Assembly (NCBI RefSeq): GCF_003324485.1
Contig: NZ_QODK01000002.1
Coordinates: 558,001-622,000 of the forward strand
Direction: 5' to 3'
DNA from: Cohaesibacter intestini
GTDB taxonomy: Bacteria; Pseudomonadota; Alphaproteobacteria; Rhizobiales; Cohaesibacteraceae
DNA length: 64,000 nt
A program made the position numbers and the translations under genes. Below are positions 1-64,000 of this stretch, piece after piece. Under the pieces are notes generated by a model. That model worked only from the letters and a program-made list of their open reading frames with translations, was not told the DNA's origin and did not search any database. Within the stretch, counting starts at the first letter, position 1. Each line of letters begins with the position of its first letter.

Positions 1-1
1 A

Positions 2-460
2 TCAACCGAACATATTGCCTCCTACAAATCTCGTAGGGATGGCACGGCAATCAAGGAATACAGACACTTTTTCCAAAGCTGTGCCGAGCTGTCAAAGGAT
101 CACGCTCCCCTCTATCTTCAGACATCTGCCGTTCAACGCCTCCCGCGCACACGTGCCGAGTTGAAAGACTGGAACTTCTTACTGCACGCGGTCTTTGCCG
201 GTTCGGCCCTTCCCGACCTGCCCATCCTGGAGCAGGCAAGCGACGGCAGCCACACCATCACCCAATGTGACTGGAATGCGGAGGATTATATCAAGACGCT
301 GCAAGCATGGTGCAAACGCCTGAGAAGCAACGAAGATACCTTCATCGCCAAATTCGGGCGAAGGCAGTATCACTTTTATCAAACCTATCTGGAGAGCTGC
401 ATTCGACTGTTTGATAGCGGGATAGCCAACCTGCTACGCCTCCGGCTGGAAAAGAAATAG
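2..460 (+). CDS. CFA-synthase-family SAM methyltransferase, C-terminal part (5' end outside window)
   Basis: The reading frame is open from the window edge to a TAG stop, showing 152 residues of the C-terminus of a larger protein. The tail, with DWNAEDYIKTLQAW followed about 35 residues on by YLESCIRLFDSG, has the pattern of the C-terminal helices of cyclopropane-fatty-acyl-phospholipid and mycolic acid cyclopropane synthases (ETLxxW...YxxYLxxCxxLF). A stretch near the edge (YRHFFQSCAEL...LYLQT) resembles the strand-helix segment where these methyltransferases hold the lipid-modifying active site. The SAM-binding glycine motif would lie upstream and cannot be seen, so the exact reaction is not known. 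No start codon is proposed; a TTG at 161 would only produce a truncated protein and is not favoured. It converges on tuf with a shared hairpin between them. Confidence 0.7.
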   Translation, partial: STEHIASYKSRRDGTAIKEYRHFFQSCAELSKDHAPLYLQTSAVQRLPRTRAELKDWNFLLHAVFAGSALPDLPILEQASDGSHTITQCDWNAEDYIKTLQAWCKRLRSNEDTFIAKFGRRQYHFYQTYLESCIRLFDSGIANLLRLRLEKK

Positions 461-463
461 GCA

Positions 464-495
464 ACAAAAAAGCCCCGCTCTGCTGAGCGGGGCTT
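464..495 (-). terminator. Rho-independent terminator of tuf
   Basis: A GC-rich inverted repeat (AGCCCCGCTC / GAGCGGGGCT, loop of about four bases) lies 27 bp past the tuf stop; on the minus strand it is followed by a run of six T. It may also end the convergent methyltransferase transcript. Confidence 0.85.
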
Positions 496-521
496 CTCAA
501 GAATTCTGATGTTCGCGAGAC

Positions 522-1712
<1,191 letters not shown>

Positions 1713-1868
1713 GGAAACAGCTCTCGTCGTCTTCAGGCCAATCGAGTTGGCTCACTTCAGCGCAAAAGGGAAGCAACTCTTCTCTGCAAGAAGCCGCAAA
1801 CCCGGTTCAACACAAAAAGACCGTATTGGAAGGAAATTCGAGCCGACCTGATCGATAGCTGGAGACGG

Positions 1869-1942
1869 TGGAGCGGGTGAAGGGAATCGAACCCTCGTCA
1901 TCAGCTTGGAAGGCTGTTGCTCTACCATTGAGCTACACCCGC
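1869..1942 (-). tRNA. tRNA-Gly (anticodon TCC)
   Basis: A cloverleaf can be drawn: acceptor GCGGGTG/CACCCGC, D arm GCTC...GAGC, anticodon loop CTTCCAA and T arm AGGG TTCGATT CCCT. The discriminator is T and CCA is encoded. Coordinates include CCA. Confidence 0.96.
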
Positions 1943-1962
1943 GCGAGACTACAAGATGAAGA

Positions 1963-2047
1963 TGGTGGAGGAGGCTGGATTCGAACCAGCGTACGCTAAG
2001 CGAACGGATTTACAGTCCGTCTCCTTTAACCACTCGGACACTCCTCC
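1963..2047 (-). tRNA. tRNA-Tyr (anticodon GTA)
   Basis: A class II tRNA of 85 nt with the long variable arm expected for tRNA-Tyr. The acceptor is GGAGGAG/CTCCTCC, the anticodon loop reads CTGTAAA, the T loop TTCGAAT, the discriminator A, and CCA is encoded. It lies about 20 bp upstream of tRNA-Gly on the same strand. Confidence 0.96.
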
Positions 2048-2445
2048 AAGCTTCATCTTCCTGTCCCTGCGAACAGGATGGTCTCGAAAAGCCCGCCAAG
2101 TCGCGGTCAGTTCGTGAGCGGCTTTATGCAAAACCACATGAGCGAAGTCAACACGCATTTTATCATTTTTGTGGGTATTCCCTTTTTCCTCTTCTGCCTT
2201 GGGGATATTTCCGGGCAAATCTCAAATACGATCAAAGACTAAGGACGTATGTGACAAAAATTCCCCGCTCGCTTCTCCAGTCTCTGGCACAAGGTCAAAC
2301 AGCACTGCACCACGCCGACACCATCCTCCATCTTGTTGCGATGAAACAGCCTCCCACGGAAAGGGGATCACAAAAAGAAAGGGAAAGACCACAAAAGCAC
2401 TGCTTTTCGCTTGTTCTTTGCCAAAAATGCGCCATAACTCGGCCC
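2048..2445. other. Intergenic region between tRNA-Tyr and rlmB
   Basis: About 400 bp separating divergently transcribed tRNA-Tyr and rlmB. Part of it is open in the rlmB frame (from about 2251), but the translated text there (rich in Cys, His, Gln) does not look like the start of an RlmB protein. Promoters for both directions are expected here; no convincing -35/-10 pair was singled out. Confidence 0.5.
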
Positions 2446-3285
2446 ATGACAAAAAATCGCTCCCAAAAACAGAAAAAGGCTCGGCAGGCAGCGCAAGCCA
2501 ATGCCGCAAGCCGCCAAAAGCGCCGGCCGCAGGACGATCAGGCGCGCATTTTCGGCATTCATGCGGTTGCCAGCGCAATCGCCAATGAAGAGCGCGAATT
2601 GATCCGCCTGCATGCAACCACAAATGCGCAGGCCCGTCTGGTTGACGAGATTCGCAAGATCGGCGGCAACCCGGCCCGTCTCGATGGTCTGGTGGAAACC
2701 GCCAATCCCAAGGATATCGACCTTCTGGCTCGCGACGCCGTGCATCAGGGCGCCGTCCTGATCGCCCATCCCCTGCCCCCACTCGACATTTCCGATATTT
2801 TCAATCACCAGTTGGTTGTGGTGCTCGATCAGATCACCGATCCGCACAATGTCGGCGCGATTATCCGCTCCTGCGTGGCACTGGGCGCCGAAGCCATCGT
2901 CATGACCGGTCGCCACAGCCCTGAAGAATCGGGTGTGCTGGCCAAGACAGCTTCAGGTGGTCTCGACATGATCTCCATGGTCACTGTGCCCAACCTGGCA
3001 CGAGCCCTCGATGATCTGGCTGATAACGGCTTTGATGTGATTGGTTTTGATTCCGAGGAAAGCCAGCCGTTCGAGACCATCATCAGCGAACAGGATGACA
3101 AGCGTCCAATGGCTTTGATCTTTGGCTCGGAAGGCAAGGGCCTCAGACGCCTCAGCCGCGAGAAATGCACCGCCCTCGCCCGCCTCGACATGCCCGGCCC
3201 GATCAAGAGCCTCAATGTCTCCAACGCCGTGGCCATGACCCTCTATGCGGTCATGCTGAAACGTCAGGGACTGTTCACGCGTTGA
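2446..3285 (+). CDS. rlmB: 23S rRNA 2'-O-methyltransferase RlmB, TrmH/SpoU family
   Basis: A 279-residue SPOUT-class RNA methyltransferase, predicted to methylate the ribose of a guanosine in 23S rRNA (G2251 in E. coli). After a short basic N-terminus comes the substrate-binding domain (FGIHAVASAI, about residues 30-100), then the knotted catalytic domain with motif 1 NVGAIIRSC, motif 2 FGSEGKGL and motif 3 IKSLNVSNAVA, all intact. The ATG at 2446 is chosen because the similarity to the family begins directly after a lysine-rich leader (KNRSQKQKK); the open frame extends upstream but without recognisable protein. Other TrmH paralogues (e.g. tRNA Gm18) are possible, but the N-terminal domain favours RlmB. 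Confidence 0.9.
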   Translation: MTKNRSQKQKKARQAAQANAASRQKRRPQDDQARIFGIHAVASAIANEERELIRLHATTNAQARLVDEIRKIGGNPARLDGLVETANPKDIDLLARDAVHQGAVLIAHPLPPLDISDIFNHQLVVVLDQITDPHNVGAIIRSCVALGAEAIVMTGRHSPEESGVLAKTASGGLDMISMVTVPNLARALDDLADNGFDVIGFDSEESQPFETIISEQDDKRPMALIFGSEGKGLRRLSREKCTALARLDMPGPIKSLNVSNAVAMTLYAVMLKRQGLFTR

Positions 3286-3312
3286 GGGCAACGACAGACA
3301 ACCAAATCAATA

Positions 3313-3346
3313 AAGGCAGGGCCAGAAACAGCCCTGCCTTTTTTGT
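3313..3346 (+). terminator. Terminator after rlmB, probably bidirectional
   Basis: Stem GGCAGGGC / GCCCTGCC with a loop of about eight bases, followed by six T on the plus strand and preceded by AAA on the other side. It lies between convergent rlmB and the 3377-3760 gene and can serve both. Confidence 0.85.
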
Positions 3347-3376
3347 TTGCCAGTTGTCTTTGCCAGTTGGCGCCTC

Positions 3377-3760
3377 TTACGGACAGACGCGGAAAACCCG
3401 ATGCTTGCCGCGATATTTGCTCCCCATCGTGTCAAAGGGTTGCAAGCAGGCAGACGCCTGACCGACGGTCCGCGTGCGCGTGAATGTCATCCCCTCATGC
3501 ACCCGTACCGCACGATAGCGAACGGCATAATGCCTGTGGCCCGTTGTATGAGGCTTCACGGTGATATATTCTGGATAGATGTAAGATCTTGACTTCTTGT
3601 CCCAATGTGCCGGCACGAAAATCCGGTGCCCAGCCTTGTTGCTCTCAATGAGACTGGTCTTTTTTTTGCCCCAATAGCCAGCCTCGGCAGAGGCGACCAT
3701 ATTCGAAAAGGCAAAACCAGCGACAGACACAGCCATCGCCGCCAACAATAACTTATTCAT
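3377..3760 (-). CDS. Small exported protein of unknown function
   Basis: 127 residues with a clear Sec signal peptide (KLLLAAMAVSVAGFAF, likely cleavage after an Ala around residue 25-27). The mature part is basic and rich in Tyr, Lys and His (YWGKKK; HWDKKSRSYIYPEYITVK; HRHYAVRYR) and has only two cysteines, near the C-terminus (ACLQPF and the terminal RVCP), which could form one disulfide. No family was recognised. It is transcribed divergently from the DUF2147 gene and converges on rlmB. The start gives a textbook signal sequence, so the N-terminus is considered reliable. Confidence 0.7.
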   Translation of the reverse strand: MNKLLLAAMAVSVAGFAFSNMVASAEAGYWGKKKTSLIESNKAGHRIFVPAHWDKKSRSYIYPEYITVKPHTTGHRHYAVRYRAVRVHEGMTFTRTRTVGQASACLQPFDTMGSKYRGKHRVFRVCP

Positions 3761-3982
3761 TACGCTACTCCCCGAGGGCTTTTTGAAAACAGTCTTATCA
3801 CCCCCCGGTTGCAGCTTAACACTTTATTAGTATTTTGCCTAATACGAACCAAAAATGGTTACGCCCAAGCTTACCCACACCTCGCATATGCACTACCCCT
3901 ACGACAACTTGACGCAAACGTCACTTCATGTTCACACTGACCCGGAAACAAACACTCATTCGTTTATCTGGGAGGAGACAGA

Positions 3983-4366
3983 ATGAAGAAGACCCTAGCA
4001 GCGATCGCAGCCGTTGGTTTGTTGATGGCCAGCCCTGCCTTGGCTGATCCGGTTCATGGCACATGGAAAAGCGCCCCGGGCGATGACGGTGCCTATATCC
4101 ACGTAAAGATCAATGATTGCGGCAGCAAGATCTGTGGCACGATCGTCAAGGTGATTGGCAAGAAGAATCCGACGTCTTTGGGCAAGAGCATCATCAAGAA
4201 TATGGCGTCTGATGGCGGTGGAAAATATTCCGGCGGCACCATCTGGGCACCGGACAAGGACAAAACCTACAAAAGCAAAATGTCGCTGAACGGCAACGCA
4301 CTGAAAGTCTCGGGTTGCGTTGCGGGCGGCCTGTTCTGCCGCAGTCAGACCTGGACCCGCCTTTAA
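3983..4366 (+). CDS. DUF2147 family periplasmic protein
   Basis: 127 residues with an N-terminal signal peptide (KKTLAAIAAVGLLMASPALA, cleavage before DPVHG). The mature protein shows the DUF2147 pattern: GTWKSAPGDD at the start, a C-G-x-I-x-G strand (SKICGTIVKV), and a final strand pair with VSGCVAGGLFCRSQTW. Such proteins form a small lipocalin-like beta-barrel in the periplasm; their ligand is not established. A ribosome binding site (GGGAGGAG) precedes the ATG by about 6 bp. It stands alone, divergent from the gene at 3377-3760, with a hairpin 15 bp after the stop. Confidence 0.85.
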   Translation: MKKTLAAIAAVGLLMASPALADPVHGTWKSAPGDDGAYIHVKINDCGSKICGTIVKVIGKKNPTSLGKSIIKNMASDGGGKYSGGTIWAPDKDKTYKSKMSLNGNALKVSGCVAGGLFCRSQTWTRL

Positions 4367-4381
4367 ACTCACATGACGTTT

Positions 4382-4413
4382 CTTCAGGGCGGGACCGATG
4401 GTGCGCCCTGAAG
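4382..4413 (+). terminator. Hairpin downstream of the DUF2147 gene
   Basis: A perfect 10-bp stem CTTCAGGGCG / CGCCCTGAAG closes a 12-nt loop just after the stop codon. There is no T run, so it may be a transcript-stabilising hairpin or a weak terminator. Confidence 0.5.
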
Positions 4414-4611
4414 ACCCAGACGACTGCCAAAGGCAGCAAAAATCTATTGACTTCTTTCTCACGCACCCCAAATTCCAAACCATGGCAAAACGGCTAGCGG
4501 CTCAAAATTCCGCCATCTTGCAGATATCAGATCCGCACCATATTCTGGAGCGGCCCTTGATCTGCAAATGATCTGGCACCATGATCCGCCCCCTTGTTGG
4601 AGGAATTAATT

Positions 4612-5070
4612 TTGGGACTTTTCAGCGCGCTTGATCGCAGCAACATCAGCATTGACTTCCGCGACGACATGCATGCCAAGGCGACATTGATCACCGCCAT
4701 GTCGGCCCTGGACGGCGAAATCTCGAAAGACGAAATCGACATTGCGCCGATCGTCAAGGCCCTCTGTGTCGGGCTCGACAACACAGATCAGGCCAAGGAT
4801 CATTTCAAAAGCCTCAGAGAAACCTACTCCACCCCGGAAATCATAGCAGCAGCCTTTAGCTATATCGAACCCGAAGCCCACCGCACGGTCTTCTTTGCTG
4901 CCTGCATGGTCACCATGGCCGATGGCTTTGTCGATTTTGACGAGCAGGAAGCCTTGTTTGACATGGCCACACTATCACCAGCTTTGTCAGACGACATTGC
5001 CAGCCAGATCGTTGGCGTTGCAGGCATGTTGATCAAGGAAAAGAAGCACCAGCAGCAAAAGCAGGCCTAG
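4612..5070 (+). CDS. TerB-like helical protein, function unknown
   Basis: 152 residues, all predicted helical and acidic, without signal peptide. The arrangement of two similar halves (TLITAMSALDGEISKDE near residue 23 and FFAACMVTMADGFVDFDEQE near residue 98) recalls the TerB/DjlA-like fold, whose halves carry the acidic motif A-x-x-DG-x-hydrophobic-x-x-x-E. That fold is linked to metal binding in some members, but no specific role can be stated. The TTG start at 4612 is chosen because GGAGG sits 8 bp upstream; an earlier in-frame TTG at 4594 has no such site. The gene ends in a Gln/Lys-rich tail. Confidence 0.6.
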   Translation: MGLFSALDRSNISIDFRDDMHAKATLITAMSALDGEISKDEIDIAPIVKALCVGLDNTDQAKDHFKSLRETYSTPEIIAAAFSYIEPEAHRTVFFAACMVTMADGFVDFDEQEALFDMATLSPALSDDIASQIVGVAGMLIKEKKHQQQKQA

Positions 5071-5269
5071 CGATCTGTGCGTCAAACCGAAGCGGCAACC
5101 GCACAACGCAAAAGGTTACCGCCCGACATTGTGCCACAAGCATTCACGCGGCACCTTCACCACGATGTGGAAAAATGAAATTGGCTTTGCATCCCCGGAG
5201 AAACTGTCCTAAGAGCTATTCCTCATGAGGTCTCTTGGTTCCCATGGCAACCACAAGCAAGACCATCAA

Positions 5270-5345
5270 GCCGCTATAGCTCAGCTGGTAGAGCACCTGA
5301 TTTGTAATCAGGGGGTCGGGGGTTCGAATCCCTCTGGCGGCACCA
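5270..5345 (+). tRNA. tRNA-Thr (anticodon TGT); likely integration site
   Basis: A 76-nt cloverleaf: acceptor GCCGCTA/TGGCGGC, D arm GCTC...GAGC, anticodon stem CCTGA/TCAGG with loop TTTGTAA, and T loop TTCGAAT. CCA is encoded. Its 3' end starts the 16-bp sequence repeated at 11439-11454, so this gene is the probable attachment site of the island that follows. Confidence 0.96.
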
Positions 5346-5347
5346 CT
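5332..5347 (+). repeat. Left attachment-like direct repeat (attL candidate)
   Basis: CTCTGGCGGCACCACT, covering the 3' part of tRNA-Thr including CCA plus two bases. An identical copy in the same orientation occurs at 11439-11454, about 6.1 kb away. Tyrosine recombinases of phages and islands commonly use tRNA 3' ends this way. Confidence 0.7.
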
Positions 5348-5476
5348 TTCTCCCCGCAAGAATCGACAAATTCGCCAATAAAGTCAACGCACTAGATCAG
5401 GATTTTCCCGATATCGAATTTTCGGCTTTAGGTTTTTGTGCAACTTCTACCAGCATCCGCACCGCACCAGACACAG

Positions 5477-5749
5477 CTATGAGCCAGAGAGTTTCGCCAA
5501 AAGATCATCAAGTCGACGGTTGATTTGAGCATTTTCTTGGCGGCTTTCATCCCGCATATCTTTAAGCCCTTGATCAACTCGGCCAATGTGTTGATGCAAA
5601 TCATCACGGCGAACATACTCATCTCTGATCCGGTTCACACGCTCATGAAGACGGTCATCACCGTCCCTGATCTGCTTAGACAAATTCCGGTCTCTCACGA
5701 TGATGCCCCCGATCAAGGCAGGCAGAGACAGGATGTTGCCCTCAATCAT
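5477..5749 (-). CDS. Small membrane-anchored coiled-coil protein, phage-like
   Basis: 90 residues: a short hydrophobic N-terminus (ILSLPALIGGIIV, residues 6-18) followed by a highly charged coiled coil with LHERVNRIRDEYVRRDDL and a final INRRLDDLLAKL. This layout and wording resemble small proteins found near the lysis genes of alphaproteobacterial phages, though I recognise the style rather than a named family. AGGGAG lies about 7 bp before the ATG, supporting a real gene. It is the first gene inside the tRNA-Thr-bounded interval, and may be a prophage relic. Function unknown. Confidence 0.6.
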   Translation of the reverse strand: MIEGNILSLPALIGGIIVRDRNLSKQIRDGDDRLHERVNRIRDEYVRRDDLHQHIGRVDQGLKDMRDESRQENAQINRRLDDLLAKLSGS

Positions 5750-6102
5750 GCCGCGTCTCCCTTTCCAGTTCTGGGTTTGAATTTTTCAAGAAATGGAGTT
5801 GGCTGCAGATGATCATTCCCACCCACCAGATGCGGAATAGGTTGTGGCAGAACGTCGGTGGAAGCTCTGATTGACGGAAAAAACTGGAATGAGAGGTTCG
5901 TAGGTCAAAACTGATCTGACAAATTGCCGCCTTCCAAACGGCAACTGTCAGACCAAGTCTAAACCTCTACAAGCCAATGCGTCATACGACCATCAAGCTT
6001 GGCATTGTCTACCAGAGCAGCATCATGGCTCGATGTGCATTTCGAGGCCAACAATCATGAAGCCCACGCACGCCCCATTGATCTCGGTGATGTTCAGCAG
6101 AC
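5750..6102. other. Intergenic region after the RTX gene, no gene seen
   Basis: About 350 bp holding the hairpin at 5916-5951 and otherwise no supported coding sequence. Short open frames on both strands have no start signal or recognisable product. It is inside the putative island and may include decayed sequence. Confidence 0.5.
5916..5951 (-). terminator. Putative terminator downstream of the RTX gene
   Basis: Interrupted stem CTGAC + TTGCCG pairing with CGGCAA + GTCAG around a 9-nt loop. On the minus strand it is followed by only a short T run (GTTTTG a few bases on), about 150 bp past the RTX stop. Confidence 0.45.
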
Positions 6103-9100
6103 TCAAACGAAACTGAAGTCATCTGCTCCCAGTAGGGCGTGATTGAAATTATTGAGCACGACCGTTGAACCATCAAACTGCACGATTGTGTCAGCACCAT
6201 CATCCGAAATTTTTACTTGGCTGAAAGTGTTGCTGCCCGTTGCGATTCTGATCGTGTCGATGCCATCTTCAAAATCGGTAATGATGTCAAATTCGCCGGA
6301 TCTTTGGAAGATAAACGTATCTGCTCCAGTTCCACCAGTGAAAATATCATTGCCACTGTCGTCGAAGAAGATGTCGTTGCCAGCACCACCGCGTAGAATA
6401 TCTTGTCCATAGGCTCCATTCAGGACATTGTTGCCCGAATTGCCTGTGATGATATTGTTCAGCCCGTTGCCCGTGCCATTGATGTTGCCAGACCCCAGAA
6501 GGCTCAGATGCTCCAGATATTGGGAGTGATTGCGCAACGTAAAGGAGACGTAGCTGAACACCTGATCGGTTCCGCTGCCCGCACTTTCCTCAACTCTGTC
6601 ACCGACATTGTCGACATAATAGACATCATTGCCGGTCCCGCCAATCATGCGGTCCGCACCATTGTCATCCTTGAAGATGTCGTTGCCAGCCCCCCCGCGC
6701 AAAAGGTCGTTTCCATAGGCTCCGTTCAAAACATTGTTGCCAGCATTGCCAGTGATGGTGTTGCCCAGACCATTGCCTGTGCCATTGATATCGCCGGATC
6801 CCAGAAGGCTCAAATGCTCCAGATATTGGGAATGATCGCGTAGCGCGAAGGAAATATAGCTAAAGACCTGATCCGTTCCGCTGCCCGCACTCTCCTCGAC
6901 CCTGTCACCGCCATTGTCAACATAATAGACATCATTACCGGTCCCACCAATCATACGGTCGGCACCAATATTGTCTTTGAAGATGTCGTTGCCCGCACCA
7001 CCGCGCAGAATGTCGTTTCCACCGGCCCCATTCAAAATATTGTTGCCCGAATTGCCTGTGATCGTGTTGTGCTGCGCGTTACCCGTCCCATTGGTGTTGC
7101 CAGACCCCAGAAGGCTCAGATGCTCCAAATATTGGGAGTGATCGCGCAACGCGAAGGAGATGTAGCTGAAAACCTGATCGGTTCCGCTTCCAGCACTCTC
7201 CTCAACTCTGTCACCAACATTGTCGACATAATAGACATCATTCCCGGACCCACCGATCATGCGGTCTGCGCCAACATCGTCCTTGAAGATGTCGTTGCCA
7301 GCACCTCCGCGCAGAACGTCGTTGCCATAGGCTCCATTCAAGACATTGTTGCCCGAGTTGCCCGTAATCGTGTTGCCCAGACCATTGCCTGTTCCATTGA
7401 TGTTACCGGGCCCAAGCAGGCTCAGATGCTCCAAATTTTGGGAGTGATCGCGCAGCGCCAACGAGATGTAGCTGAACACCAGATCGTTTCCATTGTCCGC
7501 ATTTTCTTCAATAGTGTCTCCGACATTGTCGACATAATAGACATCATTGCCAGCGCCGCCTGCCATGCTGTCCGCCCCTTCCCCGCCATTGAGCACATCA
7601 TTTCCGGCCCCAACAGTAGGTGGTTCCCCAATCGCACCATTCACAGACACATGAAGCTCATATGTTCCGCCCACCGGAATGGGCGAAAGGCCCGAATAAG
7701 ATCCAACAGCCACATAATAGGTGCCCGCGCTTCCAAGCGTATTGGACAGGTATGAATCATGTGAGTCAACACTTCCCGGATCGCCGCCATAGTCGTCGTC
7801 ACTATAGCTTAGCTGGTTACCGGAACTATCATACAGAACGATCCAGCTATCAAAATCCGAAGCGCCAATATTTTGGTCGGCATAATCAATGTCCAAAACA
7901 ACCGACAACCCGGCAGCTGCCACTGTGAAACTGTAATAGTTTACAGTGCCACTTCCGGTCCCCTGTACCGTTGCATGTGTCTGGGTTGTTGAATTCTGAA
8001 TATCTTCATCAAAGCCCAAAGTGAACAAGCTGTTAAGGGACTGAGATGAGGGAAATAATGAAGACGAACTGTCACCATCACCGAGAAGCACATCGTCGCC
8101 ATCACCACCCACTAGCCGGTCGTTGCCTTCTCCCCCCAACAGGTTGTCATTGCCTGATCCGCCCAACAGTTGGTCATTGTCATCCCCACCGAGCAGGCTA
8201 TCATTGCCGCTGCCACCATCCAGAAGATCGTCTCCCCCATTTCCGGAAATTGTATCGTCACCACCCAAGCCATAGATGCCATCGGCAGTATCACCGCCAG
8301 CAAGGGTGTCACTAGAAGAGGTGCCAGCTTCCGTCACCTCAGCGTCGATGGAAGCCAATGCGTAACGAATGGAATCGGCAAAATCAGCGCTATCACTCTC
8401 AATTGTGACCACAACACCAGTGCCCAGCTCGTTGGCCAGATTTTGATATGTGGAAACCTCACCTGAGGCCACAGCAAAAATGGGAATGATGTCATTGGAG
8501 GCCATAAGTGCCGCGATGGATGCAGTGCTTTCGTAATTGTGATAGCCAGCATCGGTTGCCAATATGAAAATCCGAGTTGAGCCGGATTGATAGGACAGGC
8601 TTGAATCCGTGGAGGCCTGAAGAAGCGCTGTAAGCTGCGCTTCAGGTGTGTCTCCACCGCCTGTTGCATTCATTGAATTATAAGTTGAGACAAGACTTGA
8701 AGTCGATTGTGTGAAATCCGCCTCCACACGATAAACATAGCTATCACCAGTATCTCTGAATGAGGTGACTGCGAAACGTGAATTTGCATAGGCATTTTGA
8801 ATTACCGCAGCGATATCGTCCACCGCCGCCCTCATAGAGGGAAGATCATCAATGAACGAAGCAGTAAGATCCTGCAGGAAGACAACATCCAGAGGACCTG
8901 TCAGAGGCGCCAACGCGACTTCGCGATCACTGAACACCGCATATTCAATATCGCGGACGGTATCTGTGCCATCGCTGCGATCACCACCAGTATGAGCGAT
9001 GGTGAAACTGCCATCTATATTCTCGGTAATGGAATATTCGGAGTAGGCGCCGGAATAAATGGCCTTGTCTCTTCCGTCTCCACCCTGCAAATTGTCATTG

Positions 9101-10230
9101 CCGCCGTTACCACGCAGCTCATTGCTGCCCTGATTGCCGATGATTGTGTCGTTGCCACGACCACCATTGGCGTTTTCAATCAGTGAACGCAAATCTCCTT
9201 CAAAGAGAAGCGCATTGGCAACATTGCCTCTTGCCAGATAATCGGATCGGCTCCCTCCGTTCAAATCTGCCAATTGCGCCTGTGAGAATATAGACCATTC
9301 ACCGGGATTCAGATTGATACTGAGGTCCGTCGTGTAGTTGCTCAAATCGTAGGTATCGACACCGTTTCCATCCCAGATGGTTCTAAATATCCGATTTTCG
9401 ACCGGCGTCCCCTGTCCGGCACCATTGATCGACATTTGTCCTGAGCTTGGGTCAAAGGTGTAAACCGTGTCTCCACTCCAAACATTGCCTGAGGCAGAAT
9501 AATCAGCGCCATACATATATTGAAGAGCAGCGATGTCATACATCATGTAGGATTGAGCGTTGCCGCCAATCTCATTCTCGCTGGGGTCTGTAAAGCTATC
9601 GCCGACATGATCGCGATAGGTCATCACTGAAAATTCGTTTGAATCGACATTTGAGGGAAGCGCCCCAAAAGGATTGCCGGAATCGTGGCCATGCGTCAGG
9701 CCAAGGGTATGCCCGATTTCATGCATGAACCCTTCATTATACGCATACGATCCCAGACGCGGATCGTCGTAGTTCCCGTCATTTCGGTACCATGAATCTC
9801 CGGCTTCATCCGACCCGTAAGGAAAGTAACCAGCAGCTGTTGGGGTATTATTCAAGGTCATGGCGAACCTGAGCTCCGCATGGGTGGTGCTCGATTCTGT
9901 CACTTCCGTGAAAGTCAAATCCGTAAAGGATTCAATCTCGTTGTAGAGACTTCTTACGGCGTCCTTTTGAACGCTGTTGAGGGCTTCGAAGCCGAGGTCA
10001 GGCTGTTCGCTGCCATAAGTGGATGCATAAAATGAGGCGCTTGTTGGGAAACTGAATTGTAGGCTGCTTACGGCCCATTTCGTATCATGAAGAACGCCTT
10101 TCCAGACTTCGCCAGGATCACTCACGGAAGCTGTAGACGCAGTGAGACCGTCGCCAGACTCAGAGCCAGACAGTGGAGTAAAAGTTTGACCGTGAAAGTC
10201 CGGCAGCCCAATGCCACATAGAGTGCACAT
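6103..10230 (-). CDS. Secreted RTX mosaic: serralysin-type metalloprotease with VWA and PPC domains
   Basis: 1375 residues, no Sec signal, predicted type I secretion substrate. Residues about 40-245 are an M10B-type protease with zinc site HEIGHTLGLTH (170-180) and Met-turn SVMTY (201-205); 355-385 hold glycine-rich RTX nonapeptides. Residues 447-628 form a von Willebrand A domain with a MIDAS-like DLTAS and the later TGGGDTPEA. More RTX repeats (640-720) lead to a PPC-type beta-sandwich (about 733-865). Residues 885-1292 are four tandem 102-residue units, each with GADRMIGGTGNDVYYVDN-like openings, and the C-terminus ends in the hydrophobic-acidic style of RTX secretion signals (DDFSFV). Protease likely acts outside the cell on proteins; VWA suggests adhesion (inferred). 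The ATG has GAGG 8 bp upstream. It follows the 10243-10689 gene by 12 bp. No ABC/MFP secretion genes lie in the window. Confidence 0.9.
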   Translation of the reverse strand: MCTLCGIGLPDFHGQTFTPLSGSESGDGLTASTASVSDPGEVWKGVLHDTKWAVSSLQFSFPTSASFYASTYGSEQPDLGFEALNSVQKDAVRSLYNEIESFTDLTFTEVTESSTTHAELRFAMTLNNTPTAAGYFPYGSDEAGDSWYRNDGNYDDPRLGSYAYNEGFMHEIGHTLGLTHGHDSGNPFGALPSNVDSNEFSVMTYRDHVGDSFTDPSENEIGGNAQSYMMYDIAALQYMYGADYSASGNVWSGDTVYTFDPSSGQMSINGAGQGTPVENRIFRTIWDGNGVDTYDLSNYTTDLSINLNPGEWSIFSQAQLADLNGGSRSDYLARGNVANALLFEGDLRSLIENANGGRGNDTIIGNQGSNELRGNGGNDNLQGGDGRDKAIYSGAYSEYSITENIDGSFTIAHTGGDRSDGTDTVRDIEYAVFSDREVALAPLTGPLDVVFLQDLTASFIDDLPSMRAAVDDIAAVIQNAYANSRFAVTSFRDTGDSYVYRVEADFTQSTSSLVSTYNSMNATGGGDTPEAQLTALLQASTDSSLSYQSGSTRIFILATDAGYHNYESTASIAALMASNDIIPIFAVASGEVSTYQNLANELGTGVVVTIESDSADFADSIRYALASIDAEVTEAGTSSSDTLAGGDTADGIYGLGGDDTISGNGGDDLLDGGSGNDSLLGGDDNDQLLGGSGNDNLLGGEGNDRLVGGDGDDVLLGDGDSSSSLFPSSQSLNSLFTLGFDEDIQNSTTQTHATVQGTGSGTVNYYSFTVAAAGLSVVLDIDYADQNIGASDFDSWIVLYDSSGNQLSYSDDDYGGDPGSVDSHDSYLSNTLGSAGTYYVAVGSYSGLSPIPVGGTYELHVSVNGAIGEPPTVGAGNDVLNGGEGADSMAGGAGNDVYYVDNVGDTIEENADNGNDLVFSYISLALRDHSQNLEHLSLLGPGNINGTGNGLGNTITGNSGNNVLNGAYGNDVLRGGAGNDIFKDDVGADRMIGGSGNDVYYVDNVGDRVEESAGSGTDQVFSYISFALRDHSQYLEHLSLLGSGNTNGTGNAQHNTITGNSGNNILNGAGGNDILRGGAGNDIFKDNIGADRMIGGTGNDVYYVDNGGDRVEESAGSGTDQVFSYISFALRDHSQYLEHLSLLGSGDINGTGNGLGNTITGNAGNNVLNGAYGNDLLRGGAGNDIFKDDNGADRMIGGTGNDVYYVDNVGDRVEESAGSGTDQVFSYVSFTLRNHSQYLEHLSLLGSGNINGTGNGLNNIITGNSGNNVLNGAYGQDILRGGAGNDIFFDDSGNDIFTGGTGADTFIFQRSGEFDIITDFEDGIDTIRIATGSNTFSQVKISDDGADTIVQFDGSTVVLNNFNHALLGADDFSFV
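6355..7578 (-). repeat. Four tandem 306-bp coding repeats within the RTX gene
   Basis: Units of exactly 102 codons begin at residues 885, 987, 1089 and 1191 of the RTX protein. Units two to four are nearly identical in protein (shared phrases VGDRVEESAGSGTDQVFSY and HSQYLEHLSLLGSG), the first is more diverged. The regular period points to recent expansion by unequal recombination. Confidence 0.85.
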
Positions 10231-10242
10231 CCTAAAACCTCG

Positions 10243-10689
10243 CTATTCTCTGAAACCCAACTTTGTTTGACTCAACAATTCACGTTTCTCGGCGTCACTG
10301 AGAAAGCATGGCTTTAAAACAACCAGACCATCCAAAAGCTTTTTTTCTTCCAAGCTGTTCAATATTTCTGTTTCCGATTCAGAGAAAACCGGTGTGATGG
10401 ACACCAACGCTCCGTCAACAGATTTGGATAGCCAAACAGAATTTGTTTCTTTGGACATGCCCGATGAGCATTCAATTAAGAAGGCCGCTGATCCCTTATG
10501 TGAAATCCGGACGGCATTGCATTGAATTTTAGAATCCACAACATTGCTATTGTAGAATTCTAATATAGCGTCGGTGGATCTTTTCTCCATCATTTGCAAA
10601 GACATGATACCGCTAGACATGGCCGGCCTTAAGACTGGGAAAGACAACAAAAATATCGATGACAAAAAAAGAATACGGAGAATGATCAT
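10243..10689 (-). CDS. Small exported protein encoded upstream of the RTX protease
   Basis: 148 residues with an N-terminal hydrophobic signal or anchor (IILRILFLSSIFLLSFPVL). The mature region has three cysteines (IQCNAVRIS, IECSSGM, KPCFLSD) and mixed alpha/beta composition; no family was recognised. ATG at 10689 is preferred because GGTGGA lies 7 bp upstream; a GTG twelve bases earlier is less likely. The stop is 12 bp from the RTX start, so the two are probably one transcript. Serralysin genes are often next to a small periplasmic inhibitor (Inh, family I38); this protein sits in that position but does not show the known Inh signature, so an inhibitor or chaperone role is only a guess. 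It is AT-rich compared with the flanks. Confidence 0.65.
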   Translation of the reverse strand: MIILRILFLSSIFLLSFPVLRPAMSSGIMSLQMMEKRSTDAILEFYNSNVVDSKIQCNAVRISHKGSAAFLIECSSGMSKETNSVWLSKSVDGALVSITPVFSESETEILNSLEEKKLLDGLVVLKPCFLSDAEKRELLSQTKLGFRE

Positions 10690-10744
10690 AAAAAATTCCA
10701 CCAGCTACATTCACCAAGTTGTAACTAATACAAACCAAAGAAAG

Positions 10745-10750
10745 TGTCAA
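10745..10750 (-). promoter_or_regulatory. Possible -35 box for the small protein/RTX operon
   Basis: TTGACA on the minus strand about 55 bp before the ATG at 10689. The downstream -10 is unclear: TATTAG lies only 14 bases away and TAGTTA 17 bases away. Confidence 0.35.
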
Positions 10751-11210
10751 TTCTTTTTAACACGTACAGGTTGCGTTATGACGATAACCCAAGCAGTCTC
10801 GGTTGCTCCGGTGCAGGTCGCAGAACCATCATGTCAACGCATTGAAGCGGCTTGAGATAACGAGTAATTTCAATACAATAAAACTTACTCGAACTTGCTG
10901 AGAATGCGAAGGAGATCGCCGACCCCCGATCGAAACCATCCGAGGACCTCTACGGAACGGTCCGGCTTATGGTTTTCCACTTCATTTCATTATGCGCAGG
11001 TATCGGCATGGTTTGGAAGGGTCAAAAAGGAGGAGCCGGTCTGGGACAGACACGGGCCATCGGGAGTTGGGTTTGCTCTGGTCCTTCGCGCCAAAGAAAA
11101 CATGATTTGGTGCGGATAGGGAAAACTCTTCCCGAAGACGCATACTCGAAACGCAATAAACCGAGCTGAAAGAACAACCTGTTTCGCAAGCCCGCCAAAT
11201 GGCCGCACCG

Positions 11211-11237
11211 ACAGAACTGACAGAACTGACAAAACTG
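11211..11237 (+). repeat. Three tandem 9-bp repeats
   Basis: ACAGAACTG, ACAGAACTG, ACAAAACTG in a row. In one frame they encode Thr-Glu-Leu units. Located within the decayed right end of the island. Confidence 0.7.
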
Positions 11238-11438
11238 GTTGAAGATATCACGCGCAAGCAGGTCGTGATGAAAGTGAGGCGCGATCAGGGGCAATGCTGG
11301 AAAAAGACAATGCGGCAGCCGAAGCACCCACGGCTCAGATGGAGCCAATGGTCGATCGCTTCAACCCACCCTCACTTCCGGCACCAAAAACAAAATGTAA
11401 GTTCATTAAATTACAATCGCTTGCTTAAAAGAACCAAT

Positions 11439-11454
11439 CTCTGGCGGCACCACT
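11439..11454 (+). repeat. Right attachment-like direct repeat (attR candidate)
   Basis: An exact 16-bp copy of the tRNA-Thr 3' end at 5332-5347, with no tRNA around it. The TAG stop of the convergent gene 11453-11944 overlaps its last two bases. Confidence 0.7.
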
Positions 11455-11944
11455 ATCCTACCCTTTTGCGCAACGCCTCAAAGACCATTTCAAACGCCGC
11501 TTTCGTCTCAAATCCAAAGTCGGCAATTTGCGTATGGCCTGCAGCATGTTTGATGACAATGAAGCGCATCGCGGCTCGGCTGGCAGATTGTTGATTGACA
11601 GATCGGATCGTACGATACGGAATGGAAATTATCTGGTTGGAAAAAGGATTCTTGGGCAACAGAACCCGGTCTTCTTCAAACCGGATCTGACGTTCCCCAT
11701 GCCGCTGCGTCGCCCACGCACGGGCCATTATGAAAATCGCAGTAAAGGCCACCAAAGCCAGTGCCCCATACAGGCATGCGCCGACCGGATATCCGACAGG
11801 CATGCCAATGAAACGATCCGGCTCGGTCCATGCCATGAACAGCATCAACCCGCCAAACAGGGCGATCAAAAGCCCGATCAGACAGACAGATGGCCCTTGC
11901 AAGTGATAGGGGAAAGACTGGATTTCCATGCGGGTCTTGTTCAT
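11453..11944 (-). CDS. Two-TM membrane protein of unknown function
   Basis: About 163 residues. Two transmembrane helices (PSVCLIGLLIALFGGLMLFM and ACLYGALALVAFTAIFIMA) are followed by a cytoplasmic-like domain of about 80 residues that begins RQIRFEEDRVLLPKNPF and includes IPYRTIRSVNQQ, a pattern like PH-type membrane domains, though this assignment is only suggestive. Possible starts are TTG 11965, ATG 11944 and ATG 11929; none has a clear ribosome binding site. ATG 11944 lies 9 bp past the stop of the preceding gene, suggesting coupling. Its stop codon lies in the attR-like repeat, so the island may have replaced its original 3' end. Confidence 0.65.
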   Translation of the reverse strand: MNKTRMEIQSFPYHLQGPSVCLIGLLIALFGGLMLFMAWTEPDRFIGMPVGYPVGACLYGALALVAFTAIFIMARAWATQRHGERQIRFEEDRVLLPKNPFSNQIISIPYRTIRSVNQQSASRAAMRFIVIKHAAGHTQIADFGFETKAAFEMVFEALRKRVG

Positions 11945-11952
11945 TTGCAGGA

Positions 11953-12462
11953 TCACGCCAACCAAAATAATTCATAAAGGCAGTAAAACAGCGTCAACCC
12001 GGCAATCCCGTAGATCAGATAAGCGGTCTGACGGTTGCGCACGGCCCCTTTTGCTTCCTCTTCTGCCGAGACATAAAGGCTTTCCTCGACCGGGACAGAC
12101 AGGCGGGGCTTTTTCACTGCTCCAACGACGGGAGCATGACGGGCCAGCGCGAACTGTCCGGCCCAAAAGGCATATCCCCCAAGCCCGATCAAAAGCAAAG
12201 CGATGATGCTGTTGCCCGGAGCCTCCAGCAGGAAGCCCATTGCCACCCCAAGGAGGCCAAGCGTAAAACCCGATAGAGCGGTTGAGCGCCGGGATGATGC
12301 ACATTCAATGACCTCACGATGATCACACTGCGAACAGACATAGAGAAATCGGATGCCTCCTCCGCCCCAAGAGCCGCCCAGCCCGGCCTTCCGGGCCTGA
12401 AAGCCATGCTTGCTGCAGACGGGACATTGCCTGATTTCCTCAGGCAGAACGACTTCTCTCAT
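11953..12462 (-). CDS. Zinc-ribbon membrane protein of unknown function
   Basis: About 169 residues. An N-terminal zinc ribbon is visible as CPVC (C13, C16) and CSQC (C43, C46), followed by two hydrophobic helices (ALSGFTLGLLGVAMGFLL and SIIALLLIGLGGYAFW) and a last helix at the C-terminus (LIYGIAGLTLFYCLYELFW). The family is not recognised. ATG 12462 is chosen because it places the zinc ribbon close to the N-terminus; a TTG at 12495 is the alternative. The next gene on the strand (11453-11944) follows at once and is also a membrane protein, so they likely form a pair. Confidence 0.65.
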   Translation of the reverse strand: MREVVLPEEIRQCPVCSKHGFQARKAGLGGSWGGGGIRFLYVCSQCDHREVIECASSRRSTALSGFTLGLLGVAMGFLLEAPGNSIIALLLIGLGGYAFWAGQFALARHAPVVGAVKKPRLSVPVEESLYVSAEEEAKGAVRNRQTAYLIYGIAGLTLFYCLYELFWLA

Positions 12463-12588
12463 AACGGTCACACCCAAATTGTCGCGCGTCTCCAAAAACT
12501 GGCACAGCGCTATTTTCGGCGCAACCGCTATAAATGCACCATTCCGCAGGCAGGAAGCCGCAGGTCAGCCCCTTCACGGTCGGCACGA

Positions 12589-13791
12589 TCAGGTATCAAG
12601 CAATGGCACATGAGCGGCGACCACCAGCCGCGCCAGTTCGGTGCGATTGCGGGCATTGGTCTTGCTCAGCACCGATCTGATCTGACTTTTCACCGTCTCG
12701 CGCGACACCCCGCGCATATCGGCGATATGGTCATATGTATATCCCTTGAGATAATGGGTAAGGCTCTCGGCCTCGGCTTTAGACAGCCCGAAACTGCCTG
12801 CCAGCGACAAGCCATTGGTCGCCAGTTGCCATTCCGGTGCGATGGCGAAAATGATCGCATATCCGCGACTGACAGGACCATCAAAGGCGCTGAAACGCAC
12901 AGGCGAGATATCAAGGCTGAGCGGGTCTTTTTCCAGTCCGCGCGACAAAGAGGTGGTCACACCGCTATGCAGGCTCTTTTTCAGGCTGCAATCGGCCGCC
13001 CGCAATATCTGATGGGCGAAGGCTCCTTCTGCATCCGGATCCACAGCCCGCAACCTGCCGTCTCCCCCTGCCCGCAAGGCATCTCCTTCCGAAAGCAGTC
13101 GATCAAAGGCGGTGTTTTTCAGCACGATCTCGCGCGCGTCAGTCACAATTGCCGTGCCGATCGCCAAACGGTCCAACACTTCAAGCACCATGGCATAGCG
13201 CCGCCGCAATGCCGTCAGCATCCGACCAGAATTGAGCGCCCGCGCAATATAGGGTGCCATCATTGCAAGTTGCTGCCCAGCCCCATCCGGAATCTCGTCA
13301 TGCTCCTTGGAAAACTGGACGGTCAGAATGTCCCGCCAAGGCTCGCCCCGATTGAGGACCACGCCGATCCGGCGAAAAATATCGATGGATTGGATCGAGG
13401 TGGCAAAAGGCTCAAGTTGTCGCATATCATCAGGAGCCACCTGCCGCAGCCCCATTGGCAGCAAATCCGTATCGAGAAACAGATCCCCATTTTCCGCATT
13501 GCGCATCAGGGTCTGAATTTCGGAGTATAATGCGCCTTCAGACTGGGCCGTATTGACGGCATAGTCCGCGACGACCTCCTTTTGCAGATTGCTGCTGAAA
13601 ACCGTAAAGGCCAGATCGGGCAAGTCGTAGGGATCGTGATGGACGCCGGTTTCATGATTGAAATAGTTGATGACAGCGGTGTGGGCAAAACAGGCATCAC
13701 GAATCCGGTCAACGGCTTCTGGCCACAAGCTCTCGTCGATGACCGCTTCATAGCAGCTGGCCACCGCATCCAACACCGGCTTCACATCCAT
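12589..13791 (-). CDS. LuxR-type transcriptional regulator
   Basis: 400 residues. The C-terminal 65 residues are a LuxR/FixJ helix-turn-helix: LSKAEAESLTHYLKGYTYDHIA then RGVSRETVKSQIRSVLSKTNARNRTELARL. The rest is a single large sensor region of the kind seen in alphaproteobacterial helix-turn-helix regulators with a PAS-like fold; it lacks a receiver domain and has no clear acyl-homoserine-lactone pocket, so the signal is unknown. Start ATG 13791 has GGAAGGGGG about 7 bp upstream; the longer frame to 13848 is less likely. The gene stands alone between the two membrane proteins and fructokinase; targets cannot be inferred. Confidence 0.8.
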   Translation of the reverse strand: MDVKPVLDAVASCYEAVIDESLWPEAVDRIRDACFAHTAVINYFNHETGVHHDPYDLPDLAFTVFSSNLQKEVVADYAVNTAQSEGALYSEIQTLMRNAENGDLFLDTDLLPMGLRQVAPDDMRQLEPFATSIQSIDIFRRIGVVLNRGEPWRDILTVQFSKEHDEIPDGAGQQLAMMAPYIARALNSGRMLTALRRRYAMVLEVLDRLAIGTAIVTDAREIVLKNTAFDRLLSEGDALRAGGDGRLRAVDPDAEGAFAHQILRAADCSLKKSLHSGVTTSLSRGLEKDPLSLDISPVRFSAFDGPVSRGYAIIFAIAPEWQLATNGLSLAGSFGLSKAEAESLTHYLKGYTYDHIADMRGVSRETVKSQIRSVLSKTNARNRTELARLVVAAHVPLLDT

Positions 13792-14011
13792 CCATCCCCC
13801 TTCCGGCGCACCAAAGGGCGTGCCGCTCTGTGTCCAGTCACGCAGCAATGGCTGCTGGCAACCATCGTGAAACCAGCCGCTTACACGATTAATGTAGAAC
13901 GATAACCAGAGCGGATGCTACCATTGATCCGCATTTTTGACAATCAAACCTGCATCGCTCAGACCCATCCCAATGGCACAGGCGCGTCTTGCGATGCAGC
14001 TCTGACACGCT

Positions 14012-14953
14012 TCAGAGCTCCTTGCGCCAAGGCGGATTTGCCCCTTTGCGCGACACATTGATCGCTGCCACTTTCGAGGCAAAACCGAGCGCTTCGCGCA
14101 TCTGATCGTCGGAGATCGTCCGAACCGCATCTTTTGACAAAAGATTCAGCTCAGCCAGTTTGGCAAGGATGCCTGCATTGAACGTATCGCCAGCCCCGAC
14201 CGTATCGACCACCTCGACGCGCTCGGAAGCAACCGAGACTTCCCGACCATCAGCCAGATAAGCGGTCGCCCCTTCGGCCCCCTTGGTCACCAGCAGGATC
14301 GCAGGACCGGTCGCCAGCACCGCCTTGACCTGTTCATCAAGGCTTGCCGCATCCGGCATCATCCAGTTGAGGTCCTCGTCCGACAGCTTGACGATATCCG
14401 CATGGGCAAACATGCTATTGATCCGGGTCCGGTAAACAACCGCATCCGCAATGAAGCCGGGGCGTACATTGGGGTCGATCATCACCAGATGGCCAGCAGC
14501 TTCACGGGCACACAAGGCCTCATAGGTGCGAGCGCAAGGCTCGACCGCGAGGCTGATACCTCCAAAGAAAACAGCCTCGATCGTGTCTGGAACCTCTCCG
14601 ACATCTTCAAGTGCAATCATCCGACCCGCGGAATTCTCGTCATAGAAAAAGTAACTGGCATGGCCATTTTCCAACTTCACAAAGGCCAGCGTCGTGGGGC
14701 GATCGGATCGTTTGCACAGACTTGTGGTGACCCCGCTTTCGGCGAGAAAATCCTGCAATTGCTGGCCGAACATGTCCGATGATAGGCCAGTCAGAAATTC
14801 CGTACCAACCCCAAGGCGCCCCAAGGCAACGGCTGTGTTAAAGACAGCGCCACCAGAGCAAGGTTGAAAAGCATGCACACCGGGCTCGATTTCAGCCGGG
14901 ATCATGTCAATCAACGCTTCCCCGCAACACAGAATTCTGGCTTGATCGCTCAC
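14012..14953 (-). CDS. PfkB-family fructokinase
   Basis: 313 residues, ribokinase/PfkB fold. The N-terminal substrate site is GEALIDMIP and the glycine pair motif CSGGAVFNTAVALGRLG; the C-terminal catalytic motif DTVGAGDTFNAGIL holds the base Asp and anion hole. The early text (ILCCGEALIDMIPAE, QPCSGGAVFN) matches proteobacterial fructokinases (ScrK/Frk) rather than ribokinase or KdgK, so phosphorylation of fructose to fructose 6-phosphate is likely. GTG at 14953 is used because CGGAG precedes it by about 7 bp and the protein then starts at the usual place. It follows the LacI gene by 144 bp on the same strand, opposite the D-lyxose/mannose isomerase gene. Confidence 0.85.
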   Translation of the reverse strand: MSDQARILCCGEALIDMIPAEIEPGVHAFQPCSGGAVFNTAVALGRLGVGTEFLTGLSSDMFGQQLQDFLAESGVTTSLCKRSDRPTTLAFVKLENGHASYFFYDENSAGRMIALEDVGEVPDTIEAVFFGGISLAVEPCARTYEALCAREAAGHLVMIDPNVRPGFIADAVVYRTRINSMFAHADIVKLSDEDLNWMMPDAASLDEQVKAVLATGPAILLVTKGAEGATAYLADGREVSVASERVEVVDTVGAGDTFNAGILAKLAELNLLSKDAVRTISDDQMREALGFASKVAAINVSRKGANPPWRKEL

Positions 14954-15097
14954 TGTCTTTCTCCGTTTTTCTTTTCCAGCCCTTTGCCGGAACCCTTTCC
15001 CGGACCACAGGCTTTTATTCATGTCCACACATTGATATGGCGCAGAACCGCACCAGCGGCCGGAGCCGCATCCACCGAAAAAACAAATCCCAGCGCC

Positions 15098-16123
15098 TCA
15101 GCTGCCGTCCGTTTCAGTGAAAACCGCTTGCGGTGTCTGGATGATCTGCTGAACACCTGACGTCTCGCCACGCAACTGTGCCAGCATCGCCCGTCCCATC
15201 AGCTCGCCCGCTTCACGAATATCTTCGGAGAACCGCTCAAGACCCGGATGGATCTGTTCAAGGATAACCGAGTTGGTCTTGACCACGGCGTGATAGTCGA
15301 CCCCACGCTGCCGCCCAAGCTCACGCAAGCCAGAATGAACCGCCAGATAGGAGCCTTCCCCCAAGCAGACGAACCCGTCGATGTCATTGGGGCCATTGGG
15401 GCCGAAATAGCTATCGACCCAGCCACGCATATCAGTCACGGAGGATTCCAGCGACAGATTTTCAGGGATGACATAATCCATCCCGCGCTCGCTGACCGCC
15501 TTCATGAAGCCATAACGCAGATGCTGATGCAGGGTAAATTGATCGCGTGGCAGAATGATTGCGATCTTCTTGCAGCCCTTGTTGGCCAATCGGGTCGCCG
15601 CCCGATAAGCAAAGGCCTCATTGTCGAAATCAACAAAATTATGAGCCTGCGAAAAATCGGTCCGCCCGTGGCTGATAAAGGGAAAATCCTTCTCCAGCAA
15701 ATATCGGATCCGTTCATCGAAATTGCGTGTTCGGGTTAGTACGATGGCATCGGCCAGATTGTTCTGCACCAGCCGCCGTATCGGTTCCATATCGTCATCT
15801 TCGGTGAAGGTGGGCGTGATCGTCAGGTGATAATCCGTGCCGCGCAGCGACTGCGACAGACCGGTGATCATCGAACTGCCGAAATCGAGCATTTCATCCC
15901 ACGGATTGAGCACCAAGGTGATGACCCGCGTTTTGCCAGTCCGCAAACGCTGCGCCGCCCTGTCGGGAACATAACCGATCTCGGAAGCAACACGCGCCAC
16001 TTCCCTGCGGGTTGCCTCGGCGATTTTCGGATCGCCCTGCAAAGCCCGTGAAACTGTCGTGACGGCCAACCCCGTCATTTCTGCAATCGTTTTCTGTGTT
16101 GGCCTGATATTCCCTTTTGTCAT
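15098..16123 (-). CDS. LacI-family transcriptional regulator
   Basis: 341 residues. The N-terminal helix-turn-helix is KTIAEMTGLAVTTVSRALQG with the following hinge (EIGYVPDRAAQRLRTGKT), then a periplasmic-binding-protein-like sugar domain with the usual alternating subdomains (VITLVLNPWDEM, FPFISHGRTD, GFVCLGEG, IREAGELMG). ATG 16123 gives a leader of ten residues before the helix-turn-helix, while an upstream ATG would add ten more. It is divergent from the lyxose isomerase gene and upstream of fructokinase, and likely controls both in response to a sugar or sugar phosphate. A CG-centred half-palindrome at 16268-16281 is a candidate operator. Confidence 0.9.
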   Translation of the reverse strand: MTKGNIRPTQKTIAEMTGLAVTTVSRALQGDPKIAEATRREVARVASEIGYVPDRAAQRLRTGKTRVITLVLNPWDEMLDFGSSMITGLSQSLRGTDYHLTITPTFTEDDDMEPIRRLVQNNLADAIVLTRTRNFDERIRYLLEKDFPFISHGRTDFSQAHNFVDFDNEAFAYRAATRLANKGCKKIAIILPRDQFTLHQHLRYGFMKAVSERGMDYVIPENLSLESSVTDMRGWVDSYFGPNGPNDIDGFVCLGEGSYLAVHSGLRELGRQRGVDYHAVVKTNSVILEQIHPGLERFSEDIREAGELMGRAMLAQLRGETSGVQQIIQTPQAVFTETDGS

Positions 16124-16267
16124 TCGTATCCGTTTCCGATATCGTGTCATCAAGGAGCCAAGTTGCGGCCACCAGCCTTTAACACGTCATCCTGACGCAT
16201 TTGCCCGAGTCCCTGCGGCACTATACACCGGTTTCCAAACAGATAGGACCTATCCTTAGCTATCAGT

Positions 16268-16281
16268 TTGAAACGATTTAA
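16268..16281. promoter_or_regulatory. Candidate LacI-type operator
   Basis: TTGAAACGATTTAA, a CG-centred imperfect palindrome (five of seven positions paired), between the divergent LacI and lyxose isomerase genes. LacI-family operators usually are CG-centred, but only one copy was found. Confidence 0.35.
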
Positions 16282-16375
16282 GGGACTTTTGGCAAGGTAT
16301 CTTCTTCACATACCCCGGCTGTTTCGCAACGGCAACCCTATTATTACACAGTGCAGATATGAACAGGACAAGACC

Positions 16376-17053
16376 ATGAAACGTTCCTATATCAACGAGA
16401 TCCTGAAGGAAGGCGACGCCTTCATTCGCTCTTTCGGATATGTGATGCCACCTTTTGCCTATCTCTCGCCCGAAGAGATGAAGGCGGCCGACCATTCCAT
16501 CTATGTGGAGCGCGGCATGGGCTGGGATATCACTGATTATGGATTGGAAAAGTTTGACGAACTGGGTCTTTTTCTGTTCACCGTACGCAACGGCATTGCC
16601 GATGACCTGAATAAAGGCACCGGCATGCTCTATGCCGAAAAGATCATGATCAGCCGCAAGGACCAGCTTTCCCCCATGCATCGCCACTATATCAAGGCGG
16701 AAGACATCATCAACCGTGGTGGTGGCAAGCTGGTACTGGAGCTGTTCGCCCCCAATGAGGACGGCACGATCAACCGCGAAAAAGATGTCACCGTGCCGGT
16801 CGATGGTCGTCTGGTCACCTTGCCAGCGGGCGGTCTGCTGAAACTCGATCCGGGCGAGAGCGTCACCCTGATGCCGGGTGTCTGGCATGCCTTTTGGGGT
16901 GAAGGCGGCGATGTGCTGATTGGTGAAGTTTCCACCGTCAATGACGACCGCACCGACAACTGGTTCGAAATGAAGATTGGACGCTTCTCCAACGTCGAAG
17001 AAGATGTCGCCCCGACCCATCTGCTGGTCTCAGACTATGACAAGTTCCTCTAA
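16376..17053 (+). CDS. D-lyxose ketol-isomerase (cupin type)
   Basis: 225 residues of the YdaE/D-lyxose isomerase family, a cupin that isomerises D-lyxose to D-xylulose and in several characterised members also D-mannose to D-fructose. The metal site is visible in HRHYIKAED (H102, H104, E109), with the second histidine in PGVWHAFWGEGGDVLIGE. The length is that of the family. ATG 16376 begins MKRSYINEIL, the normal family start; an upstream open frame is not protein-like. Divergent from LacI and close to fructokinase: mannose to fructose to fructose 6-phosphate would be a two-step route (inference). Confidence 0.88.
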   Translation: MKRSYINEILKEGDAFIRSFGYVMPPFAYLSPEEMKAADHSIYVERGMGWDITDYGLEKFDELGLFLFTVRNGIADDLNKGTGMLYAEKIMISRKDQLSPMHRHYIKAEDIINRGGGKLVLELFAPNEDGTINREKDVTVPVDGRLVTLPAGGLLKLDPGESVTLMPGVWHAFWGEGGDVLIGEVSTVNDDRTDNWFEMKIGRFSNVEEDVAPTHLLVSDYDKFL

Positions 17054-17096
17054 GACGGGGCACAACTGAAGATAGGTCACCTTCAGGCCAAACAAA

Positions 17097-17156
17097 TAAC
17101 CCGTCACCAATGCATCGAGGCAACGTGCCTTGCTAGCACTGATGGCGGGTTTTTCA
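17097..17156 (+). terminator. Possible terminator after the lyxose isomerase gene
   Basis: AACCCG and later CGGGTTTTT can pair, with CCA/TGG next and a small internal GGCA/TGCC hairpin between, followed by five T. Imperfect, and shared by convergent genes. Confidence 0.4.
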
Positions 17157-17179
17157 TTGCCGAGAAGTCAGGCGTCTGA

Positions 17180-17614
17180 TCACTCGTAGAAAATCGGGCG
17201 GGGACGACCCTCTTCTCCAAGCGCAACAAAGACAAATTCCGCTTCGGTGACAATATCGGACTTGTTGGCATAACGCGGCCGCGCCCAGACATCGAGATGG
17301 ATGGTGATCGAGCTGGTGCCAACTTTGGACACCGTCGCATAGAGGGTCACCTCGTCCCCCACCTTGACCGGGCGGATAAATTGCATACCTTCGACCGAAA
17401 CAGTCGCACAGCGCCCCTGCGCCACACGCGCAGCCATATTGCCGGCAGCCAGATCCATTTGCGACATCAGCCAGCCACCAAAGACATCACCCGCCGGGTT
17501 GGTATCCGCCGGCATGGCGATGGTGCGCAGGATCAGTACACCGTCCTTTTGCTGTCGCCCATGGGAAGCCAGCTTTCTGGCCCGCTCCAACCGCTCCTGG
17601 CACTCTTCAGTCAT
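17180..17614 (-). CDS. Acyl-CoA thioesterase, hotdog fold (YciA-like)
   Basis: 144 residues of the HotDog ACOT type that hydrolyse acyl-CoA to free acid and CoA. Visible are the family phrase PADTNPAGDVFGGWLMSQMDLAAG with the catalytic N-x-x-G-D pattern, then the beta sheet (VEGMQFIRPVKVGDEVTLYATVSKVG) and the C-terminal VTEAEFVFVALGEEGRPR. Length equals that of E. coli YciA and its homologues. It converges on the lyxose isomerase gene and lies 126 bp beyond the end of hutC, likely a separate unit. Preferred chain length cannot be read from the sequence. Confidence 0.88.
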   Translation of the reverse strand: MTEECQERLERARKLASHGRQQKDGVLILRTIAMPADTNPAGDVFGGWLMSQMDLAAGNMAARVAQGRCATVSVEGMQFIRPVKVGDEVTLYATVSKVGTSSITIHLDVWARPRYANKSDIVTEAEFVFVALGEEGRPRPIFYE

Positions 17615-17740
17615 ACTATCGCTTCCCTAAGCTGTTCCCCACAAAGTGGCCGATCATCGATGCGGTCCGACTGTAATGATCTGGTACCAAAAGGGAAATG
17701 CAACGATTGCCTATTGTGCAAAAACCAGACAATCCGGCGC

Positions 17741-18448
17741 CTAGCTGTTGGTCGAAAGCCGATAGCCCGGCGCGGTAGTCGCTCGCACATGGGTGATCGG
17801 GGCATCATTCAGCCACGTCGTCCTCTCGATATGAAGCAAGGCTGATCCGGGCGCAACAAGCATTTGTTCTGCAATCTCGCCCAAGGCAGCCTCGGCATAA
17901 AGCTGCACCGAACAGCGATTATACGGCCGGTTGCGCACCAGCCATTCATTGGCATTCTGGCGCTTGAGATCGACCTTGAGGATCTCCGGCACGGTTTCAA
18001 GGCTGATCCAGCGATCCTCATAGATGAAGGGCTTGCCATCTGACAGATGCAGTGCCTTGATATTCAGCATCACTTCCCGCTCCACCAGTCCCATCACTGC
18101 AGTAACTGATCCGGGCGCCAACAGATGCCGACAATCGACCATGTGATAGGCATAGACAGCACCACTCATTTCCACTTCCAGCCGGGTAACCGGAATATCG
18201 AGCCGGGTGCGGGTCACCGGATCGGTACAGACGATGGTGCCCCCCTTGCGGCGGCGCTCGACAATCCCGCTCTCCGCCAGGGACCGCATGGCCCGATGAA
18301 CAGTCGTCCGGGCACAGCCCAACTCTAACGCCAGATCCTCATCGCGCGGCAACTTGTCCCCCGGCCTATAAGTGGCATCGAGAATGCGCGAATGGATAAG
18401 CTCCCGAATATCGGACCAGCTGTGTTTTTGGTCGGAAGTCAAAGTCAA
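17741..18448 (-). CDS. hutC: Histidine-utilisation repressor HutC (GntR family, UTRA domain)
   Basis: 235 residues. An N-terminal GntR winged helix (SDIRELIHSRILDATYRPGDKLPRDEDLALELGCARTTVHRAMRSLAESG region, residues about 12-75) is followed by the UTRA ligand domain with LHLSDGKPFIYEDRWIS, a typical HutC phrase, and the C-terminal ITHVRATTAPGYRLSTN. HutC proteins repress hut genes and are released by urocanate. The TTG start at 18448 overlaps the hutF stop (TTGA), and the family N-terminus begins there; another in-frame TTG follows six bases later. Genes hutF and hutC form one transcript divergent from hutI, and a palindrome in the divergent promoter could be its operator. Confidence 0.9.
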   Translation of the reverse strand: MTLTSDQKHSWSDIRELIHSRILDATYRPGDKLPRDEDLALELGCARTTVHRAMRSLAESGIVERRRKGGTIVCTDPVTRTRLDIPVTRLEVEMSGAVYAYHMVDCRHLLAPGSVTAVMGLVEREVMLNIKALHLSDGKPFIYEDRWISLETVPEILKVDLKRQNANEWLVRNRPYNRCSVQLYAEAALGEIAEQMLVAPGSALLHIERTTWLNDAPITHVRATTAPGYRLSTNS

Positions 18449-19815
18449 TGATCCAGTTGCTTCATCACCGCCTTGTAGCGATCCACGATGGCATCGCGGG
18501 CAATATGGCGGCCTTGTTTGACGATAGGACGGCCCGCACTCCACACATCCGTGATGCAGCCCTGCCCGCGCCCTGAGAAAATCAGGCTATCCAGTATCAC
18601 ATCCCCTTCACGGCCACAAATACACTCATTGTCGGTGTCCAGCGCAATCAGGTCTGCCTCAGCTCCCGCCTCAAGACCACCTGCTGCCCTCTGGGCTGCC
18701 TGAGCCCCACCAGCTACGACGGCATCGAACAGGAACCGACCGGTTGATTTCTCCATCGTGGCGTAGGCTGCGCGGCTTCGATCTCGCAAACGTTGGGAAT
18801 ATTCCAACTGTTTGAGCTCTTCCCACAGGCTGATCTGTATATCACTGTCCGAACCGACACCGATCTGGCCACCAGCTTGGGCAAAGGCGACGCCATTGAA
18901 GATGCCATCCCCCAAACTGCCTTCGGTGATCGGGCACAAGCCCGCCACCGCACCGGTATTCGCAAGCCCGACCGTCTCATCGCTGGTCATCTGAGTGCAA
19001 TGGATCAAACACCAATTGGGCTTCACGTCATGGTTGGCGAGCAGCCACTCCACCGGACGTGCCTTGCGATGAGCAACCAGCTCCTCGACCTCAGGCACCT
19101 GTTCGGCCAGATGCATATGCAACGGCTTGTCACCGGCCAATTGCACCGCCCGTTTCAAGCCCTCCGGATCGACCGCCCGCAAACTGTGCGGCGCAACGCC
19201 AATAGTCCAGTCATCAGGGCCCGAAAGAACCGTGGCTTCGGCCTCCTGATACAGCTTGGCAAACTGATCAAAATCGTTGCCAAATCGTCTTTGCCCACCC
19301 GCCAGAGGACGCTGGTCACAGCCGCCATATTGATAAAAGACCGGTAGCAGGGTGAGACCCAGCCCCGTCGCTTGCGCTGCCGCAGCGATCCGATCCGCCA
19401 TCTCGCTCAGGCGATCATAGGCGACGCCCCCTTGAGCATGATGGAAGTAATGAAACTCCGCCACCGAGCCAAAGCCCGCCTCGGCCATTTCCATAAAGGC
19501 GAGCGCCGCGATCGCTTCCATATGGTCCGGTGTCAACTGGTCAAGAAACTTGTACATCAAGCGCCGCCAGGTCCAGAAACTGTCCTTCGGATCCGGGCCC
19601 TTGGCCTCCGTCAGTCCGGACATGGCCCGCTGGAAGGCATGGCTATGCAGATTGACCGGCGCAGGCAAGATCAGGTCAGCATGATGATCCGCCGGCTCCA
19701 TCGGTCCCGCTTGTGGAGAAATGCGTTCGATCTTTCCCGCCTTGGTGAGACAAATATCGACATTCTTTGCCCAACCAGTGGTCAGAAGCGCCGATTTTGC
19801 ACGGATTTTCATCAT
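18445..19815 (-). CDS. hutF: Formimidoylglutamate deiminase
   Basis: 456 residues, amidohydrolase superfamily. HutF deaminates N-formimidoyl-glutamate to N-formylglutamate and ammonia, the first step of the two-step route finished by HutG. Metal motif NLHSHAFQRAMSG (H57, H59) and the later HMHLAEQ, LIHCTQM and CPITEGSLGDGIF with a terminal GVGSDSDIQIS that are typical of HutF rather than of guanine deaminase or AtzA relatives. The start is ATG-ATG at 19815/19812. Its stop overlaps the hutC start, so the repressor is translated with it. A divergent promoter is visible in the 19816-19912 gap. Confidence 0.94.
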   Translation of the reverse strand: MMKIRAKSALLTTGWAKNVDICLTKAGKIERISPQAGPMEPADHHADLILPAPVNLHSHAFQRAMSGLTEAKGPDPKDSFWTWRRLMYKFLDQLTPDHMEAIAALAFMEMAEAGFGSVAEFHYFHHAQGGVAYDRLSEMADRIAAAAQATGLGLTLLPVFYQYGGCDQRPLAGGQRRFGNDFDQFAKLYQEAEATVLSGPDDWTIGVAPHSLRAVDPEGLKRAVQLAGDKPLHMHLAEQVPEVEELVAHRKARPVEWLLANHDVKPNWCLIHCTQMTSDETVGLANTGAVAGLCPITEGSLGDGIFNGVAFAQAGGQIGVGSDSDIQISLWEELKQLEYSQRLRDRSRAAYATMEKSTGRFLFDAVVAGGAQAAQRAAGGLEAGAEADLIALDTDNECICGREGDVILDSLIFSGRGQGCITDVWSAGRPIVKQGRHIARDAIVDRYKAVMKQLDH

Positions 19816-19851
19816 GGAATTTCCCCTCGAGACAATGAAGCAAAATTGCAG

Positions 19852-19879
19852 TTGACATTATTATGTTGCTACATATTAA
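19852..19879 (+). promoter_or_regulatory. Promoter for hutI-hutH-hutG-hutU
   Basis: TTGACA at 19852-19857, a 16-bp spacer, and TATTAA at 19874-19879, about 35 bp before the hutI start. It overlaps the opposite hutF promoter. Confidence 0.6.
19863..19874. promoter_or_regulatory. Candidate HutC operator
   Basis: ATGT-TGCT-ACAT, an inverted repeat placed between the -35 and -10 boxes of the hutI promoter and next to the -10 of the hutF promoter, so bound repressor would block both. It resembles but is not identical to the described HutC TGTATATACA-type sites. Confidence 0.45.
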
Positions 19880-19901
19880 ATATTAATAGGCACATTAACA
19901 A
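19873..19901 (-). promoter_or_regulatory. Promoter for hutF-hutC
   Basis: On the minus strand TTGTTA (19896-19901), 17 bp spacer, and TAATAT (19873-19878), 58 bp before the hutF ATG. The -10 boxes of the two divergent promoters overlap. Confidence 0.55.
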
Positions 19902-19912
19902 GGGCCCTGTCG

Positions 19913-21109
19913 ATGCCAAAAAGCACTTTATCTAATCTCACAATCGCGACGATGAGGGATCATTCCGGCTATGGACTGATTGAAAATGGCTCGATTGTTC
20001 TGGATGGCTCCTCGATTGTCTGGGTCGGGTCTTCCGACACTCTGCCAGCCGAATTTTCGTCTCTGGAAAGCACGGATTTTGAAGGCCGGTTGGTAACGCC
20101 AGGCCTGATTGATTGTCACACCCATCTTGTCTATGGCGGCAGCCGCGCCCGCGAGTTTGAAATGCGTCTGAACGGCGCAAGCTACGAAGAAGTGGCCCGT
20201 GCAGGTGGCGGCATTGTCTCGACCGTCAGCGCCACGCGTGAAGCCTGCGAGGCTTCCCTGTTGGCCGATGCCCTGATCCGCGCCGATCAGCTAATCGCTG
20301 AAGGGGTCACCGCCATCGAGATCAAGTCCGGCTACGGCCTCGATCTTGAGACCGAACGCAAAATGCTGCGTGTGGCTCGCACGCTGGAAGCCATGCGCCC
20401 AATCCGGGTGCGCACCACCTTCCTTGGCGCCCATGCAACGCCCAAAGGCATGGAGCCGGACGCCTATCTTGACGAAGTGTGCCTGCCTGTTCTTGATGAC
20501 TGCCACAGCGCGGGTCTCGTGGATGCGGTAGACGGCTTTTGCGAGGGCATAGCCTTCTCGCCAGCTCAGATCGAGCGGGTCTTTGAGCGCGCCCAAAGCC
20601 TTGGTCTGCCAGTCAAACTGCATGCCGAACAGTTAAGCAACATTGGCGGCACGCCCCTTGCCGCCCGTTATAATGCCCTGTCCGTCGATCACGTGGAATA
20701 TGCCAATGCAGACGACGCCAAGGCCTTGGCCAAATCCGGCACGGTGGCGGTCCTGCTGCCCGGAGCCTTCTACACCTTGCGCGAAACACAGGCTCCACCG
20801 GTCGATGCCTTCCGCGCTGAAGGTGTGCCAATGGCGGTTGCCACCGACTGGAATCCCGGCTCCTCGCCCCTTGGCTCGCTGCTGCTGGCGATGAATATGG
20901 CCTGCACCCTCTTCCGCCTCACCCCGGCAGAAAGCCTTGCGGGCACCACCAAACAGGCAGCCCGCGCTCTGGGCTACAGCGATGCGGGTATCATTGCCCC
21001 GGGCATGCGGGCTGACCTCGCCATCTGGGACGTCACCGACCCGGCAGAATTGTCCTATCGCATTGGCTCCAATCCGCTGCACAAACGCATTTTCGGAGGG
21101 CTCGCATGA
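19913..21109 (+). CDS. hutI: Imidazolonepropionase
   Basis: 398 residues, amidohydrolase superfamily. HutI opens imidazolone-5-propionate to N-formimidoyl-L-glutamate, the third step of histidine degradation. The metal site is [12 protein letters not shown] (H69, H71); further family phrases are [41 protein letters not shown] and [13 protein letters not shown] with the metal-binding Asp. Length is the norm for HutI. It is the first gene of the plus-strand hut operon; its stop overlaps the hutH start by four bases (ATGA). Promoter elements lie just upstream. Confidence 0.96.
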
Positions 21110-22623
21110 GCATCACCCTAATTCCCGGCAGCACAGATCTGGCGGTGCTGGAAGCCATTTGGCGCGGCGCAAGCTGCGCCCTTGATGCCGACGCAAGGAA
21201 AGCCGTCGAGGCTGCCGCAGCCATCATCCGTGAAGCCGCCCAAGGGTCGGTCCCGATCTATGGCGTCAATACCGGCTTTGGCAAACTGGCTTCCATCCGC
21301 ATTGCGCCCAAGGATACAGAAACCCTCCAGCGCAATCTGATTCTGAGCCATTGCTGCGGCGTTGGCGAAGCGCTGGATACCGCCTCGACCCGCCTGATGA
21401 TGGCCCTAAAACTTCTGTCTCTTGGCCGCGGCGCATCCGGTGTGCGCTGGGAGGTATGCGCCCTCATCGAAGCGATGCTGGAAAAAGGCATTGCCCCGGT
21501 CATTCCGGTGCAGGGCTCTGTCGGGGCGTCGGGCGATCTCGCCCCTCTGGCCCATTTTGCCGCCACCCTGATTGGCGAAAGCGAGGTCTTCCACGAGGGC
21601 AAGCGCATGCCATCGCCCAAGGCTTTGGACCAATGCGGCCTGAAACCTGTCGTGCTGGGCCCCAAAGAAGGCCTCGCCCTGATCAATGGCACGCAATTCT
21701 CCACAGCGCTGGCCCTGACAGGCCTGTTCAAGGCCTTTGCCATGCTGCGCAATTCGGTCCTGAGTTCCGCGCTCTCCACTGATGCCATCATGGGTTCCAC
21801 CCAACCCTTGCAGCCTTCTATTCATGCCCTGCGCGGCCAACCGGGCCAAATCGACGTCGCCCGCGAAATGCGTGCCCTGCTCGATGGCAGCGAAATCCGT
21901 GAAAGCCACCGCGAAGGTGATACGCGGGTGCAGGATCCCTATTGCATCCGCTGCCAGCCACAGGTCGCCGGCGCTGCTCTCGATCTGTTGCGCTTTGCTG
22001 GTCGGACGCTGGAAATCGAGGCCAACGCGGTCACTGACAATCCGCTCGTCACCGAAGATGGCATCCTGTCGGGCGGCAATTTCCATGCCGAGCCGGTGGC
22101 CTTTGCCGCCGACCAGATCGCACTGGCCCTCTCGGAAATCGGAGCCATAGCGCAGCGGCGCGTCGCCCTGATGGTTGACCCGACCCTCAGCTTTGATTTG
22201 CCGCCTTTCCTCACCCCGAAACCGGGCCTCAATTCGGGCTTCATGATTGCCGAAGTCACCACCGCCGCCCTGATGAGCGAGAACAAGCATCTGGCCAATC
22301 CCTGCTCGACCGACAGCACCCCAACCTCGGCCAATCAGGAAGACCATGTCAGCATGGCGGCCCACGGCGCCCGCCGCCTCGACCGGATGGCCGCCAATCT
22401 GTCGGTGATCCTTGGCGTTGAAGTTCTTTGCGCCGCGCAGGGCATCGAGGCCCGTGCCCCCCTTAAAACCGCGCCACGCTTGCAACAGGCCATCGCCACC
22501 TTGCGTCAGCAAGTCCCAACCCTTGACGAGGATCGTTTTCTGGCCCCCGACATCGAGAAAGCAGCACAGCTCGCAGCCGATGAAACGCTGGTCAAGACCG
22601 TCAATCTGGAGATTCAACCATGA
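21106..22623 (+). CDS. hutH: Histidine ammonia-lyase
   Basis: 505 residues. HutH removes ammonia from L-histidine to give urocanate. The self-forming MIO cofactor tripeptide A141-S142-G143 is intact in [14 protein letters not shown], and [11 protein letters not shown] (active site Tyr) and the conserved [11 protein letters not shown] and SADQEDHVSM-like stretch ([16 protein letters not shown]) are present. Length is typical. Start overlaps the hutI stop and its own stop overlaps hutG (both ATGA), indicating tight translational coupling within the operon. Confidence 0.97.
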
Positions 22624-23402
22624 GCCTTCTCGACATCAAGCAGGGATCATCGCCTCTGGTGCTGGGCTTCCCCCACACGGGCACCGAAGTGCCTGCGGAC
22701 ATTGCCCTCAAGTTGAACGATAACGGCCTGAAACTGAGCGACACCGACTGGCACATTCACACGCTCTATGAAGATCTCGCCCCAGACGTCACCAGTGTGC
22801 GCACCAAGATCCATCGCTATGTGATCGACGCCAACCGCGACCCAAGCGGCGAGAGCCTCTATCCCGGCCAGAACACCACCACCCTTGTGCCGACCACCGA
22901 TTTCGACGGTGTTGCAATCTGGAACAATGAGCCCACCCCTGAAGATATCGAAGCCCGGCGTCTCGCCTACCACGCCCCCTATCACGCGGCATTGCAGGCC
23001 GAGATCTACCGCGTCAAGGCAATCCATGGCTTTGCCATTTTATATGATTGCCACTCGATCCGCTCAGACATTCCCTTCCTGTTTGAAGGCATTCTGCCCG
23101 ATTTCAACATTGGCACAAATCTTGGCACGACCTGCGCCCCGAGCATCGAGAAGGCCGTGGTCGACATTTGCGGTGCCGCCGAAGGCTATTCCAGCATTCT
23201 CAATGGCCGCTTCAAGGGCGGCTGGACCACACGCTATTACGGCCAACCAGAGGATGGTGTCCATGCCATCCAGATGGAACTCGCCCAATCTAATTACCTC
23301 GCGATCGAAGCCGCCCCGTGGGATTATGATCCCACCAAAGCTGAGCGCCTGCGCAACCATCTGCGCACGATTGTGAGCACGCTCATCGAATGGAGGCCAT
23401 GA
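22620..23402 (+). CDS. hutG: N-formylglutamate deformylase
   Basis: 260 residues of the FGase family (N-formylglutamate amidohydrolase). It releases formate and L-glutamate from N-formylglutamate. Visible family features are the N-terminal [34 protein letters not shown], the [14 protein letters not shown] metal/substrate site, and [10 protein letters not shown] near the C-terminus. It acts after HutF and completes the pathway in this window. It overlaps hutH and hutU by four-base ATGA junctions. Confidence 0.95.
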
Positions 23403-25075
23403 TGACCGATCCACGCAAAAATTCCCGTGACATCTTCCCGCCGACCGGCACAGAAATCACTGCCAAAAGCTGGCTAACCGAAGCGCCGATGCGGATGCTG
23501 ATGAACAATCTGCATCCAGATGTCGCCGAAAATCCGCACGAACTGGTCGTCTATGGCGGCATTGGACGCGCAGCCCGCACATGGCAGGATTTTGATCGCA
23601 TCGTCGCCAGCCTCAAGGATCTTGAAGAAGACGAAACCCTTCTGGTCCAGTCCGGCAAACCCGTCGCCGTGGTTCGCACCCACAAGGATGCCCCGCGCGT
23701 GCTGATCGCCAATTCCAATCTGGTGCCCAACTGGGCCAACTGGGATCATTTCAACGAGCTCGATAAAAAGGGCCTGATGATGTATGGCCAGATGACCGCT
23801 GGCTCGTGGATCTATATCGGCACGCAGGGCATCGTTCAGGGCACTTACGAAACCTTTGCCGAAGCCGGTCGTCAGCATTATGACGGCGATCTGACCGGCA
23901 AATGGATCCTCACCGGCGGCCTTGGCGGCATGGGCGGCGCTCAGCCACTGGCCGCGGTCTTTGCAGGTGCTTGCTGTCTGGCGGTAGAATGCAACCCGGA
24001 CAGCATCGACTTCCGCTTGCGCACCAAATATCTCGACGAGAAAACCGACAGCCTTGATGAAGCGTTGGAGATGATCGAGCGCTGGACCAAGGCGGGCGAG
24101 GCCAAATCTGTTGGACTGCTGGGCAATGCCGCCGATATTTTCCCACAAATCCATCGCCGAGGCGTCCGCCCCGACATCGTCACCGATCAGACTTCGGCCC
24201 ATGACCCGATCAATGGCTATCTGCCACAGGGTTGGAGCGTCGCCGAATGGAAGGAAAAGGCCCAAACCGCCCCCAAGGAAGTCGAAAAAGCCGCCCGCGC
24301 CTCAATGAAGGTTCATGTCGAAGCCATGGTGGCCTTCCACAAGGATGGCGTCCCCACCGTCGATTATGGCAACAATATCCGCCAGATGGCGCTGGAAGAG
24401 GGCTTGGAAGACGCCTTCGCCTTCCCCGGCTTTGTGCCAGCCTATATCCGCCCGCTCTTCTGCAAGGGCATCGGCCCCTTCCGTTGGTGCGCCCTTTCCG
24501 GCGACCCGGAAGACATCCGCAAGACCGATCAGGCGATGAAAGAGCTGTTCCCGGAGAATAAGCATCTGCACAATTGGCTGGATATGGCGAGCGACCGCAT
24601 CGCCTTCCAAGGCTTGCCCGCCCGCATTTGCTGGATCGGCTTGGGGTATCGTCACCGTGCGGGCCTCAAATTCAACGAAATGGTCGCCTCGGGCGAGTTG
24701 AAAGCCCCAATTGTCATTGGCCGCGATCATCTCGACAGCGGCTCGGTCGCCAGCCCCAATCGCGAAACCGAAGCCATGCAGGATGGCTCGGATGCGGTCT
24801 CCGACTGGCCTTTGCTCAATGCCTTGGTCAACACCGCCAGCGGCGCGACTTGGGTCAGCCTCCATCATGGCGGCGGCGTCGGCATGGGGTTTTCGCAACA
24901 TTCGGGCGTGGTGATCGTTGCCGACGGCACCGACGATGCCGCCAAGCGGCTCGAACGGGTACTCTGGAATGATCCGGCCAGTGGTGTCTGGCGTCATGCG
25001 GACGCAGGCTATGACATCGCTCTTGACTGTGCCCGCGAACATGGTCTGAAATTGCCGGGCATTCTGGGCACCTGA
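23402..25075 (+). CDS. hutU: Urocanate hydratase
   Basis: 557 residues, NAD-dependent hydratase converting urocanate to imidazolone propionate. The NAD-binding glycine motif [14 protein letters not shown] is at about residue 172, followed by [12 protein letters not shown], the [13 protein letters not shown] segment, and [18 protein letters not shown] with the family's conserved residues; the tail [13 protein letters not shown] is also characteristic. ATG 23402 is preferred to two other in-frame ATGs (23390, 23399) because GGAGG ends 5 bp before it and it overlaps the hutG stop as ATGA. The length equals that of known urocanases. It is followed after 88 bp by a TRAP transporter. Confidence 0.96.
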
Positions 25076-25163
25076 CCAACAAACAAAGCGTTTCAAAAGA
25101 CATAACAAGAATAAGGGCAAAGCAAGCCCACCCACACATCCACCTTCCCAGAGGAGTTATCAA

Positions 25164-26249
25164 ATGGAAAGAAGAACCTTTTTGAAAGCAGGCGCCGCCG
25201 GTCTTGCCGCCGGAGCCCTCGCCACCCCGGCTATCGCCGAGGGTAAGATGCAGTGGAAAATGGTCACCGCCTGGCCAAAGAACCTGCCCGGCCCCGGCGT
25301 AGCCGCCCAAATGCTGGCCGATCGCATCACCGCCCTGTCCGGCGGACGCATCGAAGTCAAACTCTTTGCTGCTGGGGAACTGGTCCCCGGTCGCGGCGTG
25401 TTTGATGCCGTCAGCGAAGGCACCGCCGAGCTTTATCATGCCGTGCCTGCCTATTGGGGCTCCAAATCCAAAGGCATCCTGTTGTTCGGTTCCCAGCCTT
25501 TTGGCCTGCGTGCCGACGAACAATTTGGCTGGCTCTATCATGGCGGCGGTCAGGCGCTCTATGACGAAATGTATGGCCGCTTCAAAATCAAGCCATTCCT
25601 GTGTGGCAACTCCGGCCCGCAATGGGGTGGCTGGTTCCGCAACGAGATCAACTCTCCGGATGATCTCAAGGGCCTGAAATTCCGCACCACCGGTTTGGCT
25701 TCCGAGATGGCTTCCAAGCTCGGTATGGCCGCAGAAGCCATGTCCGGTCCGGCCATGTTCCAGGCCCTGCAGACCGGCGCTCTGGATGCGGGTGAATTTA
25801 TCGGCCCATGGACCGACAGCGCCCTTGGCTTCTTCCAGGTGGCGAAAAACTATTATTGGCCGGGGGTTGGTGAGCCTTCTTCGGCTGAAGAATGCGGCGT
25901 CAATGCAGATGTCTATGCCGGTCTGCCGGACGATCTGAAACAGGCCGTCAGCCTTGCTTGCGAGAGCCTCTACAATCCGGTTTGGACCGAATATACGACC
26001 AAACATGCGGCAGCCCTCAAGAACATGGTCGAAAAAGAAGGCGTTCAGGTCAAAATGTTCCCTGAAAGCGTCATCAAGGCCATGGGCAAGGCAGCAGGCG
26101 AAGTGATTGATGAACTGCGTCAGGATGACGACGAGCTGGTCAAGCGCATCACCGAAAGCTTCGTCGCCTACCGCGATAGCGTCGGTGGTTACATGACCTT
26201 TGCCGACAATGGCCAGATGAACGCCCGTGCGTCCATCATGGGCTATTGA
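25164..26249 (+). CDS. TRAP transporter solute-binding protein (TakP/DctP family), hut-linked
   Basis: 361 residues. The N-terminus MERRTFLKAGAAGLAAG is a twin-arginine signal, so the protein folds in the cytoplasm before export. The core shows TAWPKNLPGPGVAAQMLADRI, an opening motif like those of 2-oxo-acid binding TakP proteins, and the central KGLKFRTTGLASEMASKLG...FQALQTGALDAGEFIGPW, in which the Arg of KFR contacts the substrate carboxylate. The ligand is probably a small monocarboxylate. Its place just after hutU suggests urocanate, imidazolelactate or a similar histidine breakdown acid (inference). GAGGAG lies upstream of the start. A strong hairpin follows the gene at 26299-26324. Confidence 0.9.
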   Translation: MERRTFLKAGAAGLAAGALATPAIAEGKMQWKMVTAWPKNLPGPGVAAQMLADRITALSGGRIEVKLFAAGELVPGRGVFDAVSEGTAELYHAVPAYWGSKSKGILLFGSQPFGLRADEQFGWLYHGGGQALYDEMYGRFKIKPFLCGNSGPQWGGWFRNEINSPDDLKGLKFRTTGLASEMASKLGMAAEAMSGPAMFQALQTGALDAGEFIGPWTDSALGFFQVAKNYYWPGVGEPSSAEECGVNADVYAGLPDDLKQAVSLACESLYNPVWTEYTTKHAAALKNMVEKEGVQVKMFPESVIKAMGKAAGEVIDELRQDDDELVKRITESFVAYRDSVGGYMTFADNGQMNARASIMGY

Positions 26250-26298
26250 TCGGACAGTCCTCGACGCATTTACACCATCAATAATATGCCTATCTTTG

Positions 26299-26324
26299 GT
26301 CCGGCGCACAGACATGCGCCGGAC
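26299..26324 (+). other. Intercistronic hairpin after the TRAP binding-protein gene
   Basis: Perfect 10-bp stem GTCCGGCGCA / TGCGCCGGAC with a 6-base loop and no T run. Such hairpins often stabilise the upstream mRNA so binding protein is made in excess over membrane subunits. Confidence 0.65.
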
Positions 26325-26341
26325 TGAAGGAAAGGAACAGC

Positions 26342-26854
26342 ATGGATAAGGTCATAATCGGCCTTGAAGCCGTCAATCGCGCCGTTATGGCCTTTGTGCG
26401 CTGGCTGGCCGTTTTGATTGTGGCGGTTCAGTTCATCATCGTTCTCGGACGCTATGTCTTTGGCGTCAATTCCATCGCCGCTCAGGAAAGCGTGCTTTAT
26501 ATGCACGCCACCCTCTTCATGCTGGCCGGGGGCTATACCCTGTTGATTGATGGGCATGTGCGGGTTGATGTTTTTTATGCCAAATTCTCCCCCCGCATCC
26601 GCGCCGCGATCAATATACTCGGCCATCTATTTTTGCTGATGCCCTCTATGCTCGCCCTGATCTATTGGTCATGGCCATCGGTCGCCAATTCTTGGGCCAT
26701 TCTTGAAGGCCCCATTGCTGTTGGCGGCATCAAGGCGGTTTTCCTGATGAAATCCCTCATTCCCGCCTTTTGCTGCCTCATCATGCTGCAATCACTGGCC
26801 TGCCTTGTCCGCCATGTCAGAGAGCTGACCAAGGGGAGCATTGAGAATGGTTGA
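26342..26854 (+). CDS. TRAP transporter small membrane subunit (DctQ)
   Basis: 170 residues with four predicted transmembrane helices (AFVRWLAVLIVAVQFIIVLGRYVF, ESVLYMHATLFMLAGGYTLLID, INILGHLFLLMPSMLALIYWSW and VFLMKSLIPAFCCLIMLQSLACL). The phrase HVRVDVFYAKFSPR between helices two and three is typical of DctQ. It stabilises the large subunit for Na+-driven uptake. ATG 26342 lies just after AGGAAAGGA. Its stop overlaps the large-subunit start. Confidence 0.88.
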   Translation: MDKVIIGLEAVNRAVMAFVRWLAVLIVAVQFIIVLGRYVFGVNSIAAQESVLYMHATLFMLAGGYTLLIDGHVRVDVFYAKFSPRIRAAINILGHLFLLMPSMLALIYWSWPSVANSWAILEGPIAVGGIKAVFLMKSLIPAFCCLIMLQSLACLVRHVRELTKGSIENG

Positions 26855-28397
26855 CTATCTTGATCTCCTGATGTTTGGCACGCTGGTTGTGGCCATTCTG
26901 TCCGGCTTTCCTGTTGCCTTTGCCATTGCAGGCACCGCCGTCATCTTCGCCTATCTCGGCTGGTCCGTTGGTGCGATGGACATCAAGCTGCTTGGTGCAC
27001 TCGGCCAGCGGGCCTTCGGCCTTCTCTCCAATCAGGTGCTGATCGCCATTCCTGTCTTTATTCTGATGGGGGCAATCCTTGAGAAAAGTAGCGTCGCCGA
27101 ACGGTTGCTCGAAACCATGGGCAGCCTGTTTGGCTCCATGCGCGGGGGCCTTGGCATCTCTGTCGTGCTGGTCGGCGCCTTGCTTGCCGCTTCCACCGGC
27201 ATTGTCGGCGCGACCGTGGTGGCGATGGGCATGATCGCCCTGCCGACCATGCTGCGCACCGGCTATAACAAACCGCTCGCCGCAGGCATTGTCTGCACCT
27301 CGGGCACCTTGGGTCAGATCATCCCACCTTCGACCCTGCTGATCATCCTGTCCGACGTCATGTCAAATGCCTATCAGCAGGCCCAATATGAACAGGGCAA
27401 ATTCACCGTCGAAGCCCTGTCGGTGGGCCAATATTTTGCGGCAGCGCTTGTTCCCGGCCTGCTGCTGGTCATGCTTTATCTGATCTATATCGTCATTCGC
27501 GCCAATCTGCGGCCCGACGACATGCCTCCCGTCTCCACCAATGGCGAACGCCCCAGCTGGAACACGGTGTTTGAAGCCATCATCCCGCCGATCCTGCTGA
27601 TCTTTGCGGTGCTCGGGGCCATTCTGGGTGGGGTAGCCACCCCAACCGAAGCCGCATCCGTCGGGGCGGTTGGTGCCTTGCTGATGGCAGGCCAACGCTA
27701 TGGCATTTCCCGCAAATTGATCATTCTTGGCGCGGCGGCCTTCCTGCTGGCAGGCATTCTGTCGGGCTTTCATCCGGTCCGTCTGCAAAGGGACAATCTC
27801 GACGTCACCGATATCGCGCTAGGTGCAGCCAATATCATTCTGCTGGTCATCGGCATCATTGCTGCGGGTATTTGCCTGCGGCGGGCCATGCGTTCTGGCA
27901 TGATGCGCGAGGCCGCCACCTCGACCACCACCATGACGGCAATGATCTTTGCCACGATCCTTGCCGCCAGCTTCTTTTCGCTGGTCTTCATTGGTCTTGG
28001 CGGCGAAGAGCGTGTGGCCGAGATCCTCAAGCAAATGCCCGGCGGTCCGACCGGAGCCCTCTTCTTCACCATGCTTCTGCTGTTTGTCCTCGGCTTCTTC
28101 CTCGATTTTGTCGAAATTGCCGTGATCGTCCTGCCTCTGGTCACCCCGCAGCTGATCCTGATGGGACATGATCCGGTTTGGCTGGGCATTCTCATTGCCA
28201 TCAACCTGCAGACCAGCTTCCTGACCCCACCCTTCGGCTTTTCGCTGTTCTACTTACGCGGCGTGGCACCAGATGACGTGCGCACCATCGATATCTATCG
28301 GGGAGTCTTGCCCTTCATCGGCCTGCAGATCGTTGGCATTCTCCTGATCTGGTCGATGCCATGGATTGCCACCACATTGCCGTCCCTGATTTTCTGA
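26847..28397 (+). CDS. TRAP transporter large subunit (DctM), longer than usual
   Basis: 516 residues, the channel-forming subunit. N-terminal DctM features are LSGFPVAFAIAGTAVIFAY, PVFILMGAILEKSSVAERLLETMGSLFG and GIVGATVVAMGMIALPTM, then SGTLGQIIPPSTLLIILSD. In the middle (about residues 275-360) is an extra segment with two hydrophobic helices (LIILGAAAFLLAGILSGF and IILLVIGIIAAGICLRRAM), so the protein is about 85 residues longer than ordinary 430-residue DctM proteins. The C-terminal half (FFLDFVEIAVIVLPLVTPQL) is normal. ATG 26847 overlaps the DctQ stop. A terminator follows at 28442-28480. Confidence 0.9.
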   Translation: MVDYLDLLMFGTLVVAILSGFPVAFAIAGTAVIFAYLGWSVGAMDIKLLGALGQRAFGLLSNQVLIAIPVFILMGAILEKSSVAERLLETMGSLFGSMRGGLGISVVLVGALLAASTGIVGATVVAMGMIALPTMLRTGYNKPLAAGIVCTSGTLGQIIPPSTLLIILSDVMSNAYQQAQYEQGKFTVEALSVGQYFAAALVPGLLLVMLYLIYIVIRANLRPDDMPPVSTNGERPSWNTVFEAIIPPILLIFAVLGAILGGVATPTEAASVGAVGALLMAGQRYGISRKLIILGAAAFLLAGILSGFHPVRLQRDNLDVTDIALGAANIILLVIGIIAAGICLRRAMRSGMMREAATSTTTMTAMIFATILAASFFSLVFIGLGGEERVAEILKQMPGGPTGALFFTMLLLFVLGFFLDFVEIAVIVLPLVTPQLILMGHDPVWLGILIAINLQTSFLTPPFGFSLFYLRGVAPDDVRTIDIYRGVLPFIGLQIVGILLIWSMPWIATTLPSLIF

Positions 28398-28441
28398 CCG
28401 CAAACAGGCACAACTGGCAAACACACTGATTTAAAAAGACA

Positions 28442-28480
28442 AAACCAGAGGAGCATTGAGCGTGCTCCTCTGGTTTCTTT
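28442..28480 (+). terminator. Terminator of the hut/TRAP operon
   Basis: Stem AAACCAGAGGAGCA / TGCTCCTCTGGTTT with a loop of seven bases, followed by CTTTGT. It ends the unit that begins at hutI. Confidence 0.85.
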
Positions 28481-28592
28481 GTGGTCAGGGCTTGGCTTCT
28501 GGCACGGCAACCTCCATCCCCCACAACGCGAACCCACACTTTTTGCCTGAATTCAAGCGAATTATTCAAACTGGCATAGAACTGTAGTCGGG

Positions 28593-28620
28593 TTGTCATA
28601 AAAACTGTGTAGGGTAATAA
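28593..28620 (+). promoter_or_regulatory. Promoter for the ABC transporter operon
   Basis: TTGTCA (28593-28598), 16-bp spacer and TAATAA (28615-28620). The first operator starts at the next base, so a bound repressor would cover the transcription start. Confidence 0.55.
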
Positions 28621-28636
28621 TTGCACACGCGTGCAA
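28621..28636. promoter_or_regulatory. Operator copy 1 (TTGCAC-N4-GTGCAA)
   Basis: TTGCACACGCGTGCAA, an inverted repeat with a 4-base spacer. Type of site bound by LacI-family proteins; the operon's own LacI protein (34922-35965) is the likely ligand. Confidence 0.65.
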
Positions 28637-28654
28637 GACCATAACAACAAAAAT

Positions 28655-28670
28655 TTGCACACGCGTGCAC
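28655..28670. promoter_or_regulatory. Operator copy 2 (TTGCAC-N4-GTGCAC)
   Basis: TTGCACACGCGTGCAC, 15 of 16 bases equal to the first copy and 34 bp further on (about three helical turns), which would let two dimers sit on the same face. Confidence 0.65.
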
Positions 28671-28729
28671 ATTGTTTCTGAACATATCGTTTCAAACAGG
28701 TGACAACACACTCTCGGAGGAATAACCCG

Positions 28730-30085
28730 ATGCAGATCACCAAGACCCTCAAGGTTGCTGCCCTTACCACAGCTCTTGCCCTCTCCGGCACCGCAGCTTT
28801 CGCCAAGGATTTCACCATCAGCGTTTGGGCTGGTGGATCGAACCAGAATGACGCTTACCGCGCTGACGCCATTGAAATGGCCGCCGACATTCTGACCCGC
28901 GAAGCTGCGATCCGCGGTGAGGAAATCAATATCACCGTCGAGAAAAAGCTGTTCAATGACGGTTGGGACAATTTCAAGCAGGCCGTCACGCTGGCCGCTG
29001 AATCCAAAACCGCTCCACACATCATTGTCACCTCTCATGCGGACATTGCCCCATGGTCCCAATCCGGCCTGATCCGTCCGATCGAGGATTATGTCGATCT
29101 TGATGCGTGGCCGCTTAATCAGATCTATGACAATCTGCTCGAAATCACCTCCTATAATGGTCAGGTCTGGGGCATTCCGCAGGATGCCGAATCCCGTCCA
29201 TTCTTCTTCTGGATCCCGCATCTGAAAGCCATCGGCTACAGTGACGAACAGATCGAGGACCTGCCAGCCAAAGTCGAAGCGGGCGAATATACCCTCTATG
29301 ACATGCTCGAAGACGCCAAGAAAATTCAGGACAAGGGCCTCGTTGAAAAGGGCAAGGGCTTCTCCCCTCGCGTCTCCAACGGCCCGGATTACTGGCAATT
29401 CTATCAAAGCTTCGGCGGTGAAATGCTCGACAAGGAAAGCGGCAAGCTGATCTTTGACAAGCAGGCCATGACCGACATGTTCCAGTTTTTTGCCGATGCG
29501 GTGAAAATGGGCGTCACCTCTGCCACCCATCTGGGCGGCGACTGGGGCCAATGGTACAACGAAGTCGCCAACGGCAAGGCCGGCACCTGGCACGGTGGCA
29601 CCTGGCACTATGCCCGTTACACCGGCAAGGAAGGCCTTGATGATTTCTTCGGCAACATCCAGTTCTCCCTGATCCCGACTGGCAATGACAAGGGCCACGC
29701 CAACACCATCACCCATCCGCTGACCTATCTGATCTCCAGCACCGGCGATGATGAAGTGGCAGAAATCGCAGCCCAGCTGGTCGCCATCGCGTCCGAGCCA
29801 CGAATCAACACCCTGCATGCGATCAAGTCTGCCCATTTGGGCATTGGCCGCGAACAGTCCAGCATTGCGCTCTATGCCAACGACCGTTGGGCGTCTGAGG
29901 CCACCGACCGCCTGCTCGGCCATGCCAGCGCCATGCCAAACAACACCGATTTCGGTGCCTACTGGCAGATCATGTTCAAGGGCCTTGAGGCCGCTTGGAC
30001 GGGCCAGAAGTCGGTTGCGGATGCGGTCGCTGGTGTGGAAGCAGACATCAAGTCTTCCATGGCCGATGCCGTGATCATCAAATAA
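28730..30085 (+). CDS. ABC transporter solute-binding protein (CUT1-like)
   Basis: 451 residues, extracellular solute-binding protein family 1. The first 23 residues are a signal peptide (AALTTALALSGTAAFA, cleavage before KDFTISVWAGG). The mature protein has SVWAGGSNQNDAYRADAIEMA, the family's HADIAPWSQSGLIRPIEDYV region, and a run of aromatic residues (GGDWGQWYNEV, AGTWHGGTWHYARY) as in sugar binders. It delivers substrate to the permease pair encoded next. ATG 28730 has CGGAGG before it. It heads an operon with a tandem glycerophosphodiesterase and an inositol monophosphatase, so the ligand may be a glycerophosphodiester rather than a free sugar (inference). Confidence 0.9.
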   Translation: MQITKTLKVAALTTALALSGTAAFAKDFTISVWAGGSNQNDAYRADAIEMAADILTREAAIRGEEINITVEKKLFNDGWDNFKQAVTLAAESKTAPHIIVTSHADIAPWSQSGLIRPIEDYVDLDAWPLNQIYDNLLEITSYNGQVWGIPQDAESRPFFFWIPHLKAIGYSDEQIEDLPAKVEAGEYTLYDMLEDAKKIQDKGLVEKGKGFSPRVSNGPDYWQFYQSFGGEMLDKESGKLIFDKQAMTDMFQFFADAVKMGVTSATHLGGDWGQWYNEVANGKAGTWHGGTWHYARYTGKEGLDDFFGNIQFSLIPTGNDKGHANTITHPLTYLISSTGDDEVAEIAAQLVAIASEPRINTLHAIKSAHLGIGREQSSIALYANDRWASEATDRLLGHASAMPNNTDFGAYWQIMFKGLEAAWTGQKSVADAVAGVEADIKSSMADAVIIK

Positions 30086-30187
30086 GGCAGCACTGCCTCT
30101 CCAGAGGCGTCGGGTGCATCAAGTCGTGCCCGGCGTCCCCTTCTCGCTTTGACGCAACACTTCTGTCGCACCAAGGAAGCACGAGAC

Positions 30188-31501
30188 ATGCGCGCCCGTA
30201 CCAGCCTCCTGGGGCTTGGCTTCATGACGCCAGCCCTGATCATGGTCCTGACCTTTTTCCTTCTGCCGGTGATCTTGACCGCCGTTTTCGCCTTCACCAA
30301 CATGTCCACCGCTACGGGCATCAGCGGTGGCGACTATCTGCTCTCGCCCACCACGCTGAAGGCAATGAAAGAGGACGATCGTTTTGACCCGCCCTTGCTT
30401 GAGGCGCTTGGCAGCACCTCCTATCGAGTCGATGCCGCCGCGCTGGAAAAAGCCAAGAGCGAGAAATTGAAAGCCGCTTTCCTCAGGGAAATTGAAAAGG
30501 AACTGAAGGGCAAGCGGTTTCAGTCGCGACGCCAGATGGAACGCGCCCTGAAGAAGCTGAAATCCCGGCCACGCAGCATCCGCGCCCTGAAGCAAGCGAC
30601 GGAACCCTTTTCCCGCTCGATCCTCAATATCCGCTTTGACAAGGAAGGCGACCTTCTTGCCGCTCTGGATGAAATCGGCATTGAGGCCAGCGACAGCCAG
30701 AAGAAGGCCATTATCGCCCACAGCTATACCGGATGGAGCTGGACGAGCGACAATTTCACCACCTTGCTGCAGAAGCCCGGCACCTGGACCATTGCCTTCA
30801 ACACGTTGCTCTATGTCTCCTTGACCCTTTGCTTCAATGTTGGTTTCGGGTTGTTCCTTGCCATCACCACCTTCTACTTGCCCGCCGGACAGGCCGGGTT
30901 TTTCCGCGCTGTCTGGCTGCTGCCACGCATTTCGCCGCCGGTTCTCTATGTGTTGCTCTGGAAGTGGTTTACATGGGATGGCGGTTTCATCTCTACCATT
31001 ACAGGCTGGTTCGGCGCTCCCGCTTTCAACTTCATGCTTGGCTCAATCTCCAGTGCATGGACCGTGGTCATTCTGATCAACGGATTTGTTGGCGCATCTC
31101 TGGGCATGATCCTGTTTTCCTCGGCAATCAAGGCCATTCCCACCACCATGCTCTATGCCAGCGAAGTGGATGGGGCTTCCCGCTGGCAGCAAATCCGCCG
31201 GATCATCCTGCCACAATTGCGCTGGCCAATCCTCTTCATCACCTCCTACCAGACCCTCTCTTTGCTGACCTCGTTCGACTATATCCTGCTGTCGACTGAA
31301 GGCGGCCCGGGCGGTTCAACCACCCCTTGGGCCTTGGAGGCCTATTTCGTGGCGCTCAACAATTATGCGGGCAATCTGCAATATGGCTATGGCGCGGCGA
31401 TGGCCTTGGTGCTGGTCACGGTGGGCATCAGCCTGTCGCTCCTCTATCTGCGGCTGTTCAAGTTTGACGATCTCGTCAGCAAACCGCGCATTGAAAACTA
31501 G
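30188..31501 (+). CDS. ABC transporter permease (MalF/UgpA type) with a large N-terminal insertion
   Basis: 437 residues. TM1 is at about residues 8-35 (LGFMTPALIMVLTFFLLPVIL), and residues about 40-185 form a charged, helical, probably periplasmic segment rich in Lys and Glu (LEKAKSEKLKAAFLREIEKELKG, RQMERALKKLKSRPRSIRALK), not seen in ordinary UgpA. The remaining helices follow, with EAA loop SEVDGASRWQQIRRIILPQL that contacts the ATPase. The insertion is in the place of a large loop as in MalF, but unlike it in sequence. ATG 30188 is chosen with AAGGA about 11 bp upstream and TM1 directly after. Confidence 0.88.
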   Translation: MRARTSLLGLGFMTPALIMVLTFFLLPVILTAVFAFTNMSTATGISGGDYLLSPTTLKAMKEDDRFDPPLLEALGSTSYRVDAAALEKAKSEKLKAAFLREIEKELKGKRFQSRRQMERALKKLKSRPRSIRALKQATEPFSRSILNIRFDKEGDLLAALDEIGIEASDSQKKAIIAHSYTGWSWTSDNFTTLLQKPGTWTIAFNTLLYVSLTLCFNVGFGLFLAITTFYLPAGQAGFFRAVWLLPRISPPVLYVLLWKWFTWDGGFISTITGWFGAPAFNFMLGSISSAWTVVILINGFVGASLGMILFSSAIKAIPTTMLYASEVDGASRWQQIRRIILPQLRWPILFITSYQTLSLLTSFDYILLSTEGGPGGSTTPWALEAYFVALNNYAGNLQYGYGAAMALVLVTVGISLSLLYLRLFKFDDLVSKPRIEN

Positions 31502-31513
31502 GGAGCTGGCATC

Positions 31514-32350
31514 ATGTCTCATCAAACCACACGCAATTACCAGAGCTGGCCGGTCCTGTTGATCCTCGCCCTCTTCTCCTCACCTATCCTGATCATGTAT
31601 GTCTATCTCTTCATAGACACGATCTCCAACACCGAACCGGGGTCGCTGATCCCGTCCGAATTCACGCTGGAGCATTGGCGCTTCCTGTGGGAGACCGACA
31701 CCGGCACCACCAATATCTGGGTGGCCACGCGCAACACCCTGATCTTTGCCTCGACCAACACGGCGATCATTCTCAGCGTGTCCCTGACCGCGGGCTATGC
31801 GCTCTCCCGGCTCAACATGCCCTTTCGCGCCTTCTTTCTGGCAGGAGTTCTGACGCTCCACGCCTTTCCCACCATCACCTTGGTGATCGCCCTCTTCATC
31901 GTGCTGCAAATGGTCGGTCTCTATAACACCCTGATCGGGGTCATCCTGATCAAATCGGCCCTGATGCTGCCCTTTGGTATCTGGGTGATGAAGGGTTTCT
32001 ACGACACCGTGCCATGGGAAATCGAAATGGCGGGGGTTCAGGATGGCGCCCATCGCTTCACCGTCTGGCGGCGTTTGGTGCTGCCGCAAATCCAGCCCGG
32101 CCTGATTGCCCTTGGGGTCTTTGCCTTCCTTGATGGCTGGAGCGAATATATCCTGCCACAGATTTTCGCCCCCAGCGCCAATGTGCAGGTCCTGTCTGTC
32201 TATCTGGCCTCATTGATTGCCGATGACCAGAAATTCGACTTCAATCTCTTCAAATCGATCGGGCTCTTCTATGTCATCCCGGTCATCATTCTCTATCTCA
32301 TCTTCCAGAACAAACTGATGAATATCTACGGTGGAGGCACAAAAGGCTGA
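31514..32350 (+). CDS. ABC transporter permease (MalG/UgpE type)
   Basis: 278 residues, six predicted membrane helices. The first is LLILALFSSPILIMYVYLF; the EAA loop EIEMAGVQDGAHRFTVWRRLVLPQ is typical of the second CUT1 permease, as is TLVIALFIVLQMVGLYNTL. It pairs with the preceding permease. GGGAG is 8 bp upstream of the ATG. Its stop shares one base with the start of the ATPase gene (TGATG), so the two are translationally coupled. Confidence 0.92.
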   Translation: MSHQTTRNYQSWPVLLILALFSSPILIMYVYLFIDTISNTEPGSLIPSEFTLEHWRFLWETDTGTTNIWVATRNTLIFASTNTAIILSVSLTAGYALSRLNMPFRAFFLAGVLTLHAFPTITLVIALFIVLQMVGLYNTLIGVILIKSALMLPFGIWVMKGFYDTVPWEIEMAGVQDGAHRFTVWRRLVLPQIQPGLIALGVFAFLDGWSEYILPQIFAPSANVQVLSVYLASLIADDQKFDFNLFKSIGLFYVIPVIILYLIFQNKLMNIYGGGTKG

Positions 32351-33408
32351 TGCGTATCCTTCTCGACAAATTCTCCAAACGCTTTGGCGACGTCACCGTC
32401 ATCGACGAAATGGATCTTGAGATCAAAAGCGGCGAAATGATTGCCCTGCTTGGCCCGTCGGGGTGTGGCAAGTCCACCACTCTGTTCGCCATTTGCGGGA
32501 TTCATCAGGTCAATGCAGGGCGCATCCTGTTTGGCGACAAGGATGTCACGACCACCACCGCGCAAGCCCGCAATGTCGGCGTGGTCTTCCAGAATTATGC
32601 CCTTTATCCGCATATGAATGTGTTTGACAACATCGCCTTCCCGCTGACCGTGCGCAAGGATGACAAGGCAACCATCAAGCGCGAGGTCGAGGCCATTGCA
32701 GCGCTCGTTCATATCAGCGAATTGCTGGAGCGCAAACCGGCCCAATTGTCCGGTGGCCAGCAGCAGCGCGTGGCTCTGGCTCGCGCTTTGATCCGCAAGC
32801 CCGACGTCCTGTTGCTCGACGAGCCCCTTGCCAACCTTGACGCCAAGCTGCGCCTTGAAATGCGCTCGGAAATCCGCCGCATTCAGTTGGAGACCGGCAT
32901 TTCGGCCATTCTGGTGACCCATGATCAGGTCGAAGCCATGTCCATGTGCGACCGTATCGCCATCATGAATGATGGCAAAATCCTCCAGATTGCCACTCCC
33001 AATGACATGTATAACAACCCGGACACGGATTTTGTCGCTGGATTCCTTGGCAACCCACCGATTGCCTTTTTGGAAGGCCAAGCGGTCGATGGCCATTGCC
33101 AACTGGCCGACACCGACATCCGCCTGCCACTGCCGGAGCATCTGTCCGGCCTCAATGGACATCAGCCGATCCGCCTCGGGGTCCGGCCAGAGCTGGTCGG
33201 CAACAAAGACGGCACCGCGGTGTCTGGTACCATCAGTTTTGTGGAAACACAGGGCCGGGAAAATCTTTATGACATCACGCTTTCAAATGGCGCCATTATC
33301 CGCTCTATTCAGCATGTCCGCGACGATGTAAGGCTTGGTGACGCGGTCACATGGCCGATCGATTGCAGCAAGATGCTGGTCTTTGACCAGAACGGAACCC
33401 GACTCTAA
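32350..33408 (+). CDS. ABC transporter ATP-binding protein (UgpC/MalK/MsmK type)
   Basis: 352 residues. Walker A GPSGCGKST (35-43), Q-loop FQNYALYPHMNVFDNIAFPL, signature LSGGQQQRVALARAL, Walker B VLLLDEPLANLD and switch H in LVTHDQVEAMSM are intact. A C-terminal regulatory TOBE/MDR domain (from about residue 240: FLGNPPIAFLEGQ... RLGVRPELV) is present, as in MalK and UgpC. It powers the two permeases. Start and stop overlap the neighbours (TGATG and TAATG). Confidence 0.94.
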   Translation: MRILLDKFSKRFGDVTVIDEMDLEIKSGEMIALLGPSGCGKSTTLFAICGIHQVNAGRILFGDKDVTTTTAQARNVGVVFQNYALYPHMNVFDNIAFPLTVRKDDKATIKREVEAIAALVHISELLERKPAQLSGGQQQRVALARALIRKPDVLLLDEPLANLDAKLRLEMRSEIRRIQLETGISAILVTHDQVEAMSMCDRIAIMNDGKILQIATPNDMYNNPDTDFVAGFLGNPPIAFLEGQAVDGHCQLADTDIRLPLPEHLSGLNGHQPIRLGVRPELVGNKDGTAVSGTISFVETQGRENLYDITLSNGAIIRSIQHVRDDVRLGDAVTWPIDCSKMLVFDQNGTRL

Positions 33409-34925
33409 TGACATTTGCCAAAAAAATCGCTGCCCTAGGCTGGCCAAATAGCCGTTTCGATGGACCGGCCATCATCGGCCATCGCGGCGCGTGCCACCAC
33501 GCCACCGAGAACAGCTTGGATGGCTTCGTGCTTGCCAGCAAACTCGGGGCCGATATGTGGGAGTTGGATGTGCGCCTGACAGCCGACGGCACATGTGTCG
33601 TCAGCCATGATGATGACCTGTCCCGTGTCTTTGGGGTCTCGGCAAAGCTCTCCGAGTTGACCATCGCCCAATTGGAAGCACTGGAGGGAGTACATGTCCC
33701 CACCTTTGATGAGGTGATCACCCTGGCGATCCTGCTCGAAGCAGGTCTCTATATCGAGATCAAGGCAGATGGTGCTGGCCCGGCGGCTTTGGCTCTGTTG
33801 CAGCAAAGTGGCTTTACCTATGCGGCGCTCGGCTCTTTTGATCCCACCCATGTCGCACAACTCGCCGCTCTTGATTGTCCTTATCCCCTGTCGGTACTGG
33901 TGCGCATCGGCGACGATCCGTTCGAACAGGCGGCCAATGCCAGAGCGGATGCCATTCATCCCTGCTGGGAACGCGCCTCCGACCGACCAGACCAATTGCT
34001 GACCCCTGATCTGATGCAGCGGGCCAAAGACACGCAGCTTCCAATCATTCTCTGGCATGAAGAACGACCGGACGTCATCAAAGCCGTCATGGCGATGGAT
34101 GTGTTTGGCGTCTGCACCGACCGGCCCGAGTTGCTGGTGCCCTATCCCGGCTCGCCCTCCCGCCCAACACCTCTACCCAAAGGCCCTGAAGTGGTCTGCC
34201 ATCGTGGGGCCAACAAGCTCGCCCCGGAAAATACCCTGCCCGCTGCCTTGATGACCTTCGAGCAAGGCTTTGACTGGCTGGAACTCGATATACGCCAATC
34301 CTTGGATGGAGACCTGTTCGTCATTCATGACGAGACACTGGACCGCACCACCAATGGACGCGGCCCTGTCGCCAGCCACAGCGCCGAGCAATTGCGAGCC
34401 CTTGATGCTGGCAGTTGGTTTGATCCTCGTTTCACCGGCACCAAAATTCCGACCTTTGAAGAGATCATCGATCTGGCCAAGGCACATCAAAAAAATCTCT
34501 ATGTCGAGATCAAGCAGGCCGACCCGGCCAAGGTGCTGGATCTCATCAAGGCCAAGGATTTCATGGCCCATTGCTTCTTCTGGAGCTTCAACCGTGCTCT
34601 GAGCGATGAAGTCCGACGTCTGGCGCCCGATGCCCGGATCATGGCCCGCACGCTCGATTTCCCGACCATTAGCGAGGCCATCACCAGCGTCGGGGCCGAG
34701 ATCATCGAGGTCAATATGGCCGAGGAGCAAGTCGAGAAGAAAGCCACCAATATACACACCAGCGGAGCCAAGCTGATGCTATGTTACAACGGCTCGGACC
34801 GCACGGTGATGGAGCGCATGCTTGCCCTTGCCCCCGATCTGGTCAATCTGGATCAACTCAATCTCTGGAAAGAAGTCTGGTATCAGGCCCAGAGGCGACA
34901 TGCGAAAGAGACAGTGGCCCCATGA
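33408..34925 (+). CDS. Tandem-domain glycerophosphodiester phosphodiesterase
   Basis: 505 residues made of two GDPD domains in a row. Domain 1 has HRGACHHATENS (H25), ELDVR (E52, D54) and SHDDDLSR (H67); domain 2 has HRGANKLAPENT (H265), ELDIR (E292, D294) and IHDETLDRTTNGRG (H307). Both keep the acid-base histidines and metal ligands, but domain 1 lacks the DRTTNGRG ending of its third motif, so it may have different substrate choice or lower activity. GDPD enzymes split glycerophosphodiesters into an alcohol and glycerol 3-phosphate. There is no signal peptide: cleavage is cytoplasmic, after uptake. It overlaps the ATPase and LacI genes. Confidence 0.92.
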   Translation: MTFAKKIAALGWPNSRFDGPAIIGHRGACHHATENSLDGFVLASKLGADMWELDVRLTADGTCVVSHDDDLSRVFGVSAKLSELTIAQLEALEGVHVPTFDEVITLAILLEAGLYIEIKADGAGPAALALLQQSGFTYAALGSFDPTHVAQLAALDCPYPLSVLVRIGDDPFEQAANARADAIHPCWERASDRPDQLLTPDLMQRAKDTQLPIILWHEERPDVIKAVMAMDVFGVCTDRPELLVPYPGSPSRPTPLPKGPEVVCHRGANKLAPENTLPAALMTFEQGFDWLELDIRQSLDGDLFVIHDETLDRTTNGRGPVASHSAEQLRALDAGSWFDPRFTGTKIPTFEEIIDLAKAHQKNLYVEIKQADPAKVLDLIKAKDFMAHCFFWSFNRALSDEVRRLAPDARIMARTLDFPTISEAITSVGAEIIEVNMAEEQVEKKATNIHTSGAKLMLCYNGSDRTVMERMLALAPDLVNLDQLNLWKEVWYQAQRRHAKETVAP

Positions 34926-35965
34926 GCGATAGCAGCGACGAACAGGACAGCATCAAGCCGGTCACCTCAGTGGATGTTGCCAAACGGGCGGGCGTGTCCC
35001 GCTCGGCGGTGTCGCGCACCTTCACACCTGGCGCATCCGTCGCCCCAGCAACCCGCGAGCGGGTGCTCAAGGCGGCAGATGAATTGGGCTATCGCGTTAA
35101 TCAACTGGCCCGCAGCCTGACCAACAAGCGCTCCGATCTGGTCGGCATTGTCGCCGCCAATATGGACAATCCCTTCCGCGCCCAGCAGGTCGAGCATATT
35201 GCCCGTGCTTTGGTCAATGAGGGTTACCGCCCAATCCTGTTGCCCGCGGAGGCCCATGAAGATCCGCGCCGGGTCATTGGCATGCTGCTCGAATATAATG
35301 TGTCCGGTGTCATTGTCACCTCCGATACCCCGCCGCAAAGCATCTGTCAGGAATGCGTCTCCCTTGGCGTGCCGATGGTGCTGGTCAACAAGGCTGAGAT
35401 CGACGCCAAGGTGGACCGGGTTCTGCTCGACAACCACAAATCCGGTGCGCTGGCGGCAGACTTTCTGATCCGTCACGGCTGCCACCATCTCGCGGCCATA
35501 GGCTCGGAGAAGCCATCCTACTCTCTTTCCATCCGTCTGGAGACTTTTGAGAAAGCCGTCAGGGCATCCGGCACCCTCAGCAGTGGCCGCTACACAGCGG
35601 CCTTCCAGAATTATGAGGGTGGCTATGAGGCTGCCCGCAAATTGTTCGAGAGTGGCGTTGCGGTCGACGGCATTTTTTGTGTCACCGACTATATGGCTCT
35701 TGGTACCCTTGACTATATCCGCCTGCACACAGATAAACGCATCCCGGAAGACATCCAGCTGATCAGCTGCGACGACATCCTGCAAGCAGGCTGGGCGGGC
35801 TACAATCTCACCACCATCCGTCAGGACACAGAGGAAGTTGCCCGCCGGGTGGTGTCCACCCTGACCTTGCGTTTTGAACAACCGACAGCCCTGTCGCAGA
35901 CCAACATTGTCGATGTTTTCATCGTCGAGCGCGGCACAACAAAAACAAGTGGAACGACCGAATGA
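34922..35965 (+). CDS. LacI-family regulator of the ABC/GDPD operon
   Basis: 347 residues. The helix-turn-helix SVDVAKRAGVSRSAVSRTFTPGASV begins at about residue 18, then the hinge region, then a Type 1 periplasmic-binding-like effector domain (LVGIVAANMDNPFRAQQVEHI; ISCDDILQAGWAGYNLTTIRQD). A repressor of its own operon is the simplest model: two matching palindromes lie over the promoter at 28621-28670. ATG 34922 overlaps the GDPD stop (ATGA), and its own stop overlaps the IMPase start. Confidence 0.92.
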   Translation: MSDSSDEQDSIKPVTSVDVAKRAGVSRSAVSRTFTPGASVAPATRERVLKAADELGYRVNQLARSLTNKRSDLVGIVAANMDNPFRAQQVEHIARALVNEGYRPILLPAEAHEDPRRVIGMLLEYNVSGVIVTSDTPPQSICQECVSLGVPMVLVNKAEIDAKVDRVLLDNHKSGALAADFLIRHGCHHLAAIGSEKPSYSLSIRLETFEKAVRASGTLSSGRYTAAFQNYEGGYEAARKLFESGVAVDGIFCVTDYMALGTLDYIRLHTDKRIPEDIQLISCDDILQAGWAGYNLTTIRQDTEEVARRVVSTLTLRFEQPTALSQTNIVDVFIVERGTTKTSGTTE

Positions 35966-36756
35966 TCGAAGAGCGTTATGCGCTGCTGCAAACCCTTGCG
36001 AAAGAAGCTGGGCAACTGGCGCTGAACCATTTGCAGGCCCTGAAGGACAATCGCTTCCCCATTGAAGTCAAGGGGCCGCAGGATTTCGTCACCAAGGCGG
36101 ACCGCGATGTCGAAACCTTCATTCGCACCAAACTCAAAGAGGCCTTCCCCGAAGATGGCTTGCTGGGCGAAGAGCACGGTCTGGAAGCGGGCAGCAACGG
36201 CTTCACCTGGGTCATCGATCCGATTGATGGCACAGCAAACTATATCCGCAGCATCGATCAATGGGCCATTTCCATCGGCCTCGTATCGGCTGATCGCATG
36301 GAAGCAGGCGTCATATATGACCCTATGCGCGATGACCTCTACCGTGCAGCCGCCGCACAAGGCGCCTTTCTCAATGACAGTCCGCTGGCCAAAGCCAAGA
36401 CGGAAGCTCCAACCGACCCGATTTTGATTCTGGGTCGCTCCAAGCGCAAACCCTTTGACTCCTACCTCAAGACCTTGTCTTTCCTTGAGAGCAAAGGCAT
36501 CGAATATCGCCGCTTTGGCTCGGCCGCCATGGGGCTGGCGCTGGTCGCAACCGGACAGGTGGATGGTTATTTCGAGGCCGATCTCAATCCGTGGGATTGC
36601 ATGGCCGGCCTGTTGATCATCAAGGAGATGGGCGGAGTGATCGCCGCCGGGGAACAGGCCTTTGAAAGCCTCCAAAACCAGCCCATCTGTGCCGTTCATC
36701 CCTATATGAGAGACGAAATGACCGCGCTGCTGGCCGTGATTGCCGAGATCGAGTGA
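35962..36756 (+). CDS. Inositol monophosphatase family protein
   Basis: 264 residues with a complete IMPase metal site: GEEHG (E70/E71), WVIDPIDGTANYI (D86, D89) and LNPWDCMAG near residue 212. Enzymes of the family hydrolyse inositol 1-phosphate but some act on other phosphates (histidinol phosphate, fructose 1,6-bisphosphate, adenosine bisphosphates), so the substrate is not proved. In this operon it follows a transporter, a GDPD and a regulator, which makes a phosphate released from a glycerophosphodiester, such as inositol phosphate, a good candidate (inference). It begins inside the stop of the LacI gene (ATGA). Confidence 0.9.
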   Translation: MIEERYALLQTLAKEAGQLALNHLQALKDNRFPIEVKGPQDFVTKADRDVETFIRTKLKEAFPEDGLLGEEHGLEAGSNGFTWVIDPIDGTANYIRSIDQWAISIGLVSADRMEAGVIYDPMRDDLYRAAAAQGAFLNDSPLAKAKTEAPTDPILILGRSKRKPFDSYLKTLSFLESKGIEYRRFGSAAMGLALVATGQVDGYFEADLNPWDCMAGLLIIKEMGGVIAAGEQAFESLQNQPICAVHPYMRDEMTALLAVIAEIE

Positions 36757-36787
36757 TAAAACGGATGCCGAAGGGAAAAAACCCTCA

Positions 36788-37306
36788 ATGCAGATCAGCG
36801 ATGTCATAGGCCTTTTGCACCTTGTCGAGCGCCATGACATCACGCTCTGGATCGATGGTGGCTGGGGCATTGATGCCCTGCTCAAACGGCAAACCCGACC
36901 CCATGGGGATCTCGACATCGTTTTAGAAACCCGCACACTGCCCCGCCTCATCGCGCTTCTCTCTGAAGAGGGATTTCAAAGGCTGGAAACACCAGATTCC
37001 CGTGACTGGAATTTCGTCATGGGCGACCTAACGGGGCGCCGAGTGGATTTCCATGTCATCACGCTCGATGATCGGGGCAACGGTCTTTACGGTCCCGTCT
37101 CTGGCGGGCAAGCCTATCCCGCTTCCGCGCTAGAGGGCAAAGGACAAATTGGAAACCATCCGGTGCGCTGCATCTCGGCGGCCTATCAGGTGGCTTCGCA
37201 TGAGGCGGGCTATCCACTGCGCCCTCAGGATTATCAGGACATGCAGGCCTTGTGCACGGCCTTTGCCCTCCCCTTACCGGACCGCTTTTTGCCGCCTCAA
37301 GCGTGA
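36788..37306 (+). CDS. Nucleotidyltransferase of the lincosamide (LnuA/LinA)-like family
   Basis: 172 residues. The opening helix is followed by WIDGGWGIDALLKRQTRPHGDLDIVLE, in which GGWGID and the DLD pair (D41, D43) match the metal-binding motif of lincosamide and aminoglycoside nucleotidyltransferases; VDFHVITLDD is the third metal-carboxylate strand. The C-terminus has the shared HEAGYPLRPQDYQDMQAL. The substrate is unknown; family membership does not prove antibiotic resistance. It is 31 bp downstream of IMPase and may be in the same operon. The ATG at 36788 gives the normal N-terminus; the reading frame extends 16 codons upstream. It converges and overlaps with the LysR gene by 10 bp. 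Confidence 0.8.
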   Translation: MQISDVIGLLHLVERHDITLWIDGGWGIDALLKRQTRPHGDLDIVLETRTLPRLIALLSEEGFQRLETPDSRDWNFVMGDLTGRRVDFHVITLDDRGNGLYGPVSGGQAYPASALEGKGQIGNHPVRCISAAYQVASHEAGYPLRPQDYQDMQALCTAFALPLPDRFLPPQA

Positions 37307-38211
37307 GGAACAGACAGCACAGCTCCGATTTCCTCGGCAATCAGATTGCGCATCCACCCATGGGCCTCGTCCTTGTGATGGATCGCATGCCAGCACAATT
37401 GATAGCAATTGTTATGGGGCGGCATCGGCAAGGAACGATAGGTTGTTGCATAGCGTTGCTGCGCTTTGACCGCGACATGTTCGGAGACGATCAGCAGAAA
37501 ATCACCACCAGAGACAATTTCAAAGGCCGCGGAGAAGAACGGCACCACAAGTGCCACACGCCGCGTGAGTTTCTTGGCTTCCAGAGTGCGGTCAAAGAAG
37601 CGGTCCTTGTCGCCACCACTGGTGATCAACACAAAAGGATAATCGAGCAACGCTTCAAGTGTGAGGTCATCTAGTCTCGAAAGCGGATGGTTGTCGGCCA
37701 TCAGACAGACCGACCGATCGCCACCCAACGGCACCGAATGGACATTCTCTGGCAATGTCGGATTGGCCAGACAGACAAAGTCCAGATGCAACTTGCCCAA
37801 CTGTCCCATCCATTCCGGTTTCATCATCTCATAGACAACATCCACATCGGGCGCCTCATAGGTCAGCCGCTTGGCAATGGCAGGGAAATGGAACTGCGCC
37901 ACATAATCCGTGCTGGCAAACCGAAACTGACGCTGGCATTCATGGGGCCGGAATTCGCTGACCTGTGTCAGGGAGTCGATGTCAGTCAAAATGCGCTGCA
38001 ATTTTGGCAACAGCTTCTCTGCTTTGACGCTCAACCAGTAGACATTGCCTTCCCGGATCAGCAAAGGGTCGTTGAAATAGTTGCGCAGCTGGCTCAATTG
38101 CTTGCTGATCGCCGACTGCGTCAGGAACAGTTTGTCCGCCGCACGGGTCAAGTTGCGCTCTTCAAGCAGGATGCGCAAGGTCAGCAATTGATTGAGATTG
38201 AGGCGTTCCAT
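37297..38211 (-). CDS. LysR-family transcriptional regulator
   Basis: 304 residues. The winged helix-turn-helix is LNLNQLLTLRILLEERNLTRAADKLFLTQSAISKQLSQLRNYF region (residues 4-47), followed by the two-lobed effector domain (RFASTDYVAQFHFPAIAKRL; SVCLMADNHPLSRL). The combination of an aspartate-rich-looking effector domain and the FNDPLLIREGN phrase resembles NodD/PcpR/LinR-like regulators. Its target is not visible: the next gene upstream is a 48-residue membrane protein, and the gene converges with the nucleotidyltransferase. Confidence 0.9.
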   Translation of the reverse strand: MERLNLNQLLTLRILLEERNLTRAADKLFLTQSAISKQLSQLRNYFNDPLLIREGNVYWLSVKAEKLLPKLQRILTDIDSLTQVSEFRPHECQRQFRFASTDYVAQFHFPAIAKRLTYEAPDVDVVYEMMKPEWMGQLGKLHLDFVCLANPTLPENVHSVPLGGDRSVCLMADNHPLSRLDDLTLEALLDYPFVLITSGGDKDRFFDRTLEAKKLTRRVALVVPFFSAAFEIVSGGDFLLIVSEHVAVKAQQRYATTYRSLPMPPHNNCYQLCWHAIHHKDEAHGWMRNLIAEEIGAVLSVPHA

Positions 38212-38330
38212 ATGAGTTTTCGGACACTGAAGGCAGAAGCACTATTCCCCGGAGGAATAGAGCATTCGCATCTCCCTTTCAATGGCCTATAAGACGAGGC
38301 TTTTGCCATTGGCACGGAGCCATAAAACGC

Positions 38331-38360
38331 AAAAGGCCCGCCCAGTAGGACGAGCCTTTT
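38331..38360 (-). terminator. Terminator of the 48-residue membrane protein gene
   Basis: AAAAGGC...CGTCC and GGGCGGGCCTTTT pair on the minus strand and are followed by T-rich sequence, just after the stop at 38385. Confidence 0.65.
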
Positions 38361-38384
38361 CATGCAAATGAACGCTTCTTCCGA

Positions 38385-38531
38385 TTACCACAAGGCAGGT
38401 TCCAGAAGGGATGCGGGAAGGGTCCGAACGGGTGTTGGACGGTTTTTTGCGTCATAGGCCAGCTCGTCGACATAGAAATAAAGGGCAGCCATGAACGGGC
38501 TGGCAAGGACAAGGCTCAAGATCAGAAACAT
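38385..38531 (-). CDS. 48-residue single-TM small protein
   Basis: Begins MFLILSLVLASPFMAALYF, one transmembrane helix, followed by YVDELAYDAKNRPTPVRTL and a short tail ending PALW. GGAG lies 8 bp before the ATG and a good terminator follows, so the frame has proper start and stop signals. Composition and charge (helix at the N-terminus, basic and acidic residues outside) suit a membrane-anchored microprotein. No family recognised. Two tandem palindromes (38686-38720) lie about 155 bp upstream and may control it. Confidence 0.65.
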   Translation of the reverse strand: MFLILSLVLASPFMAALYFYVDELAYDAKNRPTPVRTLPASLLEPALW

Positions 38532-38682
38532 GGGATCACTCCAGGCAAAGGGTCTGCCGTCTACCCCTCCCTAGGATGCGACATGACTGTGAGTTAACAC
38601 AGCTTCCTGTCAGGAAAGAAGTGAATTACATTCCCGAATGCTATGCCTGAAATTCATAGGCTTCATCCTTTCGCTAGGCGCA

Positions 38683-38722
38683 AATTACGCGACGTAAACT
38701 GACAATTACGCGACGTAAACTG
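38683..38722. promoter_or_regulatory. Two tandem copies of a palindromic operator
   Basis: AATTACGCGACGTAAACTG is present twice with a two-base spacer (38683-38701 and 38704-38722); each carries the inverted repeat TTACG-CGA-CGTAA. The 21-bp spacing equals two DNA turns, typical of paired operators. Confidence 0.6.
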
Positions 38723-38756
38723 GTAGATGCATTTTTAGCCCATATTTCTGCCAAAA

Positions 38757-38792
38757 CACGAAAAACCCCGCTGCAGGAGAACAGCGGGGCTT
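38757..38792 (-). terminator. Terminator of the iolE gene
   Basis: CCCCGCTG / CAGCGGGG stem with an 8-nt loop, followed on the minus strand by a T run, 70 bp past the iolE stop. Confidence 0.8.
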
Positions 38793-38862
38793 GGCCTTTT
38801 ATCCAAAAGCTTTTGTGACGACAGTCCACATGAGGCTGATCTTGACTGCGCCTTTCGGCCCC

Positions 38863-39759
38863 TTATGGAGCGACCTTGTATCCAGCAGCAGCCATCACGC
38901 GCAGCAATTCCTTGTGGCCTTTGACCGCCATGTCATAAGGCGGATTGGCGACCGGATCCTGCTCGGCTTCCACCACGAACCAGCCTTGATACTGTTTCTC
39001 GGCCAGCAACTTGGTCAGCGCCTCAAAGTCCAGAGATCCATCGCCGGGCACAGTGAAGGCCCCCTTGACCACCGCATCAAGGAAGCTTTCCTTGCTGCGA
39101 TCAAGCCCATTGATCACATCCATCCGCACATCCTTGGTGTGGACATGGGTGATGCGGGCAAAGTGATTTTCCACCACGCGGAAAATGTCACCGCCAGCAA
39201 AGGCCATATGACCGGCATCAAACAGCAAAGGCACAGAGCTGTGTTTCATGAACAGATCCAGCTCAAGCTCGGTTTCCACTGCTGCGGCCATGTGGTGATG
39301 ATAGGAAATCGGCATGCCCTGCTTGCCGCACCAATCGGCAAAGTCGGACATTTTCCGACCATAGACTTCCATCTCGGCTTCGCTCAATTTTGGCTTCTCA
39401 GCCAATGGTGTGTCCTTCAAACCCTGCACCGAGCGGGCGGTTTCGCCATAGACAATGCAAGGGGCATTGGCTGCCTTGAAGAAGGCCATCTGTTCGGCGA
39501 TGCGGTCTTTCTCGACCTGGATATCGCCATCGAGCAGCAGACCGGAGAACCAGCCGCCACAGACCGAAATGCCGTAGCGATCAAGGATCGGCCCCAACTC
39601 TTCCATGTTCATCGGGAAACGACGCCCGGTTTCCATGCCCGTAAAACCGGCATCCGAGGCCTGACGCAGGCATTCCTCGAGGCTTACGTCATCGGACAAT
39701 TCTTCCAGATCATCATTCCACCATGCAATTGGGGCAATCCCCAGTTTGGCTTCCAACAT
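38863..39759 (-). CDS. iolE: Myo-inosose-2 dehydratase
   Basis: 298 residues, xylose-isomerase-like TIM barrel. IolE dehydrates 2-keto-myo-inositol to 3D-(3,5/4)-trihydroxycyclohexane-1,2-dione, the second step of inositol degradation. The N-terminus IAPIAWWNDDLEEL is the family signature; GFTGMETGRRFP, ISYHHHMAAAVE, LLFDAGHMAFAGG, ITHVHTKDVR and GWFVVEAEQDP hold metal ligands. Length is that of the family. It follows the DUF2090 gene, 53 bp away, on the same strand; iolB, iolC, iolD and iolG are not in this window. Confidence 0.94.
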   Translation of the reverse strand: MLEAKLGIAPIAWWNDDLEELSDDVSLEECLRQASDAGFTGMETGRRFPMNMEELGPILDRYGISVCGGWFSGLLLDGDIQVEKDRIAEQMAFFKAANAPCIVYGETARSVQGLKDTPLAEKPKLSEAEMEVYGRKMSDFADWCGKQGMPISYHHHMAAAVETELELDLFMKHSSVPLLFDAGHMAFAGGDIFRVVENHFARITHVHTKDVRMDVINGLDRSKESFLDAVVKGAFTVPGDGSLDFEALTKLLAEKQYQGWFVVEAEQDPVANPPYDMAVKGHKELLRVMAAAGYKVAP

Positions 39760-39812
39760 CGTCTCTACTCCCTGACGTGTTTCAATAAGACAAGCATTTG
39801 ACTTGGTTCAAT

Positions 39813-40703
39813 TTATACCCGCGCACGGGCCCGATCCCAGATGGAACAAAGGCGCTCATAGCGTGCTGCCATTTGCAGAACGGCCTCCCGGTCACTCATT
39901 TGACCGATCATCCAAGCCCGGGCAGCGTCGCCAAAGATCGAGCGACCGACAGCAAAGCCCTTGACCAGCGGAAAGGCAACAGCCACCTCGAAAGACGCCG
40001 CCAGGTCAGCTTCCGGCGCATCCAAACCCAGCACCACGATGCCGCGCACATTGGCGTCATTCTCTTCAATAGCACTCACCGCATTGGTCCATGCTGCAGC
40101 ATCAACCATCGGCTCAAGCTTCCACCAATCGGGATAGACACCAATCTCGTAAAAGCGGCGGATCAGCTTGGCGGTGGTGTCGGCATCGACCGGCCCGACC
40201 TTGGATGGGATCACTTCAAGCAGGAAGTCCAGCTTGTTGGCGCGGGCCGACAAAAAAAGCTGTTTGACTGTGGCTTCCTGTGTCGCCTGCATCTCGGCAT
40301 CATCATCAGGGTGGCAGAAACAGAGCACCTTGACCACATGCTCCCCGGCCCATTCCGACAGACCAGCCCCATCGGGCCCCACTTGCGGTTCCAGTTCCAA
40401 CGGCCGCGATCCCGGCCATTCGCATGGACGACCGATCCACAACCCGGAGCCCGTTGCCTTGTCGAGCGCATCCATGCCAATCCGCGCGTCACACAGAATG
40501 CCAAATCCATGCGCCCCGTGCTGCACCTTCAGGGCCGCTTCCAGACAAAGCTCCTTGAACCGCCCGCCTTTTTCAAGGCTATAGCCTTCCATTTCTTCGA
40601 GCTGCATGCGGTGATCGAAGGCGAAAGTCCGCAGATCGCTCCAATCCACCTCACGTTCGGCAGGACAGCGCAGTTGCTCTGGCAGTTCCGAATTGATGCT
40701 CAT
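39813..40703 (-). CDS. Free-standing DUF2090 (IolJ-type aldolase) protein
   Basis: 296 residues. In many proteobacteria the same domain is the C-terminal half of bifunctional IolC, where it is assigned as 6-phospho-5-dehydro-2-deoxy-gluconate aldolase activity; here it is a separate gene. Features are the N-terminal LRTFAFDHRMQLEEM (an FDHR motif usual for this domain), FGILCDARIG, LLEVIPSK, WWKLEPM and FAVGRSIFG, a TIM-barrel pattern with candidate Schiff-base lysine in the EVIPSK strand. It is cotranscribed with iolE and divergent from mmsA. The kinase half (IolC proper) is not seen here and would be encoded elsewhere. Confidence 0.85.
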   Translation of the reverse strand: MSINSELPEQLRCPAEREVDWSDLRTFAFDHRMQLEEMEGYSLEKGGRFKELCLEAALKVQHGAHGFGILCDARIGMDALDKATGSGLWIGRPCEWPGSRPLELEPQVGPDGAGLSEWAGEHVVKVLCFCHPDDDAEMQATQEATVKQLFLSARANKLDFLLEVIPSKVGPVDADTTAKLIRRFYEIGVYPDWWKLEPMVDAAAWTNAVSAIEENDANVRGIVVLGLDAPEADLAASFEVAVAFPLVKGFAVGRSIFGDAARAWMIGQMSDREAVLQMAARYERLCSIWDRARARV

Positions 40704-41131
40704 GTCAGTTCCTTTGCAAATGGTCTGAGCGCAGCCCTCTCGCCGACAGCTCCAACGGTTTGGTGCGCCTTCCTCAATCAGCCATCTCCCCCGGAAATTT
40801 TGTCCCCCTCAGGGTGGGCATCGCCTCGGCCAAAGCACACAAAGTCCCGATAAGTAAATGCTTGTAGACAGGATGGGTCAAGCCAAAATGAAATATATTC
40901 ACCGATCAATTTAATTTATGAAATAAATATTTCATTTTTGACTTGGCTCAATTTCATCGAGCCTTGACGCGCCTATCGCTGGTGCATGTTGCAAAAGGGA
41001 GGGGACCCCTAAGGAGGATGAACCGTGCGGCCTATTGCGCCCACTGCCACGCCATCCCCCGGGCCAGACCCGAACGCCCCCTGCATCAAAGTGCTTTTGG
41101 CAGCGTCGCTGTCTGACTGGAGGATCCTAGG
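40704..41131. other. Divergent regulatory region of the iol genes
   Basis: About 430 bp, AT-rich in the middle, between the divergent DUF2090 and mmsA genes. It holds the TGAAATA-AA-TATTTCA palindrome, a weaker TGAAATATATTCA copy 30 bp to its left, and TTGACTTGGCTCAATTT, which has a near twin at 39800-39816 before iolE. No gene. Confidence 0.6.
40889..40934. promoter_or_regulatory. Candidate IolR/RpiR operators
   Basis: TGAAATATATTCA (40889-40901) and the perfect inverted repeat TGAAATA-AA-TATTTCA (40919-40934), 30 bp apart, in the divergent iol promoter region. An RpiR regulator is encoded next to mmsA. Confidence 0.5.
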
Positions 41132-42646
41132 ATGGAAGTTAAACGCCTGAAATTTTGCGTCGACAACGAGTGGCGCGAGTCGAAAACCAAAAAATACATG
41201 CCAGTGATGAACCCATCGACCGGTCAGTTGATCGCCGAGGCCCCCTGCTGCACGCAGGATGAGGTGGATGCTGCCGTTGATGCCGCATCGGCTGCCTTTC
41301 CTGCATGGCGCGACACGCCACTGCCGATCCGCATCCAGTTGATGTTCCGTTTCAAGCAACTGCTTGACCAGAATCTTGATAAACTGACCGAACTGCTCGC
41401 CACCGAGAATGGCAAATGCCTTGGTGAAGCCCGCGGTGATGTGCTCAAGGCCATCGAAGTGGTCGAATGCGCCTGCTCCAGCCATTATCTGATGCAGGGC
41501 GACACCTGCATGAATGTCGCCAACGGCTATGACACCGTCTCCTATCGCGAACCACTGGGCGTTTTTGCAGCCATTGCCCCTTATAACTTCCCGGCCATGA
41601 TCCCGATGGGTTGGATGATTCCATTCTGCATCACCACCGGCAACACGGTCGTGTTGAAAGCCGCCTCCATGGTGCCGCAGACCGCGTCGCGCATGCTGGA
41701 ACTGCTGATCGAAGCAGGCCTGCCAAAAGGCGTCGTCAACATCGTCACCTGCTCACGCGTTGAAGCCGACACCCTGCTCAAGCATCCGGTCATCAAGGGT
41801 GTGACCTTTGTTGGCTCCACCTCGGTCGGCATGCATATCTATCAGACCGCAGCCGCCCACGGCAAACGGGTGCAGGCCCTGACCGAAGCCAAAAACCATG
41901 CCCTCGTCATGGAAGATTGTGTTCTGGAACGCTCTGTCGCTGGCATCATCAACTCCACCTATGGCTGCGCCGGTCAGCGCTGCATGGCGCTGCCTGTTAT
42001 CTGTGTGCAGGAATCCATTGCTGACGAATTCGTCGCCATGCTGGTTGAAAAAGCCAAACAGCTCAAAGTCGGCCCGGCTTACCTGCCAGACTCCCAGCTC
42101 GGCCCACTTGTGTCCGCTGGTCAGAAAGAATTTGTCGAACGCTCCATCCAGCGCGGTGTCGATGAAGGTGCCGATCTGGTGCTAGACGGTCGCGGTGTCG
42201 CGGTTGAAGGCGCAGAAGGCGGCTTCTATGTTGGCCCGACCATCTTTGACAATGTCAAACCGGGCATGTGGATCGGCGATGAAGAAATCTTCGGCCCGGT
42301 CACCTGCATCAAACGGGTCAAGGATTTCGAAGAAGGCCTGGCCATCATGAATGCCAACCGCTTCGCCAATGGCTCCTGCATCTACACCACTTCGGGCCGC
42401 CTTTCGCGCGAATTTGCCCGCCGGACCGATGGTGGCATGGTCGGGATCAATGTTGGCATTCCTGTGCCTTACTCAATCTTCCCATTCTCCGGTCACAAGC
42501 AGTCCTTCTTTGGCGATCTGCATGCGCTCGGCAAGGACGGGGTGGCCTTCTTCACTGAAACCAAGTCTGTCACCTCGGTCTGGTTCTCCGAAGAAGACGC
42601 CAAGAAGTCCGTTTCCACCTGGGACGGCACCCTGACCAGAAACTGA
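41132..42646 (+). CDS. mmsA: CoA-acylating methylmalonate-semialdehyde dehydrogenase
   Basis: 504 residues of the aldehyde dehydrogenase superfamily, also called IolA; it converts malonate semialdehyde (last step of inositol degradation) or methylmalonate semialdehyde (valine) to acetyl- or propionyl-CoA. The catalytic Cys is C284 in GCAGQRCMAL, the NAD site includes GVTFVGSTSVG and IAPYNFPAMIPMGWMIPF, and PVPYSIFPFSGHKQSFFGDLH is typical of MmsA. The unusual GHKQSF and the absence of the usual glutamate base (replaced by Asn in EAKNH) are normal for CoA-acylating members. ATG 41132 follows GGAGG. Divergent from the aldolase/iolE pair; terminator at 42658-42684. Confidence 0.95.
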   Translation: MEVKRLKFCVDNEWRESKTKKYMPVMNPSTGQLIAEAPCCTQDEVDAAVDAASAAFPAWRDTPLPIRIQLMFRFKQLLDQNLDKLTELLATENGKCLGEARGDVLKAIEVVECACSSHYLMQGDTCMNVANGYDTVSYREPLGVFAAIAPYNFPAMIPMGWMIPFCITTGNTVVLKAASMVPQTASRMLELLIEAGLPKGVVNIVTCSRVEADTLLKHPVIKGVTFVGSTSVGMHIYQTAAAHGKRVQALTEAKNHALVMEDCVLERSVAGIINSTYGCAGQRCMALPVICVQESIADEFVAMLVEKAKQLKVGPAYLPDSQLGPLVSAGQKEFVERSIQRGVDEGADLVLDGRGVAVEGAEGGFYVGPTIFDNVKPGMWIGDEEIFGPVTCIKRVKDFEEGLAIMNANRFANGSCIYTTSGRLSREFARRTDGGMVGINVGIPVPYSIFPFSGHKQSFFGDLHALGKDGVAFFTETKSVTSVWFSEEDAKKSVSTWDGTLTRN

Positions 42647-42657
42647 TCAATCCATCG

Positions 42658-42684
42658 GAGGGGAGCATCGCTCCCCTCTTTTTC
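42658..42684 (+). terminator. Terminator of mmsA
   Basis: Stem GAGGGGAGC / GCTCCCCTC, 3-base loop, five T, 12 bp after the mmsA stop. Confidence 0.88.
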
Positions 42685-42800
42685 TTTCCTGATGGCATAC
42701 CCAAAGAGAGATCATTGCCGAAAGTTGTTCTGGCAATCCCTTCGACGGTTCAATATCTTGGGGTAAATCCTTACTCTGCAGACCATCAGGACCGCCCAAG

Positions 42801-43679
42801 ATGAATGCTGACATGCCCGCTGCCAAAAATGTAACCGAATTGCTGGAACAGATCCGCACCGATTATGACGGGCTGAGCAAGCGCCTGCAGCAGGTTGCCC
42901 ATTATGTGACCAACAATCACAATAGTGTCGCCTTTGACACCATCGCGGTCATTGCCGAGAAGGCGGAAGTCCCTCCCTCCACCATGATCCGGTTTGCCAA
43001 CAGCTTCGGCTTTACCGGTTTCAATGACATGAAGCAGCTGTTCCGTGACAAGCTGTTGGAGGAAACGCCGAGCTATACCGAGCGGGCCAAAATGACCAAA
43101 GCCTTCGTGGCCGAGGCAACCCCTGCGGACCGCTCGCGCAAGATCCTAGCCGACTTTGCCGATGCCACGATTCTGTCCCTTCAAAACGTAACCGAATCCA
43201 TTCCCGCCGAAAGCCTGCAAAGAGCCATTGACCTGCTGGCAGAGGCCCGTAGGATTTACATTGCCGGGATGGGCCGCTCCTTCAGCCTTGCAGTCTCCTT
43301 GCGCTATGCGCTTTATCATCTCGAACGCAGCGTGGTGATGATTGACGGGTTGGGCGGCATGCATCGCGAACAAATGGGCAGGATAGCCAACGACGATGTG
43401 CTGGTCGCCATCAGCTACGCGCCCTATTCAAACGACACCCGCGCCGCAACGGAGGCCGCCAAGAAAGCAGGCGCCGGGTTGATTGTCATCACGGACAGCC
43501 AGATCAGCCCCATCGCCACTTTGGGCGATGTCTGCTTTGCCATTGACGAACCCCATATCGACGCTTTCCGCTCGACCGCTGCCACCCAGTGCCTGATCCA
43601 GTCCATCGTCGTGGCTCTGGCCTATCAGATCAGCAACAAGGCCCCGGAACCAGACACAATGCCCCATAAGGGCAACTGA
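42801..43679 (+). CDS. RpiR/MurR-family regulator, probably IolR
   Basis: 292 residues. The N-terminal HTH_6 domain (LLEQIRTDYDGLSKRLQQVAHYV; AEKAEVPPSTMIRFANSFGFTGFNDMKQLF) is followed by a SIS sugar-phosphate-binding domain (ARRIYIAGMGRSFSLAVSLRYALYHLE; VLVAISYAPYSNDTRAATEAAKKAGA). RpiR proteins repress iol genes in rhizobia and respond to an inositol-degradation sugar phosphate. Next to mmsA and iolE this is the likely regulator, hence IolR, but the symbol is inferred from location. The ATG follows an AAGATG context with only a weak binding site. Confidence 0.88.
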   Translation: MNADMPAAKNVTELLEQIRTDYDGLSKRLQQVAHYVTNNHNSVAFDTIAVIAEKAEVPPSTMIRFANSFGFTGFNDMKQLFRDKLLEETPSYTERAKMTKAFVAEATPADRSRKILADFADATILSLQNVTESIPAESLQRAIDLLAEARRIYIAGMGRSFSLAVSLRYALYHLERSVVMIDGLGGMHREQMGRIANDDVLVAISYAPYSNDTRAATEAAKKAGAGLIVITDSQISPIATLGDVCFAIDEPHIDAFRSTAATQCLIQSIVVALAYQISNKAPEPDTMPHKGN

Positions 43680-43770
43680 TTTCATCACTCCTCCTTCCCG
43701 GCACCCGATTGAACCAGAACGCCCCAAGGAGCGTCATACAATCATCAGCCGCAAAATGAAGGATCGCCGC

Positions 43771-44094
43771 ATGCACAAGATCGAACTGCACATTATCGGA
43801 AGCCTACCGCCTCCGCGCTCTGTTGCCTTTGCCCTGTGGGGCGAGGATTGCGTCTTTGACTCGTTTGGTGACGCCTCCCATCCTGACGACACCAACTGGC
43901 GTGCATTGATGCTGTGCCTGAGACGCCCAAACCTCGAGACAGGCTTTTATCACTCAGACGAAAGCACCCGCATTGACATCACCCCGAGCAAAAGCGATCG
44001 GGACCGGGTGATCCTGTCCTCTCTTTCTTTGGAACTGATCGACAAGATCTGTGTGTTTCTGAAAGACCAAAAGGCCATCAGTCGCAAGGCCTAG
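43771..44094 (+). CDS. Small hypothetical protein
   Basis: 107 residues, no signal peptide or membrane helix. ATG 43771 is preferred to an ATG at 43756 because AAGGA lies about 7 bp upstream. The sequence has alpha/beta character (IELHIIGSLP; VILSSLSLELIDKICVFLK) with an acidic middle (DSFGDASHPDDTNW); no family recognised. It stands between the RpiR gene and the TIM/cupin gene and converges with the latter with an overlap of four bases. Function unknown. Confidence 0.5.
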   Translation: MHKIELHIIGSLPPPRSVAFALWGEDCVFDSFGDASHPDDTNWRALMLCLRRPNLETGFYHSDESTRIDITPSKSDRDRVILSSLSLELIDKICVFLKDQKAISRKA

Positions 44095-45149
44095 ATGCTT
44101 TCAAGCACCTCGCGGCGGCGCTCATCCTCAGCCGTGCCGGTATTGACCGTGCTGGCCGGTTCCAGCAAAACCACCTCGCATATATCGGTCAGCGCCACCG
44201 GGCAATGCTCGACCCCATGCGGCACAACGATGAATTCCCCTTCCTCGACAATCTCTTCACGGTCCCGGAAGCGCATCAGCAGCCGTCCACGATGAACGAG
44301 AAACAACTCGTCTTCCTTTTCGTGGAAATGCCAGGTGAAGGCCCCTTGGAACTTTGCCAGCTTGATCTGCATATTGTTGACCTGACCGGCCACCCGTGGA
44401 GCCCAGCAATCGGAAAAGCCACCGAAAGCCAGATCGAGGCTTTTCTTGCCGAATGGCGACAGATGACCATTGAGCGCCGCAACATCGCGCACAATCGCCG
44501 CCAGTTGCGCTTCCACCGGTTCTGATGAACCAAGATACGCCCCGTCAAGCGCCGCCGTGCCGATGGTAAAGCCCGCCGCCCCGGTCTTGTGAACCGCCGC
44601 GATGCGGTCCTTGTCAGCAATCGAGCCAGCGACAATCACCGGCTTGCCAGCCGCCTTGCAAACCGCCGAAATCAGCGCCGGAATATCCGGCAGCTGAGCC
44701 CGATAGGCCAGCAGATCAAGCCCATGCACCCCGTCATGAGCGGCCATGATGCGGGCGCTTTCGGCAATCTCCTCAATTGTGCCCTCCAGCACGCTCGGAT
44801 GGCCCGTAATGTGGCCGGGGAATGGGAAATAGGCAATCGCGCTGCCCGCAATCACCGGCAACACATCTTCCACCCGCGTGCCACCAAGCAGCACATCAAC
44901 GCCAATATCAACCGCTGCCTTGGCCGAGCGGATTTCGCTCTCCCGGTCCAGCGACACCACCTCAAGATAGGATGTCGCCCCCTTGGCCTTGATCATCTGA
45001 TTGAGTTCCTTCAAAGCCGGGATCGGCAGTCCGATATCCTTGAAGCCAATATGGCGCACGCCCAGCGACAGGGCGGTGGCGAGATGATCAACCGCGTCCT
45101 CAACCGTCCGGTCATCGCGGGTCAGCATGAATATAAATCGAAGGCCCAT
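44091..45149 (-). CDS. TIM-barrel/cupin fusion protein
   Basis: 352 residues. Residues 1-235 are a phosphate-binding TIM barrel without a clear enzyme assignment: VRHIGFKDIGLPI, VDVLLGGTRVED, GKPVIVAGSIADKDRIAAV and GAAGFTIGTAALDGAYLG, the last two as in sugar-phosphate epimerases and indole-type barrels. Residues 240-352 are a cupin (SLDLAFGGFSDCWAPRVAGQ; FTWHFHEKEDELFLVHRGRL; VPHGVEHCPV), with HxH..E..H metal ligands intact. The cupin part looks like proteins normally encoded by themselves. Start overlaps the stop of the PdxA-like gene by one base, so products are coupled. The role is unknown, perhaps a route for a phosphorylated sugar acid. Confidence 0.75.
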   Translation of the reverse strand: MGLRFIFMLTRDDRTVEDAVDHLATALSLGVRHIGFKDIGLPIPALKELNQMIKAKGATSYLEVVSLDRESEIRSAKAAVDIGVDVLLGGTRVEDVLPVIAGSAIAYFPFPGHITGHPSVLEGTIEEIAESARIMAAHDGVHGLDLLAYRAQLPDIPALISAVCKAAGKPVIVAGSIADKDRIAAVHKTGAAGFTIGTAALDGAYLGSSEPVEAQLAAIVRDVAALNGHLSPFGKKSLDLAFGGFSDCWAPRVAGQVNNMQIKLAKFQGAFTWHFHEKEDELFLVHRGRLLMRFRDREEIVEEGEFIVVPHGVEHCPVALTDICEVVLLEPASTVNTGTAEDERRREVLESI

Positions 45150-46159
45150 CAGACTTTCTCCTCGGCTTTGGTCCGTGTGGCAATCAGAGTACGGGCATAA
45201 TCAATCGCCAGCGACAGGCTGCTTTCATCGGCGATTCCCTGCCCGGCAATGTCAAAGGCGGTGCCATGGTCGGGCGAGGTGCGCACAAAGGGCAGGCCAA
45301 GGGTGATATTGACCCCCTTCTCGACGCCAAGATATTTGACCGGAATCAGCCCCTGATCATGATATTGCGCCACCACCACATCAAACTTGCCACGCCGCGC
45401 AGCCATATAAACCGTGTCTCCCGGCCACGGACCGGACACATCCAGCCCCTTGGCACACATGGCTTCAATCGCCGGGGCAATGATGTCGATTTCCTCACGG
45501 CCAAACAGCCCGCCTTCCCCGGCATGGGGATTGAGGCCCGCCACTGCAATGCGTGGCTTCTCGATACCCAGAGCGCGGCAACCCTCATGGGCCAACTGAA
45601 TGGCATTGATCTGGGCGGCATAATCGCCGCGCCGAATGGCATCAAGCATCGAGCAATGGATGGTGACCAGAACCGTACGGATTTCGTTATTGGCCAGCAT
45701 CATAGCCACCCGGTCCGAGCCACCGAAGGCAGCCAGCATTTCCGTATGGCCAGGGAAATTAACCCCTGCAGCCGACAGCGCTTCCTTGTGGATTGGTGCG
45801 GTGACAATGCCAGACGCCTGCCCAGTCTTGGCCAGTTCGATGGCTTTGACAATCGCGTCAAACGCCGCCTTGCCGCTGGCAGCATTTATTTCACCGACCG
45901 GAAAGCGGGCATCCGCCTCTCCGGTTTCGAGCACATCCACCACCCCGTCTTGCAACAGGGCGTCAGCGATATCAGAGATTGGATTGACCCGCAGCGACAG
46001 GCCCTGCGCCTTGATCGCCTCGGCAATCACTCCCGCATGGCCCGCAATCACGCAATCCGCATTCTTGCTACCATTCGCTCCACCAAGGGATTTTACCGAA
46101 ATTTCAGGGCCGATCCCGGACGGGTCCCCCATAGTGATGATCAAGGGCGCGTGGGTCAT
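45149..46159 (-). CDS. PdxA-family 4-phosphoerythronate/4-hydroxythreonine-phosphate dehydrogenase
   Basis: 336 residues. Start motif IITMGDPSGIGPEI, then GIVTAPIHKEAL (Lys), GHTEMLAAFGG and HCSMLDAIRRGDY, GLNPHAGEGGLFGREE, and the C-terminal VAQYHDQGLIPVKYLG: all metal and substrate residues of PdxA are present. Beside vitamin B6 synthesis (PdxA), PdxA2-type paralogues oxidise D-threonate or D-erythronate 4-phosphate in catabolic loci. Genomic position beside a catabolic-type TIM/cupin and not beside ksgA/surA favours PdxA2; the symbol is left open. ATG 46159 has AAGGAAC upstream and removes 20 unlikely residues. Confidence 0.85.
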   Translation of the reverse strand: MTHAPLIITMGDPSGIGPEISVKSLGGANGSKNADCVIAGHAGVIAEAIKAQGLSLRVNPISDIADALLQDGVVDVLETGEADARFPVGEINAASGKAAFDAIVKAIELAKTGQASGIVTAPIHKEALSAAGVNFPGHTEMLAAFGGSDRVAMMLANNEIRTVLVTIHCSMLDAIRRGDYAAQINAIQLAHEGCRALGIEKPRIAVAGLNPHAGEGGLFGREEIDIIAPAIEAMCAKGLDVSGPWPGDTVYMAARRGKFDVVVAQYHDQGLIPVKYLGVEKGVNITLGLPFVRTSPDHGTAFDIAGQGIADESSLSLAIDYARTLIATRTKAEEKV

Positions 46160-46294
46160 GGGTCCGTTCCTTATGAGGCTATCATCGACCAGATGTTGAC
46201 AAGAATTTTGCCAACACATTCAGCGACCTGAACTTTAGACTGAGAAGCATCCCCCTTCAAGTCATGGTTGCTTGTCGCACACGAGATTTGCGCC

Positions 46295-47158
46295 TCAAGA
46301 GAGCCGTTGCAGCAAGATCTCCGCGGTCACCAACACCGGATTGGAGCCGCGCTGAACACGACCACGCAGGCCCGCACCGCCTGCCTCGCCGACAATATGG
46401 ATCTCCGGTCCCGATAAAGCATTGCCCTCGCTTTGGGCGATTGCGTCACATATGACAAATTCCGTGGCGAAACTGTCCAGCAACCGGCCATCTTCAAACT
46501 GAGCCCCAACCAGACTGCCAAGGCCATAGACCCGCGCCTGCCGCCAGCCAAGCTGCGCACAAACCGCATCAAGCCCAACGGTCAAATCCTCGTTCGGCAA
46601 CATTCTCAACAAAGCAAAATCCGCTTCCTCAGACACGGTTTCCGGCAGGCTCTTGGGCTGGAACAAAGAGAAATTGCTTTCCGCGTCCGGCAGCCGTTCA
46701 AACACGGCATCCTCGAGCAAAAAGCCGCACGCTATGACATCTTGCGCCAGCATGGTTTCGGCAAACAGCAAATGGCCGAACCGCGCCGCGCCATCCGTTT
46801 CGGACCATGAGCCATGGCCATGCAGAAACAAACCGCCATCCGCCTGTCCGACCACCAACCCCAGATGATGAATGAGACCCGGTGCCCTGAGGTGGTGCGT
46901 TTGCGAATACCATGCCACGGTCTCAGCCGTGGGTGCCTTGTCCGGAATGACATAAGCCAAAGCATCCACCGATGCAGTCTCCAGCTCCAACCAGCCGCTA
47001 AGAAGGCCAACATCGGACAAAGCCGCAGCGATGGCCGACTGGAGATCCTGACCGCCTCGCAAAGCCAGCGTCACCGCCCGCCCCCGCGACAGGGCAAAAG
47101 GCAGACGCTCGGTTTCCTTCGGACCCGGATGGGTCACTGAGCGCGGCACCGACCTCAT
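46295..47158 (-). CDS. Double PPC (DUF296) domain protein
   Basis: 287 residues with two PPC/DUF296-type halves. Domain 1: LALRGGQDLQSAIAAAL...GLFLHGHGSWSETDGAARFGHLLFAETM; domain 2: EDLTVGLDAVCAQLGWRQARVYGLGSLVGAQF...GPEIHIVGEAGGAGLRGRVQ. PPC proteins form trimers; in bacteria the stand-alone form has no settled function (the plant homologue is part of AT-hook proteins). Some metal-binding histidines are present in half one (HGH) but only one in half two. Start overlaps the stop of the acyl-CoA synthetase gene (ATGA), so both are made together. Confidence 0.8.
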   Translation of the reverse strand: MRSVPRSVTHPGPKETERLPFALSRGRAVTLALRGGQDLQSAIAAALSDVGLLSGWLELETASVDALAYVIPDKAPTAETVAWYSQTHHLRAPGLIHHLGLVVGQADGGLFLHGHGSWSETDGAARFGHLLFAETMLAQDVIACGFLLEDAVFERLPDAESNFSLFQPKSLPETVSEEADFALLRMLPNEDLTVGLDAVCAQLGWRQARVYGLGSLVGAQFEDGRLLDSFATEFVICDAIAQSEGNALSGPEIHIVGEAGGAGLRGRVQRGSNPVLVTAEILLQRLS

Positions 47159-48741
47159 AGCTCGCCAGCCTCGATCCGCCGCTCAAGCTCTGCCCGGATC
47201 AAACGCTTGGCCAGCTTGCCCACCCCGGATTTGGGGATTTCCTGCCAGAAATGGAACTGTTTGGGGATCTTATAGCTCGCCACATGGGCGCGGAGATAGG
47301 TTTCCAACTCTTCGGCACTCAGACTATGACCCGGTGTCAGGGTGCAGACTGCAACGCCAATCTCGCCCCATTTCGGGTCCGGCATGCCAAACACAGCTGT
47401 TTCGGAGACAGCAGGATGCTCCAGAATTTTCTCTTCAATCTCCAGCGGATAGATATTTGACCCACCAGAAATATACATGTCGGACGCCCGGCCGGTGATA
47501 TAGAGATAGCCCGCTTCATCCATATGTCCCAGATCACCGGTGCGGAACCAGCCATCGCGAAAACTCTTGTCATTGGCCTGAGGATTGCGCCAATAGCCAG
47601 CAAAGACTGCCGGGCCAAGCACGCAGATTTCGCCCGTCTCCCCGGCGACCAGCGGCTCACCTTCTGGCCCCTGAATTTCCACCTGCATCCCCGTGCGGGC
47701 AAAGCCGCAGGTCCCGACACGCATGTCCGCGCCGCTGCTATGCTCATAAGTTGGCAATTGGGTGATGGTGCCCGTCACTTCCCCCAGACCGAAATATTGC
47801 ACAATCACCGGCCCCAAGGCCTCCAAAGCCGTGATCTGATCGGCGCGATACATCGGCGCCCCGGCATAGACAATATGGCTGAGGCAGGAGGTGTCATGAT
47901 CCGCAAGTTGGGGCGCTTCGACCATCATTTTCAGGATCGTCGGCACGGTGAACATCGTGCAGACCCGCCAAGTCTCAATCAAAGACCAGATTTCTCCCAC
48001 ATCGAAGCCGGGAGCCGCAGGCAGGATCGTTGCTGCCCCGCGCGCCACCATCAGCATTTGATGCAGCCCTGCGCCATGGGTCAGGGGAGCCACCACAATG
48101 GATGCATCCTCAGGGGTGATACCCGGCACCAGATCGGCCAGATGATTGTTGATCACAAAGCCCAGTTGCCCATGGGTCAGCATTGCCGCTTTTGGCTTTC
48201 CCGTTGTCCCTGAGGTGAAAAACAGCCAGCAGAGATCATCGCGATCAACCGCAGCAAGCGGCGGAACCTCGCCATCATATTGCGTCATCAGGCTTTCAAT
48301 ATCCGACCCGAAGTCCGACGACCCAATCGACAATCGCGTCTCGATGTCTGGAGCGTCAATCGCCGCATGCTCGGGATAGGCCGCATTGCACAGCATCACC
48401 TTGGCGCCGGACAATTCCGCCATCCAGGCAAAGTCCCCCGGCGCACAGCGGAAATTGGCAGGCACCCAGACGGCACCCAACCGCAGGCAGGCATAGAAGG
48501 ATTCAAACAACTGATTGCAGTTCTGCGACTGGATTAACACCCGATCGCCCTTGCGCACACCAGCGGTTTCTGCCAGTACGCCGGCCATTCGCTTGACCCG
48601 GTCATCAAAGGCTTGCCAGTCCCAGACAGTCTCCCCCCAGACAAAGGCTGGCCTGTTCGGCAGGCGGCGTCCCTGCTGTTCAACATAATGGGCCAGATTC
48701 ATCGTTCTGGTTGACCATGGCATACGTATGTTGGCGCTCAT
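47155..48741 (-). CDS. AMP-forming acyl-CoA synthetase
   Basis: 528 residues of the ANL superfamily (acid + ATP + CoA to acyl-CoA + AMP). The phosphate loop FFTSGTTGKPKAAMLTH, the Y-x-G-x-x-E-type motif (QYFGLGEVTG), WFRTGDLGHMDEAGYLYITGR hinge motif, and catalytic lysine motif IPKSGVGKLAKR are intact. Substrate preference is not readable; family members near short- and medium-chain (FadD3-like) synthetases are plausible. ATG 48741 follows GGGGAGA and drops 79 improbable residues. Divergent from a TetR regulator with shared palindromes in the gap, and coupled to the PPC-domain gene. Confidence 0.9.
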   Translation of the reverse strand: MSANIRMPWSTRTMNLAHYVEQQGRRLPNRPAFVWGETVWDWQAFDDRVKRMAGVLAETAGVRKGDRVLIQSQNCNQLFESFYACLRLGAVWVPANFRCAPGDFAWMAELSGAKVMLCNAAYPEHAAIDAPDIETRLSIGSSDFGSDIESLMTQYDGEVPPLAAVDRDDLCWLFFTSGTTGKPKAAMLTHGQLGFVINNHLADLVPGITPEDASIVVAPLTHGAGLHQMLMVARGAATILPAAPGFDVGEIWSLIETWRVCTMFTVPTILKMMVEAPQLADHDTSCLSHIVYAGAPMYRADQITALEALGPVIVQYFGLGEVTGTITQLPTYEHSSGADMRVGTCGFARTGMQVEIQGPEGEPLVAGETGEICVLGPAVFAGYWRNPQANDKSFRDGWFRTGDLGHMDEAGYLYITGRASDMYISGGSNIYPLEIEEKILEHPAVSETAVFGMPDPKWGEIGVAVCTLTPGHSLSAEELETYLRAHVASYKIPKQFHFWQEIPKSGVGKLAKRLIRAELERRIEAGEL

Positions 48742-49018
48742 GCGCGTCTTCTCCCCCTGATAGCATCGCCCGGCAAACACGCTCCCAGGATGAATGCTTG
48801 TTGCAGTCTTTTGCCTCGGGATGCGTTGGCCGATCCCTTCTCCGTGCGTTCCTCCCACGCGGACAAAGGATTGATTTTGTTTACAAAGCCAACCATCGCC
48901 AAAAGCTCCGGACCTGTCAAACATCTTTCGTACTTTCCGGTCACGATTGAAGGGCCATGCTGAACAGAAAGGCCGCAATCACCATTTCTGAGAATTTCGC
49001 ATTTCTGCTCTTTAAATT

Positions 49019-49079
49019 GTAAACTGATTGGTGTACCCATAGAGATCGTCCACCCAAAAAAGTAAACCTTTGTGTTTAC
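49019..49079. promoter_or_regulatory. Two GTAAAC-N6-GTTTAC operator copies
   Basis: Perfect copy GTAAAC-N6-GTTTAC at 49062-49079 and near-perfect GTAAAC-N6-GTGTAC at 49019-49036, 43 bp apart. The likely ligand is the TetR protein encoded immediately to the right; both lie between the two genes it could repress. Confidence 0.6.
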
Positions 49080-49084
49080 ATTCT

Positions 49085-49112
49085 TTGGAGAATGACTGTT
49101 GGAGAATGACTG
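49085..49112 (+). repeat. 14-bp tandem duplication at the TetR ribosome binding site
   Basis: TTGGAGAATGACTG occurs twice in succession, ending one base before the TTG start. It duplicates GGAG, giving the gene two Shine-Dalgarno candidates. Confidence 0.85.
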
Positions 49113-49113
49113 A

Positions 49114-49716
49114 TTGAAGCTCAAAGACCGAAAGAGACAGGATATCCTCGACGCTGCACTGGTTGAATTCGGTGAAATCGGCTTTGCCGCCGCACGGATC
49201 AACCGCATTGCCGAGCTGGCTTCGGTTTCAAAGCGCACCCTGTATAATCACTTTGAAAGCAAGGAAGCTCTGTTCGACGCGATCATCGACAAGCTGCTGG
49301 CCGATGCAAGATGCTTCCAAATTGCTGAACATGATCCCGAAACGTCAATCGAAAGCCAACTGCGCAAGACCGCAATGGCCTATTTACCCTTCATCGAAGA
49401 CAGCAACCATCTGGCATTGGCCCGGGTGGTGACCTCCGAATTCATTCGCAACCCGAAAATGAGCCGCCGCCTGTTTGAGCGCGACCGGGTGCGACAAGGC
49501 CCCTTTACCAATCTCATCGCCGAGGCCATGCAGGCCGGAAAACTGAAACAAGCCGATGCGGGCTACGCCGCCACGCAATTTATGGCATCCATCAAGGCCT
49601 TTCTTTACTGGCCGCAATTGATGGCGGGCACAGACCTGCCCTCAGACGAGCAAATTAACAAGATCATTGACGACGCCGTGACAATGTTCATGGCCCTCTA
49701 CAAACCGGACAAATGA
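49114..49716 (+). CDS. TetR-family transcriptional regulator
   Basis: 200 residues. N-terminal helix-turn-helix RQDILDAALVEFGEIGFAAARINRIAELASVSKRTLYNHFESKEALFDAII, a standard TetR DNA-binding domain, followed by an all-helical ligand domain of the TetR_C type with FIEDSNHLALARVVTSEFIRNP and AATQFMASIKAFLYWPQL. TTG start at 49114 follows GGAGAATGACTGA. The gene precedes the RND pump by about 180 bp and is divergent from the acyl-CoA synthetase; palindromes in the gap are candidates for its own operator. AcrR-like control of the pump is likely. Confidence 0.9.
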   Translation: MKLKDRKRQDILDAALVEFGEIGFAAARINRIAELASVSKRTLYNHFESKEALFDAIIDKLLADARCFQIAEHDPETSIESQLRKTAMAYLPFIEDSNHLALARVVTSEFIRNPKMSRRLFERDRVRQGPFTNLIAEAMQAGKLKQADAGYAATQFMASIKAFLYWPQLMAGTDLPSDEQINKIIDDAVTMFMALYKPDK

Positions 49717-49896
49717 AACAGCCTCTCTGATGGAAACAGGCCGTATGATCTCGGCGCTATCCAGCAGAAGCAAGCAACCAAGAACAAATGCAATAGACCG
49801 CGGGGGCAGCCTCACAAAATGTCTGCTGTCTGGCTCCCAACCAACCACAGCAGCTTGGCCCGGCGTCTACCGAACAACCCTATGCGAGAACAAACA

Positions 49897-51102
49897 ATGG
49901 CCCTTTCCTCACAGATACGCCGATTGATTCTTTCCGCCTCCGCCACCTCCATGCTGGCCTTGGCATTCCCAGCACTGGCCCAAGCTCCCGGCGGACAGCG
50001 GCCTCCGTCTCCGGTCACCATCCAGACCATCAAACTTGAAGACATTCCGCTCACCGTTACCCTGCCGGGTCGCGTCTCTGCGTCCCGCGAGGCCGAAGTT
50101 CGCCCGCAGGTGCAGGGGATTGTTACCAAGCGCCTGTTTGACGAAGACGATCTCGTGGCGGTCGGCGATCCACTCTATCAGATTGACCCGGCCACCTATG
50201 AAGCGCAGGTCAGCCGTGCAAAAGCCCAGCTGGCACAGGCCGAAGCCCAATTGGCTCTGGCCAAGGCTGAAGAGGCCCGCCAGAACCAACTGCTTGAACG
50301 CAAGTTGGTCAGCACGCAGGCCTTTGAAACCACCATTGCCAGCCGCAAATCGGCTGAAGCTCAGGTTCAGTCCGCTCAGGCCGAGTTGAAAAGCGCCCAG
50401 ATCAACCTTGATCGCACCGTCATCAAGGCACCGCTCGCAGGCGTCATCGGCTTCTCACAGATCAACGAGGGCGCACTGGTTTCCAGTTCGTCAGCCTCTG
50501 CCATGGCCATCATCCGCACCGTCAATCCGGTGCATGTGGATGTAACCCAGTCCGCTGCAGAAATTCTGGCCTTCAGACGCGCCAACAAGGACAAAGACAG
50601 CAACAACCGTGAAGCCACCCTCATTCTGGCCGATGGATCAACCTACGAATTGAAGGGCCAGCTGGCCGCCGCCGACACGCAGGTCGATCAGGCGACCGGT
50701 GTTCTGACCCTGCGTATGGAATTTGCCAATCCTGATCGCTTGCTGATTCCGGGCATGTATGTCCGCGTCCGCCTGCAACAGGGCATGGTCAAACAGGGTG
50801 CGAAAGTGCCGCAAAAGGCTGTTATGCGCGACCGCCGGGGCCAGCCGATGGCTTGGGTCGTCAACAAGGACAATGTCATCGAGCCACGTCCGTTGACCGT
50901 CGTACAGGATCAGGGCAACCAATGGATCGTTTCCGAAGGGATTGTGGAAGGTGACCGCCTGATGGTGGATGGCTTTGCCAAAGCCCGTCCGGGTGCCACC
51001 GTTGCCCCTCAGGAAGCGGGAGCGGCTCCGGCAGCACCGCAGGCCGGAGCCCCCAAAGGGGCGCCCGAGGCTGATTCCGATGCCAAATCCAAGGCAGAAT
51101 AA
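49897..51102 (+). CDS. RND efflux membrane fusion protein (AcrA/MexA type)
   Basis: 401 residues. Signal peptide RLILSASATSMLALAFPALAQA, then the beta-barrel/lipoyl/hairpin architecture: VTLPGRVSASREAEVRPQVQGIV (lipoyl half), a coiled coil with AKAQLAQAEAQLALAKAEEARQNQL, the second lipoyl half (NLDRTVIKAPLAGVIGFSQINEGALV) and a C-terminal beta-barrel and tail rich in Ala/Pro. It connects the inner-membrane pump with an outer-membrane channel (not in this window). Start ATG 49897 gives a compact signal peptide; ATG 49882 or 49819 are alternatives. Eleven bases separate it from the pump gene. Confidence 0.92.
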   Translation: MALSSQIRRLILSASATSMLALAFPALAQAPGGQRPPSPVTIQTIKLEDIPLTVTLPGRVSASREAEVRPQVQGIVTKRLFDEDDLVAVGDPLYQIDPATYEAQVSRAKAQLAQAEAQLALAKAEEARQNQLLERKLVSTQAFETTIASRKSAEAQVQSAQAELKSAQINLDRTVIKAPLAGVIGFSQINEGALVSSSSASAMAIIRTVNPVHVDVTQSAAEILAFRRANKDKDSNNREATLILADGSTYELKGQLAAADTQVDQATGVLTLRMEFANPDRLLIPGMYVRVRLQQGMVKQGAKVPQKAVMRDRRGQPMAWVVNKDNVIEPRPLTVVQDQGNQWIVSEGIVEGDRLMVDGFAKARPGATVAPQEAGAAPAAPQAGAPKGAPEADSDAKSKAE

Positions 51103-51113
51103 GGGAACCGAAC

Positions 51114-54100
51114 ATGGCACGTTTCTTCATTGACCGGCCCGTCTTTGCCTGGGTGATCTCGTTTCTGATCATGGGCATCGGCGTGCTTTCCATCTTCACT
51201 CTGCCGATATCGCAATATCCGCAGATCGCCTCGCCATCCGTCCGGGTGTCTGCCACCTATCCCGGCGCCTCCGCCGAGACGGTCGAAAGCACCGTGACCC
51301 AGATTCTCGAACAGCAGATGACGGGCCTTGATGGCTTGCGCTATATGTCATCCAGTTCGTCTGCCAACGGTCAGGCCGAATTGACCATAACATTCGAGAC
51401 AGGCACCGACCCAGACATTGCGCAGGTTCAGGTCCAGAACAAGGTCTCTCAGGCCGACCCTCTGCTGCCCGATGTCGTAAAGCGACAGGGTGTAAGCGTT
51501 CAGAAATCCTCCGCCGGCTTCCTGATGGTCATCGGTCTGATTTCCGAAGACGGCAAACTGGAACAGACAGACCTGTCCGACTATCTCAATTCCAACATTG
51601 TCGACGAAATCAGCCGTTTGGAAGGTGTTGGCTCGGTGCGCGTCTTTGGTGCGCCTTACGCCATGCGCATCTGGCTCGACCCGGCCAAGCTCAGAGCCTA
51701 TGAACTGGCCCCATCGGATGTTCTCAATGCGGTTTCCGCTCAGAACGCCCAGATCACCGCCGGTCAGTTCGGCTCGCGCCCGGCCCCTGCTGGCCAGCAA
51801 TTGAACGCCACCATCACGGCCCAGTCTCTGCTTCAGACCCCGGAAGATTTCGAACAGATCGTTCTGAGGGCTGACGAAGATGGCGGTCTGGTGCTGCTGC
51901 GTGATGTTGCACGGGTCGAAATTGGTGCCCAGAATTACAGTGCAATCGCTCGCTACAATGCCCAGCCAGCCTCTGGTATGGCCGTTCAGCTAGCCTCCGG
52001 CGCCAACGCCCTGTCCACCGCCCGTCTGGTCAAGGAACGGATCGAGGAACTGTCCCAGTTCTTCCCCGAGGGCGTGACATACACCATTCCATACGACACC
52101 ACCCCCTTCGTCGAGCTGTCGATCGAGGAAGTGGTCAAAACCTTGTTCGAGGCCATTGGCCTTGTCTTCCTGGTGATGCTGCTCTTCTTGCAGAATCTAC
52201 GGGCCACCCTCATCCCCACCCTCGCTGTACCTGTCGTTCTGCTCGGCACATTCGGCGTGCTGGCCGCAGCTGGTTTCTCCATCAACGTTCTGACCATGCT
52301 GGCCATGGTGCTGGCCATTGGCCTGTTGGTGGATGATGCCATCGTCGTGGTGGAGAATGTGGAACGCATCATGGAAGAGGAAGGCCTGTCCCCGCGCGAC
52401 GCGACGCGCAAATCGATGGGACAGATTTCCGGTGCCCTGATCGGTATCGCGATGGTGCTCTCGGCGGTATTCGTGCCAATGGCCTTCTTCGGTGGCTCCA
52501 CCGGCGTCATCTACAAGCAGTTCTCCATCACCATCGTTTCGGCGATGTTCCTCTCGGTCGTGGTCGCCTTGACTCTGACGCCAGCCCTTTGCGCCACCAT
52601 CCTCAAACCCGTCAAGCATGGTGCCAAGGATCGCGGTCTGACGGGCCTGTTCAACCGCGGCTTCAACGGCCTGACCAATGGTTATGCCAGCGCAGCAGGG
52701 CGGGTTGCCCGTCTTCCGGTGCTGTTTGTCATCATCTATCTGGGCCTGTCCAGCGGCATGGGTTGGCTGTTTGACAAAACCCCGACCGGCTTCTTGCCGG
52801 ACGAGGATCAGGGCATCATGTTTGCCCTCATTCAGGCCCCTTCCGGCTCCACCGCAGAACATACGCTGGGTGTGGTCAAACAAGCCGAACAGCATTTTCT
52901 GGCGCAAGACAATGTCCAGTCGCTGTTCTCGGTTGTTGGCTTCTCGTTCGGTGGTTCGGGCCAGAATGCCGGCATGGCCTTCGTCCGGATGAAAGACTGG
53001 TCACTGCGTCCCGGTCCGCAAAATAGTGTGCAGGCCGAAGCAGGCAAAGCCTTTGGTGCCCTGATGCGGGTACAGGGGGCGATGGTCTTCCCGATCGTTC
53101 CCCCAGCCGTTATCGAGTTGGGCAACGCCTCGGGCTTTGACTTCTATCTGCAGGCTCGCGATGGCCAAAGCCATGAAGAATTGACCAATGCCCGCAACCA
53201 GTTGATGGGCATGGTTTCCCAAAGCCCGCTGATCGGCTCGATCCGACCCAGCGGTCTGGAAGATGCCGCCCAATACAAGATCGACATCGACTGGCGGCGC
53301 GCCGGGGCGATGGGGGTTTCGGCTGCCGACGTATCCAACTTGCTGTCGGTTGCCTGGGCAGGTCGCTATGTCAACGACTTCCTTGATCGTGGCCGCATCA
53401 AGCGCGTCATCATTCAGGGCGAAGCCGATGCCCGTGCCACGCCGGAAAGCCTGAAAGACTGGCGTGTCCGCAATGCATCCGGTGGTTTCGTGCCATTCAA
53501 CAACTTCTCCGATGGCAAATGGAATTTCGGGGCACAGGGGCTCTATCGCTACAATGGTGTGCCCGCTCTGCAGTTGCAGGGCGCGCCAAAGCCGGACGTT
53601 TCGACCGGTGAAGCCATGGCGGAAGTCGAACGCCTTGCCGCGCAATTGCCACCGGGCTACCGCATTGCCTGGAACGGGCTGTCGCTCGAAGAACGCGAGT
53701 CTGGTGATCAGGCTCCACTGCTCTATGCCTTGTCTCTGGCGGTGGTGTTCCTGTCCCTTGCGGCGCTTTATGAGAGCTGGGCCATTCCGATGGCGGTCAT
53801 TTTGGCCATGCCGCTGGGTGTGCTCGGTGCGTTGATTGCGGCCTATCTGGGCGGTCACGCCAATGACGTCTTCTTCCAGGTCGGCCTGTTGACCACCATC
53901 GGCCTCACCGGCAAGAACGCCATTCTGATCGTCGAATTTGCCCGAGACAGGCAACGACTGGGAGACACGGCACTCGCCGCTGCGGTGGAAGCAACCAAGC
54001 AGCGCTTCCGCCCGATTATCATGACGTCTCTCGCCTTCTCGCTTGGCGTCCTGCCACTCGTCATCTCGACGGGTGCAGGGGCTGCGGGCCGTCAGGCGAT

Positions 54101-54218
54101 TGGGACGGGCGTGCTCGGCGGCATGATCGCGGCCACCATTCTGGTGGTCCTGTTCACCCCGCTCTTCTATGTCCTGATCCGCAAGATCGCTCCCTTCAAG
54201 GAAACCCCTGCGGATTAA
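51114..54218 (+). CDS. RND efflux pump inner-membrane transporter (AcrB/MexB type, HAE1)
   Basis: 1034 residues, 12 transmembrane helices and two large periplasmic loops. The start ARFFIDRPVFAWVISFLIMGIGVLSI is canonical; proton-relay aspartates are in GLLVDDAIVVVENVERIM (about residues 406-407), and the relay lysine in GLTGKNAILIVEFA (about residue 932). The class phrase PTGFLPDEDQGIMF marks HAE1 drug exporters. Together with the fusion protein it likely extrudes hydrophobic compounds; the matching outer-membrane factor is not encoded here. A terminator follows the stop. Confidence 0.95.
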   Translation: MARFFIDRPVFAWVISFLIMGIGVLSIFTLPISQYPQIASPSVRVSATYPGASAETVESTVTQILEQQMTGLDGLRYMSSSSSANGQAELTITFETGTDPDIAQVQVQNKVSQADPLLPDVVKRQGVSVQKSSAGFLMVIGLISEDGKLEQTDLSDYLNSNIVDEISRLEGVGSVRVFGAPYAMRIWLDPAKLRAYELAPSDVLNAVSAQNAQITAGQFGSRPAPAGQQLNATITAQSLLQTPEDFEQIVLRADEDGGLVLLRDVARVEIGAQNYSAIARYNAQPASGMAVQLASGANALSTARLVKERIEELSQFFPEGVTYTIPYDTTPFVELSIEEVVKTLFEAIGLVFLVMLLFLQNLRATLIPTLAVPVVLLGTFGVLAAAGFSINVLTMLAMVLAIGLLVDDAIVVVENVERIMEEEGLSPRDATRKSMGQISGALIGIAMVLSAVFVPMAFFGGSTGVIYKQFSITIVSAMFLSVVVALTLTPALCATILKPVKHGAKDRGLTGLFNRGFNGLTNGYASAAGRVARLPVLFVIIYLGLSSGMGWLFDKTPTGFLPDEDQGIMFALIQAPSGSTAEHTLGVVKQAEQHFLAQDNVQSLFSVVGFSFGGSGQNAGMAFVRMKDWSLRPGPQNSVQAEAGKAFGALMRVQGAMVFPIVPPAVIELGNASGFDFYLQARDGQSHEELTNARNQLMGMVSQSPLIGSIRPSGLEDAAQYKIDIDWRRAGAMGVSAADVSNLLSVAWAGRYVNDFLDRGRIKRVIIQGEADARATPESLKDWRVRNASGGFVPFNNFSDGKWNFGAQGLYRYNGVPALQLQGAPKPDVSTGEAMAEVERLAAQLPPGYRIAWNGLSLEERESGDQAPLLYALSLAVVFLSLAALYESWAIPMAVILAMPLGVLGALIAAYLGGHANDVFFQVGLLTTIGLTGKNAILIVEFARDRQRLGDTALAAAVEATKQRFRPIIMTSLAFSLGVLPLVISTGAGAAGRQAIGTGVLGGMIAATILVVLFTPLFYVLIRKIAPFKETPAD

Positions 54219-54238
54219 CAGCGACGCAATTTGGCACG

Positions 54239-54276
54239 AAAAAGGCCCTCTCCTTGAATGGAGGGGGCCTTTTTCA
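54239..54276 (+). terminator. Terminator of the RND operon
   Basis: GGCCCTCTCC / GGAGGGGGCC stem (one T-G pair) with loop TTGAAT and five T; an A run on the other side lets it also serve the convergent ROK gene. Confidence 0.88.
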
Positions 54277-54297
54277 TATCCGGATCAGGCCGAAGCC

Positions 54298-55512
54298 TCA
54301 CATATGGGTCAGCAGCATATTCTGGTCGAGCAAATAGCGCACCAGCAGCGGCAGGCTTGCCGCCCCCAACGCCCGAGCCGGTGCACCGAGGCTGCCCTCA
54401 AGGATCACCGGTGTTGCAATGCCGCTCCAGCTTTTTTGCTCCTGCGCCAAGCGCACCTTGTCGATCAGCTTCTCGCGGATGTTGGCCGGCATCGTGCCGT
54501 CGATGATCACCACCTCGATATCAAGGATCGCGGTCGCATTGGCAATGGCCAACGCCAGATAATGAGCAGCCTTGTCGAGCCACTCTTCCAGCACATCGCC
54601 CAACTCTGTCCAGTCAAACGAGCTTTGCTGCAACAGCGTCGGATCCAGTCCCCGCTCCTTGAGGATTGCCTCAAGGAAATAGAGCGAGGCATAATCGATC
54701 AGCTGTGCCTCTTCTGCTCCAGGTTCTGGCAGTGGCAGAGAGGCCAACGCCCCGGCATTGCGGGTGCGACCGGAATAGATCGAATTGTTGAGCGCTATGC
54801 CACCACCAACAAAGGTGCCGACAAAGATATAGAGAAAGTCACTGAACTCGATGCCGCGTCCGAAGGAAATCTCCGCGCCGCACGCCGCCGTCCCGTCATT
54901 CTGCGTGAAAGTTGGATATCCGGCGCGCTCCTCAAGCTGCTCGGCGAAATCAAAATCCTTCCAGACCGCCATCGTGCCTTCCGGAGCGCCAATTTTCTCT
55001 TCCCAGTCCCACAGATGGAAGGGCATCGCAATGCCGATCCCGGCAATTTTGTCGCGCCCCTCTTCCACGATCACCTGTACCAGATCCTTGATCCCCTGCA
55101 CCGCAAAGGCCAGCACCATGTCCGGCATCGGATAGCTATAGGTGATCTGGATTGCTCGAACAGTGGAGCCGACAAAATCTATCAGCACCAAATCGGCACT
55201 GCGTCGCCCCACCTTCAAACCAAAGGAATAGGCCCCTTCCGGATTGAGCGCCATCGGCACCGAAGGTTGCCCGACGCGCCCACGCACAGGGTCCCCCTTA
55301 AGCAACAGGCCGTCCTTTTCCAGCTCGCGAATGATCACCGACACCGCCTGCGCCGAAAGACCGGAGCGTTTGGTAATTTCGGATTTTGCCAAGGCCCCAT
55401 GGCGTTTGATCAGCGACAGCACGAGCCGTTCGTTATAGGCCCTGACCTTGCGCTGGTTGAAGCCCCCTGCGGAGCCGCGGGTTCGGCCTGAACGGGATAC
55501 CAATTTGACCAT
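54298..55512 (-). CDS. ROK-family repressor next to the fructose PTS operon
   Basis: About 404 residues. N-terminal winged helix (LSLIKRHGALAKSEITKRSGLSAQAVSVIIRELEKDGLL) followed by a ROK sugar-kinase-like domain (GLKVGRRSADLVLIDF; GIGIAMPFHLWDWEEK; TQNDGTAACGAEISFGRG; FVGTFVGGGIALNN). The zinc-cysteine cluster of glucokinase-type ROK proteins is missing, as in regulators. The start is uncertain: TTG 55527, ATG 55512 (GGGAGGA ends next to it) or TTG 55503. It is divergent from fruB and is probably the fru repressor, instead of the LacI-type FruR/Cra usual in enterobacteria (inference). Confidence 0.88.
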   Translation of the reverse strand: MVKLVSRSGRTRGSAGGFNQRKVRAYNERLVLSLIKRHGALAKSEITKRSGLSAQAVSVIIRELEKDGLLLKGDPVRGRVGQPSVPMALNPEGAYSFGLKVGRRSADLVLIDFVGSTVRAIQITYSYPMPDMVLAFAVQGIKDLVQVIVEEGRDKIAGIGIAMPFHLWDWEEKIGAPEGTMAVWKDFDFAEQLEERAGYPTFTQNDGTAACGAEISFGRGIEFSDFLYIFVGTFVGGGIALNNSIYSGRTRNAGALASLPLPEPGAEEAQLIDYASLYFLEAILKERGLDPTLLQQSSFDWTELGDVLEEWLDKAAHYLALAIANATAILDIEVVIIDGTMPANIREKLIDKVRLAQEQKSWSGIATPVILEGSLGAPARALGAASLPLLVRYLLDQNMLLTHM

Positions 55513-56163
55513 TCCTCCCGGCCTCAACCTGTGACGACATCAAACAGATGCCAGTGGGCCGTGTCTTTTTCATTGCAACGTCTCAAGTCTCTGAACGCAC
55601 TGTCGATCGAACAAAGCATGTGCGATGCCGTCTCGACAGGCTTTTGGATATGATTCCAGCGACTTGAACAAGTCCCCCCAAATGCCCCGTCCGTGCTGAA
55701 AGACGACAAGCCGGGGCATGATAGGTCTGCATTTTTCCATAATCCATGAAACAGATCAAATAATTAAATTAAGAAGACTTATTGACCGACATTCTCCGGA
55801 TAGATTCTCAACCCAGCTGTCGCAAAGCGCACTCATTCGAGGCATATTTCTCATCCTGCGGCGAAAATCCCCCTAGCATCTGCGCTTCTACGCACAACAA
55901 TTAACACTTTTTATGGATTTAATACTCCGTAAAAACCGCTTTCATGGACGCGACTTATGGAGTTTTCATGACAAACCAGCTGCTTTTTCCGTTGTATCGA
56001 TGAAATTTTGATCAGAATCAAATATCAATTGCCCAATAAATCATATAAGTAGATTTATTATCCCGCCAGCCTGCAGACCTGCAAAACAGATCTTGCAAGG
56101 AAAGTGGCAGCGAAGAGGACAGCAGCCAGTAAGGCGCTCTTACGGGAACAATCGGAGGACAGC
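55513..56163. other. Long regulatory region between the ROK gene and fruB
   Basis: About 650 bp, AT-rich between 55740 and 56070. It contains ATGCCCCG/CGGGGCAT arms at 55682-55719 (8-bp stem, 22-nt loop) and the palindrome at 56007-56022; no coding sequence is supported. Confidence 0.55.
56007..56022. promoter_or_regulatory. Candidate operator in front of fruB
   Basis: TTTGAT-CAGA-ATCAAA, a perfect 6-bp inverted repeat with 4-bp spacer, about 140 bp upstream of fruB. The divergent ROK protein is the natural candidate to bind it. Confidence 0.45.
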
Positions 56164-58635
56164 ATGCAGTTCAAGGAATCAGCAATCGAGATCGGCGCCA
56201 CGGCCGCAACCAAAGCCGAAGCCATCGCCAAGGTTGGTGCATTGCTGGTCAAGTCGGGCAATATCGAGCCGGGCTATATCGAGAGCATGATGGCCCGTGA
56301 AGAGGTCGCCAACACCTTCCTTGGCAATGGCATTGCCATCCCCCACGGCATCCCGAAAGACCGCGAGCTGATCCTTGAGACCGGCGTCGCCGTGCTCCAG
56401 CTGCCCGAAGGCGTTGAATGGAATGACGGCGGCTTGGCCCATCTGGTGGTCGGCATTGCCGCCAAAAGCGACGAACATCTGACCGTCCTCTCCAATTTGA
56501 CCGACGTGCTTGGTGACCCCGAAGAAGCAGCCCGCCTTGCCCAGACCAAGGATGCAAGCGAAATCGCCATGCGCCTATCTGGAGGCAACGTCGTCAAAGC
56601 CGATGAGCCGACCGAAAGGCCAGAAGATTTCGACGAAGGCTTTGACTATACGATCACCAGCCCGCACGGCCTGCATGCCCGTCCGGCCACGGCCCTGATC
56701 GACCTTGCCAAAAGCTTTGACGCCAATATCCGCGTCCGCAACGGCATGAAGGCTGGCGACGCGAAAAGCCTGATCGGCCTTTTAAAGCTCGGCATTGATC
56801 ACGGCTCAACCATCCGTGTCAGCGCCGAAGGGCCTGATGCCATCAAGGCGCTGGCCGCCATCCAGACCGCCTTTGAAAATGGACTTGAAGACGAAGAAGA
56901 AGCCGCAAGCGAAGCCTCCCCCGCTTCTATGGGTCCCCACCCTGTCGCGCAGTATCAAGGCACGGTGATTGCTGGCATTTCCGCCTCCCCCGGCATTGCA
57001 ATCGGCCCGCTGAAGCATTTTCAGCGTGGGCGCATTGTTGTCGAGGAGAAAGCGGCCAATGACAGTGGTTCCGAGCAGGCTCGCCTTGATGCTGCGCTGA
57101 CAGCGGCTCGCACCGAACTGTCCGAGCTCTATACCGACATGCTCAACAAATCCGGCGCTGGCAAAGCCGCTATCTTCAAGGCCCAGACCGAATTTCTCGA
57201 CGATCCGGAAATGATCGCCGAAGTGCGCAAGCTGATCGACATGGGCCACAGTGCCGGTTGGTCCTGGCAGCAGATTTATCAAGAACATGCCGCCTCGCTG
57301 GCTGCCATGAAAGAGGAAATCCTCGCCGCCCGCGCGCTCGATCTGCGCGATGTGGGCCGTCGCCTCCTCAAGCTACTGGCCGACAAGGTGGAAGACGATC
57401 CGGATCTGCCAGACAGCCCGGTCATCCTCATCGCCGACGACCTGACCCCGTCTGACACGGCAGGTCTTGACACCAAACTCGTTCTTGGCCTCTGCACGGC
57501 CTCGGGCGGTCCAACCTCCCACACTGCCATCATTGCGCGTTCCATGGACATTCCCGCCGTGGTTGGCGCTGGCAAGGACTGCCTGTCCCTTCAGGATGGC
57601 AACGACATCATTCTCGATGGCTCTTCGGGACTGCTCGTTGCCGCACCAACTGATGCGGATCACAAGGCCGCTGCAGAGGCCCAACACCTTCATGCCGCCC
57701 AGATCGAAGCCGAACGGCTGGCCTGCTACCAGCCCGCCATCATGACAGATGGCAGCCGGGTGGAAGTGGTTGCCAATATCGGCAGCGTCGACGAGGCCTC
57801 TGCCGCCATCGAAGCGGGCGGCGAAGGCGTTGGCCTGCTGCGCACCGAATTCCAGTTCCTCCAGCGGGCGTCAGAGCCGAACGAAGACGAGCAATATGAA
57901 GCCCTCCGCGCCATGCTCAAAGCCATGGATGGGCTGCCAATGATTGTCCGCACACTGGATATTGGTGGCGATAAGGATGTGCCTTATTTGCGCATGCCGG
58001 AAGAAATGAACCCCTTCCTCGGCGTGCGTGGCATCCGCCTGTGCCTCTTGCAGGAAGAGCTGTTCCGCCGCCAGTTGCGTGCCATTTTCCGAGCTTCGGC
58101 TCACGGCCCGCTGCGTCTGATGTATCCAATGATAGCCACGATTGACGAGTTGCGGGCTGCCAAACGGATCACCGAAGAGGTCCGCATCGAGGTAGGGGCC
58201 GAGCCAATCGAAATCGGCATGATGATCGAAATCCCATCTGCCGTGATGATGGCAGAAGAACTGGCCCGTGAGGTCGACTTCTTCTCCATCGGCACCAACG
58301 ATCTGACCCAATATGCCTTGGCCATGGACCGGATGCATCCGCAATTGGCCAAAATGGCCGACGGGCTGGACCCGGCCGTTCTGCGCCTGATCCGCAAAAC
58401 CGTCGAAGCCGCCGATGCCGCGGGCATCTGGGTTGGGGCTTGTGGTGGCATTGCGGGCGATCCGCTCGGTGCCGACATCCTCACTGGCCTTGGCGTCAAG
58501 GAATTGAGCGTCAGCATCCCTGCGATTGCTGCGGTCAAGGCCCGCATTCGCTCCCGCTCCATGGCAGAAGCCCAAGCGATTGCCGCCGAGGCCCTTGCCT
58601 GCCACAGCGCCACTGATGTGCGCAAACTCGGTTGA
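56164..58635 (+). CDS. fruB: Fructose PTS multiphosphoryl transfer protein (EIIA-HPr-EI)
   Basis: 823 residues with three phosphotransfer units in one chain. EIIA-Fru (1-~145, active H61 in IAIPHGIP), HPr (about 160-250, H171 in SPHGLHARPA) and enzyme I (from about residue 270: GISASPGIAIGPLKHF; GGPTSHTAIIARS with H453; C-terminal PEP-binding TEFQFLQR, DIGGDKDVPYLR, MIEIPSAV, GTNDLTQYALAMDR, VGACGGIAGDP). It passes phosphate from PEP to FruA. Start ATG 56164 has GGAGGA upstream. It leads fruB-fruK-fruA; the next gene begins 22 bp past the stop. Confidence 0.96.
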   Translation: MQFKESAIEIGATAATKAEAIAKVGALLVKSGNIEPGYIESMMAREEVANTFLGNGIAIPHGIPKDRELILETGVAVLQLPEGVEWNDGGLAHLVVGIAAKSDEHLTVLSNLTDVLGDPEEAARLAQTKDASEIAMRLSGGNVVKADEPTERPEDFDEGFDYTITSPHGLHARPATALIDLAKSFDANIRVRNGMKAGDAKSLIGLLKLGIDHGSTIRVSAEGPDAIKALAAIQTAFENGLEDEEEAASEASPASMGPHPVAQYQGTVIAGISASPGIAIGPLKHFQRGRIVVEEKAANDSGSEQARLDAALTAARTELSELYTDMLNKSGAGKAAIFKAQTEFLDDPEMIAEVRKLIDMGHSAGWSWQQIYQEHAASLAAMKEEILAARALDLRDVGRRLLKLLADKVEDDPDLPDSPVILIADDLTPSDTAGLDTKLVLGLCTASGGPTSHTAIIARSMDIPAVVGAGKDCLSLQDGNDIILDGSSGLLVAAPTDADHKAAAEAQHLHAAQIEAERLACYQPAIMTDGSRVEVVANIGSVDEASAAIEAGGEGVGLLRTEFQFLQRASEPNEDEQYEALRAMLKAMDGLPMIVRTLDIGGDKDVPYLRMPEEMNPFLGVRGIRLCLLQEELFRRQLRAIFRASAHGPLRLMYPMIATIDELRAAKRITEEVRIEVGAEPIEIGMMIEIPSAVMMAEELAREVDFFSIGTNDLTQYALAMDRMHPQLAKMADGLDPAVLRLIRKTVEAADAAGIWVGACGGIAGDPLGADILTGLGVKELSVSIPAIAAVKARIRSRSMAEAQAIAAEALACHSATDVRKLG

Positions 58636-58657
58636 GACGGGAAGCGAGGATCATATC

Positions 58658-59611
58658 ATGAGCAAGCATCCAACCATCGCCACCGTCACCCTCAATCCGG
58701 CGATTGACCAGACGGTCCAGATCCCCGACTTTGCCGCAGGCGACGTCAACCGCATTGCCGAACAGCAGCTCGATGCAGGTGGCAAGGGCGTTAATGTGGC
58801 CAGCTTCCTCTCCCATATGGGCCACACGATCGCTGCTACAGGCATTTTGGGCGCTGACAATGCGGGCCTTTTCGAGCAGCTCTTTGTCCGTCAGGCCATC
58901 GCCGATCACTTTGTCCGCCTGCCCGGCCTGACCCGCGTCAATATGAAGATCGTCGATGGGGTGAAACTCGAAATCACAGACATCAACGCGCCGGGCCTTG
59001 CCAACAGTCAAGCAGCCCTCGCCGAGCTTGAAGCCCAAATTGAGGCTTTGTGTGCGGCAGGTGTCGAGACCTTTGTGCTGGCTGGCAGCCTGCCTGCCGA
59101 CCTGCCCGCCACCATCTATCGCGACCTGACCGAACACCTCAAAGCCAAGGGCAAAAAAGTCGCGCTTGACGCCAGCGGCCCGTCCTTTGCGGCGGCTCTG
59201 GAAGCCGGTCCCGACATCATCAAGCCCAATATCAGCGAGTTGGCCGAACTGGTCGGACGCCCGCTTTCCTCCCCTCAAGAGGTGGTGGCAGCGGCCCGCG
59301 AAGCAACCGCAGGCAAGGTTGAACTGATCGCCGTCTCCATGGGCGAGCAAGGCGCCATCTTCATCAACAAGGATGAAGTGCTGCTGGCCCAGCCGCCAAA
59401 GGCCAACGTCAAAAGCACGGTCGGAGCAGGCGATGCCATGGTGTCCGGCATCATTGATGCCCGGAGCAAGGGCTTGTCCCTCGCGGACCTTGGCCGTCTG
59501 GCCACCGGATTTTCTCTGGGAGCGCTCGGCGAAATCGGGCCGCATCTGCCCCCGCGTGACACAATCGAGGCCTTTGCCACGCAAGTGACCATTGAGCCTT
59601 TGGATTTTTGA
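58658..59611 (+). CDS. fruK: 1-phosphofructokinase
   Basis: 317 residues, PfkB family, makes fructose 1,6-bisphosphate from fructose 1-phosphate. Characteristic features are TVTLNPAIDQTVQI at the start, DAGGKGVNVASFLSHMG, ALDASGPSF, PNISELAELVG and the catalytic STVGAGDAMVSGII. Start ATG 58658 has AGCGAGGA about 7 bp upstream. It lies between fruB and fruA on the same strand, confirming a fructose-specific PTS. Confidence 0.95.
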   Translation: MSKHPTIATVTLNPAIDQTVQIPDFAAGDVNRIAEQQLDAGGKGVNVASFLSHMGHTIAATGILGADNAGLFEQLFVRQAIADHFVRLPGLTRVNMKIVDGVKLEITDINAPGLANSQAALAELEAQIEALCAAGVETFVLAGSLPADLPATIYRDLTEHLKAKGKKVALDASGPSFAAALEAGPDIIKPNISELAELVGRPLSSPQEVVAAAREATAGKVELIAVSMGEQGAIFINKDEVLLAQPPKANVKSTVGAGDAMVSGIIDARSKGLSLADLGRLATGFSLGALGEIGPHLPPRDTIEAFATQVTIEPLDF

Positions 59612-59627
59612 GAGGAGACAAACGACA

Positions 59628-61406
59628 ATGGCAAAGATTGTCGGTGTAACGGCCAATCGCGACAGCGAGCCACACACAAGAATGGCATCAGAAGCCCTGC
59701 GCAAAGTCGCAGAGGATGCAGGCCATTCCATCAGCATCGAATGTCAGGGCCCGAACGGGGTCACCACCCCGCTCTCACAGGACCAGATCGACAGCGCGGA
59801 TCTCGCCATCCTCGCCATCGACCAGAGCATTGATCAGACCCGCTTTGAGGGCCTGAAGACCACCATTACGACAACCAGTGCCGCGATCCGGAAGACCGAA
59901 GACACCCTCTCGGACGCACTGAAAATTGCCGGATTTCCGGCCCCAAACACGCGTGATTCGAAGCAGGAGGAAGCCGTGTCTACGTCAGAATCATCCAAAA
60001 AGCGCATTGTCGCTGTGACGTCATGCCCAACGGGCATCGCCCACACCTTCATGGCCGCTGACGCCCTCAAGAAAAAGGGCGCAGCAGAAGGCTATGACAT
60101 CAAAGTCGAGACGCAAGGCTCCGTTGGGGCCAAGGACCAGCTGACCGCCGAAGATATTGCAGCCGCAGATCTGGTGATCATCTCTGCCGACACCCATGTC
60201 GACGAAAGCCGTTTCGCTGGCAAGCCGATTTATCGCACCTCGGTCGGCGCCTCGGTCAAGGATGCAAGCGCCGTCATCAAGGCAGCTTTCGCAGAAGCCG
60301 AAACCGCAGCCCCTGCTGCAGCCGGCAGCGAAGGCTCCATGCAGTCTGTCGCCGAAGCCAAGGCCGCCCTTCAGGCCAAACGCAGCGGCCCTTACAAGCA
60401 TCTTCTGACCGGCGTTTCCTACATGCTGCCAGTCGTTGTGGCTGGTGGTCTGCTGATCGCCCTGTCCTTCGTCTTCGGCATTGAAGCCTTTAAAGAAGAA
60501 GGCACCCTTGCTGCCGCTCTGATGGCCATTGGCGGCGGCGCTGCCTTCAAATTGATGGTTCCGGTTCTGGCTGGCTTCATGGCCTATTCCATTGCTGACC
60601 GTCCCGGCCTCACCCCCGGCCTGATCGGCGGGCTGTTGGCTGTCAATCTTGGCGCAGGCTTCCTTGGCGGCATTCTCGCCGGTTTCCTTGCCGGTTACGT
60701 CGCTCTGTGGCTCAAAGACAATATCAAGCTGCCATCATCCCTTGAAGGCCTGATGCCAATCCTCATTCTGCCATTGCTTTCCACCGCGATTGTCGGCCTT
60801 CTGATGGTCTATGTCATCGGCGAACCGGTTCGTTACATCAACGAAAGCCTGACCGCCATGCTGCAGAGCATGGGCCAGACCAACGCAGTGCTGCTCGGTC
60901 TTGTCCTTGGTGCCATGATGGCCTTCGATATGGGTGGCCCGGTCAACAAAGCCGCCTATGCCTTCTCGGTTGGCCTGCTGACCAGCGACACCTTTGCCCC
61001 AATGGCTGCCGTCATGGCCGCTGGCATGACCCCTCCTCTGGGTTTGGCTCTGGCCACCGTTGTTGCCAAAAACCGCTTCACCGACGATGAGCGTGAAGCA
61101 GGCAAAGCCGCAGCCGTCCTTGGCCTCTCCTTCATCACTGAAGGCGCCATTCCTTACGCTGCAAAAGATCCACTGCGGGTGATCCCATCCATCATGATCG
61201 GCTCTGCGGTCACCGGTGCCCTGTCGATGTTCTTTGCCGCAGGCCTGCGTGCACCACACGGCGGAGCCTTCGTTCTGGCGATCCCGAATGCGGTCAGCAA
61301 CCTGCCCATGTATATCCTCTCGATCGTCATCGGTACGCTGATCACCACGGCCCTTCTGATTGCCTTGAAGCGTCCGGTCAACGAAGCTGCGGTCCCTGCA
61401 GAATAA
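59628..61406 (+). CDS. fruA: Fructose PTS EIIBC permease
   Basis: 592 residues. N-terminal IIB' (1-~105) is a degenerate EIIB without the active Cys, then active IIB (about 125-220) with C133 in TSCPTGIAHTFMAA, a linker rich in Ala/Glu (EAETAAPAAAGSEG) and a IIC domain of about eight to ten membrane helices (SYMLPVVVAGGLLIALSF; GPVNKAAYAFSV; FITEGAIPYAAKDP). It takes up and phosphorylates fructose at C1. The IIB'-IIB-IIC order is that of E. coli FruA. Start follows GAGAGGAGA. A terminator follows. Confidence 0.96.
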   Translation: MAKIVGVTANRDSEPHTRMASEALRKVAEDAGHSISIECQGPNGVTTPLSQDQIDSADLAILAIDQSIDQTRFEGLKTTITTTSAAIRKTEDTLSDALKIAGFPAPNTRDSKQEEAVSTSESSKKRIVAVTSCPTGIAHTFMAADALKKKGAAEGYDIKVETQGSVGAKDQLTAEDIAAADLVIISADTHVDESRFAGKPIYRTSVGASVKDASAVIKAAFAEAETAAPAAAGSEGSMQSVAEAKAALQAKRSGPYKHLLTGVSYMLPVVVAGGLLIALSFVFGIEAFKEEGTLAAALMAIGGGAAFKLMVPVLAGFMAYSIADRPGLTPGLIGGLLAVNLGAGFLGGILAGFLAGYVALWLKDNIKLPSSLEGLMPILILPLLSTAIVGLLMVYVIGEPVRYINESLTAMLQSMGQTNAVLLGLVLGAMMAFDMGGPVNKAAYAFSVGLLTSDTFAPMAAVMAAGMTPPLGLALATVVAKNRFTDDEREAGKAAAVLGLSFITEGAIPYAAKDPLRVIPSIMIGSAVTGALSMFFAAGLRAPHGGAFVLAIPNAVSNLPMYILSIVIGTLITTALLIALKRPVNEAAVPAE

Positions 61407-61434
61407 GTCGAAATCAGCAAACGACAAGCAAGAG

Positions 61435-61467
61435 AAAAGGCGCTCCGAGCATTCGGGGCGCCTTTTT
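61435..61467 (+). terminator. Terminator of the fru operon
   Basis: AAAAGGCGCTCCG / CGGGGCGCCTTTTT, stem of about ten pairs with one mismatch and a short loop, followed by five T. It may also stop the convergent UspA transcript. Confidence 0.85.
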
Positions 61468-61496
61468 GTTTGGATCGCAAGAAGCGGTGCGACAGA

Positions 61497-61922
61497 CTAG
61501 CGGATGATCAGCAGGCTGCAGGGGGCATAGCGACAAATCTGCGCCGTCACAGGTCCGGTTACCCCAGCCAACGCATCGGGCTTTGAGGCATTGAGCACCA
61601 GATAGGCGCATTTCAGCTTCTCAGCCAGCAACAGGATCTGTTGATGCACTCCACCCTTGAGCACATGCTGAACGACTGTATCGCTATCAAGCCCGGCTTC
61701 TTTGACCAAATATTTCAAATCTTCTTTGACATGTTTGATCGTGTCCTTGATCACCTCTTCCATCAAATAAGGCTGGACATAGGTGTGAAACCCATAGGCA
61801 AGCACATAACAAACATGCAATTCAGCTCCCTTCAGGCGAGCCAACTCAGCCCCTTCCCCAAGCGCCTTGATAGCGCAGTTGCGATGTTCCAGATCGATCG
61901 CGACCAGAATGGTTCCTGCCAT
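61497..61922 (-). CDS. UspA-family protein linked to a TRAP transporter
   Basis: 141 residues, one universal stress domain. ILVAIDLEHRN at the start and the C-terminal CAYLVLNASKPDALAGVTGPVTAQICRYAPCSLLIIR, which holds the nucleotide-binding G-x-x-G-x(9)-S/T pattern in altered form (GVTGPVTAQICRYAPCS). It begins 9 bp after the TRAP large-subunit stop, the same order as TeaD after TeaABC in Halomonas, where the Usp protein regulates the ectoine transporter. A regulatory role for this transporter is an inference from that arrangement. The fru operon converges on it. Confidence 0.88.
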   Translation of the reverse strand: MAGTILVAIDLEHRNCAIKALGEGAELARLKGAELHVCYVLAYGFHTYVQPYLMEEVIKDTIKHVKEDLKYLVKEAGLDSDTVVQHVLKGGVHQQILLLAEKLKCAYLVLNASKPDALAGVTGPVTAQICRYAPCSLLIIR

Positions 61923-61931
61923 AGTGCCCTC

Positions 61932-63227
61932 CTATTTCAAAACCTCTGGCAACCAGAGCGCCAGATCAGGGAACATCACCAGCAACATGACAAACAGACA
62001 CATCACGCAGAAGCTCGGGATCGAGGCCTTGGCGATGAAGCCGATATCATGCCCCGTCATGCCTTGCAGCACGAACAGATTGAAGCCAATTGGCGGGGTA
62101 ATCTGGGCCATTTCAACCACGATCATCAAATAGACCCCGAACCACAACATATCAAAACCCGCCGCCCGCACCATTGGCTCGATAACCGCCATCGTCAGAA
62201 CGATGGAGGAAATGCCATCAAGGAAGCAGCCAAGCAGAATGTAAAACAGCGTCAGAATGATGATCAGCGACAGAGGCGAAGGCTGCCATGCGGCGATGCC
62301 CTCAGCCAGCGCTTTCGGGATGCCCGTAAAGCCCATGGCAAGGGAAAGAAAGCCCGACCCCATCAGAATGAACATGATCATCGTCGTCGTCCGCACCGAG
62401 CCCAACACAGACTCGCGGAACGTCTTTATCGACAAGGTCCGCTGAAACGCCGCCAGAATGAGCGATCCCAACACCCCAAGGGCTGCGGCTTCGGTTGCGG
62501 TAGCGATCCCCCCATAGATCGACCCAATCACAGACAGGATCAGCGCGATCACCGGCAACAGGCCGAGGAAAGCATCCATTTTTTCAGACCAGCTGGTCGA
62601 CGGATCTTGCTTAACCAGCGAGGGATTGCGCAGACCCCAAAAGGCAATATAGCCCATGAACATCAAGGCCAGAGCCACGCCCGGGATCATTGCCGCCATG
62701 AACAGACGCGCAATGCTCTCATTGACCGTCACCCCGTAAATGATCATCGAGATGGAAGGCGGGATCAACAATCCAAGCGTCCCGGCCCCGGCAAGCGAGC
62801 CGACGATCTGGGTTTCCGGATAGCCACGCTTGCGTAGCTCTGGAATGGCCATTTTGCCCACGGTGGCAACGGTTGCCGCCGACGAGCCGGAAATGGCCGC
62901 AAAAATCGCCGAGGCCCCGACATTCACATGCAGCAATCCGCCGGGCAGACGCCGCATGAAGGGGGCAATGCCGCGAAACAGGGTTTCCGACAGGTTGGTG
63001 CGGAACAGAATTTCCCCCATCCAGATGAACAAAGGCAAGGCTGTCAATGTCCAGGAGGACTGCTCCCCCCAGATGGTCAGCGCCATTGCGTCGCCAATCG
63101 GAGCCGAGGTGAACAGAAACATGCCCAAAATGGCGGTGATCAGCAGCGACGCCCCCACCCAGACAGACGTGCCCAGCAGGAAAAACAGGGCAAACAGGAA
63201 TATGGCAATGGAAAGCGCTTCGGTCAT
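61932..63227 (-). CDS. TRAP transporter large subunit (DctM)
   Basis: 431 residues, normal length for DctM, about 12 membrane helices. FALFFLLGTSVWVGASLLITAILGMF at the start, PLFIWMGEILFRTNLSETLFRGIAPFM, SGSSAATVATVGKMAIPELRKRGYPE and AGTLGLLIPPSISMIIYGV are typical, as is the end FFYILLGCFLDGISSIVLTM region. Coupled to the small subunit by ATGA overlap. Functions with the DctQ and DctP subunits encoded upstream; substrate unknown. Confidence 0.92.
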   Translation of the reverse strand: MTEALSIAIFLFALFFLLGTSVWVGASLLITAILGMFLFTSAPIGDAMALTIWGEQSSWTLTALPLFIWMGEILFRTNLSETLFRGIAPFMRRLPGGLLHVNVGASAIFAAISGSSAATVATVGKMAIPELRKRGYPETQIVGSLAGAGTLGLLIPPSISMIIYGVTVNESIARLFMAAMIPGVALALMFMGYIAFWGLRNPSLVKQDPSTSWSEKMDAFLGLLPVIALILSVIGSIYGGIATATEAAALGVLGSLILAAFQRTLSIKTFRESVLGSVRTTTMIMFILMGSGFLSLAMGFTGIPKALAEGIAAWQPSPLSLIIILTLFYILLGCFLDGISSIVLTMAVIEPMVRAAGFDMLWFGVYLMIVVEMAQITPPIGFNLFVLQGMTGHDIGFIAKASIPSFCVMCLFVMLLVMFPDLALWLPEVLK

Positions 63228-63751
63228 ACCTCTTGCGGCCCTCCATCAGCCACCCGTTCCGGGTCGATTTCGCGATAGTTGAACAGGGCGATCATCAAGA
63301 CATGAATGGTGGAAATAGCGAACAGGATCGAGCCGATCACCACAGGGGTCTGCGGGATCCACAACAGGATCGCATCCGCGCCCTCGCTACGCTCCCCATA
63401 TTCATACGAATCCAGCATCAGACGAACCATGTAATAGGCGAGAAAACAGGCGACCGAGGCGATGACGAAATGCGCCCACAATTCAAAGCCACGCCGAGCG
63501 GCCCCGAAAAAGCGCTGGGTCATCAGGGTGACGCGAATATGCCCCTCACTTCGGAAGGTATAGGCCAGCGCCATAAAGGTGCTTGTCGCCATGACATAGC
63601 CCGCAACGTCGGACGCACCGCCCGCAAACAGGCCGATCTGTCTGGCAAGGATGCTATAAAGCACCAGACAGCACAGCAGAACGAGCAACAACCCGGCGCC
63701 CCATGCACCGATAAGATAGATCCGGTCCAAAAACCGGCTGATCTGAGCCAT
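63224..63751 (-). CDS. TRAP transporter small membrane subunit (DctQ)
   Basis: 175 residues with four predicted helices (AGLLLVLLCCLVLYSILARQIG; GYVMATSTFMALAYTFRSEGHIRV; WAHFVIASVACFLAYYMV; TPVVIGSILFAISTIHVLMIALF). The EGHIRVTLMTQRF phrase after helix two is typical of DctQ. It follows the dctP gene with a hairpin in the 91-bp gap, and overlaps the DctM start. Confidence 0.88.
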   Translation of the reverse strand: MAQISRFLDRIYLIGAWGAGLLLVLLCCLVLYSILARQIGLFAGGASDVAGYVMATSTFMALAYTFRSEGHIRVTLMTQRFFGAARRGFELWAHFVIASVACFLAYYMVRLMLDSYEYGERSEGADAILLWIPQTPVVIGSILFAISTIHVLMIALFNYREIDPERVADGGPQEV

Positions 63752-63810
63752 GATGGAAATCCTGAATTAAGACTGATTTCAGCAAGCCAAGGGCGACTGC
63801 AAAGCAAAAC

Positions 63811-63832
63811 GGGAGAGCCCATAGGCCCTCCC
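63811..63832 (-). terminator. Hairpin between dctP and dctQ
   Basis: GGGAGGGCC / GGCTCTCCC stem with a 4-base loop followed on the minus strand by GTTTTG. Probably reduces read-through so that more binding protein than membrane subunits is made. Confidence 0.55.
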
Positions 63833-63842
63833 ATCCATTGTC

Positions 63843-64000
63843 TTACATGCCTTCATAGGCTTTCAGGATGGCCGCACCGGACTCCCCGGCCCGCTCAAGC
63901 CACTGGGCTTTCAACTCACTGCCCGCTTTTTCAAACGCCTTCATCATGTCTGGGCTTGCAGGGGCAACCATCATGCCTTTTTCCTTGAACTGTTCGATAT
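63843..64000 (-). CDS. TRAP solute-binding protein (DctP), C-terminus only
   Basis: 51 residues run from the window edge to the TAA stop. FKEKGMMVAPASPDMMKAFEKAG and the ending AAILKAYEGM match the tail of TRAP solute-binding proteins, and the position directly before dctQ and dctM supports it. The rest is outside the window. Confidence 0.75.
   Translation of the reverse strand, partial: IEQFKEKGMMVAPASPDMMKAFEKAGSELKAQWLERAGESGAAILKAYEGM

Follow-up and report, generated by a model that had tools for sequence, protein, structure and literature searches.

A conserved operon coupling a CUT1 transporter to a tandem GDPD probably serves phosphodiester uptake and cleavage

Gene content and order of the operon

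The 64,000-nucleotide stretch of Cohaesibacter intestini DNA analyzed here (the window) contains, at 28730-36756, a seven-gene operon as first described, with all genes on the + strand. It encodes an SBP_bac_1 solute-binding protein (28730..30085), a MalF-like permease 1 (30188..31501), a MalG-like permease 2 (31514..32350), a CUT1 ATPase with a TOBE domain (32350..33408), a tandem GDPD (33408..34925), a LacI-family regulator (34922..35965), and an IMPase-family phosphatase (35962..36756). As assessed by profile search, the first four genes have the composition of a CUT1 transporter, i.e. an SBP_bac_1 protein, two BPD_transp_1 permeases, and an ATPase with a TOBE/MalK domain; the LacI-family assignment also rests on profile matches. 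Reading of the junctions revealed 1-nt overlaps between permease 2 and ATPase genes (at 32350) and between ATPase and GDPD genes (at 33408), the latter bearing out the proposal in the preliminary description that the transporter is coupled to the GDPD by overlapping start and stop codons. The LacI and IMPase-family genes, also correctly placed 3' of the GDPD gene in that description, are both joined through ATGA, at 34922-34925 (GDPD/LacI) and 35962-35965 (LacI/IMPase). There is no overlap between the genes for the binding protein and permease 1, which are separated by about 100 nt if the ATG at 30188 is the start, or between the two permease genes, which are 12 nt apart.

Homologous loci, named A-type, number 37, i.e. 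the window locus and 36 others. Binding protein, two permeases, ATPase, and GDPD are encoded in the same order and on the same strand in 37/37 of these loci, and since this gene order recurs in other genera, it is more than chance. The LacI gene is linked in 35/37 loci, and the IMPase gene in 27 of the 33 loci that could be assessed (4 could not), with none found in the other 6/33. In one locus (L097), LacI and IMPase genes have been relocated jointly to a divergent position, and in a distant system found in two genomes of one genus (G034 and G694), the IMPase gene is also divergent to the transporter. Carriers of the operon include root-nodule rhizobia and marine bacteria.

Sequence elements upstream of the operon

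The region 5' of the operon contains two kinds of candidate control element. A Pho-box-like element, CTGTAGTCGGGTTGTCAT (28582..28599, + strand), matches 12/14 positions of the consensus CTGTMATNNNNCTGTCAT, which was taken from an extract of PMC3131613. Downstream, an exact 14-mer resembling a LacI-type operator is present twice (unstranded), as copy 1, TGCACACGCGTGCA (28622..28635), which is also conserved, and copy 2 (28656..28669), and these are its only exact copies in the 4.79 Mb assembly. Between the Pho box and the operator, TAATAA (28615..28620, + strand) is a candidate −10-like element, as read from the sequence.

Allowing ≤3 mismatches, a putative LacI-type operator precedes the operon in 36/37 loci. 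In 17 of these 36, a Pho-box-like element scoring at least 10/14 lies 21-24 bp upstream of the operator; it is absent from that place in the other 19/36, including all six named Rhizobiaceae loci. Summed over the 36 loci at this spacing, the Pho-box score is 304 vs a shuffle mean of 202 (sd 6.9), a sum reached by 0 of 2000 shuffles, the spacing having been picked post hoc and the shuffles taking no account of shared ancestry. Genome-wide, 47 sites have ≤2 mismatches, the window site among them. The occurrence of a LacI-type operator together with a Pho-box-like element suggests that the operon responds both to its substrate and to phosphate starvation.

A maltose-type transporter distinct from Ugp

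All four transport components belong to the families found in MalEFGK-type maltose importers, to which the window operon adds a GDPD and a phosphatase. Profile matches and relatives of solved structure identify the binding protein as MalE-like and not UgpB. Five solved relatives were found, 4g68 (two sequences), 5ysb, 2fnc, and 6dts, of which 2fnc and 6dts are named maltose-binding, and 4g68 and 5ysb are presumably sugar-binding too; by sequence, these relatives fall in the sugar-binding class, which speaks against an inositol-containing substrate. The structural model of the window protein is poor (mean pLDDT 65.9, pTM 0.56, residues 103-156 below 50). In an alignment of 13 binding proteins (6 A-type and 7 B-type), invariant residues include Arg44, His103, Asp152, Glu154, Arg156, Arg214, and Asp220. 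Permease 1 is much longer than its Thermus homologue (437 vs 305 aa), with a long insert that follows membrane span 1, as judged by eye. Plain oligosaccharide uptake, with the GDPD and phosphatase serving another purpose, would suit the maltose-type likeness of binding protein and permeases, but it is highly improbable in view of a GDPD gene fixed 3' of the ATPase gene in 37/37 loci, the Pho-box-like element upstream, and the finding by profile search of no glycosidase among the seven genes.

One of the closest known systems is Ugp, a CUT1 importer with a cytoplasmic GDPD, controlled by phosphate starvation and encoded in the order ugpBAECQ, with the GDPD gene last. The window operon resembles UgpBAEC-UgpQ in its CUT1 importer, its predicted cytoplasmic GDPD, and its likely control by phosphate starvation, but it differs by having its own LacI, an IMPase, and a tandem GDPD. 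Membership of Ugp was rejected because the UgpB model NF008211 does not match the window binding protein at E 1e-3, because the ATPase, although its best match is the UgpC model, scores 358.9 bits (under the cut-off of 432), and because the genome has a separate ugpBAEC set (UgpB model 365.2 bits at C1, cut-off 411).

The operon could nevertheless encode a second Ugp-like importer, taking up glycerophosphocholine, -ethanolamine, or -glycerol as a phosphate source, whose GDPD would yield glycerol 3-phosphate and whose IMPase-family enzyme would either act on this product or be incidental. The ugpBAECQ-like order, with the GDPD last of the transport genes, the UgpC match, and the Pho-box-like element are in its favor, but we consider it rather unlikely. 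Indeed, the genome already encodes ugpBAEC, the binding protein has no UgpB-model match, and the phosphatase would be superfluous if the GDPD product were glycerol 3-phosphate, which needs no further phosphatase. A possible parallel for such an importer, judging from protein names, comes from a marine Phaeobacter (MED193), for which an extract of PMC10132767 describes UgpB, UgpC, and a putatively extracellular GlpQ-2 as PhoB-dependent.

A GDPD-IMPase pair as in agrocinopine catabolism

The tandem GDPD contains two PF03009 stretches (188.4 bits together). Domain 1 (about 33408-34163, + strand) is of a kind present in every locus, whereas domain 2 (about 34164-34922, + strand) is optional among loci. 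Both halves retain HR..EN..ExD..HD..ExK, which we take to be the GDPD catalytic residue set, and the AlphaFold2 model is of high confidence (mean pLDDT 94.0, pTM 0.89). No signal peptide was seen by eye, and the protein is probably cytoplasmic. Next to some single-domain operons there is an additional GDPD gene; in 4/4 cases tested, its product clusters in the tree with the Thermus GDPD (support 0.998), with which these additional genes have WT and DxK residues in common. The window IMPase matches PF00459 (199.2 bits) and contains IDPIDGT, presumably the metal-binding motif of the IMPase family, but it matches seven NCBIfam models, each with a score under the cut-off.

A GDPD and an IMPase are also paired in the Ti-plasmid acc-type operon, which encodes a DeoR regulator, a binding protein, two ATPases, two permeases, a GDPD, and an IMPase, the last two named AccF and AccG here from gene order. 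AccG and the window IMPase are 40.6% identical over 219 aa, and the GDPD-IMPase pair of the window operon matches agrocinopine catabolism. Both systems combine an importer, a GDPD-family phosphodiesterase, an IMPase-family phosphatase, and a local regulator. In contrast, acc has two ATPases, one of them annotated as oligopeptide type, and DeoR, whereas the window operon has one ATPase and LacI, so membership of acc was rejected; the GDPDs are also of different clades.

By analogy, the operon could import an agrocinopine-like compound, i.e. a sugar-sugar or sugar-polyol phosphodiester, from which the GDPD would release a sugar phosphate acting as LacI effector and dephosphorylated by the IMPase. 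The sugar-type binding protein and the likeness of AccG to the window IMPase would fit, as would the arabinose-2-phosphate produced by AccF, which is the AccR effector according to an extract of PMC4526662. Also in favor, AccF clusters with the GDPDs of the distant G034/G694 systems (41-43%, support 0.898). However, AccF falls outside the domain 1 clade, and the acc transporter has different ATPases; we consider an agrocinopine-like substrate improbable.

Inositol genes near the operon and in Thermus

The preliminary description favored an inositol-containing substrate on the basis of iolE, an IolJ-type aldolase gene, and mmsA within 3 kb of the operon. The position of iolE, starting 2.1 kb beyond the IMPase gene, agrees with this account, but mmsA starts at 4.4 kb, and the supposed aldolase (39813-40703, starting at 3.1 kb) is a DUF2090 protein (PF09863, 360.8 bits), whose best NCBIfam match, under cut-off, is to IolC-aldolase fusions, in their C-terminal half. 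Both iolE and the DUF2090 gene lie outside the operon, since they are encoded on the other strand and come after a nucleotidyltransferase gene and a LysR-like gene (named by eye). Importantly, of the 37 A-type loci, the window locus alone (1/37) has iolE, DUF2090, and mmsA next to the operon, and within the genus of the window iolE is no more frequent in carriers (4/8) than in non-carriers (5/10). The argument from neighboring genes therefore fails, and the inositol genes beside the operon are a local accident.

Across the order, iolE was found in 21/27 A-type carriers vs 126/364 genomes without the system, a difference confounded by kinship. Being positive across the order and null within the genus, iolE co-occurrence is weak evidence. 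Counting against an inositol substrate, a search at E 1e-70 found no iolE in five operon-carrying genomes (G003, G011, G013, G014, and G513, all ≥96% complete).

Thermus thermophilus provides a different kind of link. In two strains, genes for a binding protein, two permeases, an ATPase, and a GDPD follow, on one strand, a run of inositol-catabolic genes comprising iolD, a TIM-barrel gene in the place of iolE, iolC, a class II aldolase gene, iolG, an iolB-type isomerase gene, and a DeoR gene, with mmsA upstream in one strain. Among the best 60 of 146 matches, the top hit of the window binding protein outside Alphaproteobacteria is from Thermus (30%, 1e-63); conversely, among the best 40 of 368, the top non-Thermus hits of the Thermus protein are rhizobial A-type (about 31%, 3e-62). 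The two systems thus have a homologous transporter followed by a GDPD gene, but Thermus has inositol-catabolic genes, DeoR, and a shorter permease 1, with no LacI or IMPase within the annotated stretch. At 30% identity, the Thermus binding protein may have a ligand other than that of the window protein. Moreover, Thermus is a single species, and the examined stretch of eight other genomes or records carrying the distant system contained no iol enzymes. In G034, 13-18 kb separate the binding protein gene from iolG-like, iolD, and iolE genes. An agrocinopine-like substrate would leave the Thermus iol linkage unexplained.

A proposed pathway for phosphodiester uptake

Taken together, the conserved gene set, the Pho-box-like element, and the acc parallel support well the uptake and intracellular cleavage of a phosphodiester, as proposed in the preliminary description, and we consider it highly probable that the substrate is a polyol or sugar phosphodiester. 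With inositol-catabolic genes joined to the homologous system in Thermus, an inositol phosphodiester is the likeliest single candidate, which we hold tentatively, its chances being slightly short of even; this distant relative also makes the idea testable. That the substrate is glycerophosphoinositol itself is possible but doubtful. Among the listed titles and abstract openings of open-licence PubMed Central papers, no bacterial glycerophosphoinositol importer appeared. The broader view is of an operon dedicated to the import and catabolism of glycerophosphoinositol, or of some related inositol phosphodiester, that is controlled by PhoB and LacI, is conserved among rhizobia and among marine members of the Alphaproteobacteria, and has a distant counterpart in Thermus. 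This view is likewise speculative and has somewhat more against it than for it. If true, legume symbionts and marine bacteria, which encounter plant, fungal, and algal phospholipid debris, would possess a conserved and doubly controlled route for intact phosphodiesters distinct from Ugp, the deacylated headgroup of eukaryotic phosphatidylinositol would become a bacterial phosphate source, and a short list of ligands for testing would follow.

In brief, during phosphate starvation PhoB would bind the Pho box and activate the operon, while LacI bound to its operators would block initiation for as long as an internal effector is absent. The presumed diester would be captured by the binding protein and enter whole through the CUT1 importer, cytoplasmic GDPD would split it into an alcohol and a phosphomonoester, and the IMPase-family enzyme would release phosphate from the latter. 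Glycerol and inositol would enter central pathways encoded elsewhere. Another contig of genome G000 carries iolD and iolC, which score over cut-off (iolC only just), together with an iolB-like gene scoring under cut-off and a gene for a class II aldolase, and inositol breakdown may therefore be possible there.

Organization of the operon

An operon was claimed for this region in the preliminary description, and it is present at 28730-36756, as assessed by sequence and family matches. Its seven co-directional genes encode a binding protein (28730-30085), permease 1 (30188-31501), permease 2 (31514-32350), an ATPase (32350-33408), a tandem GDPD (33408-34925), a LacI regulator (34922-35965), and an IMPase family protein (35962-36756). 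Coupling by overlapping start and stop codons, also claimed, can be read in the sequence at every junction from permease 2/ATPase onward but not upstream of permease 2. The binding protein appears to start with a typical signal sequence. Because visual inspection revealed no signal peptide in GDPD or IMPase, both are taken to be cytoplasmic. Permease 1 displays, again by eye, a long and partly very basic insert (approximately residues 45-180) after its first membrane span; it is seemingly missing in a 305-aa Thermus permease and is presumably placed like the P2 loop of MalF.

Distribution and conservation

The GDPD query matched 11 of 61 genomes, including the window's own, with some matches covering one half only. 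The binding protein query matched 33/397 genomes of the order, 3/385 of the class (own included), and 146/72,556 plasmid records at E 1e-5 (130 at 60-80% identity; 121 Rhizobium). Matches in the order were divided into A-type (E <1e-150, 27 genomes) and B-type (28-32% identity, six genomes). Together with G100 of the class, Shimia, and eight of the 146 plasmid records, the former give 37 A-type loci, which include close kin and thus represent fewer than 37 independent cases. In all 37, genes for the binding protein, both permeases, ATPase, and GDPD have identical order and strand. A linked LacI gene is present in 35, and in the remaining two the contig ends before reaching it. IMPase is linked in 27/37 and was not found at E 1e-20 in six (L019, L048, L084, L085, L086, and L089), a count leaving out L025, L028, L083, and L090, where the contig ends. 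In L097, LacI and IMPase have shifted as a pair to a divergent position.

Domain composition of the GDPD

As called from alignment lengths and distance to LacI, the GDPD is tandem in 21 A-type loci, single-domain in 15, and cut off in one. In a tree of the domains and their relatives, single-domain GDPDs group with domain 1 (support 1.000) in a clade that excludes the domain-2 sequences; these sit near the GDPDs of B-type L099 and G913, their monophyly being left unsettled by the tree. On this branching, domain 1 is the constant part of the protein and domain 2 an addition. Both domains in the window keep HR..EN..ExD..HD..ExK, which we take to be the GDPD catalytic residue set; a few other aligned GDPDs carry E-to-D changes at these residues. 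In the tandem GDPD of L025 (5640-7100), domain 1 lacks Arg26, Glu34, and Asp54 and is possibly non-catalytic, with domain 2 intact. Seven single-domain loci (L037, L043, L044, L046, L094, L095, and L096) have an extra GDPD gene on the opposite strand near IMPase; the four placed in the tree all group with the Thermus GDPD (support 0.998). An AlphaFold2 model of the tandem GDPD was confident (pLDDT 94.0, pTM 0.89), and that of the binding protein, which was poor (65.9), was left out of the analysis.

Candidate regulatory sites

Two copies of a near-palindromic putative operator, TGCACACGCGTGCA, lie 5' of the operon, and its exact 14-mer occurs nowhere else in the assembly. With up to two mismatches there are 19 matches assembly-wide, both operon copies being counted on each strand. 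The operator is found with up to three mismatches in 36/37 A-type loci, no more than 300 bp from the presumed start of the binding-protein gene, and with at most one in 24. A Pho-box-like element, scored using a consensus that matches the one in a passage of PMC3131613, reaches at least 10/14 in 17 of 36 loci, 21-24 bp upstream of the operator, a spacing picked post hoc after inspecting the loci; L097, which has no operator, was left out. Summed scores were 304 for the 36 loci vs 202 (sd 6.9) in base-composition shuffles (0/2000 as high), and 146 for 17 chosen representatives vs 96.5 (sd 4.7; 0/5000 as high), both ignoring kinship. The element is absent at this spacing in 19/36 loci, including all six named Rhizobiaceae loci, five of which have a 9-11/14 match directly after the operator instead. 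Genome-wide, there are 47 sites with up to two mismatches, the window site among them, and 595 with up to three vs 204 for a reversed control. Judged from these candidate PhoB and LacI sites, the operon is probably under double control. It is conserved and probably serves phosphodiester uptake.

Relation to Ugp and acc systems

That the operon is simply Ugp was rejected: the genome encodes a ugpBAEC set elsewhere (C1:369-374 kb), scoring 365.2 bits with the UgpB model (below the cut-off of 411) and 516.3 bits for UgpC (above cut-off), and the window binding protein has no match to the UgpB model. This ugpBAEC set has a divergent LacI gene with an operator-like TGCACACGTGTTCA in between (L146, 3385-9087; C1:369-375 kb), so that two phosphoester transporters of this genome carry similar pairs of LacI and operator. 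The acc operon (agrocinopine catabolism, Ti plasmids) resembles the window operon in its GDPD and IMPase enzymes but differs in transporter class and regulator. The operon is a variant of Ugp/acc-like systems. For a marine Phaeobacter, passages of PMC10132767 describe PhoB-dependent proteins that are given the names UgpB, UgpC, and GlpQ-2 and have adjacent locus tags, the GlpQ-2 GDPD being putatively extracellular according to the authors. The Ti-plasmid agrocinopine phosphodiesterase (L145, 6172-7774) groups at 41-43% with GDPDs of G034 and G694 (L103 and L104), which adjoin a distant B-type transporter and IMPase; this grouping hints at where the opine enzymes came from.

Glycerophosphoinositol as a possible substrate

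Glycerophosphoinositol was originally proposed as a possible substrate, in part from the nearby iolE, aldolase, and mmsA genes, an argument that comparison does not bear out. Neither iolE, DUF2090, nor mmsA adjoins the operon in any of the other 36 A-type loci, in stretches of varying length. At E 1e-70, iolE is absent in five carriers at least 96% complete (G003, G011, G013, G014, and G513) and in G045 (67% complete). Within the genus, iolE shows no association with the operon (4/8 carriers vs 5/10 non-carriers); across the order it occurs in 21/27 A-type carriers, 5/6 B-type carriers, and 126/364 others (Fisher 1.3e-5 for A-type, confounded by kinship). What sustains the idea is a relative in Thermus thermophilus, where homologous binding protein-permease-permease-ATPase-GDPD genes lie downstream, on one strand, of iolD, iolC, iolG, a class II aldolase gene, and a TIM-barrel gene that occupies the position of iolE. 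Genes for 5-deoxy-glucuronate isomerase and a DeoR protein also precede the transporter on this strand, and one strain has mmsA further upstream; this linkage, seen in two strains of a single species, is one independent case. G034, with a B-type transporter, GDPD, and divergent IMPase, also encodes iolG-like, iolD, and iolE proteins at a distance of 13-18 kb. The Thermus iol enzymes had no match in the examined stretches of B-type G075, G622, G629, G693, G694, G730, G913, and S. terangae. Among the open-licence paper matches listed, none presents a bacterial glycerophosphoinositol importer in its title or abstract start. Glycerophosphoinositol is a fair though unproved candidate for the substrate; the case for it comes from the Thermus relative rather than from the genes beside the operon in the window.

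The part-iol cluster at 38863-43679 comprises iolE, a DUF2090 aldolase-like gene, mmsA, and, by eye, an RpiR-like regulator gene; iolD/C/B-like genes lie on a different contig. At 36788-37306, 31 nt after IMPase, is a nucleotidyltransferase gene of the aminoglycoside-2''-adenylyltransferase-like family (PF10706, 99.4 bits), with no relative in the examined neighbourhoods of homologous loci. Directly upstream of the operon (23390-28397) are a urocanase-like gene and then a TRAP-type transporter, both named by eye from translations.
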